DNA of 64,000 nucleotides, taken from NCBI GenBank assembly GCA_003194525.1, contig NBIV01000122.1:62001-126000 (forward strand). Reading direction: 5' to 3'. Each line of letters starts with the position of its first letter. The first letter of the stretch is position 1. Below are positions 1 through 64,000 of the stretch, piece by piece. The position numbers were made by a program, and so were the translations under genes. Source of the DNA: Gracilariopsis chorda (lineage: Eukaryota > Rhodophyta > Florideophyceae > Gracilariales > Gracilariaceae). The notes under the pieces were generated by a model. It saw nothing but the letters and a program-made list of their open reading frames with translations, searched no databases and was not told the origin of the DNA.

Positions 1-1124
1 ATGCCGCAAAAGCCCTGGCCGTCAATCCTTCCTCTAGTCCAGTCTGCCCTGAATAATTCCCCCATGCGTACAATGAACGGAAAATGTCCTCCAACGATTT
101 TCACTGGCTTACCACGGGACTCACCACTCTCTGCCATTTTCAGAGATCATGAAGTGGTGACCACAAAAAGTGTCGAAGAAGCGAGAGGTACAGCCTTAAT
201 TGATACCCAGAAGTTGCACGAATCACTCTCACATCTTCACAGAGAGTGTGCTTGCCTAGCAGATAAGCGCAGAAAGGCTGCAGTAGACTCTCACATTCAC
301 AAAACAGGAATCAGAAGCATCAATTTCTCAAAGGGAGATTTCGTACTTCGAGGTGTCTTGGAGAACCATGCTGGTTCAAAACTCAATGTGAAATGGCATG
401 GGCCTTTTAGAGGTACACTCTGCAGCGACAACTACGTCTTTCAAGTCGAGGAATTGTTGTCAGGGAAGAAAGAGTTGGTTCATGGACGCCGTTTGAAGTT
501 TTACAGCAACAAAGATTTTATGGTTACTCAAGAAATCAAGGATCATCTTGTGTATCAAGCAAACGAGTTACTGACTATCGATGAATTCAAGGACATTGGT
601 CGCAACGCTGGCGTTTCAGAACTACTTGTGAAGTGGAAAGGTTTTACAGACGATGAAACATAATTTATATCTATCGAATCACTCAAGGAAGTTGTACCCG
701 TACTACTGAAAGAATACCTGGAAGATCTGCAAATGTCAGGAACCCAGCGTCAGCGAAAAATTGCTCGCTACATTGAACTACACTACTCAAACGGGTCGTT
801 TGATTATGGGGGTCTGTTAACTATTGCAGCAATTTCTGAAAGTGGAAACAGTTGTTTCCGGAAGAAGCACCAAAATTCAAACTGAAGCAGTTTGAATCGC
901 GTGGTAGCCCACGCAGTGCAAACGCATCCTACGCAGTCGTAGCTGGGCTTCTAGAAGAAAGCTGCGCGCAATAGAACTAGAGAATAAATAAGCCTGCCTT
1001 CGGAGAGAACTCTGAAAAAAGGGGGCAGAACTCAGAGAGAGACATCTGAGCCTTTTCTCCCTGTTTTCTTCTGCTTACCGCACTAATCAGACAGACTTCA
1101 ACCGCGTATCGTATCCGACCAACA
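1..1124 (+). mobile_element. 3' end of a Ty3/Gypsy element (integrase end, chromodomain-like tail, 3' LTR)
   Basis: Only the 3' part lies in the window; the rest is off the left edge. Positions 1-760 encode the C-terminal half of a Gypsy integrase, with the stretch SALNNSP and GLPRDSPLSAI, followed by a chromodomain-like end (LLVKWKGFTDDET near 625-660). A purine tract (ATTATGGGGG, 803-812) precedes the LTR at 815-1124. It belongs to the same lineage as the elements at 33147-34389 and 45384-50816, which share the integrase tail almost motif for motif. It abuts the decayed minus-strand Gypsy element at 1125 and probably inserted into it, but the left target duplication is outside the window. 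The visible part has one or two breaks. Treat it as a fossil of moderate age. Confidence 0.85.
815..1124 (+). repeat. 3' LTR of the left-edge Gypsy element
   Basis: The LTR starts TGTTAACTATTG directly after the purine tract and ends CCGACCAACA, giving TG...CA ends with inverted TGTT/AACA. A TATA-like box (AATAAATAA) lies near 983-991. Two hairpins follow: an imperfect one at about 995-1026, and a perfect 6 bp stem CTCAGA/TCTGAG at 1031-1050. The end was placed by comparison with the LTR at 50446-50816, which ends in the related CCGATCAACA. Confidence 0.75.
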
Positions 1125-2276
1125 GTCTTCCTCAAGAGGTGCATCTCCTGGGACGACCGGTGTAACCCTGGCGACGACGCCGGATTTTTCCGAGACGCTC
1201 AGTATATCACCGTGATTGCGCGGAGAATTCAGAACTTCGATCTCCAAAGTTTGGAAAACGTTCCCGTTATGAACAGTTCTCAAGTCCGGCACTGTAGAGC
1301 CAGGGACTTACGTTGCAAGAGATGCATTCCTGCCTTCCACCCTCAAGAGGGTCTCTTCAGTTTCCAGAGTTGCTGGTTTCCCAACGCGTGCGTTGCCCAC
1401 TACCAGCGGTGCGGATGGTGCTGAGGAATCCGTTTTGGCCAGAAATTCCGTCGACGACTGTTCTGCGACAACACCCTGGTGAGGGGTTTGCGAAACGATA
1501 CCGCTATCCTGATTCAAGGAATTTCCCTGGTTCAGGGGTACAGAAGTCGATGTTGGCCCACTCTCCCGTATCATAAGGTGGAACTGCGTCGTTCCGAAGC
1601 CCTGTGTGGGGGATTGCGAGGCTCCCTCGGCCTTCCGTGTCCCATGGTGAGGTTCCATATTACCTTTCCGTGTGTCACGGCTCAAATCCCATTGCGACGG
1701 TAGTAAATTTCTATCGTAGCGATAATTCCCCTCCCCCTCCATAGACGGAGCAAGGGGAGTAGCAGTAGGATATCCAGCATGGCGGGTGTAGATGCCCGCC
1801 GAAGGGGCGGCAGTGTTAGGAGTAGAGAAAGGTCCGTTTGGACATGAATGATCCGGCGGAGCCGGGGGTTCCGACAAAGTTGGTAAATCTGAGAGGCCCC
1901 GAGTAGGTTGCGGTAGAGTAGTCGGTCCTTCTGGTGTGGGGGCGTCTGTGGTTACTGAGTCCATAGAGACTGGTTTCTTTGTTTCCATGACGACCTCAGA
2001 CGAGGGAGGACGGGCAGGTTCAACACGATCGCCGGAAATCCGCTCGTGTGCCTTGCCCATTTCCACTTTAAATGGTCCATCCGCCACAGGCGAAAGCTTG
2101 TGACGCTTCTTCCGTTCCGGTTTAGAATATTCCTTACGTATAAAGACGTAGGTACTAGCCCGTATGCGGGGAGCATTATCTCGTAAACGAGCGTCGAAAT
2201 CTCGCTTTTAGACGGCTTTTGCGCGTTCCAAAGACTTCTGCGCTGCGGGGAGAAGTTTAGTAAGCCATTAATTCCA

Positions 2277-3173
2277 TTACTGGCGATAGCGACCCATAGA
2301 TGGGAAATTGTCCAAGATGGCTCGGGGTTCTAACGCCACAGGCAGGAGTGAACGAGATAGAACCAATTCGAACGGTGACACTCTGGTGGTCCGGTAAACT
2401 TGCGTATTGTATGAAAATGTTAAGGCATCTGTGTACATGTCCCAAGTCGTGGGGTGATCATAAACGTAGTAACGGAGAAATGCCAACAAAGTCCGGTTGA
2501 ACCGTTCGATTTGCGCACTACATTGGAGATGGTAGGTAGTCGTGAACAAGTTTTTCATGCCCAGGATGCGACAAACATCATGGAAGAGCTTGGACGCGAA
2601 TTGCCTTCCGTTATCCGAGAGCACCTCCACAGGAAGTCCTTACAACAATCCAGTGCGTTACCAGAGCCTGGGCCACCGTGAAAGCGGTTGTCCTCCGAAG
2701 AGAGACAGTCCGAACAAGCTTTGAAAAGCGATCGGTGATCACAAGCAAGAACTTTTTGCCTCGCTTTGTAGTGAGGAAAAGTCCGAGAATATTGAATTGG
2801 ATAAACTCGAGTGGTGCCCTAGCAGGGAATAACTTCATTTTCTTCGCATTTTGCGGAACTCCACCCGAGTCTTCGAGCATTCGGTACAAAATCGCACAGA
2901 TGTGTAGCAATCAACCGCCACGGCGGGCCAGTAAGAAGCCCTTGGCAGGGTGAGGTAGAGCTTCTTCCCACCTACGTGGCCATTGAGCTTCGCATAGTGC
3001 GAGAGATGTATCACCCGCGACTGCAGGGAATGACGTACCACAATCTGTGGGCGAGCTTCGACCAACCGAACGAGGTAGCCTTTATCATTCACATCGAAAG
3101 GGAGGTATTCACCACCGTGTAAACGGGCACGAATCCTCATACAGAAGAGGTCACCGAATTGTTCTCGGATCAA
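2277..3173 (-). pseudogene. Integrase region of the decayed chromovirus
   Basis: The minus strand shows the zinc-binding N-terminus (HLSHYAKLNGHVGG, then FCTEC), a core containing LSDNGRQFASK and a C-terminal block with NTQVYRTTRVSPFELVLSR. The same blocks occur in the integrase of the 11967-23065 element. In an intact element this enzyme inserts the cDNA. Here it is a fossil with several breaks. Confidence 0.75.
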
Positions 3174-3199
3174 TTCCTCGTTTGAAACTGGTGCAAAAC

Positions 3200-4702
3200 T
3201 CCCGGTAAAGGTTTCTCAGGGTTCTTGCGGGATGCGAGTAAGTTTTCAAATTCAGCATCTTCATCCCAGTCTTCTGGCCATTCTTCGAACTTCCAATCTG
3301 GGTCATCCGGTTCTTCAGCCATGAAGCATGAAATGTCGTCATCCTCCGTTGGGGGTGCTTCCCCGTTTGTGGGTAAACGCGACAAAGCGTCGGCCTGAGT
3401 GTTTAGCACACCCTTTTTTATATGAATTGGATGTCATTTTCCACAAAGCGGAGTCTCCAACGCATGAGGCGGCCCGAGGGATCGGATATGTTCATTAACC
3501 ACCTCAACGAGAAATGATGCGTGTATATGGTAAAATGAGCTCCCATAAGATAGGGGCGTAGGGTCGAAAGCGCCTACACGACGGCGAAACATTCTTTCTC
3601 CGATACAAAGGAGTTCCGCTCGTGGACATTGAGCAAGCGTGACCAATAAACAATTGGTGTCCGGTCCCCCTCTGGGGCGGTTTGGAAAAGAGCACCAGCC
3701 AACTTGGTATTCGCTCGCATCCGTGTCCATGGAGTACGGGAGTCCCAGTTTGGGTAAAGGTAAGATGGGTGCTGACGTGACAGCCTCCTCTAAGGTGTTC
3801 AACGCTTCCAATTTCTCGAGCGTGAGTGGCCCCAATTTTGGGGGATTTCCTTTGCGTAAAAACGCGTTCAAAGGTGCCGTGATATCCGAAACGTTCGGAG
3901 TAAACCGTCGGTAGACGTTGAACAGCCCTAAGAAGGGGGGAAGCTCCGTTTGAGTGTGGGGTTCTTTAGTCTCAACGAGGGACTTGAATCGAGCCTTCTT
4001 GATCATTAACCGTCCCGGACGGATGATATGTCCCAGAGACTTGACTGTATGGGTGAAAAACTCGCACATACTCAGCTTGAGGGTAATTCTCGCTTCGCGG
4101 AGCACGGTCAGGACGTCCGTGAAATGGGTGAGAGGGTCATCCAAATTATTGGAGAAGATCATAATAACATCCAGGTAGACCAGGCAGCTCCGCCACTTGA
4201 AGCGGTTCAATAGAATATCTATTGCACGCTGAAAGGTAGCGGGAGCGTTGGTCAAACCAAACAGTATCCGCTTGTAGCGGTACCATCCTGTGTGGCAGGT
4301 GAACGCGGTCTTGTCGCGATCCTCGTGTCTAACAGGGACATGCAAATAACCCCAATTGGCGTCCAAAGCCGTGACCACGATAGGTTCTACAAGGGAGTCG
4401 ATGCACCTGTCCATACGAAGGATGGGATATGTGTCCCTAACGGGCACGGCATTGAGCCGGCGATAGTCGACACAGAACTTCCAGGTTACGTTGGCCTTTA
4501 AAGCTAGTACATCTCGGGATGCCCAGGGTGATTGAGCGGGCTCTATCACACCTGCGCGGAACATTTTGTCCACTTGGGACTGCTCCTCTTCTCGAACTTT
4601 CGGTCCTGCTCTGTAAGGGGGTTGTGCCCTCGGACGTGCACCCGGTAACAAATCTGTCTGGTGTTGCGTAGCATTAATCTCGACAAGCGAGCCATCCCAC
4701 AT
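3200..4702 (-). pseudogene. Reverse transcriptase-RNase H region of the decayed chromovirus
   Basis: Recognisable RT blocks on the minus strand include FCVDYRRLNAVPVRDTYP, ALDANWGYLHVPV and FGLTNAPATFQRAID, then a diverged version of the YLDD catalytic block (YLDVIMIFS). The connection and RNase H follow (LPYSMDTDASEYQVG). This is typical Ty3/Gypsy order. The family enzyme copies the RNA into DNA. This copy is broken. Confidence 0.8.
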
Positions 4703-5317
4703 CGTGGTAAATTAACGTAGCATTGCACTGAGTTTGTCGCCGTGTGACTCCGGCACATGGACTAGGTCTATATCTTCCACTGCCTTTATGGGGTCCACTC
4801 GGTCAGAACGCGCTGTAACATTTTCCTGTGATACAGGTGTGGCCATTGGTTCCGAGTTATTCGACATGTTCGACGTTAAAAAGACGGTTTTCTCCTCCTT
4901 CGTTGACGATAGTTTGTCGGTGGTGGGGGTGGGTTCCTCAGAAAAGGCGGCGATTACGAGAACGTCGGCGGGCGTCATTTTCGTCGGGAGCATCCCAAGG
5001 CGGTTCGGAGTGACGCTTCCAATTACTTGGGGTCTTTACCAGATACTGGGGGCATTGGCCAAGTACTGGTTTCTGGAGAGGAGCATCCTCGGTAACGTGA
5101 ACAAATCCGTTCGCCAGCGCGACCTGGTATTTTTCGTACAACGAGGACAGAGGTTGAATAACCCGAAGACAGTGTTGACGGCAATTGACTTGCAACCAGA
5201 CTTAGGACTCAGGCGGTATAGAAGCCCAGCGTGTGATTCGAAGTTTGATGGACTGGGGAGACACGGGCGGCGGTTCCTGCGCAGCAGGTAGTGCGAATTG
5301 CTTCTGCGAAGCACGCT

Positions 5318-5770
5318 TCAGCGGGCGACGGACGATTGGGATTGACGATCGATCGTCGAGTTCCACATGCCTAAACTGGGGCCTGATTGCGTCGACAAAT
5401 CTGTCGCAGTAATCACATCCCAGTATGACTGGAGCGGCCAATGACCGAAAAAAATAAAGTCAAGCTTCACCACGGAGGTGCCCAACCGCACGACTAAGTC
5501 GACGGTACCCACCGTTTTTAACCAATTTTTGTTCGCATCTGCGACGTCGGGAACCGTTTCGGAACGGATACGAGACCGCACCTGCGGGGGTAGCAATGAT
5601 TCCAAGATGAAGTTGGGGCCAACACCTGTGTCCAGGACTGTTAGAAATCTCACCACAAAATGGGTGTCAAGGCCAAGGCCGGCATAAACCTTGTAGTTGC
5701 GCTTGGCCATGAACAAGACTCTATCCGGGATCCGGGGGTTTTTACTCCGTATCCACGGGTGACACAGCAC
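5318..5770 (-). pseudogene. Aspartic protease region of the decayed chromovirus
   Basis: The minus-strand frame contains KRNYKVYAGLG and then LDTGVGPNFI, the D-T-G active-site motif of retroelement pepsin-like proteases. The equivalent stretch in the 11967-23065 element starts with the same RRNYKVYA block. It sits between gag and RT, as expected for Gypsy elements. Confidence 0.65.
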
Positions 5771-5903
5771 ATAAAGGTTTACAGAGTCCGTGTCAGTGGT
5801 GTCATTCTTGAAATAATTTTCACCGGGTAGCGAGGCAGCGACGCCTCGGGCGTCAACAAGCTCATCTCTAAGGACGCCTCTCCCAAAGGGGAGACTCCCT
5901 CAG

Positions 5904-8210
5904 TTACTTTACCTGGAAGAGTCCCGCCGTAGGCGGTAGTCCAGGATCCTCGACCACGAGGGCTTCATTCCGCGGGTCGGGATTCTTATCCACATTAGCG
6001 TTGTTTGCGTCGGACGTATGCGCGACTTCCCGATTCGGGATAATTGAAGCTAGCCCCGCACGCGAGATATTTGGCAAGTCATACGAGAAGTCCGTTTTAG
6101 CACGGATGTAGGAAGCCGTCAGAACGGAACGTTTCTCCTCTGGAGTGAGGGTCTCGTAATATGCCACCAGCTTGGCGATATCCTTCAGTGAGCAAAGACA
6201 CTGAGGGGATGTATGGCCATGGGTGTAGCAAAGGTGGAAAATTAGAGCCAAGACGGCGACGCGGCGGTTAATATCCCTAGAATCGGAGAAGCGTACCGCA
6301 GGGCGGGTTTCATTCCATCCAGGCCGTTGATAACGGGATTGAACGTTCATAAACCGGACTCGTGGTGGCTGAAAGCGATTGTTCCCCACGTACAATACGG
6401 GGTTGTCTTGCACTGTGTCGGACGTGTCCTATGTCGTTGACGGTAAGGGGTGATTGGTATAGACACACCATCTCCCTGTGCTAAATGCACGGTGTCGTAC
6501 CCCTGTTGGTAGGTTGTATCTGCTATAAGCGAGGGCTATGAGGAATCACTCTCCAGCAACAACGCCTTGGCGGGCTTAGACCCATGATTTGGAGTTCTTG
6601 CACGAAGTGCTTCCTCTTCCGCTCGAGCTTGCTGAAGAAGCTAGAGGTAGGTGATTCTCTGCTTGTCCCTCCTCTAACGAGTGACAAGACTCCGGATTGC
6701 CGGGTCAAGGCCATCAATGAACATGGTACAACGTTTCCATGCGTGTTATACATTCCCAGAACTTTGGAAGGCCTTGTCAGGGCGCACCGAGTTATCTGTT
6801 TCAGTCTCGCCTGAGCGCTGACGAGTATCTCGCAAAGCGAGGATTGCACCCTAAATGGCGGTATTGGTGGCATAGGAGCGCAAAAAGTATTGCACAGCCT
6901 CCGGCCAGCAGGTTATTCCTCCCTCTGAGGCACGAGATGATCCTCTGACAGAGGTTTACTGGTCCTCTGCCACTCCCCGTAAGAAATACGGTAATGCCAA
7001 ATACGCTTGTCCCTCATTCATTCTGAGGATATCGGCTTCTGCTACAAAGCGGGAAAGAAAGTCCAACACCATAATTGGGTCTTCTCGAGTAAAATAATGG
7101 TTACGCAGTGAGAGTTGCATAAGTTTATACACTCTTTCACCTTCCCCGTGCCACAAGGTGTACATCATAAAGAGGAATCTTCGAGCCGGTAGTACCGGTA
7201 CAAAAATACTTTCAGATACAACGGGTTCGTCGGTTTTAATTCCCTGAGGCCAGGGTGTCTTCTGCCCTTGCTGCATGTCCGAATCACACCTTGGGTAGCA
7301 GATGACCGCTTCGAGCGGGAAGAACGACCTCATTTCTCGTCCTTCGAATTGGATTCCGAGGATCTAGAACCATCTGAACCTTTTTGGGATGAATCTGATG
7401 ACGTCGTAGAATCAGAATCCGAGTGATCTCGTTTGGGTTTCCACTTGTAGAAGCGCTTCTTTCTTCCAGCGTGCTGATCTTGGTGTGATGCAGCTGGTGC
7501 CGGATCATCTGCGGACGGTTTATCCGTGAGGATAAACTGCTCTAACGTTTCCACACGGGCACGAACTCGATCGAATCGAGAGTCAACTCCTTCTATGAAG
7601 GTGGCGAGCTGCCCCAAACTCTCTAACATAGAGTTGACATCAGACCGTAAGATAAGGAGATCCTCTGTGACCACCTTTGTAGGGGTTTATATCATCACCT
7701 CACGGAGGATTTGTAATTTCCGCACAAGTTGTCGTGGGTGGTTCACAAAGCGTGAAACTGAGATTCCAGGGAATTTCCCTGGGGGGTGTTATCGCCTGTC
7801 AGACGGGGTTCAGGTGCGGCGGCGGTCACAGCCGGAGTCAGCTGAGCACCATCCACGGCATTTCATACCGGGGTAGACGTGGAGTTGCGGGGTTCCCGGG
7901 GTGGGTGTGAAGTCCTAGACGGGTCACCCCGAGCATCGCTGGATTTAGACCGAGTCGGGACCCCAGAAACGAACCGAACTTCGGGATTATCTCCACCATT
8001 GTGGGAGCGGCTGCGCCTAATCGCAGGCTCCGCAGATGCGGGCTTCCTCGACTTGAGGGCCAACTGGTACGACGGTAAAACAACGGAACATCCGAAAAAA
8101 AAGAACAAAAGAGAAAAACATTTAAAGAAGGAACCAAACACAAAACCGATTCTAGGTCTTCCAGGTGAGGAGACCACTTTGTAGTGCAATGCCCAGAAGC
8201 GGGAGTGCAC
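5904..8210 (-). pseudogene. Gag region of the decayed chromovirus
   Basis: The minus strand shows a coiled-coil-like N-terminal segment (FIEGVDSRFDRVRARVETLE), an acidic Ser/Asp-rich linker, a capsid-like block (FLSRFVAEADILRMNEGQ) and a zinc knuckle near 6200-6240. This is the same order as in the gag of the 11967-23065 element. 7680-8670 holds no other feature I can support. Confidence 0.6.
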
Positions 8211-8710
8211 TGAAAGACCCTCGGGATCTTTCCTCGATAGAGGTGAGCCCAGTTGGGTAGAGCCCTCCCAGGAGTGGCATGACTATGTTGGGTTGTAAGG
8301 CTGAGGCCACCCGTCGCGACTTGCGCAGGGAGGTCGAGGCAAGAATCAGGTATCTGCAGGAGCGGTATATGAGGGTGGTCGTCCTCTGGAGAGGTAAGGT
8401 TTCTAGGTTAGTGACACGCGCAAACACGAGCAGTGGTTAGTGGGAAAGCCACCGTGTAAAGGTGAAAATAAGGGAGAGCTGAGTCTCGAGTGTCGTGACG
8501 AAGACTAACGGCAGTGCTGGTAAATAAACGTTATACAAGGCAAACACCAAGACGGTTGGAATAACAATCCTAATATTTGAGTCCTTTACATAGGAAAGGG
8601 GGTTAGACTTTCCGTATGCTATGGTACTTACCTTTAATGAAGAGTGGCGGCTTGTTTGGGAAAGTTTACTGGGTGCATGCAGAAATCAACAGAACGCCAG
8701 CCCACCAGAA

Positions 8711-8778
8711 TTTTGGCGCCTATCCTGTTGTCTTCAGAAATGGGCCGCCAAACCAACGCACTAAATATTGGCGCCAAA
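8711..8778. promoter_or_regulatory. Paired E2F-like motifs upstream of the transposon Myb gene
   Basis: TTTTGGCGCC (8711-8720) and the palindromic TTGGCGCCAAA (8768-8778) both fit the E2F consensus TTTSSCGC on one strand or the other. They lie 105-170 bp before ATG 8882, inside the transposon. This is motif matching only. S-phase control would be an inference. Confidence 0.3.
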
Positions 8779-8881
8779 GAAGCAACCCAAACCCCTTCAC
8801 TTCCATCGCTTGGCACCATAATAACCACGTCGTAAATGATCTCAGATCAACTTTCTGCTCTCTACATCCTCTTTCCCAACC

Positions 8882-9730
8882 ATGGCACCAGCCAATACCA
8901 GCCTTTCTATTCCCTCTCTTTCCCAATCTCATCACCAGAACGAGCAAGCACAGCCTTCTCAAAACCAAACATAGAATGTAGATAACAATGCTGCAGCCGC
9001 CAAGAAGTCACCAAAAAAAGCAACCACAGGTCGTTCAGGAGCTCCGAACTACAGCAGCACCGACGTTACTGCTCTTCTTGGCATTGTGGAAAAGGTGGAA
9101 CCTATTGGAGCAAACATGTGGGCGGTTGTCGAGCAGGAATTTGAGTTATGGAGCAAAGCCAACGTCCGACCATCTCGAGATATGGATTCACTCAAGAATA
9201 AGTTTGATAAGCTCTGCAATGCAAAAAAGCTGACAGGTGACCCATCCTGTCCACCAAATGTTCGTCGAGCAAAACATATCGCTCGCGATATACAGAGTAC
9301 GATAGCAGCAAAACCGGGAGGAGACGAAGAAAGCGATGTAAAAGAAACCGACGCACAGAACGACAGTGGATGTGACAAGCAACCAGGCGACGCAGGAATC
9401 GGTGTTCGCGAAAAACGTTGGCCTATTGCCCAAGCTGGACTACACGAGAAGAAGCCCAAAACGGAAGATATTATGACCAGTAGTATTGAGAGCATGACTA
9501 AGTTTATGGGCATAAAAGCCACTTCTATGTCAGTCCCGGAGCCAATATCGAGCACAGTGCAGAACCAGGAGGCTATCATTCAACAGGTGGTGCAGAAAGA
9601 AGTCGCAGAAATAAAGAAAACAGTTAATGAAACCATGACGGACGTGAAAACGATGATTGGGGGACTCAATGCTGCCGTTCAGGCTTTAGTGCGAACGCTC
9701 TCTTCGACAGTACAGATGGAAAATTCTTAG
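8882..9730 (+). CDS. Harbinger Myb/SANT-like DNA-binding protein, interrupted by an early TAG
   Basis: This is the accessory protein of the Harbinger element. In known members it binds the element's ends and helps bring the transposase into the nucleus. From ATG 8882 the frame runs MAPANTSLS, meets TAG at 8972-8974 (codon 31), then stays open for 252 codons to TAA/TAG at 9730. After the TAG comes a basic linker (KKSPKKATTGR) and a Myb/SANT-like domain (YSSTDVTALLGIVEKVEP, then MDSLKNKFDKL and RAKHIARDI), similar to the DUF6818-type domain as I recall it. The last third (about 9480-9730) is coiled-coil-like. The next in-frame ATG (9116) lies inside the domain, so either the gene is dead, the TAG is read through, or a small intron removes it. 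I see no good splice sites. Confidence 0.7.
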
Positions 9731-9781
9731 TAACAAAATGGTTCGTTCTCTATCGAAAGTCGCAGAGCTTCCGCTAGCCGC

Positions 9782-9846
9782 GCAGGGCCTTACCCTGCAA
9801 GCCAATTGCGCGAATGCGAGCGCCAGCGAGCATTCGCGCACTTGGC
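9782..9846. terminator. Two hairpins between convergent transposon genes
   Basis: GCAGGG...CCCTGC (9782-9798) is followed by a longer stem, 9801-9817 against 9830-9846, with one mismatch and a 12-base loop. Both lie between the end of the Myb-like gene (9730) and the end of the transposase gene (9868). They could mark 3' ends on both strands, but could equally be a transposon structural element. Confidence 0.35.
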
Positions 9847-9867
9847 TCCTCGGGCTGCGTCCCGCGC

Positions 9868-10984
9868 TCACTGCTCACAAGATATATAGGTGTTTGCGAT
9901 TTGATTCCTCCCCATTGTGCGCGTCCTAAAGTTAAGTAAACGTACGTCCAGTTCAATTATGATAGCTCTTCTGTTGGAATCCGTTGTTAAGGTTGACTTA
10001 GGGCGACCAAATGGACCTTTGATAGCACATATACCCCACTCAGCACTCTGCCGTTCACTTGGCATAATGCGTTTTATAATAAGGTCTATGGCAGCCAGTG
10101 CTTCCGATTCAGGAATGTCGCGCGTTTCCTTCGTTTTTCTTGCTCTAATAATCTTTCCATTAGTGCATTTCGTGTTGTTGACAAAAGCGGAATCACCTAG
10201 TATATCCATCCCTGGAGGTGTCATAGTATCTGAAAGTTTAGGGTAGTACAGACCAGAAAGTCCACCAAGCCTTGTGTCGTGGCAACTCCCCGGAAAGTTT
10301 ATGGCGGCGTGTATTATCTCTCCATGAAAATTAAACACAAAAAGATTAGTAAACTCTACTTGTTGCGTGTATCCTTCGTAGTACGCATTCTGCAAATGAC
10401 GATCTCCATATTCCTGGCACTTGAAACGTCCTCCGTCTGTCACAGCAAAAACGCCTTTAAGCAGCGGACCAAAGTGTCTGTTGTTCTCCAAAAGTGCCGC
10501 AGATTCTTTCTGTTCGTCAAAGGACGGCCAGCGCACACCAAACAGGTCTTGTGTGTCTGCTTTTTTTGCTTTAAGAAGCACATGTAGGGCGTAATCCAGC
10601 CAGACCCCTAGTGATGATGGAACTACACCAAAGAAAGGGCAGAGTTGATATGCTTTAGATGAGGATTTCAAGTAGTACAATGCCATTCCCAATAAATCTA
10701 CGCTATGTAATAAGGGCTTCCTTCCTTGCGATGAAGGCGTCCTTCGATACGGAATATTGAATGTGGATTGTATGCGCGCATTGGAGAAAAGTGGAAGCAT
10801 ATCGTTGAGTAAAAGACTTTTGGTAAAGTTGGTGGTTATGATAAAATCTTGGTCAGTGCTATGGAGGAGAATTTGCTGCCATGGTGTTGGTTGATGAATG
10901 TATCTGGGATGTAGGAGGCCACGACGGGTGTGGTAAGCCGAATAGCGAGAACGGCTTGCCCGTTTTCGGCGTTTGGTTAATATG
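9868..10984 (-). CDS. Harbinger DDE transposase (DDE_Tnp_4 type)
   Basis: This enzyme cuts the transposon out and reinserts it. From the ATG at 10800 it is 310 residues. The catalytic triad is visible: D122 in AVTDGGRF, D203 in LGDSAF and E254 in RQSAEWG. HDTRLGGLSGLY lies between the two aspartates. The frame is open upstream of that ATG to about 10984, and the extra roughly 60 codons look genuinely coding: a basic patch (TKRRKRASRSR), HPRYIHQPTPWQQILLHS and FIITTNFTKSLLL resemble the N-terminal part of Harbinger transposases. No in-frame ATG was found in that extension, so the real start is probably in an upstream exon or was lost. Stop TGA is at 9868-9870. The triad region is unbroken. Confidence 0.85.
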
Positions 10985-11101
10985 TGTCAGCACGCAAGTA
11001 TCGTTGAATAGGCGGCAACACAAGCCGAAACAGCAGCTTTGTGGATTTTCGAGACCATTCGGAGCGGTCTTACGCTCGGAAAAGGTATGGGGGACGGTTT
11101 C

Positions 11102-11140
11102 GCGATCAGAATGGACCCTCGGAGGGTCCATTCTGATCGC
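11102..11140. repeat. Perfect 18 bp hairpin near the right end of the Harbinger element
   Basis: The arm GCGATCAGAATGGACCCT (11102-11119) is exactly complementary to 11123-11140, with a 3-base loop CGG. It lies about 100 bp inside the right TIR. Its role is unknown. Confidence 0.7.
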
Positions 11141-11966
11141 CAAATCTGGCGTGCAGCCGACCAAATTGGTGCGGACTTGGCCTTTATATATTGGCTGACA
11201 TTTGACCGGAAGGCCAACTGGCGATTTCTGCATGCACCCACTGATGCGACGGCAACTCGCCGGCGCACTAAGTACCAACTATCCGTGCAATGGGTGAAAA
11301 AATAATAAATAAAATTAACTAAATTACTCTACTTTGGTGGTTTGTGCCCACTACTGTGGCGAACTGCTAATTGACTCTTCCGTTTATCCTGTGTCAAATC
11401 CACTATTAGTGGTCGTAGTTCATGCCATGAATATATTACTAAAACATTCGGGAATTCAACCAAGTACCAAGAATCCCTCCCTGAAAGCATTGGACTTCAG
11501 GTAGTTAGGGACCCGGCAGTCTCCGTTTCCATTTCGGCAGTATTTTCGCTTTCTGGACTCATAGTAGTGTCTCTATAGTCCTGCATTAGCCCTTCACTTA
11601 GCTCACGAGCTATGTACGAATTTGGTCTGAAGCGTAAGTCTTCGTATGCGATCTTTGGGATCCGACGCTCACCTTGCCGCTTGACTGCAGCGTAATGCTG
11701 TAGTGGTTGTACTATGACACCTGGTCTCCACTCGTCAGGCTCGTTTTTTTTCGAAGTTTTGTAAAAGAACAGCACTTCTTCCCCGATTTTTGTAGACCCT
11801 GGTGTAATGGATGAATGGTCGTGAGACTTCAAAAGTCGTTGTAGCGCTCGTGTGGCGATCTGCTCTGTGTATACGTCTATCAGTTCTTGTGTAACCATCT
11901 GAAGTGGCGCTCCAAGTATCGATGGGGCGTATCCCTTCGCGAGTTGGAAAGAACTCATGAGTTTAG

Positions 11967-12703
11967 TGTAGCATTTGGAATGCATTGGTATCGGTATGCC
12001 GGATCGTGAGCTGAGTGGAGGACGACATTCATAGTATGGTGCTACAGTACATGGCTGTCCAGCAAGGACTATGAATGTAACCCCTTTATGGAGGAATGTG
12101 AACCATGGATGGTAATCTGGCACTGCACTGCTGTGCATGGTACTGTAGTGGGCCGCCACTAATTAATTAATTATTTTCTTATATTTTACTATTATAGTTA
12201 GTGGAGAGCCACACATTTAGACACTACTGTCAGACTATTGAATGGCTTCGCAGCCTAGTAAAGGGCGACCTGCCAAGGTGAGGGAGGCGAAGGCCAACAA
12301 ACACCCTCAGCTCTTGACCCTTTGGTCAGACCGTCAGGAATCCTAAGTCGTTTACGACACAGGGGCACCTATAGTATCAGTACTTAATGATTTTTGAGCT
12401 ATAGCTCTTTGTTCCGAGGATATACTCACGTGTTTTACAGCTGACTGTTCTGGTTTGGCCTTTTTTGTTTATTGATATTGTTGTGTTTGCCACAGGACCG
12501 TCTGATACTCTTATCTTTTGGCTACGCTGAGTCTCCGCTCTCGGATACGCTGTTCACACACGTGACATTCGTACTGCTGGTGCTCCCACCTTGGCACTGA
12601 TCTTCTAGCCCCATTGCCCGCAAGGGAACACCCACATTCGTGGTTCGTTTGTGGCTTTCCACCCCGCTACCGAGGCCCTTACAGGCATTAGTGGAATACC
12701 ACA
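11967..12703 (+). repeat. 5' LTR of the 11.1 kb chromovirus
   Basis: It starts TGTAGCATTTGG and ends GGAATACCACA; the length of 737 bp is equal to the 3' copy. It is preceded by TTTAG. The palindrome GAGCTATAGCTC lies inside it. The internal leader 12704-13088 shows no further feature I can name. Confidence 0.92.
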
Positions 12704-13088
12704 TAAACTGCTCCCCAGACCTAGAAGATCAGTTTGCCGCTTTGGTGTGGTTCGGTTACTCGCTTTCGAGAAGTCTTGTGTGTTGTTCACATCGTCTTCT
12801 CCGGAGTCGGACTTTACTCGCGTTATTGATATTTGGAACGCAGTTGGAACCGTCGTTACGGACTCTGTTGAGACAGAAGGGTCACAGGTCTGAACCATAC
12901 TGTTCACTCGTTATATCAGAGATCTGAAGTTTGGAAAGTTTTTTTCTGTTTTGTTTTCTGAGTGCAGAGGAGTTGTCGTTGTCGACCTTGTTGGTTTGTG
13001 TCGATTGCGACTCTCTTTGCGGTACGTGTTCGATTTGTATTGCGTTTTTCGCTGAACGATCTGGAACGCCAGTGGGTATTCGGTGGTT

Positions 13089-15194
13089 ATGCAGACAAGA
13101 AGCCGGTCTAGTTCAGGAAAGCCTGATGCGGCTGGTAGTCGTTTAGCCACGTCTACAGAGGCGGGCAACCGCTTATATCAGCAAGCAGTGAAGTTGAGGT
13201 CGACAGGAGGGGCTGGAACACCTTCCGAGGTACCAAAACCCGCTGCCCGTGAGGGTTCGTCGTCAACGGACGTTCTACGTGCTGAAATACAGCGGCTCCG
13301 TGCGGAATCTGCGTCGCAGAAGTTCCGTCTGGAGGACATGCAAAGTCAAGTGAACTTGTTAGAATCGTCATTGGAGACGTTGAAGCGAGAGCAGATTGCT
13401 CTGAAGAACAGAAGAGATGATTCTCAGATCGCTGATGTCGTTCGGACAGTACGAGAAGACGTCAACCGCCTGATGGAAATGCAAGGAAACGTTTTGGATA
13501 CCCCATCGGCAATACCGGTCACTGTTGAGGAGGTCCTCTCACGCGGTAATCCTCGCCTGGAACGACTTGAGAACGTGGTGAACACACCTGTGCAAGCAGA
13601 ACGTTCCGAAGCGCAAGCGGTCGGTCCAACCGAAGCCCTTTCGAAAAGGAAAGAACGGAAGAAGCAGCCTTCAAAGCGGTCTAAGAAGTGATAGTCCACA
13701 AGGCCTGATGATTCTGATGAGAATTCGGAGTATTCCGATGATGATGACTCCTCTGCGGAGAGTTCTGAGGACGATTCGTCAGAGGACGACAGTAGTTCGA
13801 GTGACGAGGAAGAATCTCGCCACACGAGAAGGAGGAAGAGTGGTAACTCAGTTTCGTGTCTCAAGAAGGGACCTTCCCACCGGGGAATGAAGCGCCTTTC
13901 GTGTACGAATCCGCTTTATCGGAAGATTACCGATTATCGGTACTATCGATTACGCGTTCGTAAAACAAAGCGATCAGGTCGCGAGACGGGAAAAGTGAGG
14001 GATCACATTCGCCGATTGAAAGTTGGTTTGGATGCACTCACCTTTGATGGGACGGATCCCATACTCATCTTTGAGTTGTTGAGTCGGTTTGTCATAGAGG
14101 CAGACACTCTCAAGGTTAGCGAAGCGCAGGCGTTCGTGGCTTTACCACACTTTCTGCGAAGGCTCGCACTGGAACAGTATCGTGCTGTCAGCGGTTCCCT
14201 GAATGCAGATGATGGTGGATTCACCTGTTGGTCCGAGGCTGTTCAGTATTTTTTGCGTAGTTACGCTACTTCGAACGCCATTCGTGGGGCAATCTTGGAT
14301 CTCAGGGATGTTACCCAGGAGGATATAGAGACAGAGGTAGAGTACAGCTCGAGGCTGAATAGTGCAGCAATTCGTTGCGGAAATGTTCACAGTATGGATG
14401 ACAAGATGACGCTTTACATCGATGGGCTAGATAAGACTATCAAGTCACTTGTTGCCCGTCATCGGTAACGGCATCATCGAATTTGCTTCTTGGAGCTTAT
14501 TAAATTCGCACAGGCGGAAGGAGATGCGGTCCGAGCCCGCAGTGGAGTCGGCTCTGCAACCCGACGTCTTGGGATGTACACCACTAAAGATGCAAGTGTG
14601 CAGCGTGCTGCGAAGAGGGGCAAAGCCATGTATCTGGAATCGTCAGAGGATTCGCGTCTTTCGACACAGACGCCACGGGAAAGCCATGCGGAGCATGATG
14701 CTGTGCAGTATCTGGATGAACCAGTTGGGTCGATACCGACCAGGGATCTGCCTTCAACTGAGTCTCTCCAGGATTCTGAACTGATGGCTATGGAACAATG
14801 CAGGTATCCATACCAAAGAAATGCGGTCATTCCGCCCGCAGGAGGGATAACTGAGAAGAGACCCGGTTGGGTAAACAATCGCTTGGTGGGCAACTACCAA
14901 GGGCGACAGAACAGGGAAGGCCTGATTTGTTATAGCTGCGATGCTAGACACCATCTGTCGGCAGAGTGCACGCTGTCGGTCAGAAACCTTGGTCAGTTCA
15001 TCCTGAATTATGAAGCCCTTTCGGAAGCTGAACGTGCCCGTGTACCGGCTAATTCGAATTGGCAGGCCAAAGCTTGGGTTACAGCAGACGCCAGAAGCCA
15101 AGGGGAAATTCAGAAGGTGGAGCAAGGACGCGCTGACGCGAAGATGGGGAACGCAACGGTGGTGGTTCCTAAGCCCGCTCAATTGGGAAACTAG
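13089..15194 (+). pseudogene. Gag region of the 11.1 kb chromovirus
   Basis: The start MQTRSRSSSGKPD (ATG 13089) resembles typical Gypsy gag starts. A coiled coil (about residues 60-110, leucine-rich) is followed by a basic patch and a Ser/Asp/Glu-rich acidic stretch (about 13700-13820), a capsid-like domain (about 13990-14460, with LLSRFVIEADTLKVSE) and a zinc knuckle CYSCDARHHLSAEC near 14930-14975. The family role is the particle shell and RNA packaging. The region carries a few breaks. Confidence 0.75.
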
Positions 15195-15256
15195 AGGAGG
15201 GAGTCCTCAGGGGGTCGGTAAAGATCGATCCCATCTTACCGGCCGGGGTTGCGACA

Positions 15257-15979
15257 TTGCCCCGCTCCCAGGATTTTACACCGAAGGTCCTTCTGAGATC
15301 AGAGAGATCTTCGAATGTCAGAAAACGAGTGCAGCTCGACTGCGCTTTAAAACGCCCTTGGAGACGATATGTGTGCCCAGGAAGACGGACGGACTACGTC
15401 ATGATCATGGCCCGCAGGAATTATAAGGTCTATGCCGACATCGGCTCGTCAAAGTCTCTCCTGTCACGCACGCTCGCAGTTCTGGGCCCAATTTCATCAG
15501 ATTGTCTGAACTACAGTCTGACGAGCGAGCTCGAATCCAGGAGGCATGCTTACCGGATATCCGGGATGCAAAAAAGAGACTTATCACGTCTCTTGGAACG
15601 AAAAGTTGTCGTTCAACTCGGAAATCATGTTGTCATGTTGCCGTTTATCGTGTGTACCACGTTAACTGCACCAGTTGTGCTGGGTTGTGATTATTGTGAC
15701 AGGTTTGTCGAAGCAATTCGTCCGAAGAATCGGGAAGTTGAGTTGGACGATGGGTCCACTGTACCGATAGTACGGAGACCATTGAAGCGTTCAAACGCAG
15801 CTGCTCCATTACCCCCTTCGCAGGAATACGAAGCCCCGAAGGGCAGGACTTCACCACGTATTCGTGTGTCTCAGATGACTGTGGTGCCTCCCCAACATCA
15901 GGCTTGGATAACAGTTACGACTGCGAAGCATGGAATTGTTGTCATTCAGCCGAACTCGGCACTTTATCATACCCATTGA
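15257..15979 (+). pseudogene. Protease region of the 11.1 kb chromovirus
   Basis: This lies between the gag zinc knuckle and RT. It opens with a block like MIMARRNYKVYADIG and later has VVLGCDYCDRFV, both shared with the protease stretch of the element at 1125-8600. The family enzyme would cut the polyprotein. Confidence 0.6.
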
Positions 15980-16259
15980 ATATTGGTCGCTAACGGTATT
16001 GCCCAAGTGGAGCCCAACAGGCCATTCAAAATCCTGGTGAGCAACACCGGAGTCAATGAGTGCAGACTGCACAAGAATCAGGTTCTTGGGACCGCTCTGC
16101 GACACCCTTCGGTAGTCATACCTACTCATGTTATGACGGCAGACGTCTTGGAAATTTCACCTGAGAGTGATTCGCAGCCGGCACTGGCACAAACAGCGAC
16201 GAAAAACGTGAAGGAGGAGAAGGTTTCCGAGGAGGAAACTGAAGAAGCCCTCGAGGGCG

Positions 16260-17700
16260 TGAAGATGGAACACGTTCCTGAGGAGTATCGCGAGAGATTA
16301 CGCAGGTTACTGCTGAAGTTTTCACATATGTGGAATGGCCACCTTGGCCAGATCACTGCTACAGAGCATCAAATCGACGTGTTGTCGGGCACTAGACCCA
16401 TCGCCCAACTACCGTATCGCGCAGGGCCGCGAGCTCGACAAATCGAACAGGAACATGTTGACTCCATGCTGGAGAAAGGAATTATTGAGCCAGCTCAATC
16501 AGCATGGGCCTGACCCGTGGTTTTAGTTCTGAAAGCAGATGGATCGTTACGCTTTTGCGTTGACTACAGAAAACTGAACGCAGTAACAGTGAGGGATACT
16601 TATCCATTGCCACGCATGGATGAATGCATCGACAGCCTTGGAGAAGCCAAAGTTTTTACTACGTTTGACGCAAATTGGGGTTATTGGCAAGTGCCCGTTG
16701 CACCGAAAGACTGCGACAAGACCGCTTTTGTTTGTCACGCAGGATTATATCGCTTTAAGCGAATGCCTTTTGAACCAATGCTCCGGCGAAGTTTCAGCGC
16801 GCAATCGATATCATACTCTCACAGTATAAGTGGAAGACTTGTTTAGTCTATTTGGATGACATCATTGTCTATAGTCGAAACATGGAAGACCATTTCTCTG
16901 ATGTCGAGGCAATCCTCAAGCAATTGGATGATGCAGGAAACTCATTGAAGATTAAGAAGTGTGAATGGTTCACGAAGCAGGTAAAGTACCTTGGACACCG
17001 GATCAAACCGGGAACTTTGGAAATCGAGGAGACGCAGACAGCTGCAATACGTGAAGCAAAACCGCCGCGGACACAAACGCAACTACGTGCCTTCTTAGGG
17101 CTCTGTAATGTCTACAGGAGATTTGTTCCACGCTACTCGCATGTCACTGCGCCTTTGAACGCTTTATTGAAGAAAGGTGAACCCTCACAGTTGAAGGAAT
17201 TCCGGGAAGCCGAAACGGACGCTTTCGAAACACTGAAGCAGATGCTGACCTCAGCCCAAGTGCTTCGACTTCTGAAACCGGATCTACCCTTTTCCGTCGA
17301 CACGGATTCTAGTGATTACCAAGTAGGGTGTGCCCTTTTTCAAACGCACGAAGACGGTAAGCGTTATTCTATTGGATATTGGTCTCGTTCACTGCATCAG
17401 GCAGAGAAGAACTACTCCATTTCCGAAAAGGAATGTTTAGCTGTAGTATGGGCTCTTATGACCGTTAGGCCTTGCCTACAGGGGGTACACTTCACGGCCA
17501 ACACGGATCATTCTTGCTTAAGATGGCTTATGTCAATTCCTGACCCTTCAGGACGCTTAATGTGCTGACGGCTACGTCTTTCTGAATTTGATTTCGCAGT
17601 CAAATACACGAAAGGGACCTGTAATGTCCACGCTGACGCACTTTCGCGGCTCGAAACTCTGGGCAAAACCCAATTGGAAATTGATGATGACATCCCTTGT
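16260..17700 (+). pseudogene. Reverse transcriptase-RNase H region of the 11.1 kb chromovirus
   Basis: Ordered RT blocks are FCVDYRKLNAVTVRDTYP, FDANWGYWQVPV and the catalytic YLDDIIVYS near 16850-16875. The connection (LGHRIKPGTLEIEE, RAFLGLCNVYRRFVP) and RNase H (FSVDTDSSDYQVGCALF, SEKECLAVVWAL) follow. This is clear Ty3/Gypsy. It carries several breaks. Confidence 0.88.
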
Positions 17701-17899
17701 CTTACGATGGAAGAGCTGTTATCTCCAGAGATAGAAGTGGAAACTTGGGACGATGAAGATTAAGTCATGGATGTACTGATAGCACAGATAACGGATACTG
17801 ATGCTGATCGGCAGCTCGAACGAATTACGCTCGAGGAGCTACTCCGTGAACAGTTCACTGACGCTTTTTGTGCGGCAATCCGCTAACGTCTTAACGGGG

Positions 17900-18935
17900 G
17901 GAGGTGCTACCTTTTCGTCTCGACGATCGCGGAGTATTAGTTCGAACTGTCGAAGCCTATGTGCAGATTGTAATACCACACTCTCTGAAGAGCAGGGTAC
18001 TGCATCTGGCCCATTATTCTCAGCTATCTGGTCACCCAGGGGGTACGAAGCTTTATCTAAGCCTAAGAAGAGACTTCTATTGGCCAAAATTGGCGATGGA
18101 CTGCCACGCGACGGCTAAGTTGTGCGCAACGTGCACTAGGAACAGAGTGAAACTGTGGAAAAAGAAGAAGCCGCTGAAGCTATTTCTGGCGAAGGCGCCT
18201 TTGGAGTATGTGAGCATAGATATACTTGGGGAATTAATTCGCTCTAAGCGAGGAAACAGATACCTCTTGGTAATTACCGAGCGCTTCTCGAAGCTGGTGA
18301 AAACAGTTCCGCTTAAACGGATTACCGCTCCCGTGATCGCACGAGCTTTTATCCACCATTGGGTTTACTACTACGGACCCCCGGATGATCTGCTCTCAGA
18401 TAACTGAAAGCAATTTGTTGCTCGCTTCTTTCAGGATGTACGCAGGATAATGGGTGTTAAGAACGTGTTTACCATGAGATATCATCCGCAGTGTAACGGT
18501 CAGGTAGAACGATACAATCGCACTCTACTAGCCGCTCTCTGGCACTACATTTCTGACCACCCGAAGGATTGGGATCTGTACAAGGATACTCTCTGTTACG
18601 CGTACAATACACAGGTGCATTCGACGACGAAGTTTGCTCCGTTTGAGCTGGTACTGTCACGCCGACCACCGGCTCTACCACCCGAGGTTAGCTCACAGGA
18701 CGACGGCAAAGAAGACATGCCGACCCCGGCTCAGTTTCACCTCCAATGGAGGAATGAGCTGCACGCACGCGCTATGCAGGCCGCTAAGCAAATGGGAAAG
18801 GCCCAGGAACGGTTTAAACGCAACTACGATGCGACGACCAGACCGGCCATACCGGATTTGCAGGTTGGAGGACACGTCTTCATGAGATTGGAGAGAACTG
18901 ACGGGAAGGTGCCCGAAGAAAAGAAAGGAAACTGA
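17900..18935 (+). pseudogene. Integrase region of the 11.1 kb chromovirus
   Basis: The zinc-binding N-terminus is HLAHYSQLSGHPGG with LCATC. The DDE core is seen as YVSIDILGE, then LLSDN, then the Glu in CNGQVERYNRTLLA. The C-terminal block NTQVHSTTKFAPFELVLSR follows. It carries a few breaks. Confidence 0.85.
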
Positions 18936-19025
18936 CGCAGTCACAAGCTAGCCCCGATTGCGACAGGGCCGCACGAAGTTGTTGAATTCAACGAAGACAC
19001 CGTTTTCATCACACGAGGAATTGAA

Positions 19026-20303
19026 GTGGAGCGTGTTTCGCCCGATAGAGTGGTGAATGCACCTGTTCAAGAGCCTCTGGTGAACGCACCGAATGCTCCT
19101 GCCAGTGCAGATACCACGCATGTGGACACGGGTGAGCGGTTGCCCGCGCAACCTCTCCCAAAGTCGGAAATATTGGATGTACCGCCGATCGGCTACTCAG
19201 TGCACACACGAGTGCCACTTGGCATTCCATATTTGGGACACGGCTCCGTGTCACCAGAATTTAGTGAGTCACACCACGGCGCAATGCCTGGCGACATCGC
19301 CGACGTTGGGGCGACTCCCGTGGAGAGCGCTACACCTACCAGTAGCACTCCGCGCAACGTGAGCGTGTCACATGACGGTCAGATAACCGAAAACGCTGCC
19401 CGTAGCGGAAAGGACACGACCGTTCGTGAAGAGCCACTGCCGGCTAAAGAAGGTGAACGCACCGTGAATGATTCCTCGCCAAACGTTGACGTTCGTCAAA
19501 CGGAGGAGGATACTGTGATTAGTGAAGATATCCCGGAATCGGAGAAGAGAGAAGATGGATTTTCATCATTTAGTGACGCTACAGTGAGCGAAGCTATTGT
19601 GGAAGGGCCACATAGCGAGCAGAAAACTGTGTCGGCAGATTCTGTGTCTGTTGGTGCAGCCACCAAGAAGGGGATCACCCCAACCCTACCGGCTATTGTA
19701 AGCCCGGACAAGATGCCAACCTCTTCGAAAAGCCCCAAACAGCTAAAGACTGTTAGTGTCGACAGTACACAAGAAAAATCGGATCAACCGAACGGAAATG
19801 TTGTTGTTGCTAAGCCATCAAAGGCACCGGACCCTAGGAGACTAGCAGTGAGATACCATACTGGTGGAGGAACCACTTCGCGTCACCCCGCAGTAGAGGG
19901 ACTCCCACCAAGGGGAAATTCAAGTCGTTTAACAATGCAAGTCGACGCGTTCTCGCGAGATGTTCCTAAGGAAACATCCAGTCACAGGGATACTGTACGC
20001 AGTAATGACCCAACTGCAAAGACGCAAGAATATGTAATGGAAGAAATCGTCGATCATTATACTGATGATGAAGATCACAGCTTACGGTACAGGACCAGAT
20101 GGTACGGGTATCCGCCTGAGTCTGACACATGGGAACCCATAGAAAAACTCTGCCAAGGTCGCATATACTTCGCTATTGCAAGCGTTACGGACTGGCTATT
20201 CCAGAGGATATCAATTCTGCGATGGTCGGATAACCCCTACCGTGTGCAGTGTACTGCGTCCTCGCATGGACTCATGAAACAGATGCATCAGAAGATGAAG
20301 TAG
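19026..20303 (+). pseudogene. Integrase C-terminal tail with chromodomain, 11.1 kb chromovirus
   Basis: A long open stretch is rich in Ser, Thr, Pro and acidic residues and ends with a chromodomain at about 20029-20160 (YVMEEIVDHYTDDED, then YRTRWYGYPPESDTWEP). In chromoviruses this module steers integration by binding modified histones. The tail of about 330 residues between the integrase core and the chromodomain is unusually long and low in complexity. 20304-20476 is purine-rich and non-coding. Confidence 0.8.
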
Positions 20304-20440
20304 AAGAGTTATGAAGACATACGAAGATGAAGTAGGAAGCTACGAAGAACTGAAGAATTGAAGAAAAGAAGACAGAAGCGAATGGTTCGCATGGAAAAAG
20401 AAGTATGAGGGATATAGATTTCAAGTTTACTTGGATTCAT

Positions 20441-20476
20441 ACCGATAATCGGTTGATGGTCAATCTAGGTACCTAG
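20441..20476. repeat. Palindromes between convergent pol and antisense ORF ends
   Basis: ACCGATAATCGGT (20441-20453) and the perfect 12 bp palindrome CTAGGTACCTAG (20465-20476) lie immediately downstream of the antisense ORF stop and 140 bp past the chromodomain frame. They may be involved in 3' end formation on either strand. This is inference only. Confidence 0.35.
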
Positions 20477-22180
20477 TTAACCATAAGGGCTCATGTTCAT
20501 ATGATTTTGGAGAAGCTGCATCAACCCAGCACGATTTTGACCCTGTACGAGCATAGGAGGGAGCCCCGTTTCAATGAGGAAATTCCTCAAGTTGTCGAGG
20601 TTATTGTCTCCACTGCTTGTCGGTTGCTGCTGCGCCGTCTCGTTTGCAGCAGCCTGCTCTTCAGGATTGTATTGTGAAACGGACCCAACAGCAGGAGCTG
20701 GAGTAACTTGTGCTTGCTGCACGTTCTCTTGTTCCACCGGCATCGGTCCCTCTATATTGTCGAGATCGACGTATTCACTGTCGTCCATTTCGTCAACCAC
20801 GGGATCGTCGTACCCTTCCTCGTCATCGATTGCATCGGAGTTTGCCGGTTGCGGCTCAAACACATATCCAACAGGCTGAGTCATCGGCATCGCCCGAGGG
20901 TTTTCGCGCAGATGTTTAGCTGCTTCAGTTGTGACATGTTCACGAGTCCAGGGGTCATACCAGATGAAATTGCCACCTTGGTTACTGGTCCATCCAGGAG
21001 AATGGTAGGCACTCAAGGCCAAGTTGCCGCGAGTGCGATGTTCATTCGGAACTAGATACCAGTTAACTTGGTCCATAACATCTAGAAGATGGTGAAAGTC
21101 GGCCTGGTTGGCACTTAAACCCAACACAAGGGACAAATCGAGTGATCTCGCTAGCTGCCGTGCTACCGGCGTCATGTACCATAATCGATATGTGTCGTAT
21201 ACATCCCACAGGATGTTACACTCCGTCTTGGCGATGAATTCCGTGTAGGCCACGACCCAGTATCCGGAATACGGACTTTTTGCTAGCTCGGAGCCATAGT
21301 AGGTGAGTACTGGAGGTAACTCTGTCGAGCAACCACGAGGACTCTCGATGGTGTTCCAGTGAGCTGGAATGGGAACGTAGCGTCCGTTACGCGCAAATCG
21401 GCAAATACTGTCAATCTCAATCATTTGATATGGCACCAGATACCCGATACGTGACTTCGTTCTCCTCTCCCAACGAGGAAACTCCCAGTACGGAACATCC
21501 CGTTTTCGAAGAAACCAGAATTCGGCGCGCAACAAGGGTTGAGCGAAGCAGAGAGCTGCATTGTCGACGGTCGTGCGAGACCTCCATTGGCGAACGTCCA
21601 AGTTTGCAAGGTTCTCGAGGTACGAGTATGCTTCGCCGTTGGTACGGGCTGCCCATTTATCAATGTTCCAATCCTCATCTAGAGGTACGGTACTGATTGT
21701 GCGGCGCATCCGCCGATATACCAACCGAGTGAACCTCGTACGAGCCTGAACCATGGTCTCACCACGACGTCGCGATATCGCGTTATCTGGAAGCGCACAG
21801 TGCGTAAGCCAATCCTCGGTGTAGACCGCGTACAGCGGAAGACCATCGGGAAGGCGCCCCGCCACGACGTACTGATTGATCAGACCTTCATCGCGAACCG
21901 CCGCGGGATAGAACCAAGGAGCTTGGGCGAAGAGTGCAGTATGCTGCAGAGGATTCTTCCCGACCAGATCGGCATAGTGCGGAAAGTTCTGTACGCTCGC
22001 TGCAGACGGCTGATTGATTCGTGCAGTCGAAGAGAGGTAAGCTGGAGTGTAAGGTTGATGCCCTTGAGGCAGAGGCGTTGTCGAGAAAGCAGGTGCCACT
22101 GCGGGAGGATTGAACCCGGACATCGGGATCTGCATGTCGTCGTTCAACTGCGATGTATAGAATGGATTGTTCGGATTCAT
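20477..22180 (-). CDS. Antisense 567-aa orphan ORF inside the chromovirus
   Basis: This is an unbroken minus-strand ORF between the chromodomain end and the 3' LTR. I recognise no family. Seen in the sequence: a Pro/Gln/Asn-rich N-terminus (1-60), an aromatic core rich in Trp, Tyr and Arg (about 90-430, including a basic helix-like segment near 137-160), a strongly acidic patch (448-478), a Gln/Ala stretch (483-522), and a C-terminal segment (528-562, LRNFLIETGLPP then RAGLMQLLQNHM) weakly like a SAP DNA-binding helix pair. No signal peptide or membrane span is apparent. The start at 22180 is supported by the context TTTCAATG and a TATA-like box about 100 bp upstream. The stop TAA (20477-20479) sits beside palindromes. 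Antisense extra ORFs before the 3' LTR are known in some plant Tat/Retand elements; any kinship is unproven. A captured host gene is the main alternative. Confidence 0.8.
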   Translation of the reverse strand: MNPNNPFYTSQLNDDMQIPMSGFNPPAVAPAFSTTPLPQGHQPYTPAYLSSTARINQPSAASVQNFPHYADLVGKNPLQHTALFAQAPWFYPAAVRDEGLINQYVVAGRLPDGLPLYAVYTEDWLTHCALPDNAISRRRGETMVQARTRFTRLVYRRMRRTISTVPLDEDWNIDKWAARTNGEAYSYLENLANLDVRQWRSRTTVDNAALCFAQPLLRAEFWFLRKRDVPYWEFPRWERRTKSRIGYLVPYQMIEIDSICRFARNGRYVPIPAHWNTIESPRGCSTELPPVLTYYGSELAKSPYSGYWVVAYTEFIAKTECNILWDVYDTYRLWYMTPVARQLARSLDLSLVLGLSANQADFHHLLDVMDQVNWYLVPNEHRTRGNLALSAYHSPGWTSNQGGNFIWYDPWTREHVTTEAAKHLRENPRAMPMTQPVGYVFEPQPANSDAIDDEEGYDDPVVDEMDDSEYVDLDNIEGPMPVEQENVQQAQVTPAPAVGSVSQYNPEEQAAANETAQQQPTSSGDNNLDNLRNFLIETGLPPMLVQGQNRAGLMQLLQNHMNMSPYG

Positions 22181-22276
22181 TGAAAAAAGAAGGCACTGTT
22201 CGTCAGAGTTTGAAGCTTGCTTCGTTCGTGATCTTCGTTGTGAAGGAAAGGAAACCGGAAGACCGGAGGACAGACC

Positions 22277-22288
22277 GCTTATTTATGC
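22277..22288 (-). promoter_or_regulatory. TATA-like box of the antisense ORF
   Basis: On the minus strand the sequence reads GCATAAATAAGC, about 97-108 bp upstream of the ATG at 22180. The space between is free of upstream ATGs that I could see. It lies between the ORF and the 3' LTR, so the ORF appears to have its own promoter rather than LTR-driven expression. Confidence 0.5.
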
Positions 22289-22314
22289 ACTCTTGCGTGG
22301 CGGTGCTCCGCGCT

Positions 22315-22328
22315 AAACTGGGGGGATA
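22315..22328 (+). promoter_or_regulatory. Polypurine tract of the chromovirus
   Basis: AAACTGGGGGGATA sits directly before the 3' LTR start (TGTAGC at 22329). This is the usual place for plus-strand DNA priming. It confirms that the antisense ORF lies inside the element, upstream of its 3' LTR. Confidence 0.7.
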
Positions 22329-23065
22329 TGTAGCATTTGGAATGCATTGGTATCGGTATGCCGGATCGTGAGCTGAGTCGAGGACGACATTCATAGTATG
22401 GTGCTACTGTACATGGCTGTCCAGCAAGGACTATGAATGTAACCCCTTTATGGAGGAATGTGAACCATGGATGGTAATCTGTCACTGCACTGCTGTGCAT
22501 GGTACTGTAGTGGGCCGCCACTAATTAATTAATTATTTTCTTATATTTTACTATTATAGTTAGTGGAGAGCCACACATTTAGACACTACTGTCAGACTAT
22601 TGAATGGCTTCGCAGCCTAGTAAAGGGCGACCTGCCAAGGTGAGGGAGGCGAAGGCCAACAAACACCCTCAGCTCTTGACCCTTTGGTCAGACCCTCAGG
22701 AATCCTAAGTCGTTTACGACACAGGGGCACCTATAGTATCAGTACTTAATGATTTTTGAGCTATAGCTCTTTGTTCCGAGGATATACTCACGTGTTTTAC
22801 AGCTGACTGTTCTGGTTTGGCCTTTTTTGTTTATTGATATTGTTGTGTTTGCCACAGGACCGTCTGATACTCTTATCTTTTGGCTACGCTGAGTCTCCGC
22901 TCTCGGATACGCTGTTCAAACACGTGACATTCGTACTGCTGGTGCCCCCACCTTGGCACTGATCTTCTAGCCCCGTTGCCCGCAAGGCAACATCCACATT
23001 CGTGGTTCGTTTGTGGCTTTCCACCCCGCTACCGAGGCCCTTACAGGCATTAGTGGAATACCACA
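22329..23065 (+). repeat. 3' LTR of the 11.1 kb chromovirus
   Basis: 737 bp with the same TGTAGC...CCACA ends as the 5' copy. It is followed by TTTAG, the second half of the target duplication. Roughly nine base differences from the 5' LTR were counted by eye. Confidence 0.92.
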
Positions 23066-25355
23066 TTTAGATCCTGTGAAGCAATTCGAAAGAAAGATTG
23101 CCCTGGATAGGATTGTTTTGTCACTGTCTAGTTTCTGTTCCTGTTGTAGTCTCTCCAGAATTAGTTTAACCACGCCGTTCTTTAGCTCCAAAATCCCAGT
23201 TTTGTTATGTCGCCGAACTAGGCGCGGCTTGAATCGTATGTTCCTTCCGGCCAGAAATCCTTTCATATCTTGCTTATTGAATTCATCGTCCACAGAGAGC
23301 GATTCTGGTGTACCGTCTATGTTTAACCATTCGGCTTCAACAACCGCGATGCTTGTCCGTAGCTCTCGGTCTTTCATGATGCATTTTTCAGAGTAGCCTT
23401 TCCCGGCATCCACAATGTGCAAAACCGTAAACCTAGTGCCTCGGATAATACAGGACATGTAGTCCAATTGAACTTCTACGTTAAACGCCTGGTTACTGTG
23501 ATTTATCGATATCTTCTCTGATGGTAGCGGAGGTCCTGAACTAGCACAGGTAACGCAATTAGCCACTAGCCTCTTAATCTCAGTCGCTAGTTCTTTAGAA
23601 TTGTGCCCGGCTTTTCGGCATATCATCATACTCTCTTCAGTTGGGGCGTTTCGTTAATCGATTTAGTCGCTTGGCCAACGTCTTTGGCCTTATTTTACCT
23701 ACAGCCTTTGAAATTAAACCCCCTACGGTTGGTAAGATAGCCAGTCTTCCTCGCATATCGAAACTTGAGTCCCCAGAGAAGTAGATCGATAGTACGCGTG
23801 ATTCTTTTTCCGTAGCGCGATTAAGAGTCAGAGTAGGTAGGATGGCGCCGTAATCTGTAGTACAATGTCCTTTTTCATCCATTCCTATCCTAAGCGGCGA
23901 GTAGTCTTCAAGCAAGTCGAATGTAAGCTCAACCTTTCGGTTCTTCATGTCCTGTGTATACACATTCCATGAGCATACGATTGGCTTCGAGTTGATACGT
24001 TCGTGGCTCCATCCGTGTCGATAGTTTTCTCTCGGTTTATAGGGTTCCAAAGGAATGTTCAAGAGTTCACATAATTTGATTGCCGATGCAATCCTCCGGA
24101 CGATACTGGGCTAACTTCATCTAATATGGTACTCGGATGTGGGTCCGAATCTCTTATACAAAAAATGGCTTCGGGTTATTCTTCTTCTCATGATGATGCT
24201 CACTCCAATTCGTCTTAAACTTTACATTGTTCTCGTCCTTTGCAAGATTGCCGGTAGACGTGATCCCATTACCACGAATAGGTTCCTCCTGGACTAGTCT
24301 CGAATCGCGTTTGGCTGGTTACTCATCATCTTCTTGCGAGTAACGCTTTTTTTCTTCGTCCTTTTGTTAAACTTGTTCGTCGTAAGGAAGGATTTGGTGG
24401 CTACCTTTGCCTTTGATGCCTCAGATGCAGAGTCGTCAGCACTCTCTTCTTCTCTTCCGAATTCTTGTTAAGCCTGAATGTCATCTTGCAATCCTATACG
24501 AGACAACCATCATCGTTGTTGCATGCCTTACGGCGTTCCTGAACGGCAGCTTTGAGAGTTCCTAAGCATCCAAGCCATTTCCAAACGCCTTATCGTCTAT
24601 ATCTTTGGAAGTAGCACCATTAATAACCTCAAAAATTGTACTCACTCGGTCGGTCGAAATTTGCATCGTTTGTACGGTCTCGCTGGTCATCATTTGAGAT
24701 GATGAGACAGGATTGCTGATAATGTTCGCAAAGGTCTGCGTGGAAAGATTCGCATTAAGAAGCAAGAAGATTCCGAAGTTCGGACAAGCAGTTAAGTCCT
24801 GGTCTGAGTTGGTCTGGTTCAAGTATAGAAGGGCCAGTCCCACAAATCGTTCTACATAGTCTTCAATTGCTTCGCCAACTTTATGTTTGCAAGCATTGAT
24901 ACTTTTGTAAATTTGTACTGTTCTTCGAAGGCGGTTGACATTACAATCTTTAGCGACAAGGTTCACGATTTTCCTGAAGACTTTTCATTGGTCGAATTCT
25001 TCTTTGTTGTTTTTGGGAGCTATGATCGGTTCGGAAATCTTTGCGGCCTTTTTTCACAACTTTCTTTGAAAAGTCTAAAGAACGATACAGGATCATTCCA
25101 AGTGTTGCTACTTCACCTTGACCGATTATTTCCGGCAGCAGCACAGCCAATAAGATTTTCTGCCCATTCATACACTGCCTCTCTCCATTGTAACTTATCA
25201 GTGTCTGTTCGTAACTTAGGAGGAATGAATATGTTGCTTGGAGAGAGTTCATCCTCTGGGCCCATAACTGTCGCGTGGGCTTCTGACGTATGTGAGAAGT
25301 TCATGATTGGAGCAGTAGAGGGGACCTCGTTCACAAGCAAACACAGTTGGCACAA
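23066..25355 (-). pseudogene. Gag, protease-linker and integrase core of the split Copia
   Basis: Gag starts near 25355-25250 with MGPEDELSPSNIFIPPKLR, shared with the Copia at 52858-58332 (MGPEDDFSTNNMTTPPKLR). The integrase shows the VTCASSGPPLPSEK zinc end, VEVQLDYMSC with the first catalytic Asp, LSVDDEFN with the second and RRHNKTGILELKNGV around the third. The protease region at about 24060-23640 is recognisable only by comparison with the other Copias. The reading frames carry several breaks. Confidence 0.75.
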
Positions 25356-25914
25356 AAATCTGCCGGAGATTGTTTGGGTCTCCTGGGGGATGAGACTTTA
25401 CTTAAATAGGGATACTACGCGACCATTGGGATACTAAAGTCTGTCAGTGGCGGATATGGCGTTCAGATGTTGTACGTCATTCCTTCTCTCCCAGTGACGG
25501 ACTTGTACGTGTTCTCACAACAGTATCTTCGTACCATCTGCTTCGAGACCTGCGAAGTGTACACGGTTTGTTTCTACTGTGACAGCTTTGTATGCCAACA
25601 GATGCACTGCTCTCCTCAAACACTGGCCACGTTACAGACTAAAAGACATCTGAACTTACTTTTGCGCTTTGTGTCCGGTTATCTGATATTCTTACGACGC
25701 TTTGTTCCTACGATCTACTCTCAGCTTCTAGGCAAGAGCGCACAAGATTTCCTTCTTGAAGACAAAAACTTGCATTATATTTATGTAGCATGTGCCATTG
25801 TGACATGAAAAGCATAGTATGGTAGCACCACGGCAGTAGCGTGAATGGGATGAAAGAAGCAGCGTGCTTCGGAGAGGTTATATGCCTCTATGCTTACTGA
25901 AGGCGAGGGAGTAT

Positions 25915-26130
25915 ACGCGTAAACACGAATTTGCGTGGCGGTATACTGTGATTCTAGATTGGGCTCCATCTGAAGGAGTGGCTATCAGAAAACAGAGTGC
26001 GTAGATTGGCAGCCAAAGTGGGTTGGATTGATTTACCATGTCCAGAACGGGATAGGCTTAGCTACAGGTGTCTGGTGGAAGCTTGTCCTTACTTTTTGAC
26101 GTCTGTCGCTTCAATACGGTTTCTCATTTA
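25915..26130 (+). mobile_element. LINE RNase H trace in repeat U
   Basis: The frame around 25945-26020 reads VILDWAPSEGVAIRKQSA, then LAAKVG in a neighbouring frame. This resembles the WxPSHxGxxGNExAD block of LINE-encoded RNase H. It is short and decayed, with the His of the motif replaced. The same trace lies inverted at about 52250-52465. Confidence 0.4.
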
Positions 26131-26393
26131 AGTCGGCGACGTCACATCACTCATCGATCTCGGTGATAACCCATAGCTACCCAAACAACATGAGTAGTTC
26201 GTAGTTGTATAAGAGATGACTAAATGATCCAATAACGGATACTTGGCAGGGTATGTTGCGACGCGGCTAACCCCGTCACAGTTTTGGTGAACTGCTAAGG
26301 GCGGAGTTTTGAATGACAAAGTTTCCACTTGTAACCAGCCGGTTGGTTTTCTATGCCCGATGACGCACACCTGTGAACCGATTCCCTGCTATC

Positions 26394-26401
26394 TATATAA
26401 G
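26394..26401 (+). promoter_or_regulatory. TATA box of a small Cys gene in repeat U
   Basis: TATATAAG lies about 145 bp before ATG 26542. The upstream block around 26310-26350 (GAATGACA..., CCACTTGT..., TTGGTTTTC) is matched at 29205-29255 ahead of the second copy of this gene family, which supports a real promoter. Confidence 0.55.
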
Positions 26402-26541
26402 GTGAGACTTGATCACCGCCGTCAAGCCGATCGGCTGCGGTGTGCTACCTACAACAGCTACAAACAGTGCATCACACATTCATACCACCCCCTTCATTTC
26501 CATTCGTGCCATTCTCTTTTCTGAGTCTTGGATTGTTCAAC

Positions 26542-26724
26542 ATGACCCCTTCTCTCACGAGATACGTTCGTGGTATTAATAATCAACTGAGAAACAACCG
26601 ATGTCATCATCGGTGTGCAATCAAGTACATTTTCGAATCGTTGTTCTTGTACATTTTAGTGATGGAACCAATCCCGTTCCGTTGCTACCGACTTCCTCTT
26701 TCCGACGACGCTTCCTCAGTTTGA
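26542..26724 (+). CDS. Small Cys/His-motif protein, family copy 1
   Basis: 60 codons from CAACATGACC to TGA. The product has NNQLRNNRCHHRCAIKYI and later PFRCYRLPLS. I recognise no family. It aligns along its whole length with the ORF at 29440: R-x-NRCH-x-RC-x(3)-YI, then P-x-RC-R, ending in S-x-V. Both follow TTGTTCAACATG or TTGTCCAACATG and a TATA box. Downstream, 26858-27112 contains a second conserved stretch (ILLETHAIDVQ) matched at 29770-29919 (MFLQTDAMEI), so the gene may have two exons; a plausible acceptor with a TCTGATT...GTTTCC tract occurs in both. The exon joint is not settled. The copy in U2 lacks this start. Confidence 0.5.
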   Translation: MTPSLTRYVRGINNQLRNNRCHHRCAIKYIFESLFLYILVMEPIPFRCYRLPLSDDASSV

Positions 26725-26857
26725 TCTCCCAATATCCGCACAGATGTCATCCGCACTGTGGTCATGAGTTTCGTCTGATTCAAACCCGTTTCCTTCGAGA
26801 TAATAACGGGTGCGTTCTGGCTTCTTGATATGTTTGTACTCGTTTCAAACCTTCGTG

Positions 26858-27112
26858 GCCACTCAGCAATCACATAAATGGCAAATAATCCTTCTTGAGA
26901 CTCATGCCATCGACGTACAAGCACTCGATCCCTCTGATGAACCGCTGAAAATAACGTGTACCATGAGATCAGGAGCAGACATTGTTGTAGGGTTAATTCC
27001 TGAACGCAATCTCGCTCTTCCAAAAGAACGAGAAACAAAGTTGGGAGATAGCAACATAATACAAGAGTACCTAGTGATGGCTACAGAGAATAAATCGGAA
27101 AACAAGCGTTAG
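26858..27112 (+). CDS. Possible downstream exon of small Cys gene copy 1
   Basis: An open stretch ends at TAG 27110-27112. It contains KWQIILLETHAIDVQALD and PERNLALPKERETKLGD. It is present almost unchanged in the inverted U copy (41094-41350) and more distantly at 29770-29919. The shared protein-level similarity between 26.9 and 29.8 kb, with an in-frame codon gap, suggests coding rather than chance. The link to the ORF at 26542 is inferred from order only. Confidence 0.35.
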   Translation, partial: ATQQSHKWQIILLETHAIDVQALDPSDEPLKITCTMRSGADIVVGLIPERNLALPKERETKLGDSNIIQEYLVMATENKSENKR

Positions 27113-27708
27113 TGAAACCAAGCTTTCTTGGTGCTTCGTGCATTTCAAGAGCTTCATTATGTTTTAGCATAACATGGATTCTGAGGAAGCCACGCTATTG
27201 TATGGTGATCGAATTATTCCGCTTAGAGGTATTCACACTTGACAGCAGCAGCAAAGCTCCCATTAGCGCCCATTACTTCAATACTCGGTATGTCTTTGAA
27301 CTCTTCAAACTCCGTTTACCTCCCCATTCAACTCTTCTGAGATCTAACATGTTGCGGAAGGAAATGAGGCAAGAATCAAACTTCTCCATGAAAGCGTAAG
27401 CCGGGCGTATCACATGATACACTTTCTACCGAAAACATACCGATTTATAAGTTACTCAAAAACCTAGGACACTTCTTAAGGCGTCGCGTGATAACTTTCT
27501 TTTTCGATACAGGTCGCTGGGTCAGGTGAAACCAGAAGTTTGTCAGGATCGGCAAACCTCTCCATTGCCTTGAATCCTCTTCATGGCGTTCGCAACTTGG
27601 TGGATGTTTTCGTTCGCTAACTTCTGGGGCCAATGTTGCAAGTGAGCGATATGCTCTTAACCCTGAGGGACCACAGCTCGCACGGTATGTGGTGCGCATC
27701 CCGAGCAT

Positions 27709-29200
27709 GGTCTTCCTGCGCCTAAAAGGGAAGCCCATCCGAAAGAGAACAATCTCCTCTCTTGATCCAGAACCCGTGGTTGGGGGGAAGCAGTTACGAC
27801 TGAATCGGCCTCATCCAAGTATGACGGAGGAGGGGTGGGTCCTAAGGGAAGGACCGCGGTGGCCCTTGCGGCGGCCGTGCAGCCATGCAGTGAAGAGCTG
27901 GAAGGTGTCAGGATGAAACCGGTTCTTTTTATGCTGAGTTGATTAGGCCATAGGCCAGGCTGTCCTGAACAAGGGCAGACAGAGCTTGCCAGCTTTCACG
28001 GCGCTTCAATGGTTCGCCATGTCAACACCATAGCAGTGGTGTGGTAACTGCGGTACCAATGGTTCCATAACCTTTACCGCACCACTGCGGACTGGTAGTT
28101 TTAGCTCGAATAGAATTCTATTGAGAGTAATACTGTAATAGTACATAGATTTAGACACGTAGACGTGTCTTCGTTCCCAGCAGACACGTAGATGTGTCTC
28201 TGCTCCCAGCCACGTACATGTGTCTCTGTTCTCAGGCGATATCTGCCCTGACGGACAGTGTTACAATTTAACAAGTCGTCCGGCAGATCTCCAAGAGGGA
28301 CGCGCCACGATCACGACCTTCCGCCGAACGTCTCTTACAAATACGCCACAGCCAGGATAAACGCATTTGCGCCATTTGAGCTTTGATTTTGCTTTTGTCT
28401 CTCTCGCTGCTTGCTGTGTGGAATGGTAGTCACGACTGTCACGGTGCTAAGGGAAAGTTTGCAAATTTCCTTCGTAACTTACGCCTCGTAAGCTCTGTGA
28501 AAGCCTGGACTGAGTCAGAGAAACCGATTGTTCCGTGAGTCAGATGCTCTATCTTCCCCTTTCAAGTGGGTGCTTCTGTGTCTAACGAACAGCTACAGCA
28601 GATTCCGGGCAGATATTTCATCTATGGGTGCGCTGTTTTCTCAGTGAGCAGAGCTCGAAACCGGTTTGCCGGCTGTGTTCTCCATAGAAACATTTGTATG
28701 AAAAGCATAGTATGGTTGCTCAAGCATCCGCATCCGCGCGTATGCGAGATTCTAGTGAACGATCATGGTTTCAGTGCCAGACTACTGAAACACGAGAGAT
28801 TTGGCCGCTGGCTACTCTTCTACTGTCAGTTAGGCAGAACTTTTTCACCTCTTCAGCGGTGAATTCGTCGCTAACCTGTTTGTCGTGGTAAGAAAGCCAA
28901 TCTTTCTGCTGCCCTATGAGCAGCGCTAGCAATATCGCCGAATCTGGGGTGAAGAAATGTCAATTATTCTGCCTTCGTACTCTGCCAGAACAGAAATAGA
29001 CGTAGAGTAGAGCCAATGGCTTGTTTAACCTATTTAAAATAATGTACACAGTTTATATTGTCTTAGCAAATGAATGCTTAAACACTGTCTGCTTCCAAGA
29101 ACCTCCTTGAATCTGTTCAATGGAATAGATTATTTGTTGCATTCGATATCGACAGAGGATGTTTCGGTTAACAGCGTTACTTTTGCTGCCAGCGTGGCAG
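27709..29200. other. No gene recognised; minisatellite inside
   Basis: Apart from the palindromic minisatellite at 28153-28236 I see nothing supportable. An open stretch at 28566-28862 has no recognisable motif and no promoter. Confidence 0.5.
28153..28236. repeat. Palindromic minisatellite, three units of about 29 bp
   Basis: Units at 28153-28181, 28182-28210 and 28211-28236 each consist of a palindrome around ACGTAGACGT (AGACACGTAGACGTGTCT in unit 1) plus a CTG(C/T)TCCCAG-like spacer. The third unit is shortened. Changes within the palindromes keep most pairing. Confidence 0.8.
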
Positions 29201-29314
29201 GCTAATGAATGACACCATTCCCACTTGTCAGCCCCCAATTGGTTTTCAATCAAGCACAGCTTGGGGATCAATAATTGATTTCCCCCTAATACGTTGTAAA
29301 GGGCACCGGCGACA

Positions 29315-29322
29315 CTATAAAA
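29315..29322 (+). promoter_or_regulatory. TATA box of small Cys gene copy 2
   Basis: CTATAAAAGG lies about 120 bp before ATG 29440. The 29205-29255 block upstream resembles 26308-26350 before copy 1. Confidence 0.6.
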
Positions 29323-29439
29323 GGAAAGCTCTCAACTCTTCGCTGCCCAGCTGATCGGACAACGTGAACCGCCCCAGATACCTACCTAACCGACCAATAC
29401 CTTTTTCAGCTACCTTCACGCCTTTTGACATTGTCCAAC

Positions 29440-29691
29440 ATGTTCTCTTTTCTGAAGAACAGAATACAAGAAATCAAGCGTGAAGTGCGGCACAACCGCT
29501 GCCACCGCCGGTGCACCGCCAGGTACATAATGAGAGCAGTTTCTCTAAAGCTGTTTTCAAGGGATGCCCTTCCCTGTCGATGCAGGATTAGTCCACCGTC
29601 TACAGCACCATCGGAAGTGGATCTCACTTCCGTAGGATCTCTTTCATGGCGGTCCTCGGGTTCCCCTCCTGTGCTAATATTACGCTACTGA
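29440..29691 (+). CDS. Small Cys/His-motif protein, family copy 2
   Basis: 83 codons from CCAACATGTTCTC to TGA 29689-29691. The product has KNRIQEIKREVRHNRCHRRCTARYI and LPCRCRISPP. It is homologous to the ORF at 26542 over about 60 residues, with Cys, His and Arg positions kept. A second homologous stretch follows at 29770-29919 (KKMFLQTDAMEIWGKLL, ending LERNRVFVFLSLR). A CAG acceptor after a pyrimidine run (about 29750-29765) suggests an intron, but the donor is unclear, so the true C-terminus may differ. I recognise no known family. The spacing of the Cys-x(3)-Cys pair recalls small metal-binding or disulphide peptides, but no function can be given. Confidence 0.5.
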   Translation: MFSFLKNRIQEIKREVRHNRCHRRCTARYIMRAVSLKLFSRDALPCRCRISPPSTAPSEVDLTSVGSLSWRSSGSPPVLILRY

Positions 29692-29919
29692 TCGCTGGAT
29701 GTTCTCTTTGTTGACTGATCCCTGGGATTGCGCCCATCTAGGTCTGATTTTCGTCGTTTCCACAGGCATGGAAAGAAGATGTTCCTTCAGACTGATGCTA
29801 TGGAAATATGGGGCAAGCTGTTGAAGAAATATAGAAGGCAATACGGGTTTTCTAGAGTTCAGGATTCGGACCCACGATTGGAACGCAATCGAGTTTTTGT
29901 ATTCCTTTCTTTGCGATAA

Positions 29920-30779
29920 AGCCCATCTTTCGCAGTCGACCTTCTTCTTCTTAGTTCTTCGCTTATCATCTTTCTTCATGGCTTCGGTTCACGTAGTAAA
30001 GAAAGAGATACTTTGGTCCTTATGCAATATTCCACGGACAATACTCAAACATTTACAATTGAACAACTATATGTTTAATACAACGAGCTTGAACAATCGA
30101 AACCTTTCGTCATGGGCTAACGGATCTTCCAGGAAACCGCAAAAGTAGTATAATTTGAGCTTTGCTACGTGGGTGGAGAGCTAAGAGATGTTTTGGTCCG
30201 ACGGCAAGTTTTCCAAGGCCGATCTACCACAGGTGTTCTCTGAAACCGAGCAATCTGTTTGTTTTCGCTTCCTTGCGAGTTTCAACGTGGCCTGCTGGTT
30301 CTTGACATTAAACTTGGGAGTTTGACGTCTCAAAATGGCGCCGAGGGCACAGACGCTCACCTGGTCTGCCTTCTTCGTTTTCTTTTTAGTATCTTCGTAA
30401 AGCGATCCACGCATTTCAATGTCATGACAACCGTTTATTGATCAGCAACTTGGTGCTGCGCTTGCAAATCAGTGTCACAACAACCGTTCTTGATGAACTG
30501 GTGACGGCGCTCACGCATGAAAACATCGCCGTATCTATCTATCTATCTCTTTCCCGTCCCGTCGATCTTTTGCACTCGCAACAAGGTGCTCTTTTCTATA
30601 TCCCTCTCCGATCACGCTGACATTCTCTTCCTCCACTGATCTTGCCTTTTCCATGTTACATCGTCGGTTCCGTCCGATCCGCGTTTCATATACTTGAATA
30701 ATGTGATTAGTTTCGTCGGATCCGCTTCTATCGCATCGCTCCCAGCTCTTCTATAAATTCTTTACCTGCGCCTCACCGA
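29920..30779. other. No gene recognised
   Basis: This is AT-leaning unique DNA with a (TATC)4 microsatellite at 30532-30548. I see no coding region or element. Confidence 0.5.
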
Positions 30780-30961
30780 ACAGTTCTCTAATATCCTCAG
30801 CCAGTTACGAGACTTTCTGTACATAACCTAATCAGCGACCATCAGATGTTTCTAAACTACGAAATGCCGTCCAAAGTCCAAACTCGAGAATATCACTTGT
30901 GACCAGCTGCTAACCGACATTTCGATGCTGCAACTCGGTGGATGGCGAAGGCTTCATTTAC

Positions 30962-31405
30962 TGTTGATGTTAGCGAGTATCATTTCGAACGGCTGGATGT
31001 CCGAAGCGAAAGCAACTTGCAGAAGAAGCTTCACTACGTTACACAGAACCGTGAGCCTTGTACCGCAGGAAAGCTTAGGAAAAGAAAGGCTTGAAGTAGG
31101 CGTGCCCTGCTGTAGAGAGAGCAGCACGCCAACAGCGACGTGAGAACGTTTGAGCAAGAACCGTTCAAGCTAGACGTACACAAGAGAACGTATTCTTTAT
31201 TGTATAGAACAGCTAGAAATCCTGTACTACACGGAGTAGCACAAAAATGCAGAGCTGTCGTACGAAGTATAAAAAGACCGATCACCCGCAGAAGAGCAGT
31301 GATCGGGGCATCCCGGGCAGGAGATCCGGGGTCCTTGTGCCTGTTCCTGTTGCCCGCGCTACTGCACTCACGTCATCGCACTCTGCAACCCTGTTCTGAT
31401 CAACA
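30962..31405 (+). repeat. Solo LTR, Gypsy type, in R3 copy 1
   Basis: 444 bp with ends TGTTGATGTTAGC and CTGATCAACA, flanked by ATTTAC on both sides. No internal region is attached, so it is the product of LTR-LTR recombination. TATA box AGTATAAAAAG at 31266-31276. Hairpins are CCGATCAC/GTGATCGG (31278-31306) and CCCGG/CCGGG (31312-31330), then TTGTGCCTGT. It is related in layout to the LTRs at 34061 and 50446. Confidence 0.8.
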
Positions 31406-31809
31406 ATTTACAGAAAATTTTGAGCTGCCGCCGGCGGTTAAGTCAACCCCGAGTCACAACAAATCGTGCGTGAGTCCTGTCATGAGAAACCATATCGTTC
31501 ATTGCTGGAAGGGGTTTCAAATGTCCTATTCACCTCAAAACTCTTCTGTTTGATTGCCATATGGAGCTACACTCGTATCAAATGGGCGCCGTCCATCTGG
31601 CTATCCGAACTCGATTACCACGAGAGCAACCATATTAATCATCTCCTGCTTCTTCTTCTTTAATGTGATCTGATGCAACCAATTATGTTACACCAGGAAG
31701 GCTATCCTACAAAAAGTTCTCTCTCCTGAGAAATGTCAAAGACTTTAACGGTAATCTTCTAATCGACTCTAACAGATTGATCCCTTCTTTCTCGCGATGT
31801 AGGTAAGTC

Positions 31810-32600
31810 ATCTCACCGAGAGGCATCGGTCAGCGGGCATTGAAACAAGACGTGGTGAACATCTCTTTTCGCCGGTCTGTCGCACTCGCTCGAACAGTTT
31901 TGTTCTTCATATACGATCCCACAATGTGTAATGGTACATGAGAGGCCGCAAAATGCGACAACGCCACACCCGCATACCTCGTTTCTTTCGTCTCCCCGCC
32001 AACCTCTTGGGTGATACAAAACGCGTTGTTACTCTTTGATTTGAGCTTCAGTTGATCCTGGATGTCCAATCAATGAACAGGTACCAGTAGTTTTTCGTTC
32101 AACAGAATGCACAGTACAGACTTTGCAAGCTTATCTACACGTTCTTTTCGATCAAGTCCGCAGTGGCTGGGTACCCAAACAACTATGCGATGCATGAGTT
32201 ACTCAGTCGGTCAAACTCAAGTGCTAACGTTGAAGCGAAGTACACTGTGACCGATATTTTCTTTTTATCGCATCCACTGGCGAAAGAGAATATGTGAACA
32301 CTCGGATTGTCTTATCTGTGAGGTTTTGCACTTTTCTGAATGCGTGTCTGACCGCACCGATTTCCGTCGTGAACGAACAGGCATTAACTCCTGCTGGTTC
32401 TACTCCCTGTTATGTTTCTCCCATGAGTTCCACCACATCTTGTACGAGCTGGTGCCCACTTTTCCTTATGTGTCCGTCGGCGTCCGTGATAGCATCGGCA
32501 GTACTATTGTTCTATGCAATTTTGTAGCCATCATCGCATTGGGTCCACGTAGATGGTTCCATATTCCGCTTCGTTCGGAAAACGTGGATGCACTCGTCGT
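31810..32600 (-). mobile_element. LINE fragment (RNase H and 3' end), R3 copy 1
   Basis: On the minus strand, VVWVPSHCGLDRKERVDKLAKS is the WxPSHxG RNase H block (about 32210-32130), preceded by TEIGAVRHAFRK and followed by the zinc-like end DVHHVLFQCPLTDASR. This layout is that of I/R1/Jockey-like LINEs with a C-terminal RNase H. RT is not visible. The frame is interrupted by several stops and shifts, as expected for an old 5'-truncated insert. Confidence 0.7.
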
Positions 32601-33146
32601 CCTGAGTTAGATCGGGTGTGGGATAACGAGTGCCAGCACACCAGCCGTCATCCCAACTTACAGCTACACCTAATCATTGTTGCACCATATATCACAGACT
32701 CCGCTCGGAAGATCGCTTATCAGATAGCGCGCTTCATTGATTTGTACGTGTGGGGTGTCTTCTTTGCAGCTACTAAAGGATAATATCTGGATGTTGGACA
32801 TATCAATCTGGTATACTTCTCTTTTCCTTTCTGTGTCTCCCGTTCAAAGCATCCATTTAACTCTTTCCACTACCCAGGTATATGAAAGCACATCGCAACA
32901 CCTCAAAAAGGCTCAATCTCAAACTGACTTTGAACGAATAACTGCTCGAGACGTCCTTCAACCCAATTATGCACTCATGCTTCAGCAAGATCTTTTCATC
33001 TATATACAAATCTCACCTTATCCCAAATCATACGAGCCGCCCAAGACCCAAAACGACACAACTTGTGTTCAAAATGTGTCCTGAACTGCTACAGAATGAG
33101 TACATCTTGCTTCATCGTGATTCTAAAACTCATTCATAGGATGACC

Positions 33147-34389
33147 ACCACTTCACAGTACCGTACTGTCCTTGGAGTAACGGATCCGTTGAAGTCGTCT
33201 GCCGCGAACTGCTCACGGCCTGTCGAGCACTGCTGTCAGAATTCTAACTGCGACAATCGGTGTGGCCGAGCGTCTTGCCATTAGTGCAGTCTGGGCTGAA
33301 CAGCGCCGACAAAGAGTTTTAACGGAAAGTGCCCATTGCCTGTATATGCTGGACTCCCGCAAGACTCACCTCTCGCCGCCATACTGAGAAGTCAGGAGGA
33401 AGTATCTATGGTCAGTAGCATCGACAGCAGGCGTGCTAGAGCATTTATGGAAGTCAGAAAGGTGCACGACGCATTGCAGAAGATGCATAGAAATTGTGCA
33501 AAGCAAGCGAGAAGACAGAAAAAGTCCTCTGTCGGCGCCCACAGCTGGAGAACCCGTATAAGAGCAATTGACGTCACAGAAGGCGACTTTGCGCTTAAGG
33601 CCGTGCTTTAAAGAAGCATACGCGCAGAGACCGGTTTGAAGTGGAATGGACCCTTCCGAGTTACTGCGTGTCAAGAACAGTTGATCTTTGAAGTAGAGAA
33701 TCTACTGGACGGGAAGAAGGAACTCGTGCATGGTAGGAGGTTGAAACTGTTCCGGAACAAGGACTTTGAAGTATCAGAAGATATCAAGGATCACCTTGCG
33801 TATCAACAAAGTAAAGTGTTGGTGATCGAGGACTGTGAAGATATTCGCAGCCGGGATAATTAGGTGGAGCTGCTGGTAAAATGGACCAATTTTTCTTGCG
33901 ACGAAGCAGACTGGGTCAACATTGATTCACTCCGAACAGACGTTCCCGAGCTCCTACATGTACCTGGAGGAAACCAAAATATCGGGGACAAGGAGAAAGC
34001 GCAACCTTCTTCCAGCACTCGATAAGCACTAGGCGAACAAAAAATTCTGCTATGGGGGACTGTTAATTGCACATCATGCGTGAGAGGCATATGCGCCTGA
34101 ATTGTAGGTTACTGGAATTGTAGGTAGCAGGTTATGGTAGATAGACCTGTACCGTGGGTTTGAGAGCTGTTACCCAAAGTACGTAGGTGGCGTCAACCCA
34201 ACAACACGTAGTTTACGTTAGAAAAGCTGCCCGCAGGAGGCAGAATAAATACCCGGTTTCGGCTCCTGAATCCGAAACCGGAGGCATCCTCAGACCTTCT
34301 GAGGTCTTGTGCCTGTTCGTTGGTCTGGGGTCTAGAACAACTCTCCCGTAGCGCGACTATCCACTCCAGTGTCCCTGCCCTGACCAACA
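33147..34389 (+). mobile_element. 5'-truncated Gypsy element: integrase end, chromodomain-like tail, 3' LTR
   Basis: It begins abruptly at the R3 edge with HHFTVPYCPWSNGSVEVVCREL, part of the integrase core, continues through a block with LDGKKELVHGRRLKLFRNKDFEVSEDIKDHL and a tail VELLVKW, then a purine tract CTATGGGGGAC and the LTR at 34061-34389. It is the same lineage as the elements at 1-1124 and 45384-50816. It has several breaks and lacks everything 5' of the integrase core. Confidence 0.85.
34061..34389 (+). repeat. 3' LTR of the truncated Gypsy element
   Basis: 329 bp, TGTTAATTGCACATC to CCTGACCAACA. The TATA-like AATAAATA is at 34244-34251. A perfect 10 bp stem CCGGTTTCGG/CCGAAACCGG (34253-34281) is followed by CCTCAGA/TCTGAGG (34288-34304) and TTGTGCCTGT. 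The last A is the first base of an ATG codon of the putative gene downstream. Confidence 0.8.
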
Positions 34390-35078
34390 TGAACGCAACG
34401 AACAAGTCAGCACCCACACCCATTGAATCTAAAGCGCACAGGTAAGTAACTCGCCAAAAGCACATAGAAGAAGCGAAAAGCGCCGTGACACGTAGCGTGC
34501 CTTTTCGAAAGAGCCAACCGATGGCCGCATGCCGCTTCGCGTGCGCACCATATCTGTACCCTTCCCCCTCCTCCCGCCCGCAACAATCACATACGAGATT
34601 TCTTGTCTTCCACTAAAGCAAACGCCAAACGCACGTCACACCGCCACAAGCACACGCGCAACCAAAAACGCCCTCCATCTCCGCGCATTCCCTGCTTCGC
34701 ACCGCTCGGCCACAACGCCAGCACCCCAGCCATCAAAGTGAGAAGCGGCCAGCAGTATCCACCATCTCTCATCGAAATACTGTGCGGCTCAAACAGCACC
34801 GACTTCCTCAACTCGCCAAAATAGCGCATGGAAAACAGTGCTTCAGCGTCATTCGAGTCTGGAAATACGGTAAAAAGCCCATTCTTGCTAACAAGCGCTC
34901 TCGATCAATACCCAAAACAACCGCGACAACTCCCCCTTCGACTCATCTGCCAATCCAAGAAGCTCCAGTACCATTCTCCCTAAAACATTTCTCTCTCGAC
35001 CAAAGAGACGCACAATCGTTTCCCAGAGTCCATTCGCACCGCTTCGTCATACATGTAGTGCTTCGTTGCATGGATTGA
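34389..35078 (+). CDS. Possible LTR-linked spliced gene, 170 aa, unknown
   Basis: ATG at 34389-34391 spans the LTR end. A 53 nt first exon (MNATNKSAPTPIESKAH) ends in CACAG|GTAAGT, a near-ideal donor. An acceptor after a pyrimidine run (CTTCCACTAAAG|C, 34618) restores an open frame of 152 codons to TGA 35078. A TAA sits just before this acceptor, so the frame opens exactly there. The product is basic, rich in His, Arg, Pro and Gln, with no motif I recognise. If real, the LTR TATA box would drive it. The exon model is inferred from splice-like signals and frame only; the alternative is chance openness in C/A-rich DNA. Confidence 0.35.
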
Positions 35079-37950
35079 GTTTGAAACGTCGAAGAGTATC
35101 ATGCCCGATTTGCTGCCGTCCATTCCGTCTTTCACTGCTTGCATATCGCTGTTCACACGTGTTGGCGCCTTGAAGGTACAGTTTGTTTGCTTATTCACTG
35201 CTTTGGACAACGTTTTATCATATTTCTCCCTGTTCTTAGCACCGCACTAAGCAGAGCTTTATCATTGTCACCGTCACGTTACAAAGGGCTCGCTCACCGA
35301 AGCGCCACCGCTGCAAAACCTCTCGGCGCGATCCGATTCACCTCATCGAGTAAGGTCCACTCTGAATCGCGACCCGTCAGCAATTAGCGCAGAAGCATAG
35401 CCCTTCAAACAATGCATCGCACCATACTCCCTACGTGAAATATTCTGCACTCGAATCGTTCATACAGAGTTTGATGTGCGTTTAACTGATATTAAGTCTT
35501 TGCGCACGGAACAATATTGGCGTGATTCTCAGTCCCTCGATCGAACCAATCGTGCCCGAGTCCATTGTAACCACTGGCAAAGATCGTGGGAATTGTGTAT
35601 TGTCTATCATTTACAAATGCTCATCCAAAACCGGTGGCATCTCTCTAAGAACCCCACCGTCAGCAAGTCAGAAAATGTATTAGAGAAGAATAGTGATGGA
35701 CACACAAGACCTGACGCCAAGAAAGGTTTCCAGTCTGGAAAAAGCCTGCGACACGCTCAAAACTGCGTGAGTGTTAGTGGTGCATTGCGTTGTAATGAAA
35801 TAGTCATGTGCTCAGAAAGCGGCAGTTCTCTAATAAGGTGAAGCTTTTCTGGAGGTGTTCCTCGCATCATAGCAGCCAAGACCATTCTCAAACCATGCTC
35901 ATATATTATTTTCTTTGTCCCGAAAAAAATATCAGAATCAAATAGTGTAACTAGTACGCCTTTTCCTTGAGAAAGTAGGCTAGACGTACCAAGTATTGGA
36001 ACGTGTCGATGTTCTCTATCAGATGAGTCTAAGAGCAAGCCAAAAGAGGTAAAACTTGTCCAAAATCCCTTGTGGCAACTACCTCACTCTAAATAAAGTT
36101 CGATGAAGCTAAGATTCCGCGGTCCCGTAAGCATTGAAATTGTTCACGAAGGCACATTGTTATCTTGTTATGGTATTCTTGCATTCGAAACATAGTTCAT
36201 CTCTACTGTTGGCTAAAAGGTTCCTTATTCCGCTCACGTGCTGCCTCCAAACCTTTAGAACCAGAATGGTTTCTGAGCCATACTTTCGGGAAGACTGGCT
36301 CATTTCCAACAGGTTTCTTTTGCCTAGAGGAAAGAAACATCTTCCTCATCAACGTCTTGACGCAGAAGAGTGCCCAGGGAGCAGTTTCTCGTCCCCTAAG
36401 CGCGACAGTTGCTTGTCGCAAGTCCGGCGCAGTACAAACGAACGCAGTCGTTGGATAGCAGAAATGTGAACCGGGTAAATAGTCTGTAGGGTGGGAGGGC
36501 GGTAAAGTTGGATCAGTTCCGCCCAAGACGTAGGAAAGAGAAATACATTCCACATGGGAACCGGGGACCGACTTTGCGTAGCATTGATTAGTTAGATTAT
36601 ATCCGGAAACGAGCCATTAAATGGTATTCAGTCAACGAAAGGAACTACCCACAAGACATATGTTGTGGTTGGCAGTTGGTAGGTCCCAGTCTGTCTACCA
36701 AGTATGTGAAATCAAATCAATATCGAATGTCGAGAGAGACGTACAAAATCTCTCGAAAAAGTAAGATACACATCATAATTTGTGCAGTCACCCAAGTCTC
36801 GCCAAGTGTGTGAGAGCGTCAGCCTACCGACATCGCTCCAACAGAAAACCATCTCCGATTCGCCCATTGTTCTGCTACGAGGGTGGAAATATGTAGAGCT
36901 CATCGCCATCGATCGCGTGCGTCAATTCAAATGAACTCGTGTGCGGTCATCTTAATCCAATCAACACCTGCATCCTTTCCCAATTTGCTTCAGCAACTCC
37001 TCTTCAATATTTTGTTTTGCATGTTCTGACGTTGGGAAAATGTCAGATTTGATGAGCCGCCCTAGGTAAGATTCGAGAAATGGAAGCATTGGGAAGAAAG
37101 AATGACAGTACTAAAACGTACAACAATACAAATGCGTTCTTATTTCGCCGGGTGAGGCTGCTCGGATCTGGAAAGAATGAAGAGAGAAGGAAGAGTTGAC
37201 TGGTGTGCGGGAGATATGAGTTGTTAACGGTAGGATCACTGCATACTTTCATTCTTTCTCACGAGAGCGGCGGGAATAGAAAGCGAGTGGGAAGATACAG
37301 AGAATCTGTTTGAGCCACATGCGCCGATGAATTCTTCTTTGCAGGGACATGAATTTTGGTCAAGAGCAGGTTGGGGGGTAGTGCAGTGGGACGACGGAGT
37401 AAAACGAACAAAGCCTGTTTTCAAGCCTGTTTTCAAGCCTTTCTTCCGTTTTCGGTGTACAAGATGACAGGGCGATCGACCCGATGCTGAAGGATGGCTG
37501 TCTTCTATTGGCTTCATTGAGCAGTGCTCAGTGGAGCCAATGGAATGTACCTGAGGAGGGCTTTCGGCGTAAAGTCATCTGATGAAGGTAAACCTCACCT
37601 TCGGTAGACGGAGAGCAATGGTACGTGAGCTCATGTAGACCGCTCAACTGCACGCCGTAGAACGCGCTGTGATTGGCTAATCTTAGAACGGAAGCTGACG
37701 GGGTACGCACGCGATCGCTGTACGCATAGAGCCGAGCTCAGTCTTTCTGTTCGTTCGACAAGAGCACTTCCACCCATTTCAGGAAGTCCAAACCAAACCT
37801 TCTCCCCCGGGTAGCATACAATTGGCTGGCTTCTTCTTCTTCTTTACCGAGGGTCATGGATGTCTGATTACAACGTAAGGGTAAGACATATATATTTAAC
37901 AATACCTTTCTCTTCTCAGGAAACCAAGGAATTTCTGCGGCCCCTGTCCA
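35079..37950. other. No gene recognised
   Basis: About 2.9 kb without a recognisable gene. The longest open stretch (36134-36469, +) has no motif and overlaps equally long frames on the other strand. AAGCCTGTTTTC is repeated in tandem at 37411-37434. Confidence 0.5.
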
Positions 37951-38571
37951 CTAATATCCTTGACCGACTTTCCCCTTCGCTCGCGCAAACCCGGAAAGTG
38001 TTCTCCTGGCTTGTTCCGTCAACTTGCATCGGAGCACGTAGTGGTCAACATCCTTCTTTGCCCTGTACGGACAGTCACACATACAGCGTTTCTTCTCAAG
38101 GTATGTTGCTACCGGATGTGGATTTGACACGTGCCCCGTAAATAATAGTGCTAATAACACTTCTACTGTCCTTGCTCCCGCGTCTGACTTTATAAACCCA
38201 GCCCATTCTCGTAAAAGGCCATGAGTATGATCATTCTTCTGTATTCGTGCTTTCGCAATCAAGAACCCTGTTGGCACTGCTACTTGAGATGTCAGTGGCG
38301 GCTCCAAGCCTGACTTTGCCAGATTGTCCACTCGCTCGTTATGATCGATTCCAATATGTGCCGGTATCCAGATGATATAAATGGGCTGTGTGCTACCAAT
38401 CCCGCGTATGAGAAAAGTGAGCTCTTGAGCTCTAAAACAATGTCGTCGGTCAGACTTTTGAAGAGCGAGAACTAGACTCAGCGAGTCCGAAAAACGAACT
38501 GGGCCTGATAGTTGATCCCTAATACTGACCAATGCTGCTCGCTTCGCACGAATGGCAGGCTTCAAATGCAA
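37951..38571 (-). mobile_element. LINE fragment with RNase H and C-terminal zinc motif
   Basis: 206 uninterrupted codons. The RNase H block IIWIPAHIGIDHNERVDNLAKSG is followed about 100 residues later by CMCDCPYRAKKDVDHYVLRC, a CCHC-type end seen in LINE ORF2 proteins. It is similar in layout to the R3 LINE but clearly diverged from it. The N-terminal RT part is missing. The frame is open across the whole fragment, so it is younger than the R3 LINE or retained by chance. Confidence 0.75.
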
Positions 38572-40478
38572 GAATTAACTGCAGTGTTGGAGTCCTTCCT
38601 TGTGAACTCCCACCGACGTGTTCCAACACCGATATGTTAGGAATGTAAACGATAACTCTTGAATGCCACAGCTTAGTACAAGCCACTGAAGCACTGATGA
38701 TGTAGCTGCAAAGCAGATATGTGCGACTCATATTGAGAGCGTTTGCCAAAACTGGCGAGAGAGTATAAGATATTCCAGGCGATAGCGGTTTGCTTCGCGG
38801 GAAACATCGCAAAGTGGCGAAAGGCGATCCGCGAAGGCAAACCCATTCACGAGAGACACCGCGCGTTGCCGGGGCGACTTGCAAAGAGCCAAAACACGTC
38901 GCAAGTGGGCGGTGTGCTTTGAAGTTTGAAAGCCAAAACGCGGGAACTCCGACGGCCTGCGGCGGATATTGCGCAGTGTCATATTTGGAGCGCGCCTGTC
39001 GCGAACTGGAGTACCGCACTTCAACCGGATTTGGAAAGAGTCACGGCTGGCGAGAGGGAGCAGCACTACATTTTTCAAAATCACCTAGAATTTGGAGCTT
39101 GTAAAATGGGTGGAGATGCTCTAACAGCCCGGCTGCCTCGCCAGCGAAAGATCACCCTCGTCTCCACTGCCGGCGCCATTCTTCCACTGCCATCACCCGC
39201 CCTCTCTCCACAATGAGAACCGAACCACCGCCAACAACAACGCCCACATCGCCCATTACGCCCTCTCCGCCCACACAGCCATCGCTCCTCTGGTAGGCGC
39301 CCTTATCGCTCGTTTCTTACCGCTCGACAGCTATTTCTGCTGAGGTCGAATAATCTGTCATACAAAGAGCAGTTCTCAATTTCCTGTAAGTTGTCCGCCT
39401 TACTCCTTATCATCATTCATATTCATGCGTTCTAAAAACCAGTGGATTTGCACTATGCCTGCAAATTATCCGAGTTCAAGTTGTTTTATTCTTTGTTTAC
39501 GATTGATCTTACGGTTTGGTTGTCTGCGAAGAAGGAAGCCACAATGTCGTTTGTTTGTATGCTTTTATATTGATTGCGCAGAATAAATAATAGTTAGTAC
39601 GCTGCTGGTCACTGTTTCATCGTCATTAGTAGACGGTGAGCTGGAAGATATTGACAATTGCGGAATGCAAATGGCTTTAGCGATGGGAGGAGGCTAATAC
39701 AATAGACTGCGGAATACGCCGATAAACGGTTGAATCGAGCTGGCTTTGATTGGGGCTGTTGGGCTTGGATTGTCGCGCAATCACTGTGTTTGTCACACGG
39801 TAGTCATCCAATTAGGAGATAATCTCTGGGATTTGGGCGCCGGGGAAGGGAAGGCCGCCTAGCACATGAGCTGGAACCGCTAAACTGGCTGGTGACATGC
39901 TGGAAACTGATCGTAGAGTGTTGTATGAGCTGTACACGGTTCATATAGTGCACCTGCACAGCCCCCGTCGGCTCGCCTTTGGCTTCTTGATGCCATTCCA
40001 ATGCTTCTTCAGCGTTCACGTGGCATGCGGCACCGCTGGGAGACGGGGGCTGCGCCGCCTTCGCGCCTCTCCCCTTCGTGGCTGCTTTCTTCACGCACAT
40101 GACAATCCAAATGAATGAACTTAACTGGCGTTCATGAGAGCTCTCAAAGAAGCAGAAGCCTCGCGTATCTTCCTTTTGACGCATGTATCGAGGAAAAGCG
40201 AGAGCTAGTTGTCGGCAAACAAAAGTCCAATAACACTGACTATATGAGCATAGTTCTCGACAAAAATCTGCAACTTCATCTCGTTAGCCGTAATCTGCTT
40301 AATGGCAGCATGTCGTACTAATGACCAATCAATGAATCGGCATCCATTCAAAAATTCCCATTCCAAATGCAGTTCGTGCTTGCTTTTGACACCATTTGCA
40401 CCAAAAGAACTGCTTCCATTTCATGCAGTAAGCTCTACGAGAATTGAATAAAGCAGTATAACAAGCATCTCGTAGCCT
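38572..40478. other. Mostly unassigned; possible first exon at 39213
   Basis: CTCCACAATGAGAACC starts a 26-codon Thr/Pro-rich frame (MRTEPPPTTTPTSPITPSPP, ATG 39213) ending at a donor-like CTG|GTAGGC (39292/39293). No downstream exon was recognised in 39300-40478. Low confidence. Confidence 0.25.
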
Positions 40479-41964
40479 ATGCTCGGGATGCGCACCACAT
40501 ACCGTGCGAGCTGTGGTCCCTCAGGATTAAGAGAATATCGCTCATTTGCTACATTGGCCCCAGAAGTTAGCGAACGAAAACAACCACCAAGTTGCGAACG
40601 CCATGAAGAGGATTCAAGGCAATGGAGAGGTTTGCAGATCCTGACAAACTTTTGGTTTCACCTGACCCAGCGACCTACATCGAAAAAGAAAGTTTTATGA
40701 CACGACGCCTCAAGAAGTGTCCTAGGTTTTTGAGTAACTTATAAGCGCATTTGATGGAGACCATCGGTATGTTTTCGGTAGAAAGTGTATCATGTGATAC
40801 GCCCGGCTTATGCTTTCATGGAGAGGCTTGCTTCTTGCCTCATTTCCTTCGCAGCATGTTAGATCTCAGAAGAGTTGAATGGGGAGGTAAACGGAGTTTG
40901 AAGAGTTCAAAGACATACCGAGTATTGAAGTAATGGGCGGTAATGGGAGCTTTGCTGCTGCTGTCAAGTGCGAATACCTCTAAGCAAAATAATTGGACCA
41001 CAATACAATAGCGTGGCTTCCTCAGAATCCATGTTATGCTAAAACATAATGAAGCTCTTGAAATGCACGAAGCGCCGAGAAAGCTTGGTTTCACTAACGC
41101 TTGTTTTCCGATTTATTCTCTGTAGCCATCACTAGGTACTCTTGTATTATGTTGCTATCTCCCAACTTTGTTTCTCGTTCTTTTGGAAGAGCGAGATTGC
41201 GTTCAGGAAGCATCCCTACAACAATGTCTGCTCCTGATCTCATGGTACACGTTATTTTCAGCGGTTCATCAGAGGGATCGAGTGCTTGTACATCGATGGC
41301 ATGAGTCTCAAGAAGGATCATTTGCCATTTATGTGATTGTTGAGAGGCCAAGAAGGTTTGGAACGAGTACAAACATATCAAGAAGCCAGAACGCACCCGT
41401 TATTATCTCGAAGAAAACGGGTTTGAATCAGACGAAACTCATGACCACAGTACGGATGACATCTGTGCGGATATTGGGAGATCAAACTGAGGAAGCTTCG
41501 TCGGAAAGAGGAAGTCGGTAGCAACGGAACGGGATTGGTTCCATCACTAAAATGTACAAGAACAACGATTCGAAAATGTACTTGATTGCACACCGATGAT
41601 GACATCGGTTGTTTCTAAGACTCAGAAAAGAGAATGGTACGAATGGAAATGAAGGGAGTGGTATGAATGTGTGATGCACTGTTTGTAGCTGTTGTAGGTA
41701 GCACACCGCAGCCGATCGGCTTAACGGCCGTGATCAAGTCTCACCTTATATAGATCGCAGGGAATCGGTTCACAGGTGTGCGTCATCGGGCATAGAAGAC
41801 CAACCGGCTGGTTACAAGTGGAAACGTTGTCATTCAAAACTCCGCCCTTAGCAGTTCACCAAAACTGTGACGTGGTTAGCCGCGTCGTAACATACCCTTC
41901 CAAGTATCCGTTATTGGATCATTTAGTCATCTCTTATACAACTACGAACTACTCATGTTGTTTG

Positions 41965-42251
41965 TGTGGGTTGTGGGGATGTCATGTCAATTGCGTGGGA
42001 CGACATGTAATCTGGAGGCACTGTAGAAAGCACAATTGCCCGGAGTCCGCCCTTCTCTTTTCCTTGGCCCTCTTCTCTTGTTTACTTTGAGCTTTCTCGC
42101 TCCTCTTATAACACTCGCATGCGCCCCTTCTCACACCGTTCAGACCTTTCAAGTTTGTCAGCTATCCCCGTGCGTTACAATCAATTCGATCGCGTGCCTA
42201 TGTTCAATTACAAAGTTCTATATCAATTCAACACGTATACGTCTTATTACA
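41965..42251 (-). repeat. 3' LTR of the nested Copia
   Basis: It matches 51945-52193 in direct orientation, with shared blocks such as GGAGGCACTGTAGAAAGCAC and CGATCGCGTGCCTATGTTCA and scattered differences. The outer part of the other copy is missing. Confidence 0.75.
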
Positions 42252-42549
42252 CTCCCCTTAGTTCATCTAGACAATGTTCAACTCCTCGACATACAACGTC
42301 GTTGCCAGTTTTCTTGCAGAGCCTGTTCGCTTAGTTCATACCCACTCTCTGTTGTCAACTTTGTTTTGTGGTTCGTAATCGGACCTCCAAATGCCGGTGC
42401 AGCAGAGTCGATCGATCTTCCTCTGCATCTCGTAGTTCCTTTTTGTTAAGCCTTCTGCAAGTTTTCGGTGGCCTTGTATCCACATAATTTGTCTAGCTCT
42501 CCTGACTCAAAACTGTTACGAATGCGTTGCACGGTAGGTCTCAGTCGAT

Positions 42550-43462
42550 ACTAGTGCCTTCGTGAAGCGTATTGATCGTATCCCATAGCGCCTAAGAGTC
42601 CAAGATTATTTCTTGTGTTATCGAGCAGCATTTGAACATCGAGTGCAAAGCATTCTTGATGTAGAATCCTCGATCGTCGGAAAAGCGCATGCAAAAACTT
42701 CTCCTCCATATGCCGAACATGAGATTCTCTTTTTTCTGTGACTTGACAAATCGATGGTATGGAATATGTCCTCATCAGCAGTACTAATTGTGATGCCTTG
42801 CAACATTCCTGATTGTCCGTAGTTCCGTTCTTTTCCTGCGTATGATGCGTCTGAGTATGCGACGATAGCTGTGCATTGTATTCGCAAGGGTTTTATGAAC
42901 CGGAGAGCAGGGGTCATTCGGAGTAATTCGGTGACTGATATGTTTGCATCGATGAGGTCCTGATATTTGCAATAAACTTCTGCATCTCTTCGACGCTTTG
43001 AGCCAGGAGAGAGTCGTCGGTGAGCTTTGCGACTATCAGGACAATCTTCCCGTATTCTCGCCTGACGTATAATTGTCCGATGCCTAGTATTCGTTCTAGT
43101 CCGCCGTATGTGAGCATTCATTCCTCAAAAGTCTTCATCCATTGTCTTCCTGCCTCGAAGATGCCGTACGGGAGCTTCGTTAGTTTCCACAATATGCCGC
43201 GTGGCCCATCCCATTCTCGTGGAGGACGAACGAATATCGATCTTCTTATCAGCCCGCTCTGAAGGAATGCACCCTTAATATCGATCGCTGCGAGTCTTAA
43301 TCCGAGGAAAGTTGTGAGTGAGAGAAGTAGTCTTATAATATCTAGTTGGACGGTGGCTGAGTCTTTTCTAATATCTCCTCGTTCCTTATCTCTGTTTCCG
43401 TGCGGGACTATTCTCGCTTTCATTGCGCGTTCGCCTTCTTCGTCCGTCTTGACCTTGTACAC
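42550..43462 (-). pseudogene. Reverse transcriptase-RNase H region of the nested Copia
   Basis: RT shows KARIVPHGNRDKE, then AIDIKGAFLQSG (the first catalytic Asp block; many Copias have VDVKTAFLNG) and ILWKLTKLPYGIFEAGRQW. RNase H shows VAYSDASYAGKERNYGQSG. This is Copia order, with RT after integrase. Several breaks. Confidence 0.78.
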
Positions 43463-43999
43463 TACTTGAGATGTTATGACGTTAGCATTTCGTTTTACCT
43501 CGTGTTCTGGGACTGGTGTGTATGCATCTATCCAGTTGGTGTCGTGTTATTTCTGGAATGCCTGATCGAGGACCCATACTGGTGCAAATGCAAGCTCCTT
43601 CCTCGTTACCTGTTTACTCCCAATTTGATCGAATATGTTGGCGAATACCCTCTGCTTATCCAAAGTTAATTCCATTCCGATTGATGTGTGTTCTTTCTGT
43701 TCTTCTCTCTGTTTGTGTACACTGATGTCTTTCTGTTCCGGTTTTCCGTTTGATTTACGGGATGAAATCATGAGGTTATTCGATGGAAGCATATTTGTTG
43801 TTGAAATCTCTTCCTTTCTCTCTGCTTCCGGTGAACCGACTTCATGTCCTAGGGCGTCTTCGAGGGTTCTTTGCGTTAGTTTAGCTGCTAGCGGATGGTT
43901 AGGTACAAGGCGGATGTCCTCGTATGCGGTTTTCATTGGTCTGCCACGCCGTGATCTTCTGGTAACCACAAAGCTTTCTCTGGGATCAACGACTTCTGC

Positions 44000-45355
44000 C
44001 TTTGTCCAATAACATGCTCCACGTGATGGTTTGATATATACGTACACCTTTCTTCCCTGCGGTAGCGTGTGAGGGCTCGTAGTGACGGTTAATCGTGTCT
44101 TAAGGAGCCTGTGTAGCGCTCTTGTCGCTAGCTGTTCTTTGTGGGAGTCGAGTATTTCTTGTGATACGACCGAGGTTGGCATTCCTAGCAGCGTGGTGCT
44201 GTATCCTTTTAACAGCTCAAATGACCTCGGAATAGTTGATCCAGAGAAAATATTGGACAAAAATGTCGTCCTGGTGAGGATCGTGTGGTGGTTGTCTTCT
44301 GAGTTTTCCTTGCTGATCTTCTCAATGATCTTCTTGACTGTTTGGTTTTTTCTTTCTACTATCCCCAACTTATTGTGCCTCCTTGCCGGTCTTGGACGAT
44401 ATTCGATATTGTGGCTGATGCAGAATGATCTCAATGCCGGTGAGTTATACTCGTCGTCTGCTGATAATCGTGATGGACATCCGTGCCTGCATATCCATAT
44501 GGATTCGATTTCCCCTAAAATGGTGTTTGCGGATCTGTCTGTGACGATGGATGTTTCTGGGTAGCTTGTGCCAGTATCTGTGATATGGATGACTGTTCGT
44601 TTCTCGCCGTTGATATCTACGAAGAAGAAGTCAATCTGTACTTCCTGGTTGAAGTCTTCGTTCAAGTGGCACAATGAGATTTTCCTCGTTCTTGCTTGTT
44701 GTCCGGAATGTGCGCAGATATAGCATGCGTCGGGTATTGATTCTATCTCTCGCTCAAGTGATTCGTCGAGTATTCCTGGGTCTTGGCATATGTTCTTCAC
44801 TTCGTTCGCTGGGGTATGTGTATATCGATGTATCCGCTTTGCTAATGTTCTCCTTGCTGGGTTATGATTTGGGTTGGAACTGGTGAGAAGCATCCTGGAG
44901 ATTCTGATTGTGCCTGGCTGTGGGACGATACGAATTCTGAGTCTTTTGTCGTGTCCACTCATATCGATGTATGTAGGAAGTGTACGGGATCCTCTGTCTT
45001 CCGGTCGCTCGATGATAATCTTTCTGCGTTCACCCTTGTTAATGGTGTCCGCGTATTGTTTTGTATCGAGTCCAACGATTAGTGGATCGTCTCCATCAGT
45101 CAGGTCGAATGTGAGAGAGAGTGGTTTAGAATTTTCGTCGTTGACAGTTAATGTCCATGAGCATTTTACTGGCTTGGCGTTTATGCCGTTCGGTCTCCAT
45201 CCTTTTAGGTATTCATCTCGCGGTGGGTTTAGGTTGAACTCTATTCCAAGTATGTCACACATTCTTTTTGCTGTGGCGATGCCTCCTGTCGATGTGGGTG
45301 CCCCTTCGTCTAGAATTGGGTTAGGATCTGGTTGGAGCTCACTGATCCTACTCAC
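44000..45355 (-). pseudogene. Protease-integrase region of the nested Copia
   Basis: A protease-like LDEGAPTSTGG is followed by a conserved linker, an HHCC zinc end (HRYTHTP ... CYICAHSG) and the DDE core: QIDFFFVD, LSADDEYNS and RRHNKLGIVERKN. The Asp-Glu-Gly in place of Asp-Thr/Ser-Gly in the protease is unusual for the family. The C-terminal block LLKGYSTTLLGMP matches the other Copias here. Confidence 0.8.
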
Positions 45356-45383
45356 TGGAAATACTGCTCCTGTTTTGGTTGCT

Positions 45384-45753
45384 GTTGATCGGATACGCTA
45401 CGAAGAGAGAGTCGACGGTGCGTAGGCTTGTCGGGCAAAGTTGACAGGCACAAAGACCTCAGAAGTCCTACTGAGGCTGCCTCCTTCCCTTAGAGTTCTT
45501 CCTCTAAGAGTCGGCTTTTATATTCTATTTCTAATGTGCTCTCTCCTATGCTGGGAGGCTTGAACGTTTTCGGCATTGCGTGTACATTGCGCGGTGTGCC
45601 GCGCAATTCTATGCGAATCAACTTCAGTCCTGTTCCGCGGGTTGCGTGTGCGCTGCGCGACTTGCCATGCAATACGCTGCGATTCACCTTGAATCGCGTT
45701 CCTCTTATCGGAACGTAAGAATGCATCTCGGAGAATTGCTTAGATCATCAACA
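45384..45753 (-). repeat. 3' LTR of the young Gypsy element
   Basis: On the minus strand it runs TGTTGATGATC...CCGATCAACA. It is preceded on that strand by the purine tract ATTATGGGGGAC (45754-45766). The end may be off by one base. Confidence 0.9.
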
Positions 45754-45780
45754 GTCCCCCATAATCAAGCGATAGTTTGG

Positions 45781-46965
45781 TTATTGCAGATCGATGTCAC
45801 GAGCAATTCGGCGCTGGCGCTGTGTTCCTGACGTTCGCAGATCTTCGATGTATTCTTTCAGTAGTACAGGCACGTCCTGTTCGAGAGAATCAAAAGATAC
45901 CCAGTCGGTTTCTTCGTCACTGAATCCGTTCCATTTGACGAGTAGTTGTATCCTGCCTGAAAGTCTTCTGATATCCCTAAACTCCTCGATCGTCAGCAGT
46001 TCGTTCGCTTGGTAGGCTAGATGATCTTTGATTTCTTGCGTAACTTCAAAGTCCTTGTTACGGAAAAACTTTAAACGACGACCGTGTACCCATTCTTTGT
46101 TTCCGTTTAGCAGATTCTCTACTTCGAAGACGTAGTTATCTCTGCAATTCGTTACTGTAGATGGTCCCAACCATTTTAGATTCATTTTAGATCCAGCGTG
46201 CTTCTGCAGTACGCCTCGAAGAACGTAATCCCCTTCGCAGAAGTTAATTGGACGTACTCCGGTTCGGCGATTGTGTGAGTCGACGGCGTTTTTTCGCTGC
46301 CTCTTTGAACGATCAGCACACTCACGGTGTATCTTTGAAAGTGAATCGTGAAACTTCTCGATGTTTCCTAGTGCTTTTACCGTTTCCGTCTTAACGCACT
46401 CTACCTTTCTGAAGTTGTGGTTCTTAATGATGGCAGAAAGTGGCGAATCTCTTGGAAGGCCTGTGAATACCGTTAGAGGGCATTTCCCGTTTAGTCTGCG
46501 TGTTGGTGAGTTGTTGAGGGCGGACTGAATGAGTGTGATAACAGACGGCCAGGCGGTTTGCGGTAGCTGGAACTCGGAGAGTATTGCTCTAGACATTCTG
46601 AGAAGTTCCCGGCATACAACTTCCACCGAACCGTTGCTCCACGGGCAGTACGGGAGCGTGAAATGGTGCTTGGCCTTCAATGCGTCGGAGATACGTTCGA
46701 CCAGCTTGTTCTTGAAGTGGCTGCCTTTGTCCGATATCCAACATTTTGACACTCCGAATGAGGCAAACCAGTTCAGTAGGATTGTTGCTGTTGCTTCTGC
46801 GTCGGCTTCGGCTGTAGGTTTCAGCCAAACATAGCCCGAGAGGTCGTCCTTGACGATCAATACGTAAACCAAATCCCCTTCGCCTTTCTTCATGTAGCAG
46901 TAGTCGAAGTGAATTATTTCGTTCGGTTTGCTTGCGTGCATTGTGTGTCCCAAAGGCCTTGGCAC
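45781..46965 (-). CDS. Integrase core, C-terminus and chromodomain-like tail of the young Gypsy
   Basis: 394 open codons. Catalytic residues are visible in IIHFDYCYM (Asp), WISDKGSHF (Asp) and NGSVEVVCREL (Glu). The C-terminal domain contains GDYVLRGVLQKHAGSK and NGNKEWVHGRRLKFFRNKDFE. The tail LLVKWNGFSDEETDWVSFD is chromodomain-like, which in chromoviruses helps choose the insertion site. In the parent element it is the end of pol, and the purine tract follows directly. Nothing in this stretch looks damaged. Confidence 0.88.
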   Translation of the reverse strand: MPRPLGHTMHASKPNEIIHFDYCYMKKGEGDLVYVLIVKDDLSGYVWLKPTAEADAEATATILLNWFASFGVSKCWISDKGSHFKNKLVERISDALKAKHHFTLPYCPWSNGSVEVVCRELLRMSRAILSEFQLPQTAWPSVITLIQSALNNSPTRRLNGKCPLTVFTGLPRDSPLSAIIKNHNFRKVECVKTETVKALGNIEKFHDSLSKIHRECADRSKRQRKNAVDSHNRRTGVRPINFCEGDYVLRGVLQKHAGSKMNLKWLGPSTVTNCRDNYVFEVENLLNGNKEWVHGRRLKFFRNKDFEVTQEIKDHLAYQANELLTIEEFRDIRRLSGRIQLLVKWNGFSDEETDWVSFDSLEQDVPVLLKEYIEDLRTSGTQRQRRIARDIDLQ

Positions 46966-47250
46966 GGTGTAACCGGGCTCGGTTGCGATGCAATGAAAAC
47001 AGGACCGTACGAACTGTTGGGTGTCTTGTCGAAGATCCTTCCACCAGAAGTGTTCAAGTAATGATTCCAGCGTGGTCTGAGAAGCTCTATGGCCTCCCCT
47101 TCCAGTATGTGCTGCGATAAGCAGTCTGAGGCGTAGCTGATTATCTGATTGGGGTATCCATACTTGACCAGACTTCAGTTCCCACGGATTTTTTTTCTTG
47201 GAGAGTGATCTCGGAGCTTCGGCGGCGTGGTTGTGCTGTGATACCGAGAT

Positions 47251-48960
47251 TTACTGCCTTGAAGGCCAGTCAAAGGCTTCGTTGAGACCAGGGTTGATTG
47301 GTGCTACCATAAGTGCGCTTATTCTTCCCATATTGGATGGGTGGACGGTCTTCTTCGGCTCAACAGCCCATCTAGTCAGCATGTCGGCCCAGACGTTCTT
47401 TTCTCCGGGAACATGTTCGATGACGTAGCGGAATGCACTCAGTTTTAGAGCCCATCGCATGAGTTTATTCGCGGTATGACGAGCGACTCCAGGATTCTGC
47501 CCGTAGGGATCATAGATGTACACGAGGTTGGCGTGGTCCGTATAGATCGAGGTTTCCCTTCCAGCGGTAAGGTAGTCCATCCTGCACATTGCTTCTACGA
47601 TGGCGTATCCTTCCTTTTCTGGGACGCTCCATCTCTCAGCCGAACCCCTGAACGCGCCGGATAGGAAGCACAGCGGCTCGTGTGTTTGTGTGTGAACTGG
47701 TATGTGATCTTCAGCTTCGGGTGACTGCGTCAGAATGGCGGCCCAGTGCTCGTCAGAAGCGTCCGTAAAGAGGCACGTTCGGTACCCTTCTTTCGGGAGG
47801 AAGAGCTTCGTCGCGGCCGCCAGCTGGGATATTATTCTGTTAAAAGCATCTGTGTGTGTCGTCCCCCAAGAGTCGCTTACACGAACCTTCTCCACGCTTT
47901 TCTTCGTTCGTTTCCCAGCCTTCTTGTACGCGAGTTCTAGTAGATCGTGCAGAGGTTGTACTGTCTGAGAGTAGTTGGGGATAGAGGTGCGCATCCAGTT
48001 GGTGGCACACATTAGCTGTTGCAACTCGCCGCCCATCTGCGGCATTCGCATTGTCAATAGTGCTTCGAGGTTGCGTGGGTGGAATCGAACTCCTTCCCGA
48101 GATATGATCCTTCCGCAAAACTTCACTTCGTTACAAAAGAAACAAGATTTCGCAGGGTTGACTTTGAAACCAATGTTTTTGCACACAATCAAGAACATTT
48201 CTATGTCCGATAGCAGTTCCTTCTCGGTCTTAGCGTACATCAGGAAATCGTCGAGCCACTGTAGCATGCGTTTCACCTTCTGTGCGAAGTGTTCGCTTGT
48301 GACAGATTGAAAGTGGTTTCCAGAATCCGTCCCGCCTTGCAGCATTCTTGTCGGTGAGTACACTCCGTCTGGCGTCTGTATGGACATTATCTCCTGTGAG
48401 GCCTGGTCAAGGGTATTTGCCAGTAGCCATGGGTGAAGTCGATGTTTGCGAAGCACTCGCTTTCGCTGCAGTTCTGCAAGAGAGATTCCAAGTGCGGCAT
48501 GGCTGATTGGAGCGGGAGCGTTCGTGCGTTAGTTCCTCGCAGGTCCACTGTGAAGCGGAGCTTTTCTGATCCTGGTTTTGGGACGGCCAGTGCTGGGCTG
48601 GCCCAACGCGCAGTAGGGTTCTTGTATACTGCTCCTATCTTTTCCAGCTGTTGCACCGTGTGTCGGATGAACTTCCTCTGGTTGGGTGCGTATCGACGCT
48701 GTGCGCATCGGAAAGGCTTTGCGTTGGGCTTGAGCTTCACTGACAGTGGTCGTACCTTTGCCGGTGGATGTACTCCGAGTTTGATGCCAAGACAATCCCG
48801 ATGTTCCTGTAACAGCTTCCTGAGGGACTGCACTCCTTCTCGAGACATTCCGTTGCTTGCGGCTTCCTTGACCGCCTGGTCGATCGCTTTCTGGATGGAT
48901 TCGTCGAAGTCGATCCCGAAACCTGCATGCAGACATTCCGGGAGCTCTACTGGATCGTCA
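47251..48960 (-). pseudogene. Reverse transcriptase-RNase H region of the young Gypsy
   Basis: RT has LRFTVDLRGTNARTLP, FANIDFTHGYWQIPL and the catalytic block QWLDDFLMYAKTEKE, a variant of YLDD. RNase H has CLFTDASDEHWAAILTQ and EGYAIVEAM. The order fits Ty3/Gypsy. The region carries about one break. Confidence 0.85.
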
Positions 48961-50399
48961 TCGGCTTCCTGGTAGCTTAGGCCTCTAAACGCAGTTGCAG
49001 ATAGCCGCGCGGTCTTCTCCATAAGTTCTTTTTCCGACATACCGCTGATTGTTGCGCCTACCTGCTGCAGATGTTTCCCGAAATCGAATCCTATTGCCTT
49101 GAGGAGTGGTCTTCCCAGCAGCACTTCGGCCATGTCTTCGTCTGCGACTAGGAACTCGACATCTCGGATGCGTACAGGGAGCCCGGTGTTTGGGAGGATG
49201 ATCGTCAGGCACAGCTGGGTCTTTGCGATAGCCGTCGAGGTACAAGTTTCGTTATTCCCTTTTACAGCAGGTTCTAAGACCATTGGAGATGCGAGTCGCT
49301 GGTATGGAGTTTCGGGATGCTTCTCCCGGATTGCGGCGAGGACATTCGATGAAATCGTCGAGAAGTCTGCACCTGAATCTCCTAGTCCGACTTCCTCGAT
49401 TCCATTGAGCATAATTGCGTATCGCCCTTCTTCTTCGTTCGGAATCGTTCGCGGTGTCGAACGAACGGACGAGATCTTTGCGCTCTTCCCGCGCTGCTTC
49501 TTGTTCCCGAACAGTTCGTCCAAAAGTTCTCGCCTTTTCTCCTTAGAAGTCACAGGGCACTTACTGATAGGGTGGATTCCGTCGCATTCTTCTTTGTTCA
49601 AACAAGGTTTGTTCCATTTCTCGCCTCTCTTGGCGTGGCTTGGTTCCTCTTCCCGTCTTCCAAGGCGTTCGCGCACGGTGCGACCGGTTTTCGCGGCCTT
49701 TGTTGGCGGCTCCTGGTTTGACTTGTTGTTCGCATTTCTATGCTGGCTACTGCTTTGCTTTCGCTTGAGCTTGAAGGTCGCTGTCTGGACGGCGTGCACT
49801 TGATCTGCAAGTGTGGATAGTGTGTTTGCGAAGAAAGTCAGATTGCCCTTCTGCTCGGCGGTCCACATACCCATTTGGTCTTTCAATAGCTGCTTTAGCT
49901 CAGGGGGCTCCACTTTGTAAACCAGTTTCGTCACAAGTTGCTTACAACGATCTGTTTCGGTTATCACTTCCGAAGCGTTATGTTCGTCTAGTGCGGTGAT
50001 CACGTCCAATACGAACTGTTCTGCTGTCCCAGCTGGGTCTCTAGGCGTGAGCGTATACGTGACCCTCGATATGGCTTCTTCGACGCGATCGTTCAAGTCT
50101 CTTGAGCTGTGGGCCAGACGTGATTCAAACCAACTTTTCACCGCTTCATCTGTCGCCTCCTCCGCTTTGCAGGCCCCTTCTATTCTTCCTAGGATACACA
50201 AGCTGTGCACTAGTTTTGGCGTGATGCACTGGCGAATCGTAGCTGCCTTGATTCGTTGATTAGCCGGTCTACTGGCGTTGATTTCTTCCACACGTTGAAC
50301 ATATGCAGAGTGGTTAGTCTCAAATCGAATTAACTCCGGTTGGGTTGCTTTTGCCAGGGATGGCGGTTGAATCGTGTTCACTAATCCGTAGTTCGACAT
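48960..50399 (-). CDS. Gag-protease region of the young Gypsy
   Basis: The start MSNYGLVNTIQPP (ATG 50399) lies 47 bases inside the 5' LTR end; the frame is also open into the LTR. Gag-like sequence is followed by a basic patch and a zinc-knuckle-like CLNKEECDGIHPISKC near 49580, then the protease active site VGLGDSGADFSTIS near 49375 and a VLLGRPLLKAIG block. Gag, protease and RT share one frame here. Confidence 0.8.
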
Positions 50400-50445
50400 G
50401 CTCTCCTTGTAACGTCTCGGTACGATTTGACGTCTCAAAGCGCTT

Positions 50446-50816
50446 TGTTGATCGGATACGCTACGAAGAGAGAGTCGACGGTGCGTAGGCTTGTCGGGCA
50501 AAGTTGACAGGCACAAAGACCTCAGAAGTCCTACTGAGGCTGCCTCCTTCCCTTAGAGTTCTTCCTCTAAGAGTCGGCTTTTATATTCTATTTCTAATGT
50601 GCTCTCTCCTATGCTGGGAGGCTTGAACGTTTTCGGCATTGCGTGTACATTGCGCGGTGTGCCGCGCAATTCTATGCGAATCAACTTCAGTCCTGTTCCG
50701 CGGGTTGCGTGTGCGCTGCGCGACTTGCCATGCAATACGCTGCGATTCACCTTGAATCGCGTTCCTCTTATCGGAACGTAAGAATGCATCTCGGAGAATT
50801 GCTTAGATCATCAACA
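50446..50816 (-). repeat. 5' LTR of the young Gypsy element
   Basis: 371 bp. On the minus strand the TATA box GAATATAAAAGCC (50576-50588) is followed by hairpins CTTAGAG/CTCTAAG (50552-50571) and CCTCAG/CTGAGG (50520-50539), then TTGTGCCTGT. Confidence 0.92.
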
Positions 50817-50819
50817 GTT

Positions 50820-52000
50820 GCGATTCTTCTTTTTTATTTGTGTGGTCTTGCACGTTGTCTGGCTTCTTCTTCTTAGGCCATGGTTGGTCTTCGCGTCCGG
50901 GATTGGATCTTTTCCTGTTCAATGGATGCATTTCGCATATGCGATCTTTCCATTGGTGATCCGGTTTACCGCAAGCCCAGCAATTCCCTTTCTTGTGGAA
51001 AGAGGATCGTTTATGGTTGAATCCGGATGTTTGGTATGCCTTGCCGGCTATCATACTTCTAGTGAATTTAGTCCCTCCTTCTAAGTCAGTTGTTGTTTTC
51101 TTATTCGGTATGTGCTCGATTTGTAGGTCTTTGATGGCCGCTACTGCCTTCTCCAGGCGTATGAAAGATCCTTCTGGCTTCTCTGTCATGACGAACTTAT
51201 GAGGATTTAAGATGTTACTGATGGATTCATGGCCCTGTTTAGCTTCGGCTTTATCGATCTGTTCTGATGTGTTTTCATGCCTCCCGCCGGTGTCTTTGTC
51301 GGATGACTGCTTTTGATATCGAGGATCGTAGTTAGAATATCCTTCATCGTCTTAAGCTTCTTTGTGGATATCTGCTGATAATTTTCGGATGTTACTGGGA
51401 TGAGTCTGGCTGTTGCAATCAACGAAGAAACCACGTTATTGAAAGTCACTGTTGGCAGGTTCGAGTTTTCCAACAGTACCATGGCGAATATCTGGCTATC
51501 TTGTCCATCTTCTGTTCTTTCGGATAGATTAAGATATGCCTGTGCATGTCCGTAAAACCTGTGCGCGTACGTGTTGAAATTTTTGTTCTCTTCTCCTACG
51601 AAGTTGTGTATGGTTCTGATCATCTTCACCTTACGTCGAACCGAATCTGAGATTGAGTCCTTGGCTACCAGACCGATGATTCTTTCTAGTGCTTCAATTT
51701 GTTCTTCATTAGACTTGTTGCTGTTGTTGCGTAAGCAGATTTATCCTGCATAAACGGATCGGTTTACGAGTTGCTGATATCCGTAGTTCATGCACGAGTA
51801 AATTTTTAGACATAGCGTATCCGCTACTCCGTTTGCTCTGTTGTCACCTCCTTCTGCGTAGTCGAGGATCCGTTTTGCCAATATTCTAACGTTCTGTCGC
51901 CAGATGTACTTATCGGTAGATGAATCTGGTCTCGGTGGGGGACGACAAGTACTCTGGAGGCACTGTAGAAAGCACAATTGCCCACAGTCCGCCTTTCTCT
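50820..52000 (-). pseudogene. Gag region of the nested Copia
   Basis: The N-terminal block STDKYIWRQNVRILAKRI with EGGDNRANGVADTL matches the Copia gags at 58000 and 25250. The zinc knuckle CWACGKPDHQWKDRIC lies near 50960-51000, followed by a Lys-rich tail. It is interrupted by the Gypsy insertion downstream and has a few breaks. Confidence 0.72.
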
Positions 52001-53845
52001 TTTCCTTGGCCCTCTCCTCTTGTTTACTTTGAGCTTTCTCGCTCCTCTTATAACACTCGCATGCGACCCTTCTCACACTGGTCAGACCTTTCAGGTTTGT
52101 AAGCTATCCCCGTGCGCTACAATCAATTCGATCGCGTGCCTATGTTCAATTACAGAGTTCTATATCAATTCGACACGTATACGTCTCGTCACAGTTTGGG
52201 TAGCTATGGGTTATCACCGAGATCGATGAGTGATGTGACGTCGCCGACTTAAATGAGAAACCGTATTGAAGCGACAGACGTCAAAAAGTAAGGACAAGCT
52301 TCCACCAGACACCTGTAGCTAAGCCTATCCCGTTCTGGACATGGTAAATCAATCCAACCCACTTTGGCTGCCAATCTACGCACTCTGTTTTCTGATAGCC
52401 ACTCCTTCAGATGGAGCCCAATCTAGAATCACAGTATACCGCCACGCAAATTCGTGTTTACGCGTATACTCCCTCGCCTTCAGTAAGCATAGAGGCATAT
52501 AACCTCTCCGAAGCACGCTGCTTCTTTCATCCCATTCACGCTACTGCCGTGGTGCTACCATACTATGCTTTTCATGTCACAATGGCACATGCTACATAAA
52601 TATAATGCAAGTTTTTGTCTTCAAGAAGGAAATCTTGTGCGCTCTTGCCTAGAAGCTGAGAGTAGATCTTAGGAACAAAGCGTCCTAAGAATATCAGATA
52701 ACCGGACACAAAGCGCAAAAGTAAGTTCAGATGTCTTTTAGTCTGTAACGTGGCCAGTGTTTGAGGAGAGCAGTGCATCTGTTGGCATACAAAGCTGTCA
52801 CAGTAGAAACAAACCGTGTACACTTTGCAGGTCTCGAAGCAGATGGTACGAAGGTACTGTTATATGACGAACGTCGGATAACTGGTTGATTTTCATAATC
52901 GTCTACGCAGTGAGAGGTCGTCGGATACAAGAACATACGGCACAAATCTGCCGGGATCTTTTGTTGCTCCGGAAGAGTTGGATTGGTTTAAGTAGGGATA
53001 CTATGCGACCATTCGGTTACTAAGGTTATAACTCTGTACGTATAAACACGTACGACTCAGCGGACTTTTCGTCAAGTTGCACGTGTTCCTCGCCTCCCCG
53101 TGAGGTCTTCGTACGTTATCCAACTAGTATACGCCCCATCTCGTTAGTACCTTACTTTATCTATCAAGATCACGATAGCTAATCGGTTTCATATCATTGA
53201 TGTGACGTTGTCGCCTTACTGCCATTCTTCAGCAATATGTGTAATACCTTTTGCGGTATCAATGTTTTAATACCCGTGAACAAACATTTTGTTGAGGTTA
53301 GCGGCATGCGCGATGCTCCTCTTAGTTAGCGCATCTCGGAGATTGAATGAGCCTGTTATCCAAGTTATTTGATCTAGCTCTCCTGAGGCAAAAGCGTCCC
53401 TGATGATTGTCACCGTCTTTCTTAGTCGGTATTCTTTGCTCTCGTGTAGGGTTGTGATGGTGTGAATAAGAGCCTGAGAGTTCCCCAGTATATGGTGTGG
53501 AATAATTGTGTTTAGAAAATGTTCCTCATGGAAAGCTTCATATCCACTCCGCGGTCCTCTGCTTCCGAGCAGGCCAAGATCTCAGCGCCGAACGAAAAAT
53601 ACGTTAATCGTCGCTGTTTGATGCTATTCCGGTCAAGTGGGTGAACTATGGGTTCATCGTCGAACATTGTAGATACCTTGAGCATGTAGATGATGCCTGT
53701 CTGTCCATAGAAGTTTTCGTTTCTAAAATGAGATGCATCGGAGAGGCTGACGAGTGATGCCTGTTGAATCCCAACTGGTCTAATGTATCGAACTTCTGGC
53801 TTGATGTTGAATGTTGCGTGCTGTTCGCGGAGAAGAAACAAAATG

Positions 53846-54188
53846 GCGGATGCCGATGGAAAGGGACAAGGATTTACGCATAACTCGAAAATCGCGCTTC
53901 GTAAAAAAGTAAGCGGGTAAGCCTGCTGCTCTTCGTTCAGCAGTAGGTGGCCTCCCGGAGTACGGGAAGGCCTTTTATGTTGACCCCTAGTCCTATCAGT
54001 TTTCTGCTGATATGACGAGAGAGAGCTTGATCGCCACTAACTCTCGTGAGCTACAGAAAAACATTGTAGACTACACAACACTGCAATATCTTGTAGGATA
54101 CAATAAACGCGATAGAACAGCAACGCATATGTGCATGCAACTCCGTTCATACCCATCAACGCAATTGCACATCACTCGATGGCATAAC
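53846..54188 (-). repeat. Solo LTR-like insertion in the Copia RT-RNase H junction
   Basis: 343 bp flanked by AAATG (53841-53845, 54189-54193). On the minus strand ACATAAAAGG is followed by hairpin 53949-53972 and CTGCT/AGCAG (53926-53943), the same TATA-hairpin layout as the Gypsy LTRs. The ends GTTATGCC and GGCATCCGC are imperfect inverted repeats. The TG...CA ends can only be fitted by shifting 1-3 bases, so a small DNA element is the alternative. Confidence 0.6.
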
Positions 54189-54199
54189 AAATGCGCTCC

Positions 54200-55503
54200 A
54201 ACGATGCGGCACGCATACAACATGGGTTTAGGGACTTTATCTCCAGGAGCATTGCATTTCCGTCGACAAGGTTTTCCACTCTGAGATTTCCTAATTCATG
54301 TTGCATTAGTGATGTAACAAGAGACGCTTGTGGGATAACGGCAGATCCTACATACATTAGTGTTCCCGCCAACTATTGGTATTGCTGAACGTCGTCATCT
54401 GTTGCTCTCTCGTTTCTCTCCCGCCTGCGGGCTTTCGAAAGCGGAATTGGATACAATCGTCTCACGTAGGGATACATCGAAACAGTAAGATTGGCATCTT
54501 CGTCCTGTAGGATCTCACATCCAGCGAATGATATCTTGTCTCCTATCCGGATCTTTCTCACCTCAAATTCTTCTTGCATATCTGTCCTAAATCTTTCAAT
54601 TCTGGTGACAGATCCAGCTATGAGCAGATTGTCTACGAGCTTCACGATCATTAGTATGATTCTCCCTGTATCACCCCGTTTCAGTAATAATTGGTTAACA
54701 CCGAAAATGCGCTCTAGCCCTGCTTGGCTGAGCATCCAGGATTCGATACGCTGGGCGCATTGTCGGCCGGCTTCCACTATTTCGTATGGTAATTTGGTGA
54801 GTTTCCACAGAATGCCTTTTCGTTTGCGGAATTCCAGTGGTGGCATTACGAATAATTCTCTTTTGCTGGGGCCACTTTGCATATACGCTCCCTTGACATC
54901 TGCTACGCCAAATACAAATCCCAAGCATAGAGCGATGCTTATGAGCATTCTTACCACTAACATGTCAGCGTTGGAGCAGTCTTTCCGGATCTCATTTTTC
55001 ATCTCGTCCCTGTTGCCTTGTGCGACGAGTCTGGCCTTCAACCTTAGTTGATGCTCTTCGTCTTCCTTGATATTGTACACAGTATGGGATGAGATGATGT
55101 TCGAGTTCCTGGGTACGTCTGGCTTTTTGACCTCAGTATATGCTTGCAACCAATTGTCTCCATGCTCCTTCTCGATTGCCTTTGTTAAGATCCAAGGTGG
55201 GGCGAATTGTACGTCGCGTCCTGTGACTTGCTTAGATCCTATAAGAGCCTGCAGGTGCTTGAGAACGTTCTGCTCATCTGACTCCAGAGAGTGTGGCGTG
55301 TTCATTATTGGGCTGTTCTCGAGGGCTGATGCATAGCTTCCTATGTCCTTCTGTGCTTGCTCGATTTGCGGACGTCCTGTTTTTTCTCCAGAAATCATCA
55401 TTGCCCCAGCGATGTCGTCTTCACCACACTGTGGGGTGCTACGCGGAGATAATGTGAGATCGATATAGTCTTCCATCAGCCCTTCTGATAGTTTTCGTGC
55501 CAA
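54200..55503 (-). pseudogene. Reverse transcriptase region of the 52.9-58.3 kb Copia
   Basis: KARLVAQGNRDEMKNEIRKD, GVADVKGAYMQSGPSKRELF and ILWKLTKLPYEIVEAGRQC are followed by VKLVDNLLIAGSV, the position of the VDD catalytic block, with Asn in place of the second Asp. The 'DVKGA(Y/F)(M/L)QSG' wording is shared with the nested Copia at 43.2 kb, so both are one clade. Confidence 0.8.
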
Positions 55504-55529
55504 ATCGGAACTGGGTCTGAGCCTGATAT

Positions 55530-56335
55530 CTTCCTACGCCACTTTCGATATTGGCGCTCTATCGCCTGTTTTTACTTCCACCAAGTGTCTGTGTGTTTGG
55601 AATACCTTAGCCTGGTTCCAAACGTCAGGTTGGTCCTGTGCAGTCGCATGGAAGGAGAACAGTATGTCGTCCCCTGGCTTTATAGCCGTTTGCGGTATAG
55701 TGGAATGGTCGTTTGATTTCAATAAGCGATGGAGCGCTCTAGTTCCTGATTGCTCTTTGTAAGCTGTCAGCAGTTCTTCTGTTACGACCTTTCCAGGGGC
55801 GCCTAGTATCGCAGGGGCGTATCCTTTCGCTAGCTCAAATCTGCTCATGACCTTTGACCCACTGAAACAATTAGAAAGAAAGATAGTTCTTGACAGAAGT
55901 AGGCGATCGTTCCCGGCGGTGTTTTCGAATTGAAGCTTTTCTAAGATACGCTTTACGACGCCGTTTTTCCTCCCTACAATTCCAGTTTTGTTGTGTCTCC
56001 TGACGGGTCGTGTCTTGAAGGTCATCCCGTGACTATGCAAGAATTTTCTCACTGCTGTCGAGTTTATCTCATCGTCGGCCGACAGTCCGTCTGGTCTGCC
56101 ATGCTGATGCAACCATTCGCTTTTGGAGAACGAATGTTATCGTGTCCGCTTCTCGATTCTGGGTGATCAAGCCTTCTGAATATCCTGTACCGGCGTCCAC
56201 CATGTGGAGTACGATATAATTTGTGCCTCGGATATTGCAGAACTTAAAGTCGATCTGTATTTCTACATTGAAGGCAACATTGATGTGTGTGATGGATATT
56301 TTCTTGATGGTACCGGTAGTCCTGATCGGGCACAT
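55530..56335 (-). pseudogene. Integrase region of the 52.9-58.3 kb Copia
   Basis: EIQIDFKFCNIRG holds the first Asp, LSADDEINSTA the second and RRHNKTGIVGRKNGV the region of the Glu. The C-terminal block FELAKGYAPAILGAP and TRALHRLLKSNDHST is shared with the split Copia at 11.5-25.5 kb. A few breaks. Confidence 0.78.
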
Positions 56336-57369
56336 ACCGAGCAGGTGTCAGTTAAGCGCTGTACTTCTATTTTTCAATTCTGCGGAGTCATGTCCTGCCC
56401 GTCGGCATAGGTTGGTGATCTCGTCTGGGTGACCGTGCATTAACCTGTGCAGCCTTTTGGGTAGTGTGTTGGGTCTACAGTTTCCGAATCTGGTGTTCAG
56501 AAGGGCTTCTAATGATGGTACTATTGCAATTTTGGAGCGCTGGTTTAGCGTCCCGTCATCAATGATATAGATCTCGAATTCACGTGCTTCAACATCAATG
56601 GGTCGCTTAATACTCAGGACGGATGGCTGTCTGTGGTAATCGGTCACGCTGTGTCTCCTCACGTCAAGTCCAATCGTTAAAAGTGAATTGTCGTTAACGA
56701 GGTCGATGCTCAGCTCTATCCCCCGATCGTTCATATCCTGAATCGACAGCGTTCATGAGAAAATGACAGGTATCGGGTCGATACCCTCGTGCCCCCAACC
56801 TCTTTTGTATACCTTCCTAAGTTTGTAGGGCTGGAAAAGTATCTGGTGGACTTCGCACAATAGCAACGCTGCTTCCACTCCACCGGATGAGACCGGGCTC
56901 ACTTCGTCCATTATGGGGTTCGGATCGTTGACTCGGATTTTTGACTAAATCCGGACCCCTTATTGAAAGAACGACTTTGTCGAACTTTTCGTGCCCTTCT
57001 GGTGGTTTGTGAATCTTGGTTTCTTGGACTATGAAGATTGTGCTCCGTTCGCGTTCTCTTCATTTGAGTTAGGTTCGTTGAATCGTGCCGTGGCTTTATC
57101 CCTCTTCGTGTCGGTGGATGTTTTGCCACGCTCACCCTCATCATACTTCTTGACCCGACGGAGCCTCTGGGGATTTCGGTTTGTGTTCATCATGGCCTTC
57201 AAAGGTTCATCACTGTGACTTGACGACTTTTCTTCTTCGAACTCCTCTCCTTCGAGTTCAGCTTCGGTCAGCGCGTTGAAAACATCCTCCAATTCTATCC
57301 AAACGAAGCTTTCATGGTTGTCTTGGTTACCATGATAATGCTCTATCGCACCTTTCAATGTTCGCAGTC

Positions 57370-58106
57370 AAGATTCAAAATCGTTTTGGGAGGAATGCTC
57401 TGGATATTTTGATTTTACCTCATTGATGAACATCACGCATTCTTCCATCCGTCGTAGGTTCACATAGACGCTGGCTTCTCTGTCTCTCTTCTCGGTTTTG
57501 CAGATGTTTACAACGCTGTTAATCGTATTCGCGAATGTCTGGGAGGTAAGTCTTGCATTGGTAAGACAAGGGATAGCAAGATTTGGACTCTCACTTGAGT
57601 CTTGATCGGCTTTTGTGAGGTCCAAGTACGACATAGCGGGACCTGTGAATCTGTCGAGGTAGTCTGCAATGGATTCTGAGTTCTTGCATCTGCAAGTGTT
57701 AGCCTTTTTGTGCAACCTTGTCGTTCTTGGGAGACTGTCGGTTATAGAGTCTTTTGCGACAAGTTTCACGATCTTCTTGAGTATCTCGAGCTGACAGATG
57801 TTGTCTTCTTTTGACGCTAAGCTTGAGCTCTCCTTTACGCACTGCTTTTTTAACAATCTCCTTCTTTCCAAAGTCTAGTGATCGGTAAAATGTCATGGAA
57901 AGCGTTCCTGCTTCTGCCTTTGCCCGGTTGTCTCCGTAACTTGCACGGGCTTCCAAGTTTTCGGCCCACTCAAATACTGCTTCGTGCCATAACAAATTGT
58001 CTGTCCCATGTCGGAGCTTTGGCGGTGTCGTCATGTTGTTTGTACTGAAGTCGTCCTCTGGGCCCATAACGATATGACGAACGTCGGATAACTGGTTGAT
58101 GTTCAT
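57370..58106 (-). pseudogene. Gag region of the 52.9-58.3 kb Copia
   Basis: It starts MNINQLSDVRHIVMGPEDDFS, with KLRHGTDNLLWHEAVFEWAENLEA following and a second helical part near 57500-57700 (DYLDRFTGPAMSYLDLTK). It is similar to the gags at 25250 and 51850. An acidic linker (57030-57360) with DEPLKAMMNTNRNPQRLRRV follows. Confidence 0.7.
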
Positions 58107-58332
58107 AATCGAATATGCAGTGAGAGGACGTCGGATACAAAAACATACGGCACAAATCTGCCAGGAGCTTTTGTTGGTATGGAAGAGTTGGATTGGTTTA
58201 AGTAGGGATACTACGCGCCCATTTGGTTACTAAGGGTATAACTCTGTACGTATAAACACGTACGATTAAGCGGGCTCTTCATCAAGTTGTACGTGGTCGT
58301 CACCTCCCCGTGAGGTCTTTGTACGTTATCCA

Positions 58333-58911
58333 ACTGACAACTGTACTCCAATGGGACCCAGGATATACACCCACCGGCCGAGCGTAGACCTTTTTTCGCC
58401 TCCTCAGTTCCACGTATGGGACGTGGTACGCGCACAAAAGAGGTGATGTGCCGCGTCAGTCGCGTGATGAAACGAATCGCAAGTGCTTTGTCAACAACTC
58501 CTTGTCTTGTGCTGTTTATGCGATGAATTATCAAGTCCGCAGTTGGCCCTGAGACCGTTCATCCCGCAACCTCCAGTGCAACAGGTTTCCTCCTACAATA
58601 CTTCAAATTCCTCTGCTGCTCATATATGCTTCGAAGCTGTACAGGTGTGCACTTGCACATCGTCGAAAGCGGACGGCGGTCTTTCCCGATACTTGAGCAT
58701 ATCCCCCTATGTTGGGTCGCTCTAGCATTCCCTCATCATTCAGGTATCTTGTTCTTGGATTCTTGGCTCATCACAAACACTGGTGCTCTTGTATCACAAT
58801 TGTGCTTCGAGGTTGATAAGAATTTCGTATACTACTCAGAGGCCCGCTTCACTACTCTATCTTTGAGATCGTACACAACATGTCGCCTCAGCAACCAGGA
58901 CGTACATTACG
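58333..58911. other. No gene recognised
   Basis: A minus-strand open stretch (58211-58534) runs across the Copia LTR edge and has no motif I can name. Confidence 0.45.
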
Positions 58912-59379
58912 ATGTCAAATACAAGTGATCTAGGAGAAACCGCTTTGGCTATGCCAGCCTATGAAGATGAAAGTCTGATCACTCCAATCCGGCCCAATCC
59001 TGCTTACGCCACGACCAGGGATTCCGACCCCTCCGTCACTGGTGATTCTTCCGAACCCGACAATCTATCCTCAGATAAGTCTCTCACAATGCCTCTCTCT
59101 CCCAATATGAGTGCCATTCCGTTCTGTTGGACCTCAGTATCCAAACGAAAGCGTATAACGCAGAAGATTGGTTCGCCGTCGACAGACCCCGACTGTTTGC
59201 TTGCTGATCCGGTGGAAGAGAACTTCAATGTGAGCGTGAACTCCAATCAAGGCGGTAAACGAGTATCTGCGCAAAAAGCTGATGACAAAGTGGACGTCAA
59301 GAATCCTTTTGCTCCCTCTGTGAATGGATTTGTGCCGTTCTGCCCCCATCTTGGCGGAGATGACTTTGACGATGAGTAA
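58912..59379 (+). CDS. Orphan 155-aa acidic protein, function unknown
   Basis: A clean ORF from ATG 58912 to TAA 59377-59379. The protein is Ser/Pro/Asp-rich at the start (MSNTSDLGETALAMPAYEDE), has a basic patch KRKRITQK that could act as a nuclear signal, and ends in the acidic tail GGDDFDDE. No Cys-rich or membrane segment and no family I recognise. It stands outside all mobile elements seen here, between a Copia and the R3 duplication. A promoter was not identified. A pyrimidine-rich stretch and an AG|GTATCT-like donor near 58740 hint at an upstream intron, unproven. Confidence 0.45.
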   Translation: MSNTSDLGETALAMPAYEDESLITPIRPNPAYATTRDSDPSVTGDSSEPDNLSSDKSLTMPLSPNMSAIPFCWTSVSKRKRITQKIGSPSTDPDCLLADPVEENFNVSVNSNQGGKRVSAQKADDKVDVKNPFAPSVNGFVPFCPHLGGDDFDDE

Positions 59380-59759
59380 GATCAAAATCCTTGGCCACGT
59401 TCGTATTCTAGGTGATCTATTACTACATCAAGGTTATTTCGTTTCCAAGCGAAATGGAATGATCCTATCATATTGTTTGCATTTGTGGCTATACAATGCC
59501 CATGGAAGTGTTTCTTTACCAGCATTTTAATCGCTTTCATATGTAATATGTTGTTGATAGGCTCCAATGCACGTTCAGAGTTTACTTTGATGGTATCAGA
59601 TCTTGATGCTCTGTGCAGTTGTTCTATTTGACATTGAGGATGTTCTTGGCGTTAATTGCAGCCTTTCGCTGTCTCTACAGTCTCTTGAGAACCACATAAG
59701 AATGTACAAACTCCGATGGAGGCACGAGATACTGAGGTAAACATCTTCTGAAACTGGAT

Positions 59760-60158
59760 GTGACTCTGTTCTCTTTATTTAGCGTTTCTCTTAGAATCAA
59801 AACTCAGCACTTCTTGCTCGATCGAGATTTTGGTCAGTTTGTCACGAAAATATCCTCTCAACAGATCCACGCACTGTACAGGCATCTCAAGGGCATGCCA
59901 ACTATTTTGCTCAAAGTCCAAGAAAAACAGTTCGAATTGGATGGCAAATCTGACGTTGGTTGGGGTCACCCAGCTCTATTCTCGATCTGTTCAGTTCCTG
60001 GAAGCAACATTTCGCATGGGTATACGAAAGAGCAGAGAGCATGGCATCGCTTGTTGAGAATGACCACTTGCTCCTTCCCTCTTTCGATTGCGAAAGAAAT
60101 TGTCGGCAAGGAGCCACACTTCCGAAACATTGGCTTGCATGCCGTTGTGGTTCAGTAA
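59760..60158 (+). CDS. Possible 132-aa ORF, unknown
   Basis: The open frame begins MTLFSLFSVSLR and contains KEQRAWHRLLR. No motif is recognised. Shorter open frames overlap on both strands, so coding status is weak. The mix of hydrophobic and charged residues is compatible with a globular protein. Confidence 0.2.
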   Translation: MTLFSLFSVSLRIKTQHFLLDRDFGQFVTKISSQQIHALYRHLKGMPTILLKVQEKQFELDGKSDVGWGHPALFSICSVPGSNISHGYTKEQRAWHRLLRMTTCSFPLSIAKEIVGKEPHFRNIGLHAVVVQ

Positions 60159-61633
60159 AATCTCTATAAATTCTTTAGTTTCTGGCAGCGATCGTCAGCG
60201 GAATCACATATGTTGTTGGGATTGTTTCGCAGTTCCGCTTCCTCTCTTGCTTGTATATCTCTTTGGGCTTATAACTGATTCTGAATCATGGCCGTCGCTC
60301 TCGAATTGGCACTGCAAGGAAAGATTGCCGTGCAAGCGAAGATAGACATATCAACACAGATTACTTGACACCAGTTGACAAAAAGAAAAGTGTGTGCAAA
60401 ACCATAAAAGTTTCCATGGTTAAGGGACGTACAGTTTTGATCATTAGTAGGTCAGAGCGCCAGGCATGAGGATCCTGTTGCACAAATTCGCGTATCATTG
60501 GCGATGGGCAGCGGGATATCGATTTTACAGAGTTCTGGAACGAGAGTAGCATTTTACAAGGACGGCAGAATGCTTTGAGTGCTGCCGTATAGGTCTCTTG
60601 CATTTATGACAAAAACAGCATATGCCCACCAGCAGGCGGGGGCCGGTGTACAAGAACGGCTAAGACGTGTATCGCCAGAAAAACGACACTTTTGGCCACC
60701 ATTCAGATGGCGGTATTCATATAAGTAGGACCACAACGCGGCTCGTAACTGCTGCGTCGAAGTTTCCATTGGCAGGCATAAACGCTTCGTGCGAGAGTCA
60801 ATCCTTTGGAACGAATACGTCATGAAAAAGAAGCTGCAGATGCTGCGATGGGGATTCCGGACGGATAGCAGTATGCCACAAGTTTGGATATCACCTAAGG
60901 AACAAGCGCTTGTCATTTGCGGTTTCAATTGTTCCAGCCGAAAGCACTGGCCCCTCCGCAAGAAAATACGCACGGAAAGGTGAGGAACAGACGAATTACA
61001 GCGATCTCGAGCGGCGACGCTGGGGTAATGCAGGTTGGAAAACACGTCACGCTACCGCTGCAGCTCCAATAAACTACCATCTTTGACCTAACCATTTTCG
61101 TAACGCCTGATTACTGCAAACTCTCCATGATCTTCAGAACAACTCGTTGGAAAAGCCCAATGATCCATGAGTAAATAGTACAGGACCTGATCTAGAAGAC
61201 CAGACCGAAGCTCTTGAACTAGATGCAAAACTCAAAGCGACTGAATCGCGGACTTTCTCTCCTGGAAACATAAATCTGACCCATAGCCTTCGATGAAATG
61301 AGGCGTGGTCAAAACACTCGCTCCCAAAAGCGCGCGTACAAGCTGTTCTCTTTTCGCAGCTCCTTCGTAGAAAACAGTTGCACATCAAAGCCACTCGATC
61401 CGAAACGCATTGAGCAATTGACTCAAGTTAGCATGCATACCTTCTTGTAACATGTCATGAAAGAAAAATGATGCGTTTAGGCGGTTTCTGATAGAACGTA
61501 GATCCAAGCCGGCTCATTTGATTTAGCGCAACGCCAAAACACAGGTGCGAATGCTGTGGAACGGATCTTCATACACGTTTATGAGCGCCGTTTACGATTT
61601 CAGGGCCCGTAGTAGGACGAGGCATGCACAAAA
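60159..61633. other. No gene recognised
   Basis: About 1.5 kb of unassigned DNA up to the R3 edge at 61634. A minus-strand open stretch (60554-61045) is Cys- and Arg-rich with no motif and is probably chance. Confidence 0.5.
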
Positions 61634-62179
61634 GGTCATCCAATGAATCAGTTTTAGAATCACGATGAAACAAGATGTAGTCATTCTGTAGCAGTTCAGG
61701 ACACACTTTGAATACAAGTTGTGTCGTTTTGGGTTTTGGGCGGCTCGTATGATTTGGGATAAGGTGAGATTTGTATATAGATGAAAAGATCTTGCTGAAG
61801 CATGAGTGCATAATTGGGTTGAAGGACGTCTCGAGCAGTTATTCGTTCAAAGTCAGTTTGAGATTGAGCCTTTTTGAGGTGTTGCGATGTGCTTTCATAT
61901 ACCTGGGTAGTGGAAAGAGTTAAATGGATGCTTTGAACGGGAAACACAGAAAGGGAAAGAGAATTATACCAGATTGATATGTCCAACATCCAGATAGTAT
62001 CCTTTAGTAGCTGCAAAGAAGACACCCCACACGTACAAATCAATGAAGCGCGCTATCTGATAAGCGATCTTCCGAGCGGAGTCTGTGATATATGGTGCAA
62101 CAATGATTAGGTGTAGCTGTAAGTTGGGATGACGGCTGGTGTGCTGGCACTCGTTATCCCACACCCGATCTAACTCAGG

Positions 62180-62970
62180 ACGACGAGTGCATCCACGTTT
62201 TCCGAACGAAGCGGAATATGGAACCATCTACGTGGACCCAATGCGATGATGGCTACAAAATTGCATAGAACAATAGTACTGCCGATGCTATCACGGACGC
62301 CGACGGACACATAAGGAAAAGTGGGCACCAGCTCGTACAAGATGTGGTGGAACTCATGGGAGAAACATAACAGGGAGTAGAACCAGCAGGAGTTAATGCC
62401 TGTTCGTTCACGACGGAAATCGGTGCGGTCAGACACGCATTCAGAAAAGTGCAAAACCTCACAGATAAGACAACCCGAGTGTTCACATATTCTCTTTCGC
62501 CAGTGGATGCGTTAGAAGGAAAATTGCGGTCACAGTGTACTTCGCTTCAACGTTAGCACTTGAATTTGACCGACTGAGTAACTCATGCATCGCATAGTTG
62601 TTTGGGTACCCAGCCACTGCGGACTTGATCGAAAAGAACGTGTAGATAAGCTTGCAAAGTCTGTACTGTGCATTCTGTTGAACGAAAAACTACTGGTACC
62701 TGTTCATTGATTGGACATCCAGGATCAACTGAAGCTCAAATCAAAGAGTAACAACGCGTTTTGTATCACCCAAGAGGTTGGCGGGGAGACGAAAGAAACG
62801 AGGTATGCGGGTGTGGCGTTGTCGCATTTTGCGGCCTCTCATGTACCATTACACATTGTGGGATCGTATATGAAGAACAAAACTGTTCGAGCGAGTGCGA
62901 CAGACCGGCGAAAAGAGATGTTCACCACGTCTTGTTTCAATGCCCGCTGACCGATGCCTCTCGGTGAGAT
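62180..62970 (+). mobile_element. LINE fragment (RNase H and 3' end), R3 copy 2
   Basis: Mirror of 31810-32600. The plus strand carries HRIVVWVPSHCGLDRKERVDKLAKS near 62590-62660 and RDVHHVLFQCPLTDASR, with its stop near 62967. Interrupted by stops, with no RT. Confidence 0.7.
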
Positions 62971-63374
62971 GACTTACCTACATCGCGAGAAAGAAGGGAT
63001 CAATCTGTTAGAGTCGATTAGAAGATTACCGTTAAAGTCTTTGACATTTCTCAGGAGAGAGAACTTTTTGTAGGATAGCCTTCCTGGTGTAACATAATTG
63101 GTTGCATCAGATCACATTAAAGAAGAAGAAGCAGGAGATGATTAATATGGTTGCTCTCGTGGTAATCGAGTTCGGATAGCCAGATGGACGGCGCCCATTT
63201 GATACGAGTGTAGCTCCATATGGCAATCAAACAGAAGAGTTTTGAGGTGAATAGGACATTTGAAACCCCTTCCAGCAATGAACGATATGGTTTCTCATGA
63301 CAGGACTCACGCACGATTTGTTGTGACTCGGGGTTGACTTAACCGCCGGCGGCAGCTCAAAATTTTCTGTAAAT

Positions 63375-63818
63375 TGTTGATCAGAACAGGGTTGCAGAGT
63401 GCGATGACGTGAGTGCAGTAGCGCGGGCAACAGGAACAGGCACAAGGACCCCGGATCTCCTGCCCGGGATGCCCCGATCACTGCTCTTCTGCGGGTGATC
63501 GGTCTTTTTATACTTCGTACGACAGCTCTGCATTTTTGTGCTACTCCGTGTAGTACAGGATTTCTAGCTGTTCTATACAATAAAGAATACGTTCTCTTGT
63601 GTACGTCTAGCTTGAACGGTTCTTGCTCAAACGTTCTCACGTCGCTGTTGGCGTGCTGCTCTCTCTACAGCAGGGCACGCCTACTTCAAGCCTTTCTTTT
63701 CCTAAGCTTTCCTGCGGTACAAGGCTCACGGTTCTGTGTAACGTAGTGAAGCTTCTTCTGCAAGTTGCTTTCGCTTCGGACATCCAGCCGTTCGAAATGA
63801 TACTCGCTAACATCAACA
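63375..63818 (-). repeat. Solo LTR in R3 copy 2
   Basis: Mirror of the solo LTR at 30962-31405, with the same flanking hexamer. It was therefore present before R3 was duplicated. Confidence 0.8.
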
Positions 63819-64000
63819 GTAAATGAAGCCTTCGCCATCCACCGAGTTGCAGCATCGAAATGTCGGTTAGCAGCTGGTCACAAGTGATATTCTCGAGTTT
63901 GGACTTTGGACGGCATTTCGTAGTTTAGAAACATCTGATGGTCGCTGATTAGGTTATGTACAGAAAGTCTCGTAACTGGCTGAGGATATTAGAGAACTGT

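Follow-up and report, generated by a model that had tools for sequence, protein, structure and literature searches.

A candidate antisense accessory gene in a chromodomain Ty3/Gypsy clade of red algae

A stretch of 64,000 nucleotides of the Gracilariopsis chorda genome (hereafter the window) contains a Gypsy chromovirus of 11.1 kb (11967-23066), in which an intact open reading frame of 567 codons, counted from its ATG, lies on the minus strand between the chromodomain and the 3' LTR (20477-22180). The locus raises the question whether this ORF is a gene of the element and, if it is, what the product could do.

The element and its antisense reading frame

The features of the element are listed below with the basis of each assignment.

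11962..11966, no strand: left target site duplication, TTTAG (read from the sequence)
11967..12704, plus strand: 5' LTR, 738 bp (LTR alignment)
13083-13691 and 14490-15194, plus strand: further pieces of the gag region (labelled by position; homologs in other copies)
13887..14468, plus strand: gag fragment, Retrotrans_gag PF03732 (Pfam domain match)
15257..15979, plus strand: region where the protease would be expected (assigned solely by position; Pfam gave no match)
16517..17568, plus strand: reverse transcriptase / RNase H, interrupted in the window copy (domain match and homology)
17904..18935, plus strand: integrase region, interrupted (position, homology between copies and, for the second piece only, a Pfam match below the cut-off)
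19026-20303, plus strand: sense gene ending in the chromodomain
20031..20150, plus strand: chromodomain, residues 336-375 of the sense gene (PF00385 match)
20426..20431, minus strand: poly(A)-type hexamer AGTAAA, 46 nt past the stop of the antisense gene (hexamer scan)
20477..22180, minus strand: predicted antisense accessory gene, 567 aa (ORF, alignment, structure model and composition)
22278..22289, minus strand: TATA-like box, 98 nt upstream of the antisense ATG (sequence reading)
22320..22326, plus strand: polypurine tract, a run of G immediately upstream of the 3' LTR (read from the sequence)
22329..23066, plus strand: 3' LTR, 738 bp, differing from the 5' LTR at 9 positions (LTR alignment)
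23067..23071, no strand: right target site duplication, TTTAG (read from the sequence)

Direct LTRs, a target site duplication, gag and the pol order reverse transcriptase (RT) - RNase H - integrase identify the element as Ty3/Gypsy. The LTRs can be aligned without gaps and are 98.78% identical. A chromodomain follows the integrase: PF00385 matched the sense gene with an E value of 2.3e-7 (31 bits, cut-off 25.1), and a homologous segment adjoins the ORF on the opposite strand at all 31 scorable places in the genome, a 32nd ORF hit being too near the locus end. Integrase was present in each of the 19 longer loci.

The open frame around the antisense ORF comprises 601 codons, as compared with 257 for the longest stop-free run found by chance in 30 first-order Markov sequences of 64 kb each. 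The three sense frames opposite the ORF contain 11, 25 and 16 stops, and the antisense stop lies 173 bases beyond the end of the neighbouring, chromodomain-bearing sense gene. The ORF is whole while gag and pol of the same copy carry in-frame stops and a frameshift. Of the nine stops that end gag or pol frames, two are shared by the three subfamily-A copies compared (subfamilies are described below); the other seven have no counterpart in the other two A copies, two of them falling at a gap in one copy. The first-pass annotation had described an unbroken 567-codon ORF, which the ORF listing of the window confirms, and had placed it inside an element with which it moves; the LTRs, the TTTAG at both ends and homologs situated at the same place in other copies bear this out.

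A similarity search (E 1e-3) found neither the antisense ORF nor a relic of it in the rest of the window. At 1308-7248 (minus strand) lie the decayed remains of another Gypsy element, which is related to the 11.1-kb one and includes gag and integrase pieces as well as an RT segment 65% identical over 84 residues. Long ORFs of 709, 401, 394 and 602 aa in 43547-50516 (minus strand) appear by eye to be pieces of more than one retroelement, and weak RT similarity to the 11.1-kb element was seen in 47497-48560. A 310-aa ORF at 9868-10800 (minus strand) resembles, again by eye, the DDE transposase of a cut-and-paste element.

Copies, relatives and signs of selection

When the genome (91.3 Mb in 1081 contigs) was searched with the window protein, at least 77 scored matches were obtained; with other family members as queries the matches numbered at least 76, 83 and 74, in overlapping lists. 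The search for further copies proposed in the first-pass annotation thus yielded full-length homologs elsewhere in the genome. According to identity to the window protein they were grouped into subfamilies A, B, B2, C, D and E. Subfamily A (86-100% identity) is represented by 5 places among the matches listed, four of which hold 2-4 stops within the ORF, the window copy being the intact one. Identity to the window protein is about 47-61% in B and B2 and about 33-40% in C, D and E, and representatives are 61% (B and B2), 56% (C and E) and about 45-50% (D and E) alike. Four further places among the genome matches perhaps belong to other subfamilies. At the places scored the ORF has the position and orientation of an antisense accessory gene, and far from being peculiar to one element, it is a standing gene of a many-copy clade. 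One of the queries (L029, contig C725, from 1159) was partly non-gene: roughly the first 90 codons of its antisense frame belong to an unrelated repeat, which also occurs in L037-L039, and matches from that part were ignored.

Outside this genome, nine protein relatives were found by a first search and the same nine by a profile search; the core segment of one of them, P0007, retrieved seven more (P0010-P0016). Four of the outside homologs are named Agarophyton chilense. In a tree of 18 sequences (alignment and tree made without P0004, P0006, P0016 and L012) two Agarophyton proteins fell inside the A/B clade with support 100/100, and C and E clustered with P0009 with support 98/97. As far as the protein tree tells, and horizontal transfer aside, the gene would be older than the split of these algae. 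No relatives were detected in viral and prokaryote contigs at the search sensitivity used.

A recent lone capture, or an annotation artefact, would be limited to the window copy. This explanation, for which no supporting point was found, can practically be dismissed, as it is refuted by the many copies, the several subfamilies and the sequences from other sources. The first-pass annotation would have recognized a recent capture by related elements lacking the ORF together with a single-copy host gene matching it. Related copies without the ORF do exist, yet they arose through a clean deletion (see below), and a single-copy host gene was not found among the matches listed.

To what extent the ORF behaves as a coding sequence can be judged from comparisons between subfamilies. 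Among representatives of A, B, B2, C and E, differences in the antisense frame were most frequent at third, less frequent at first and least frequent at second codon positions in all ten pairs. Values of dN ranged from 0.32 to 0.80; dS was saturated in seven of the ten pairs, and in the remaining three (dS 2.06-2.77) dN/dS was 0.155, 0.271 and 0.324, figures that are rough at dS above 2. Invariant residues number 30 when 15 proteins are aligned and 29 when 18 are. Over the same ten pairs, which are not independent, identity of the ORF correlated with that of RT/RNase H (r = 0.936) and of two integrase segments (r = 0.953 and 0.959), from which it follows that the gene travelled with pol.

Among young copies the signal of constraint is weak. 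The ORF gave pN/pS values of 0.68 in subfamily B, where three pol pieces gave 0.92, 0.38 and 0.93, and of 0.42 in subfamily C, where the pol pieces gave 0.12, 0.15 and 0.27 (pieces with a match covering less than 93% were excluded, so that the pol pieces are represented by 5, 6 and 6 of 7 copies and the ORF by 7 of 7). Variable columns at the three codon positions numbered 56, 34 and 52 in B, where a third-position excess is absent, and 22, 12 and 28 in C. The purifying pattern across copies to which the first-pass annotation referred is present between subfamilies and is weak among young copies. High synonymous values in the C integrase pieces are due, at least in part, to the mosaic copy L028. 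In this copy (C66:203000-212999) and in L037 (C102:249600-257100) a part of pol that is mostly 74-88% like L021 is flanked by sequence mostly 92-100% like it, as if template switching between subfamilies had taken place.

Signals consistent with a separate transcription unit were found at both ends of the ORF. All 28 copies checked, drawn from six subfamilies, have one poly(A)-type hexamer 46-109 nt past the antisense stop, in a scan that allowed five hexamer types within 250 bases and had no shuffle control, copies of the same subfamily not being independent; the type is AATAAA in B, C, D and E and AGTAAA in A and B2. At the other end, the TATA-like box reported at 22277-22288 is present but lies one base further on, at 22278-22289. 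By a count without shuffle control, the window copy and six of seven B copies have such a box between polypurine tract and ATG, the seventh B copy having no match to the tract pattern. In subfamily C the ATG lies about 57-59 nt from the tract pattern and no TATA box was found between them, so the C promoter may be in the 3' LTR. The open frame starts upstream of the tract in six of seven B copies and in both B2 copies; judged from the sequence, the true start of these is probably a later ATG. The antisense gene of A and B could thus be transcribed from a promoter of its own beside the polypurine tract, and that of the other subfamilies from the 3' LTR. L040 and L042 share a primer-binding-site-like stretch just after the 5' LTR, and that of the window copy looks different.

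Taking into account the codon-position bias, the descent parallel to RT and integrase, and the hexamer in 28 of 28 copies, the antisense ORF is almost certainly a conserved gene of the element that is under selection, and probably has a transcription unit of its own. It could be argued that the antisense transcript and not a protein matters, by pairing with the sense RNA and tuning copy number via small RNAs. The antisense geometry would suit such a role, and the cited passages of PMC7264820 discuss it for plant elements; however, the codon-position bias between five subfamilies, the 30 residues invariant in 15 proteins and the stop-free frames at 61 of 74 subfamily-C matches listed speak for a protein under selection and render this explanation highly improbable. 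An RNA role in addition to that of the protein is possible.

The protein and its parallels in other elements

The antisense protein of the window can be divided as follows.

residues 1-63: N-terminus, modelled with low confidence
residues about 65-440: Arg-rich, Lys-poor core
residues about 445-525: acidic linker
residues 526-563: C-terminal helical pair, as modelled

Across 15 proteins Arg makes up 0.81-0.98 of Arg plus Lys, and the conserved core is rich in aromatic residues and Arg; overall, the window protein is acidic, with a net charge of -19. The statement of the first-pass annotation that the protein fits no recognized family agrees with the Pfam and PDB searches. With the window protein nothing was found in Pfam at E up to 0.1, and with the 15 members nothing credible at E up to 1 (best E 0.029); three sequence searches of the PDB returned no match, no match and one chance match (E 6.2). 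Two AlphaFold2 models, made without the relatives P0010-P0016, were poor and mostly helical: one at full length with ten sequences (mean pLDDT 54.2, pTM 0.40) and one of the core only (mean pLDDT 53.7, pTM 0.47).

SAP, HeH and Ish1-type DNA-binding motifs have related folds. Ish1 matched the C-terminal helical pair in two of nine pieces (E 0.0031 and 0.13), in both cases below the cut-off; an equally good match was that of DUF6127 to another C-terminal piece (E 0.0024), and there were other scattered matches too. The Ish1 matches are a lead towards DNA binding and no more.

The customary threshold for a membrane segment is a 19-residue hydropathy of 1.6. This value bears on the possibility that the protein has a structural or transfer function, as an extra capsid, nucleocapsid or Env-like movement protein serving particles or cell-to-cell spread. 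Its size and its conserved aromatic, Arg-rich core would be compatible with such a function, and env-like genes of other elements use the position between pol and the 3' LTR, as stated in the cited part of PMC7264820. Two of the 15 members exceed the threshold (L012 with 1.85 and L019 with 1.65), whereas the other 13 remain below it, and the maximum of the window protein is 0.94, so that the hydropathy scan revealed no env-like transmembrane segment in it. Foldseek with the full-length model, itself poor, gave no PDB match and eight viral ones, none of them credible (best E 4.5). In a profile comparison with the elements' own gag, for which four sequences were used, the probability was 0.1 percent, and the proposal of a second gag was rejected on this ground. 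We consider a structural or transfer protein rather unlikely.

In flowering plants, LTR elements with antisense accessory genes have been on record since the 1990s, and the function and origin of these genes are described as obscure in the cited parts of PMC7264820 and PMC11963269. Plant Retand elements carry antisense TRP28 ORFs (Transposase_28, PF04195) and, like the elements studied here, are Ty3/Gypsy with an internal region of about 10 kb and a protein without assigned function; in contrast to them, Retand belongs to a non-chromovirus lineage, which the cited passages place in eudicots and Liliopsida only (PMC11963269). None of the 15 proteins studied here matched PF04195 at E up to 1, which separates them from Retand/TRP28; a genome search with PF04195 gave no match, but 14 controls were silent too. 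Another parallel is gene23 of maize Grande, an antisense accessory gene at the same place, for which transcription from its own promoter and nuclear localisation of the protein have been shown according to the cited part of PMC7264820; for the present gene both are predictions, and the two genes are likened by description. Outside land plants, an antisense extra gene, brtn, is located between pol and the 3' LTR of fungal Boty-like elements (cited passages of PMC8365987 and PMC7264820), a likeness that also rests on description. The nuclear product of the antisense HBZ gene of the retrovirus HTLV-1 (PMC11963269, in the part cited) offers an analogy only.

Among the papers listed by a literature search restricted to open-licence papers, none was on antisense genes in red-algal elements and none stated an antisense gene for a chromodomain element; Boty brtn is the likeliest counter-case to the first-pass annotation, which knew of none like this in a chromodomain element. 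What is known, then, is the antisense arrangement; what is new is a protein family unmatched in the libraries searched, the host group, the occurrence in chromodomain elements and a deletion derivative that has multiplied (see below). A different protein at the same antisense position in red-algal chromodomain elements implies that the arrangement arose repeatedly or is very old.

Loss of the gene in subfamily C and possible functions

Three relatives identified by their RT were examined for the state of the gene. It was deleted in two of them (L038 and L039), and in the third (L037) an inner deletion has removed about amino acids 96-459. The deletion in L038 and L039 corresponds to 6203-7974 of the full copy L021. 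It takes out the gene from its codon 13 to a point shortly beyond the stop codon, and its junction, with a 6-base overlap, is identical in both. For a 401-base query containing this junction, all 40 scored places showed a match along the entire query with 96-100% identity; since all these matches span the same junction, a single deletion event must have been multiplied to at least 40 places. The reverse order of events, in which the form without ORF was ancestral and the gene was inserted, was rejected on two grounds: the gene occupies this place in five other subfamilies as well, and the deletion form retains the first 12 codons and the 3' signal of the gene.

One deletion copy (C19) has LTRs that differ at 2 of 807 positions (99.75% identical), is flanked by a CTTAG duplication and has its RT within an open frame of 1875 codons. 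LTRs so similar show that the gene is not required in cis. For a full copy (C50) 4 differences were counted in an alignment of 813 bases that extends a few bases beyond the LTR. With regard to the ORFs and junctions listed, the 87 subfamily-C RT places (taken from 114 listed, the 27 others being left out) divide into 25 that pair with the ORF, 7 that pair with the junction of the deletion and 55 that pair with neither of these; for RT frames of at least 1600 codons the corresponding numbers among the matches listed are 11, 4 and 9.

These observations make it very probable that the gene acts in trans or is dispensable in cis. Dispensability in cis could also mean that the gene is dispensable altogether; its conservation between subfamilies favours trans action. 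The gene might, however, be a passenger, captured from a cell or a virus and helping itself or the host outside the element cycle. Such an origin would accord with the obscure provenance of the gene and with the spread of copies without it to at least 40 places. It is hard to reconcile with the presence of the gene in six subfamilies and its descent in parallel with pol in the five compared, with the old split indicated by the two Agarophyton proteins within the window's clade (100/100), and with the nature of the matches listed, which are long or many-copy and include no single-copy host gene. We therefore regard a passenger as rather unlikely.

The explanation that we prefer, and to which we give about an even chance, is a conserved antisense accessory gene of a chromodomain Ty3/Gypsy clade of red algae, whose product acts in trans, perhaps in the nucleus, in the manner of the antisense genes of plant Retand and Grande and fungal Boty elements. 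Expressed from the minus strand without need of the sense RNA, the protein would act in trans within the nucleus, its targets being the nucleic acids or the chromatin of its own element family. As a nuclear regulator it might raise expression or insertion, or counter silencing, and copies without the gene would borrow the protein from intact relatives. That many copies keep the gene and one widespread type has cleanly lost it probably indicates a shared helper rather than an accident. The specific proposal of a nuclear regulator related to nucleic acids draws on the below-cut-off Ish1 matches and on the analogy to plant elements, and is put forward tentatively. Points that count against the preferred explanation are the weak constraint among young copies, the stops in four of five A copies, AGTAAA in place of AATAAA in A and B2, the missing TATA box of C and the net acidic charge of the window protein. 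A bolder version, in which the protein is a family-specific trans activator or anti-silencing factor of a new fold and the gene-deleted lineage with long pol frames is a parasite of its helper relatives, seems to us somewhat unlikely.

Subfamily C amounts to a natural experiment, as it comprises gene-bearing and gene-deleted copies, and each kind includes young copies with long pol frames. The coexistence of the two forms in one subfamily makes the function and the trans action of the antisense gene directly testable. The near-identity of copies indicates that this subfamily has been amplified recently: L021 and L023 are 99.4% identical over 8459 bases. Open frames of 1600-1885 codons contain 24 of the 87 RT places of subfamily C.
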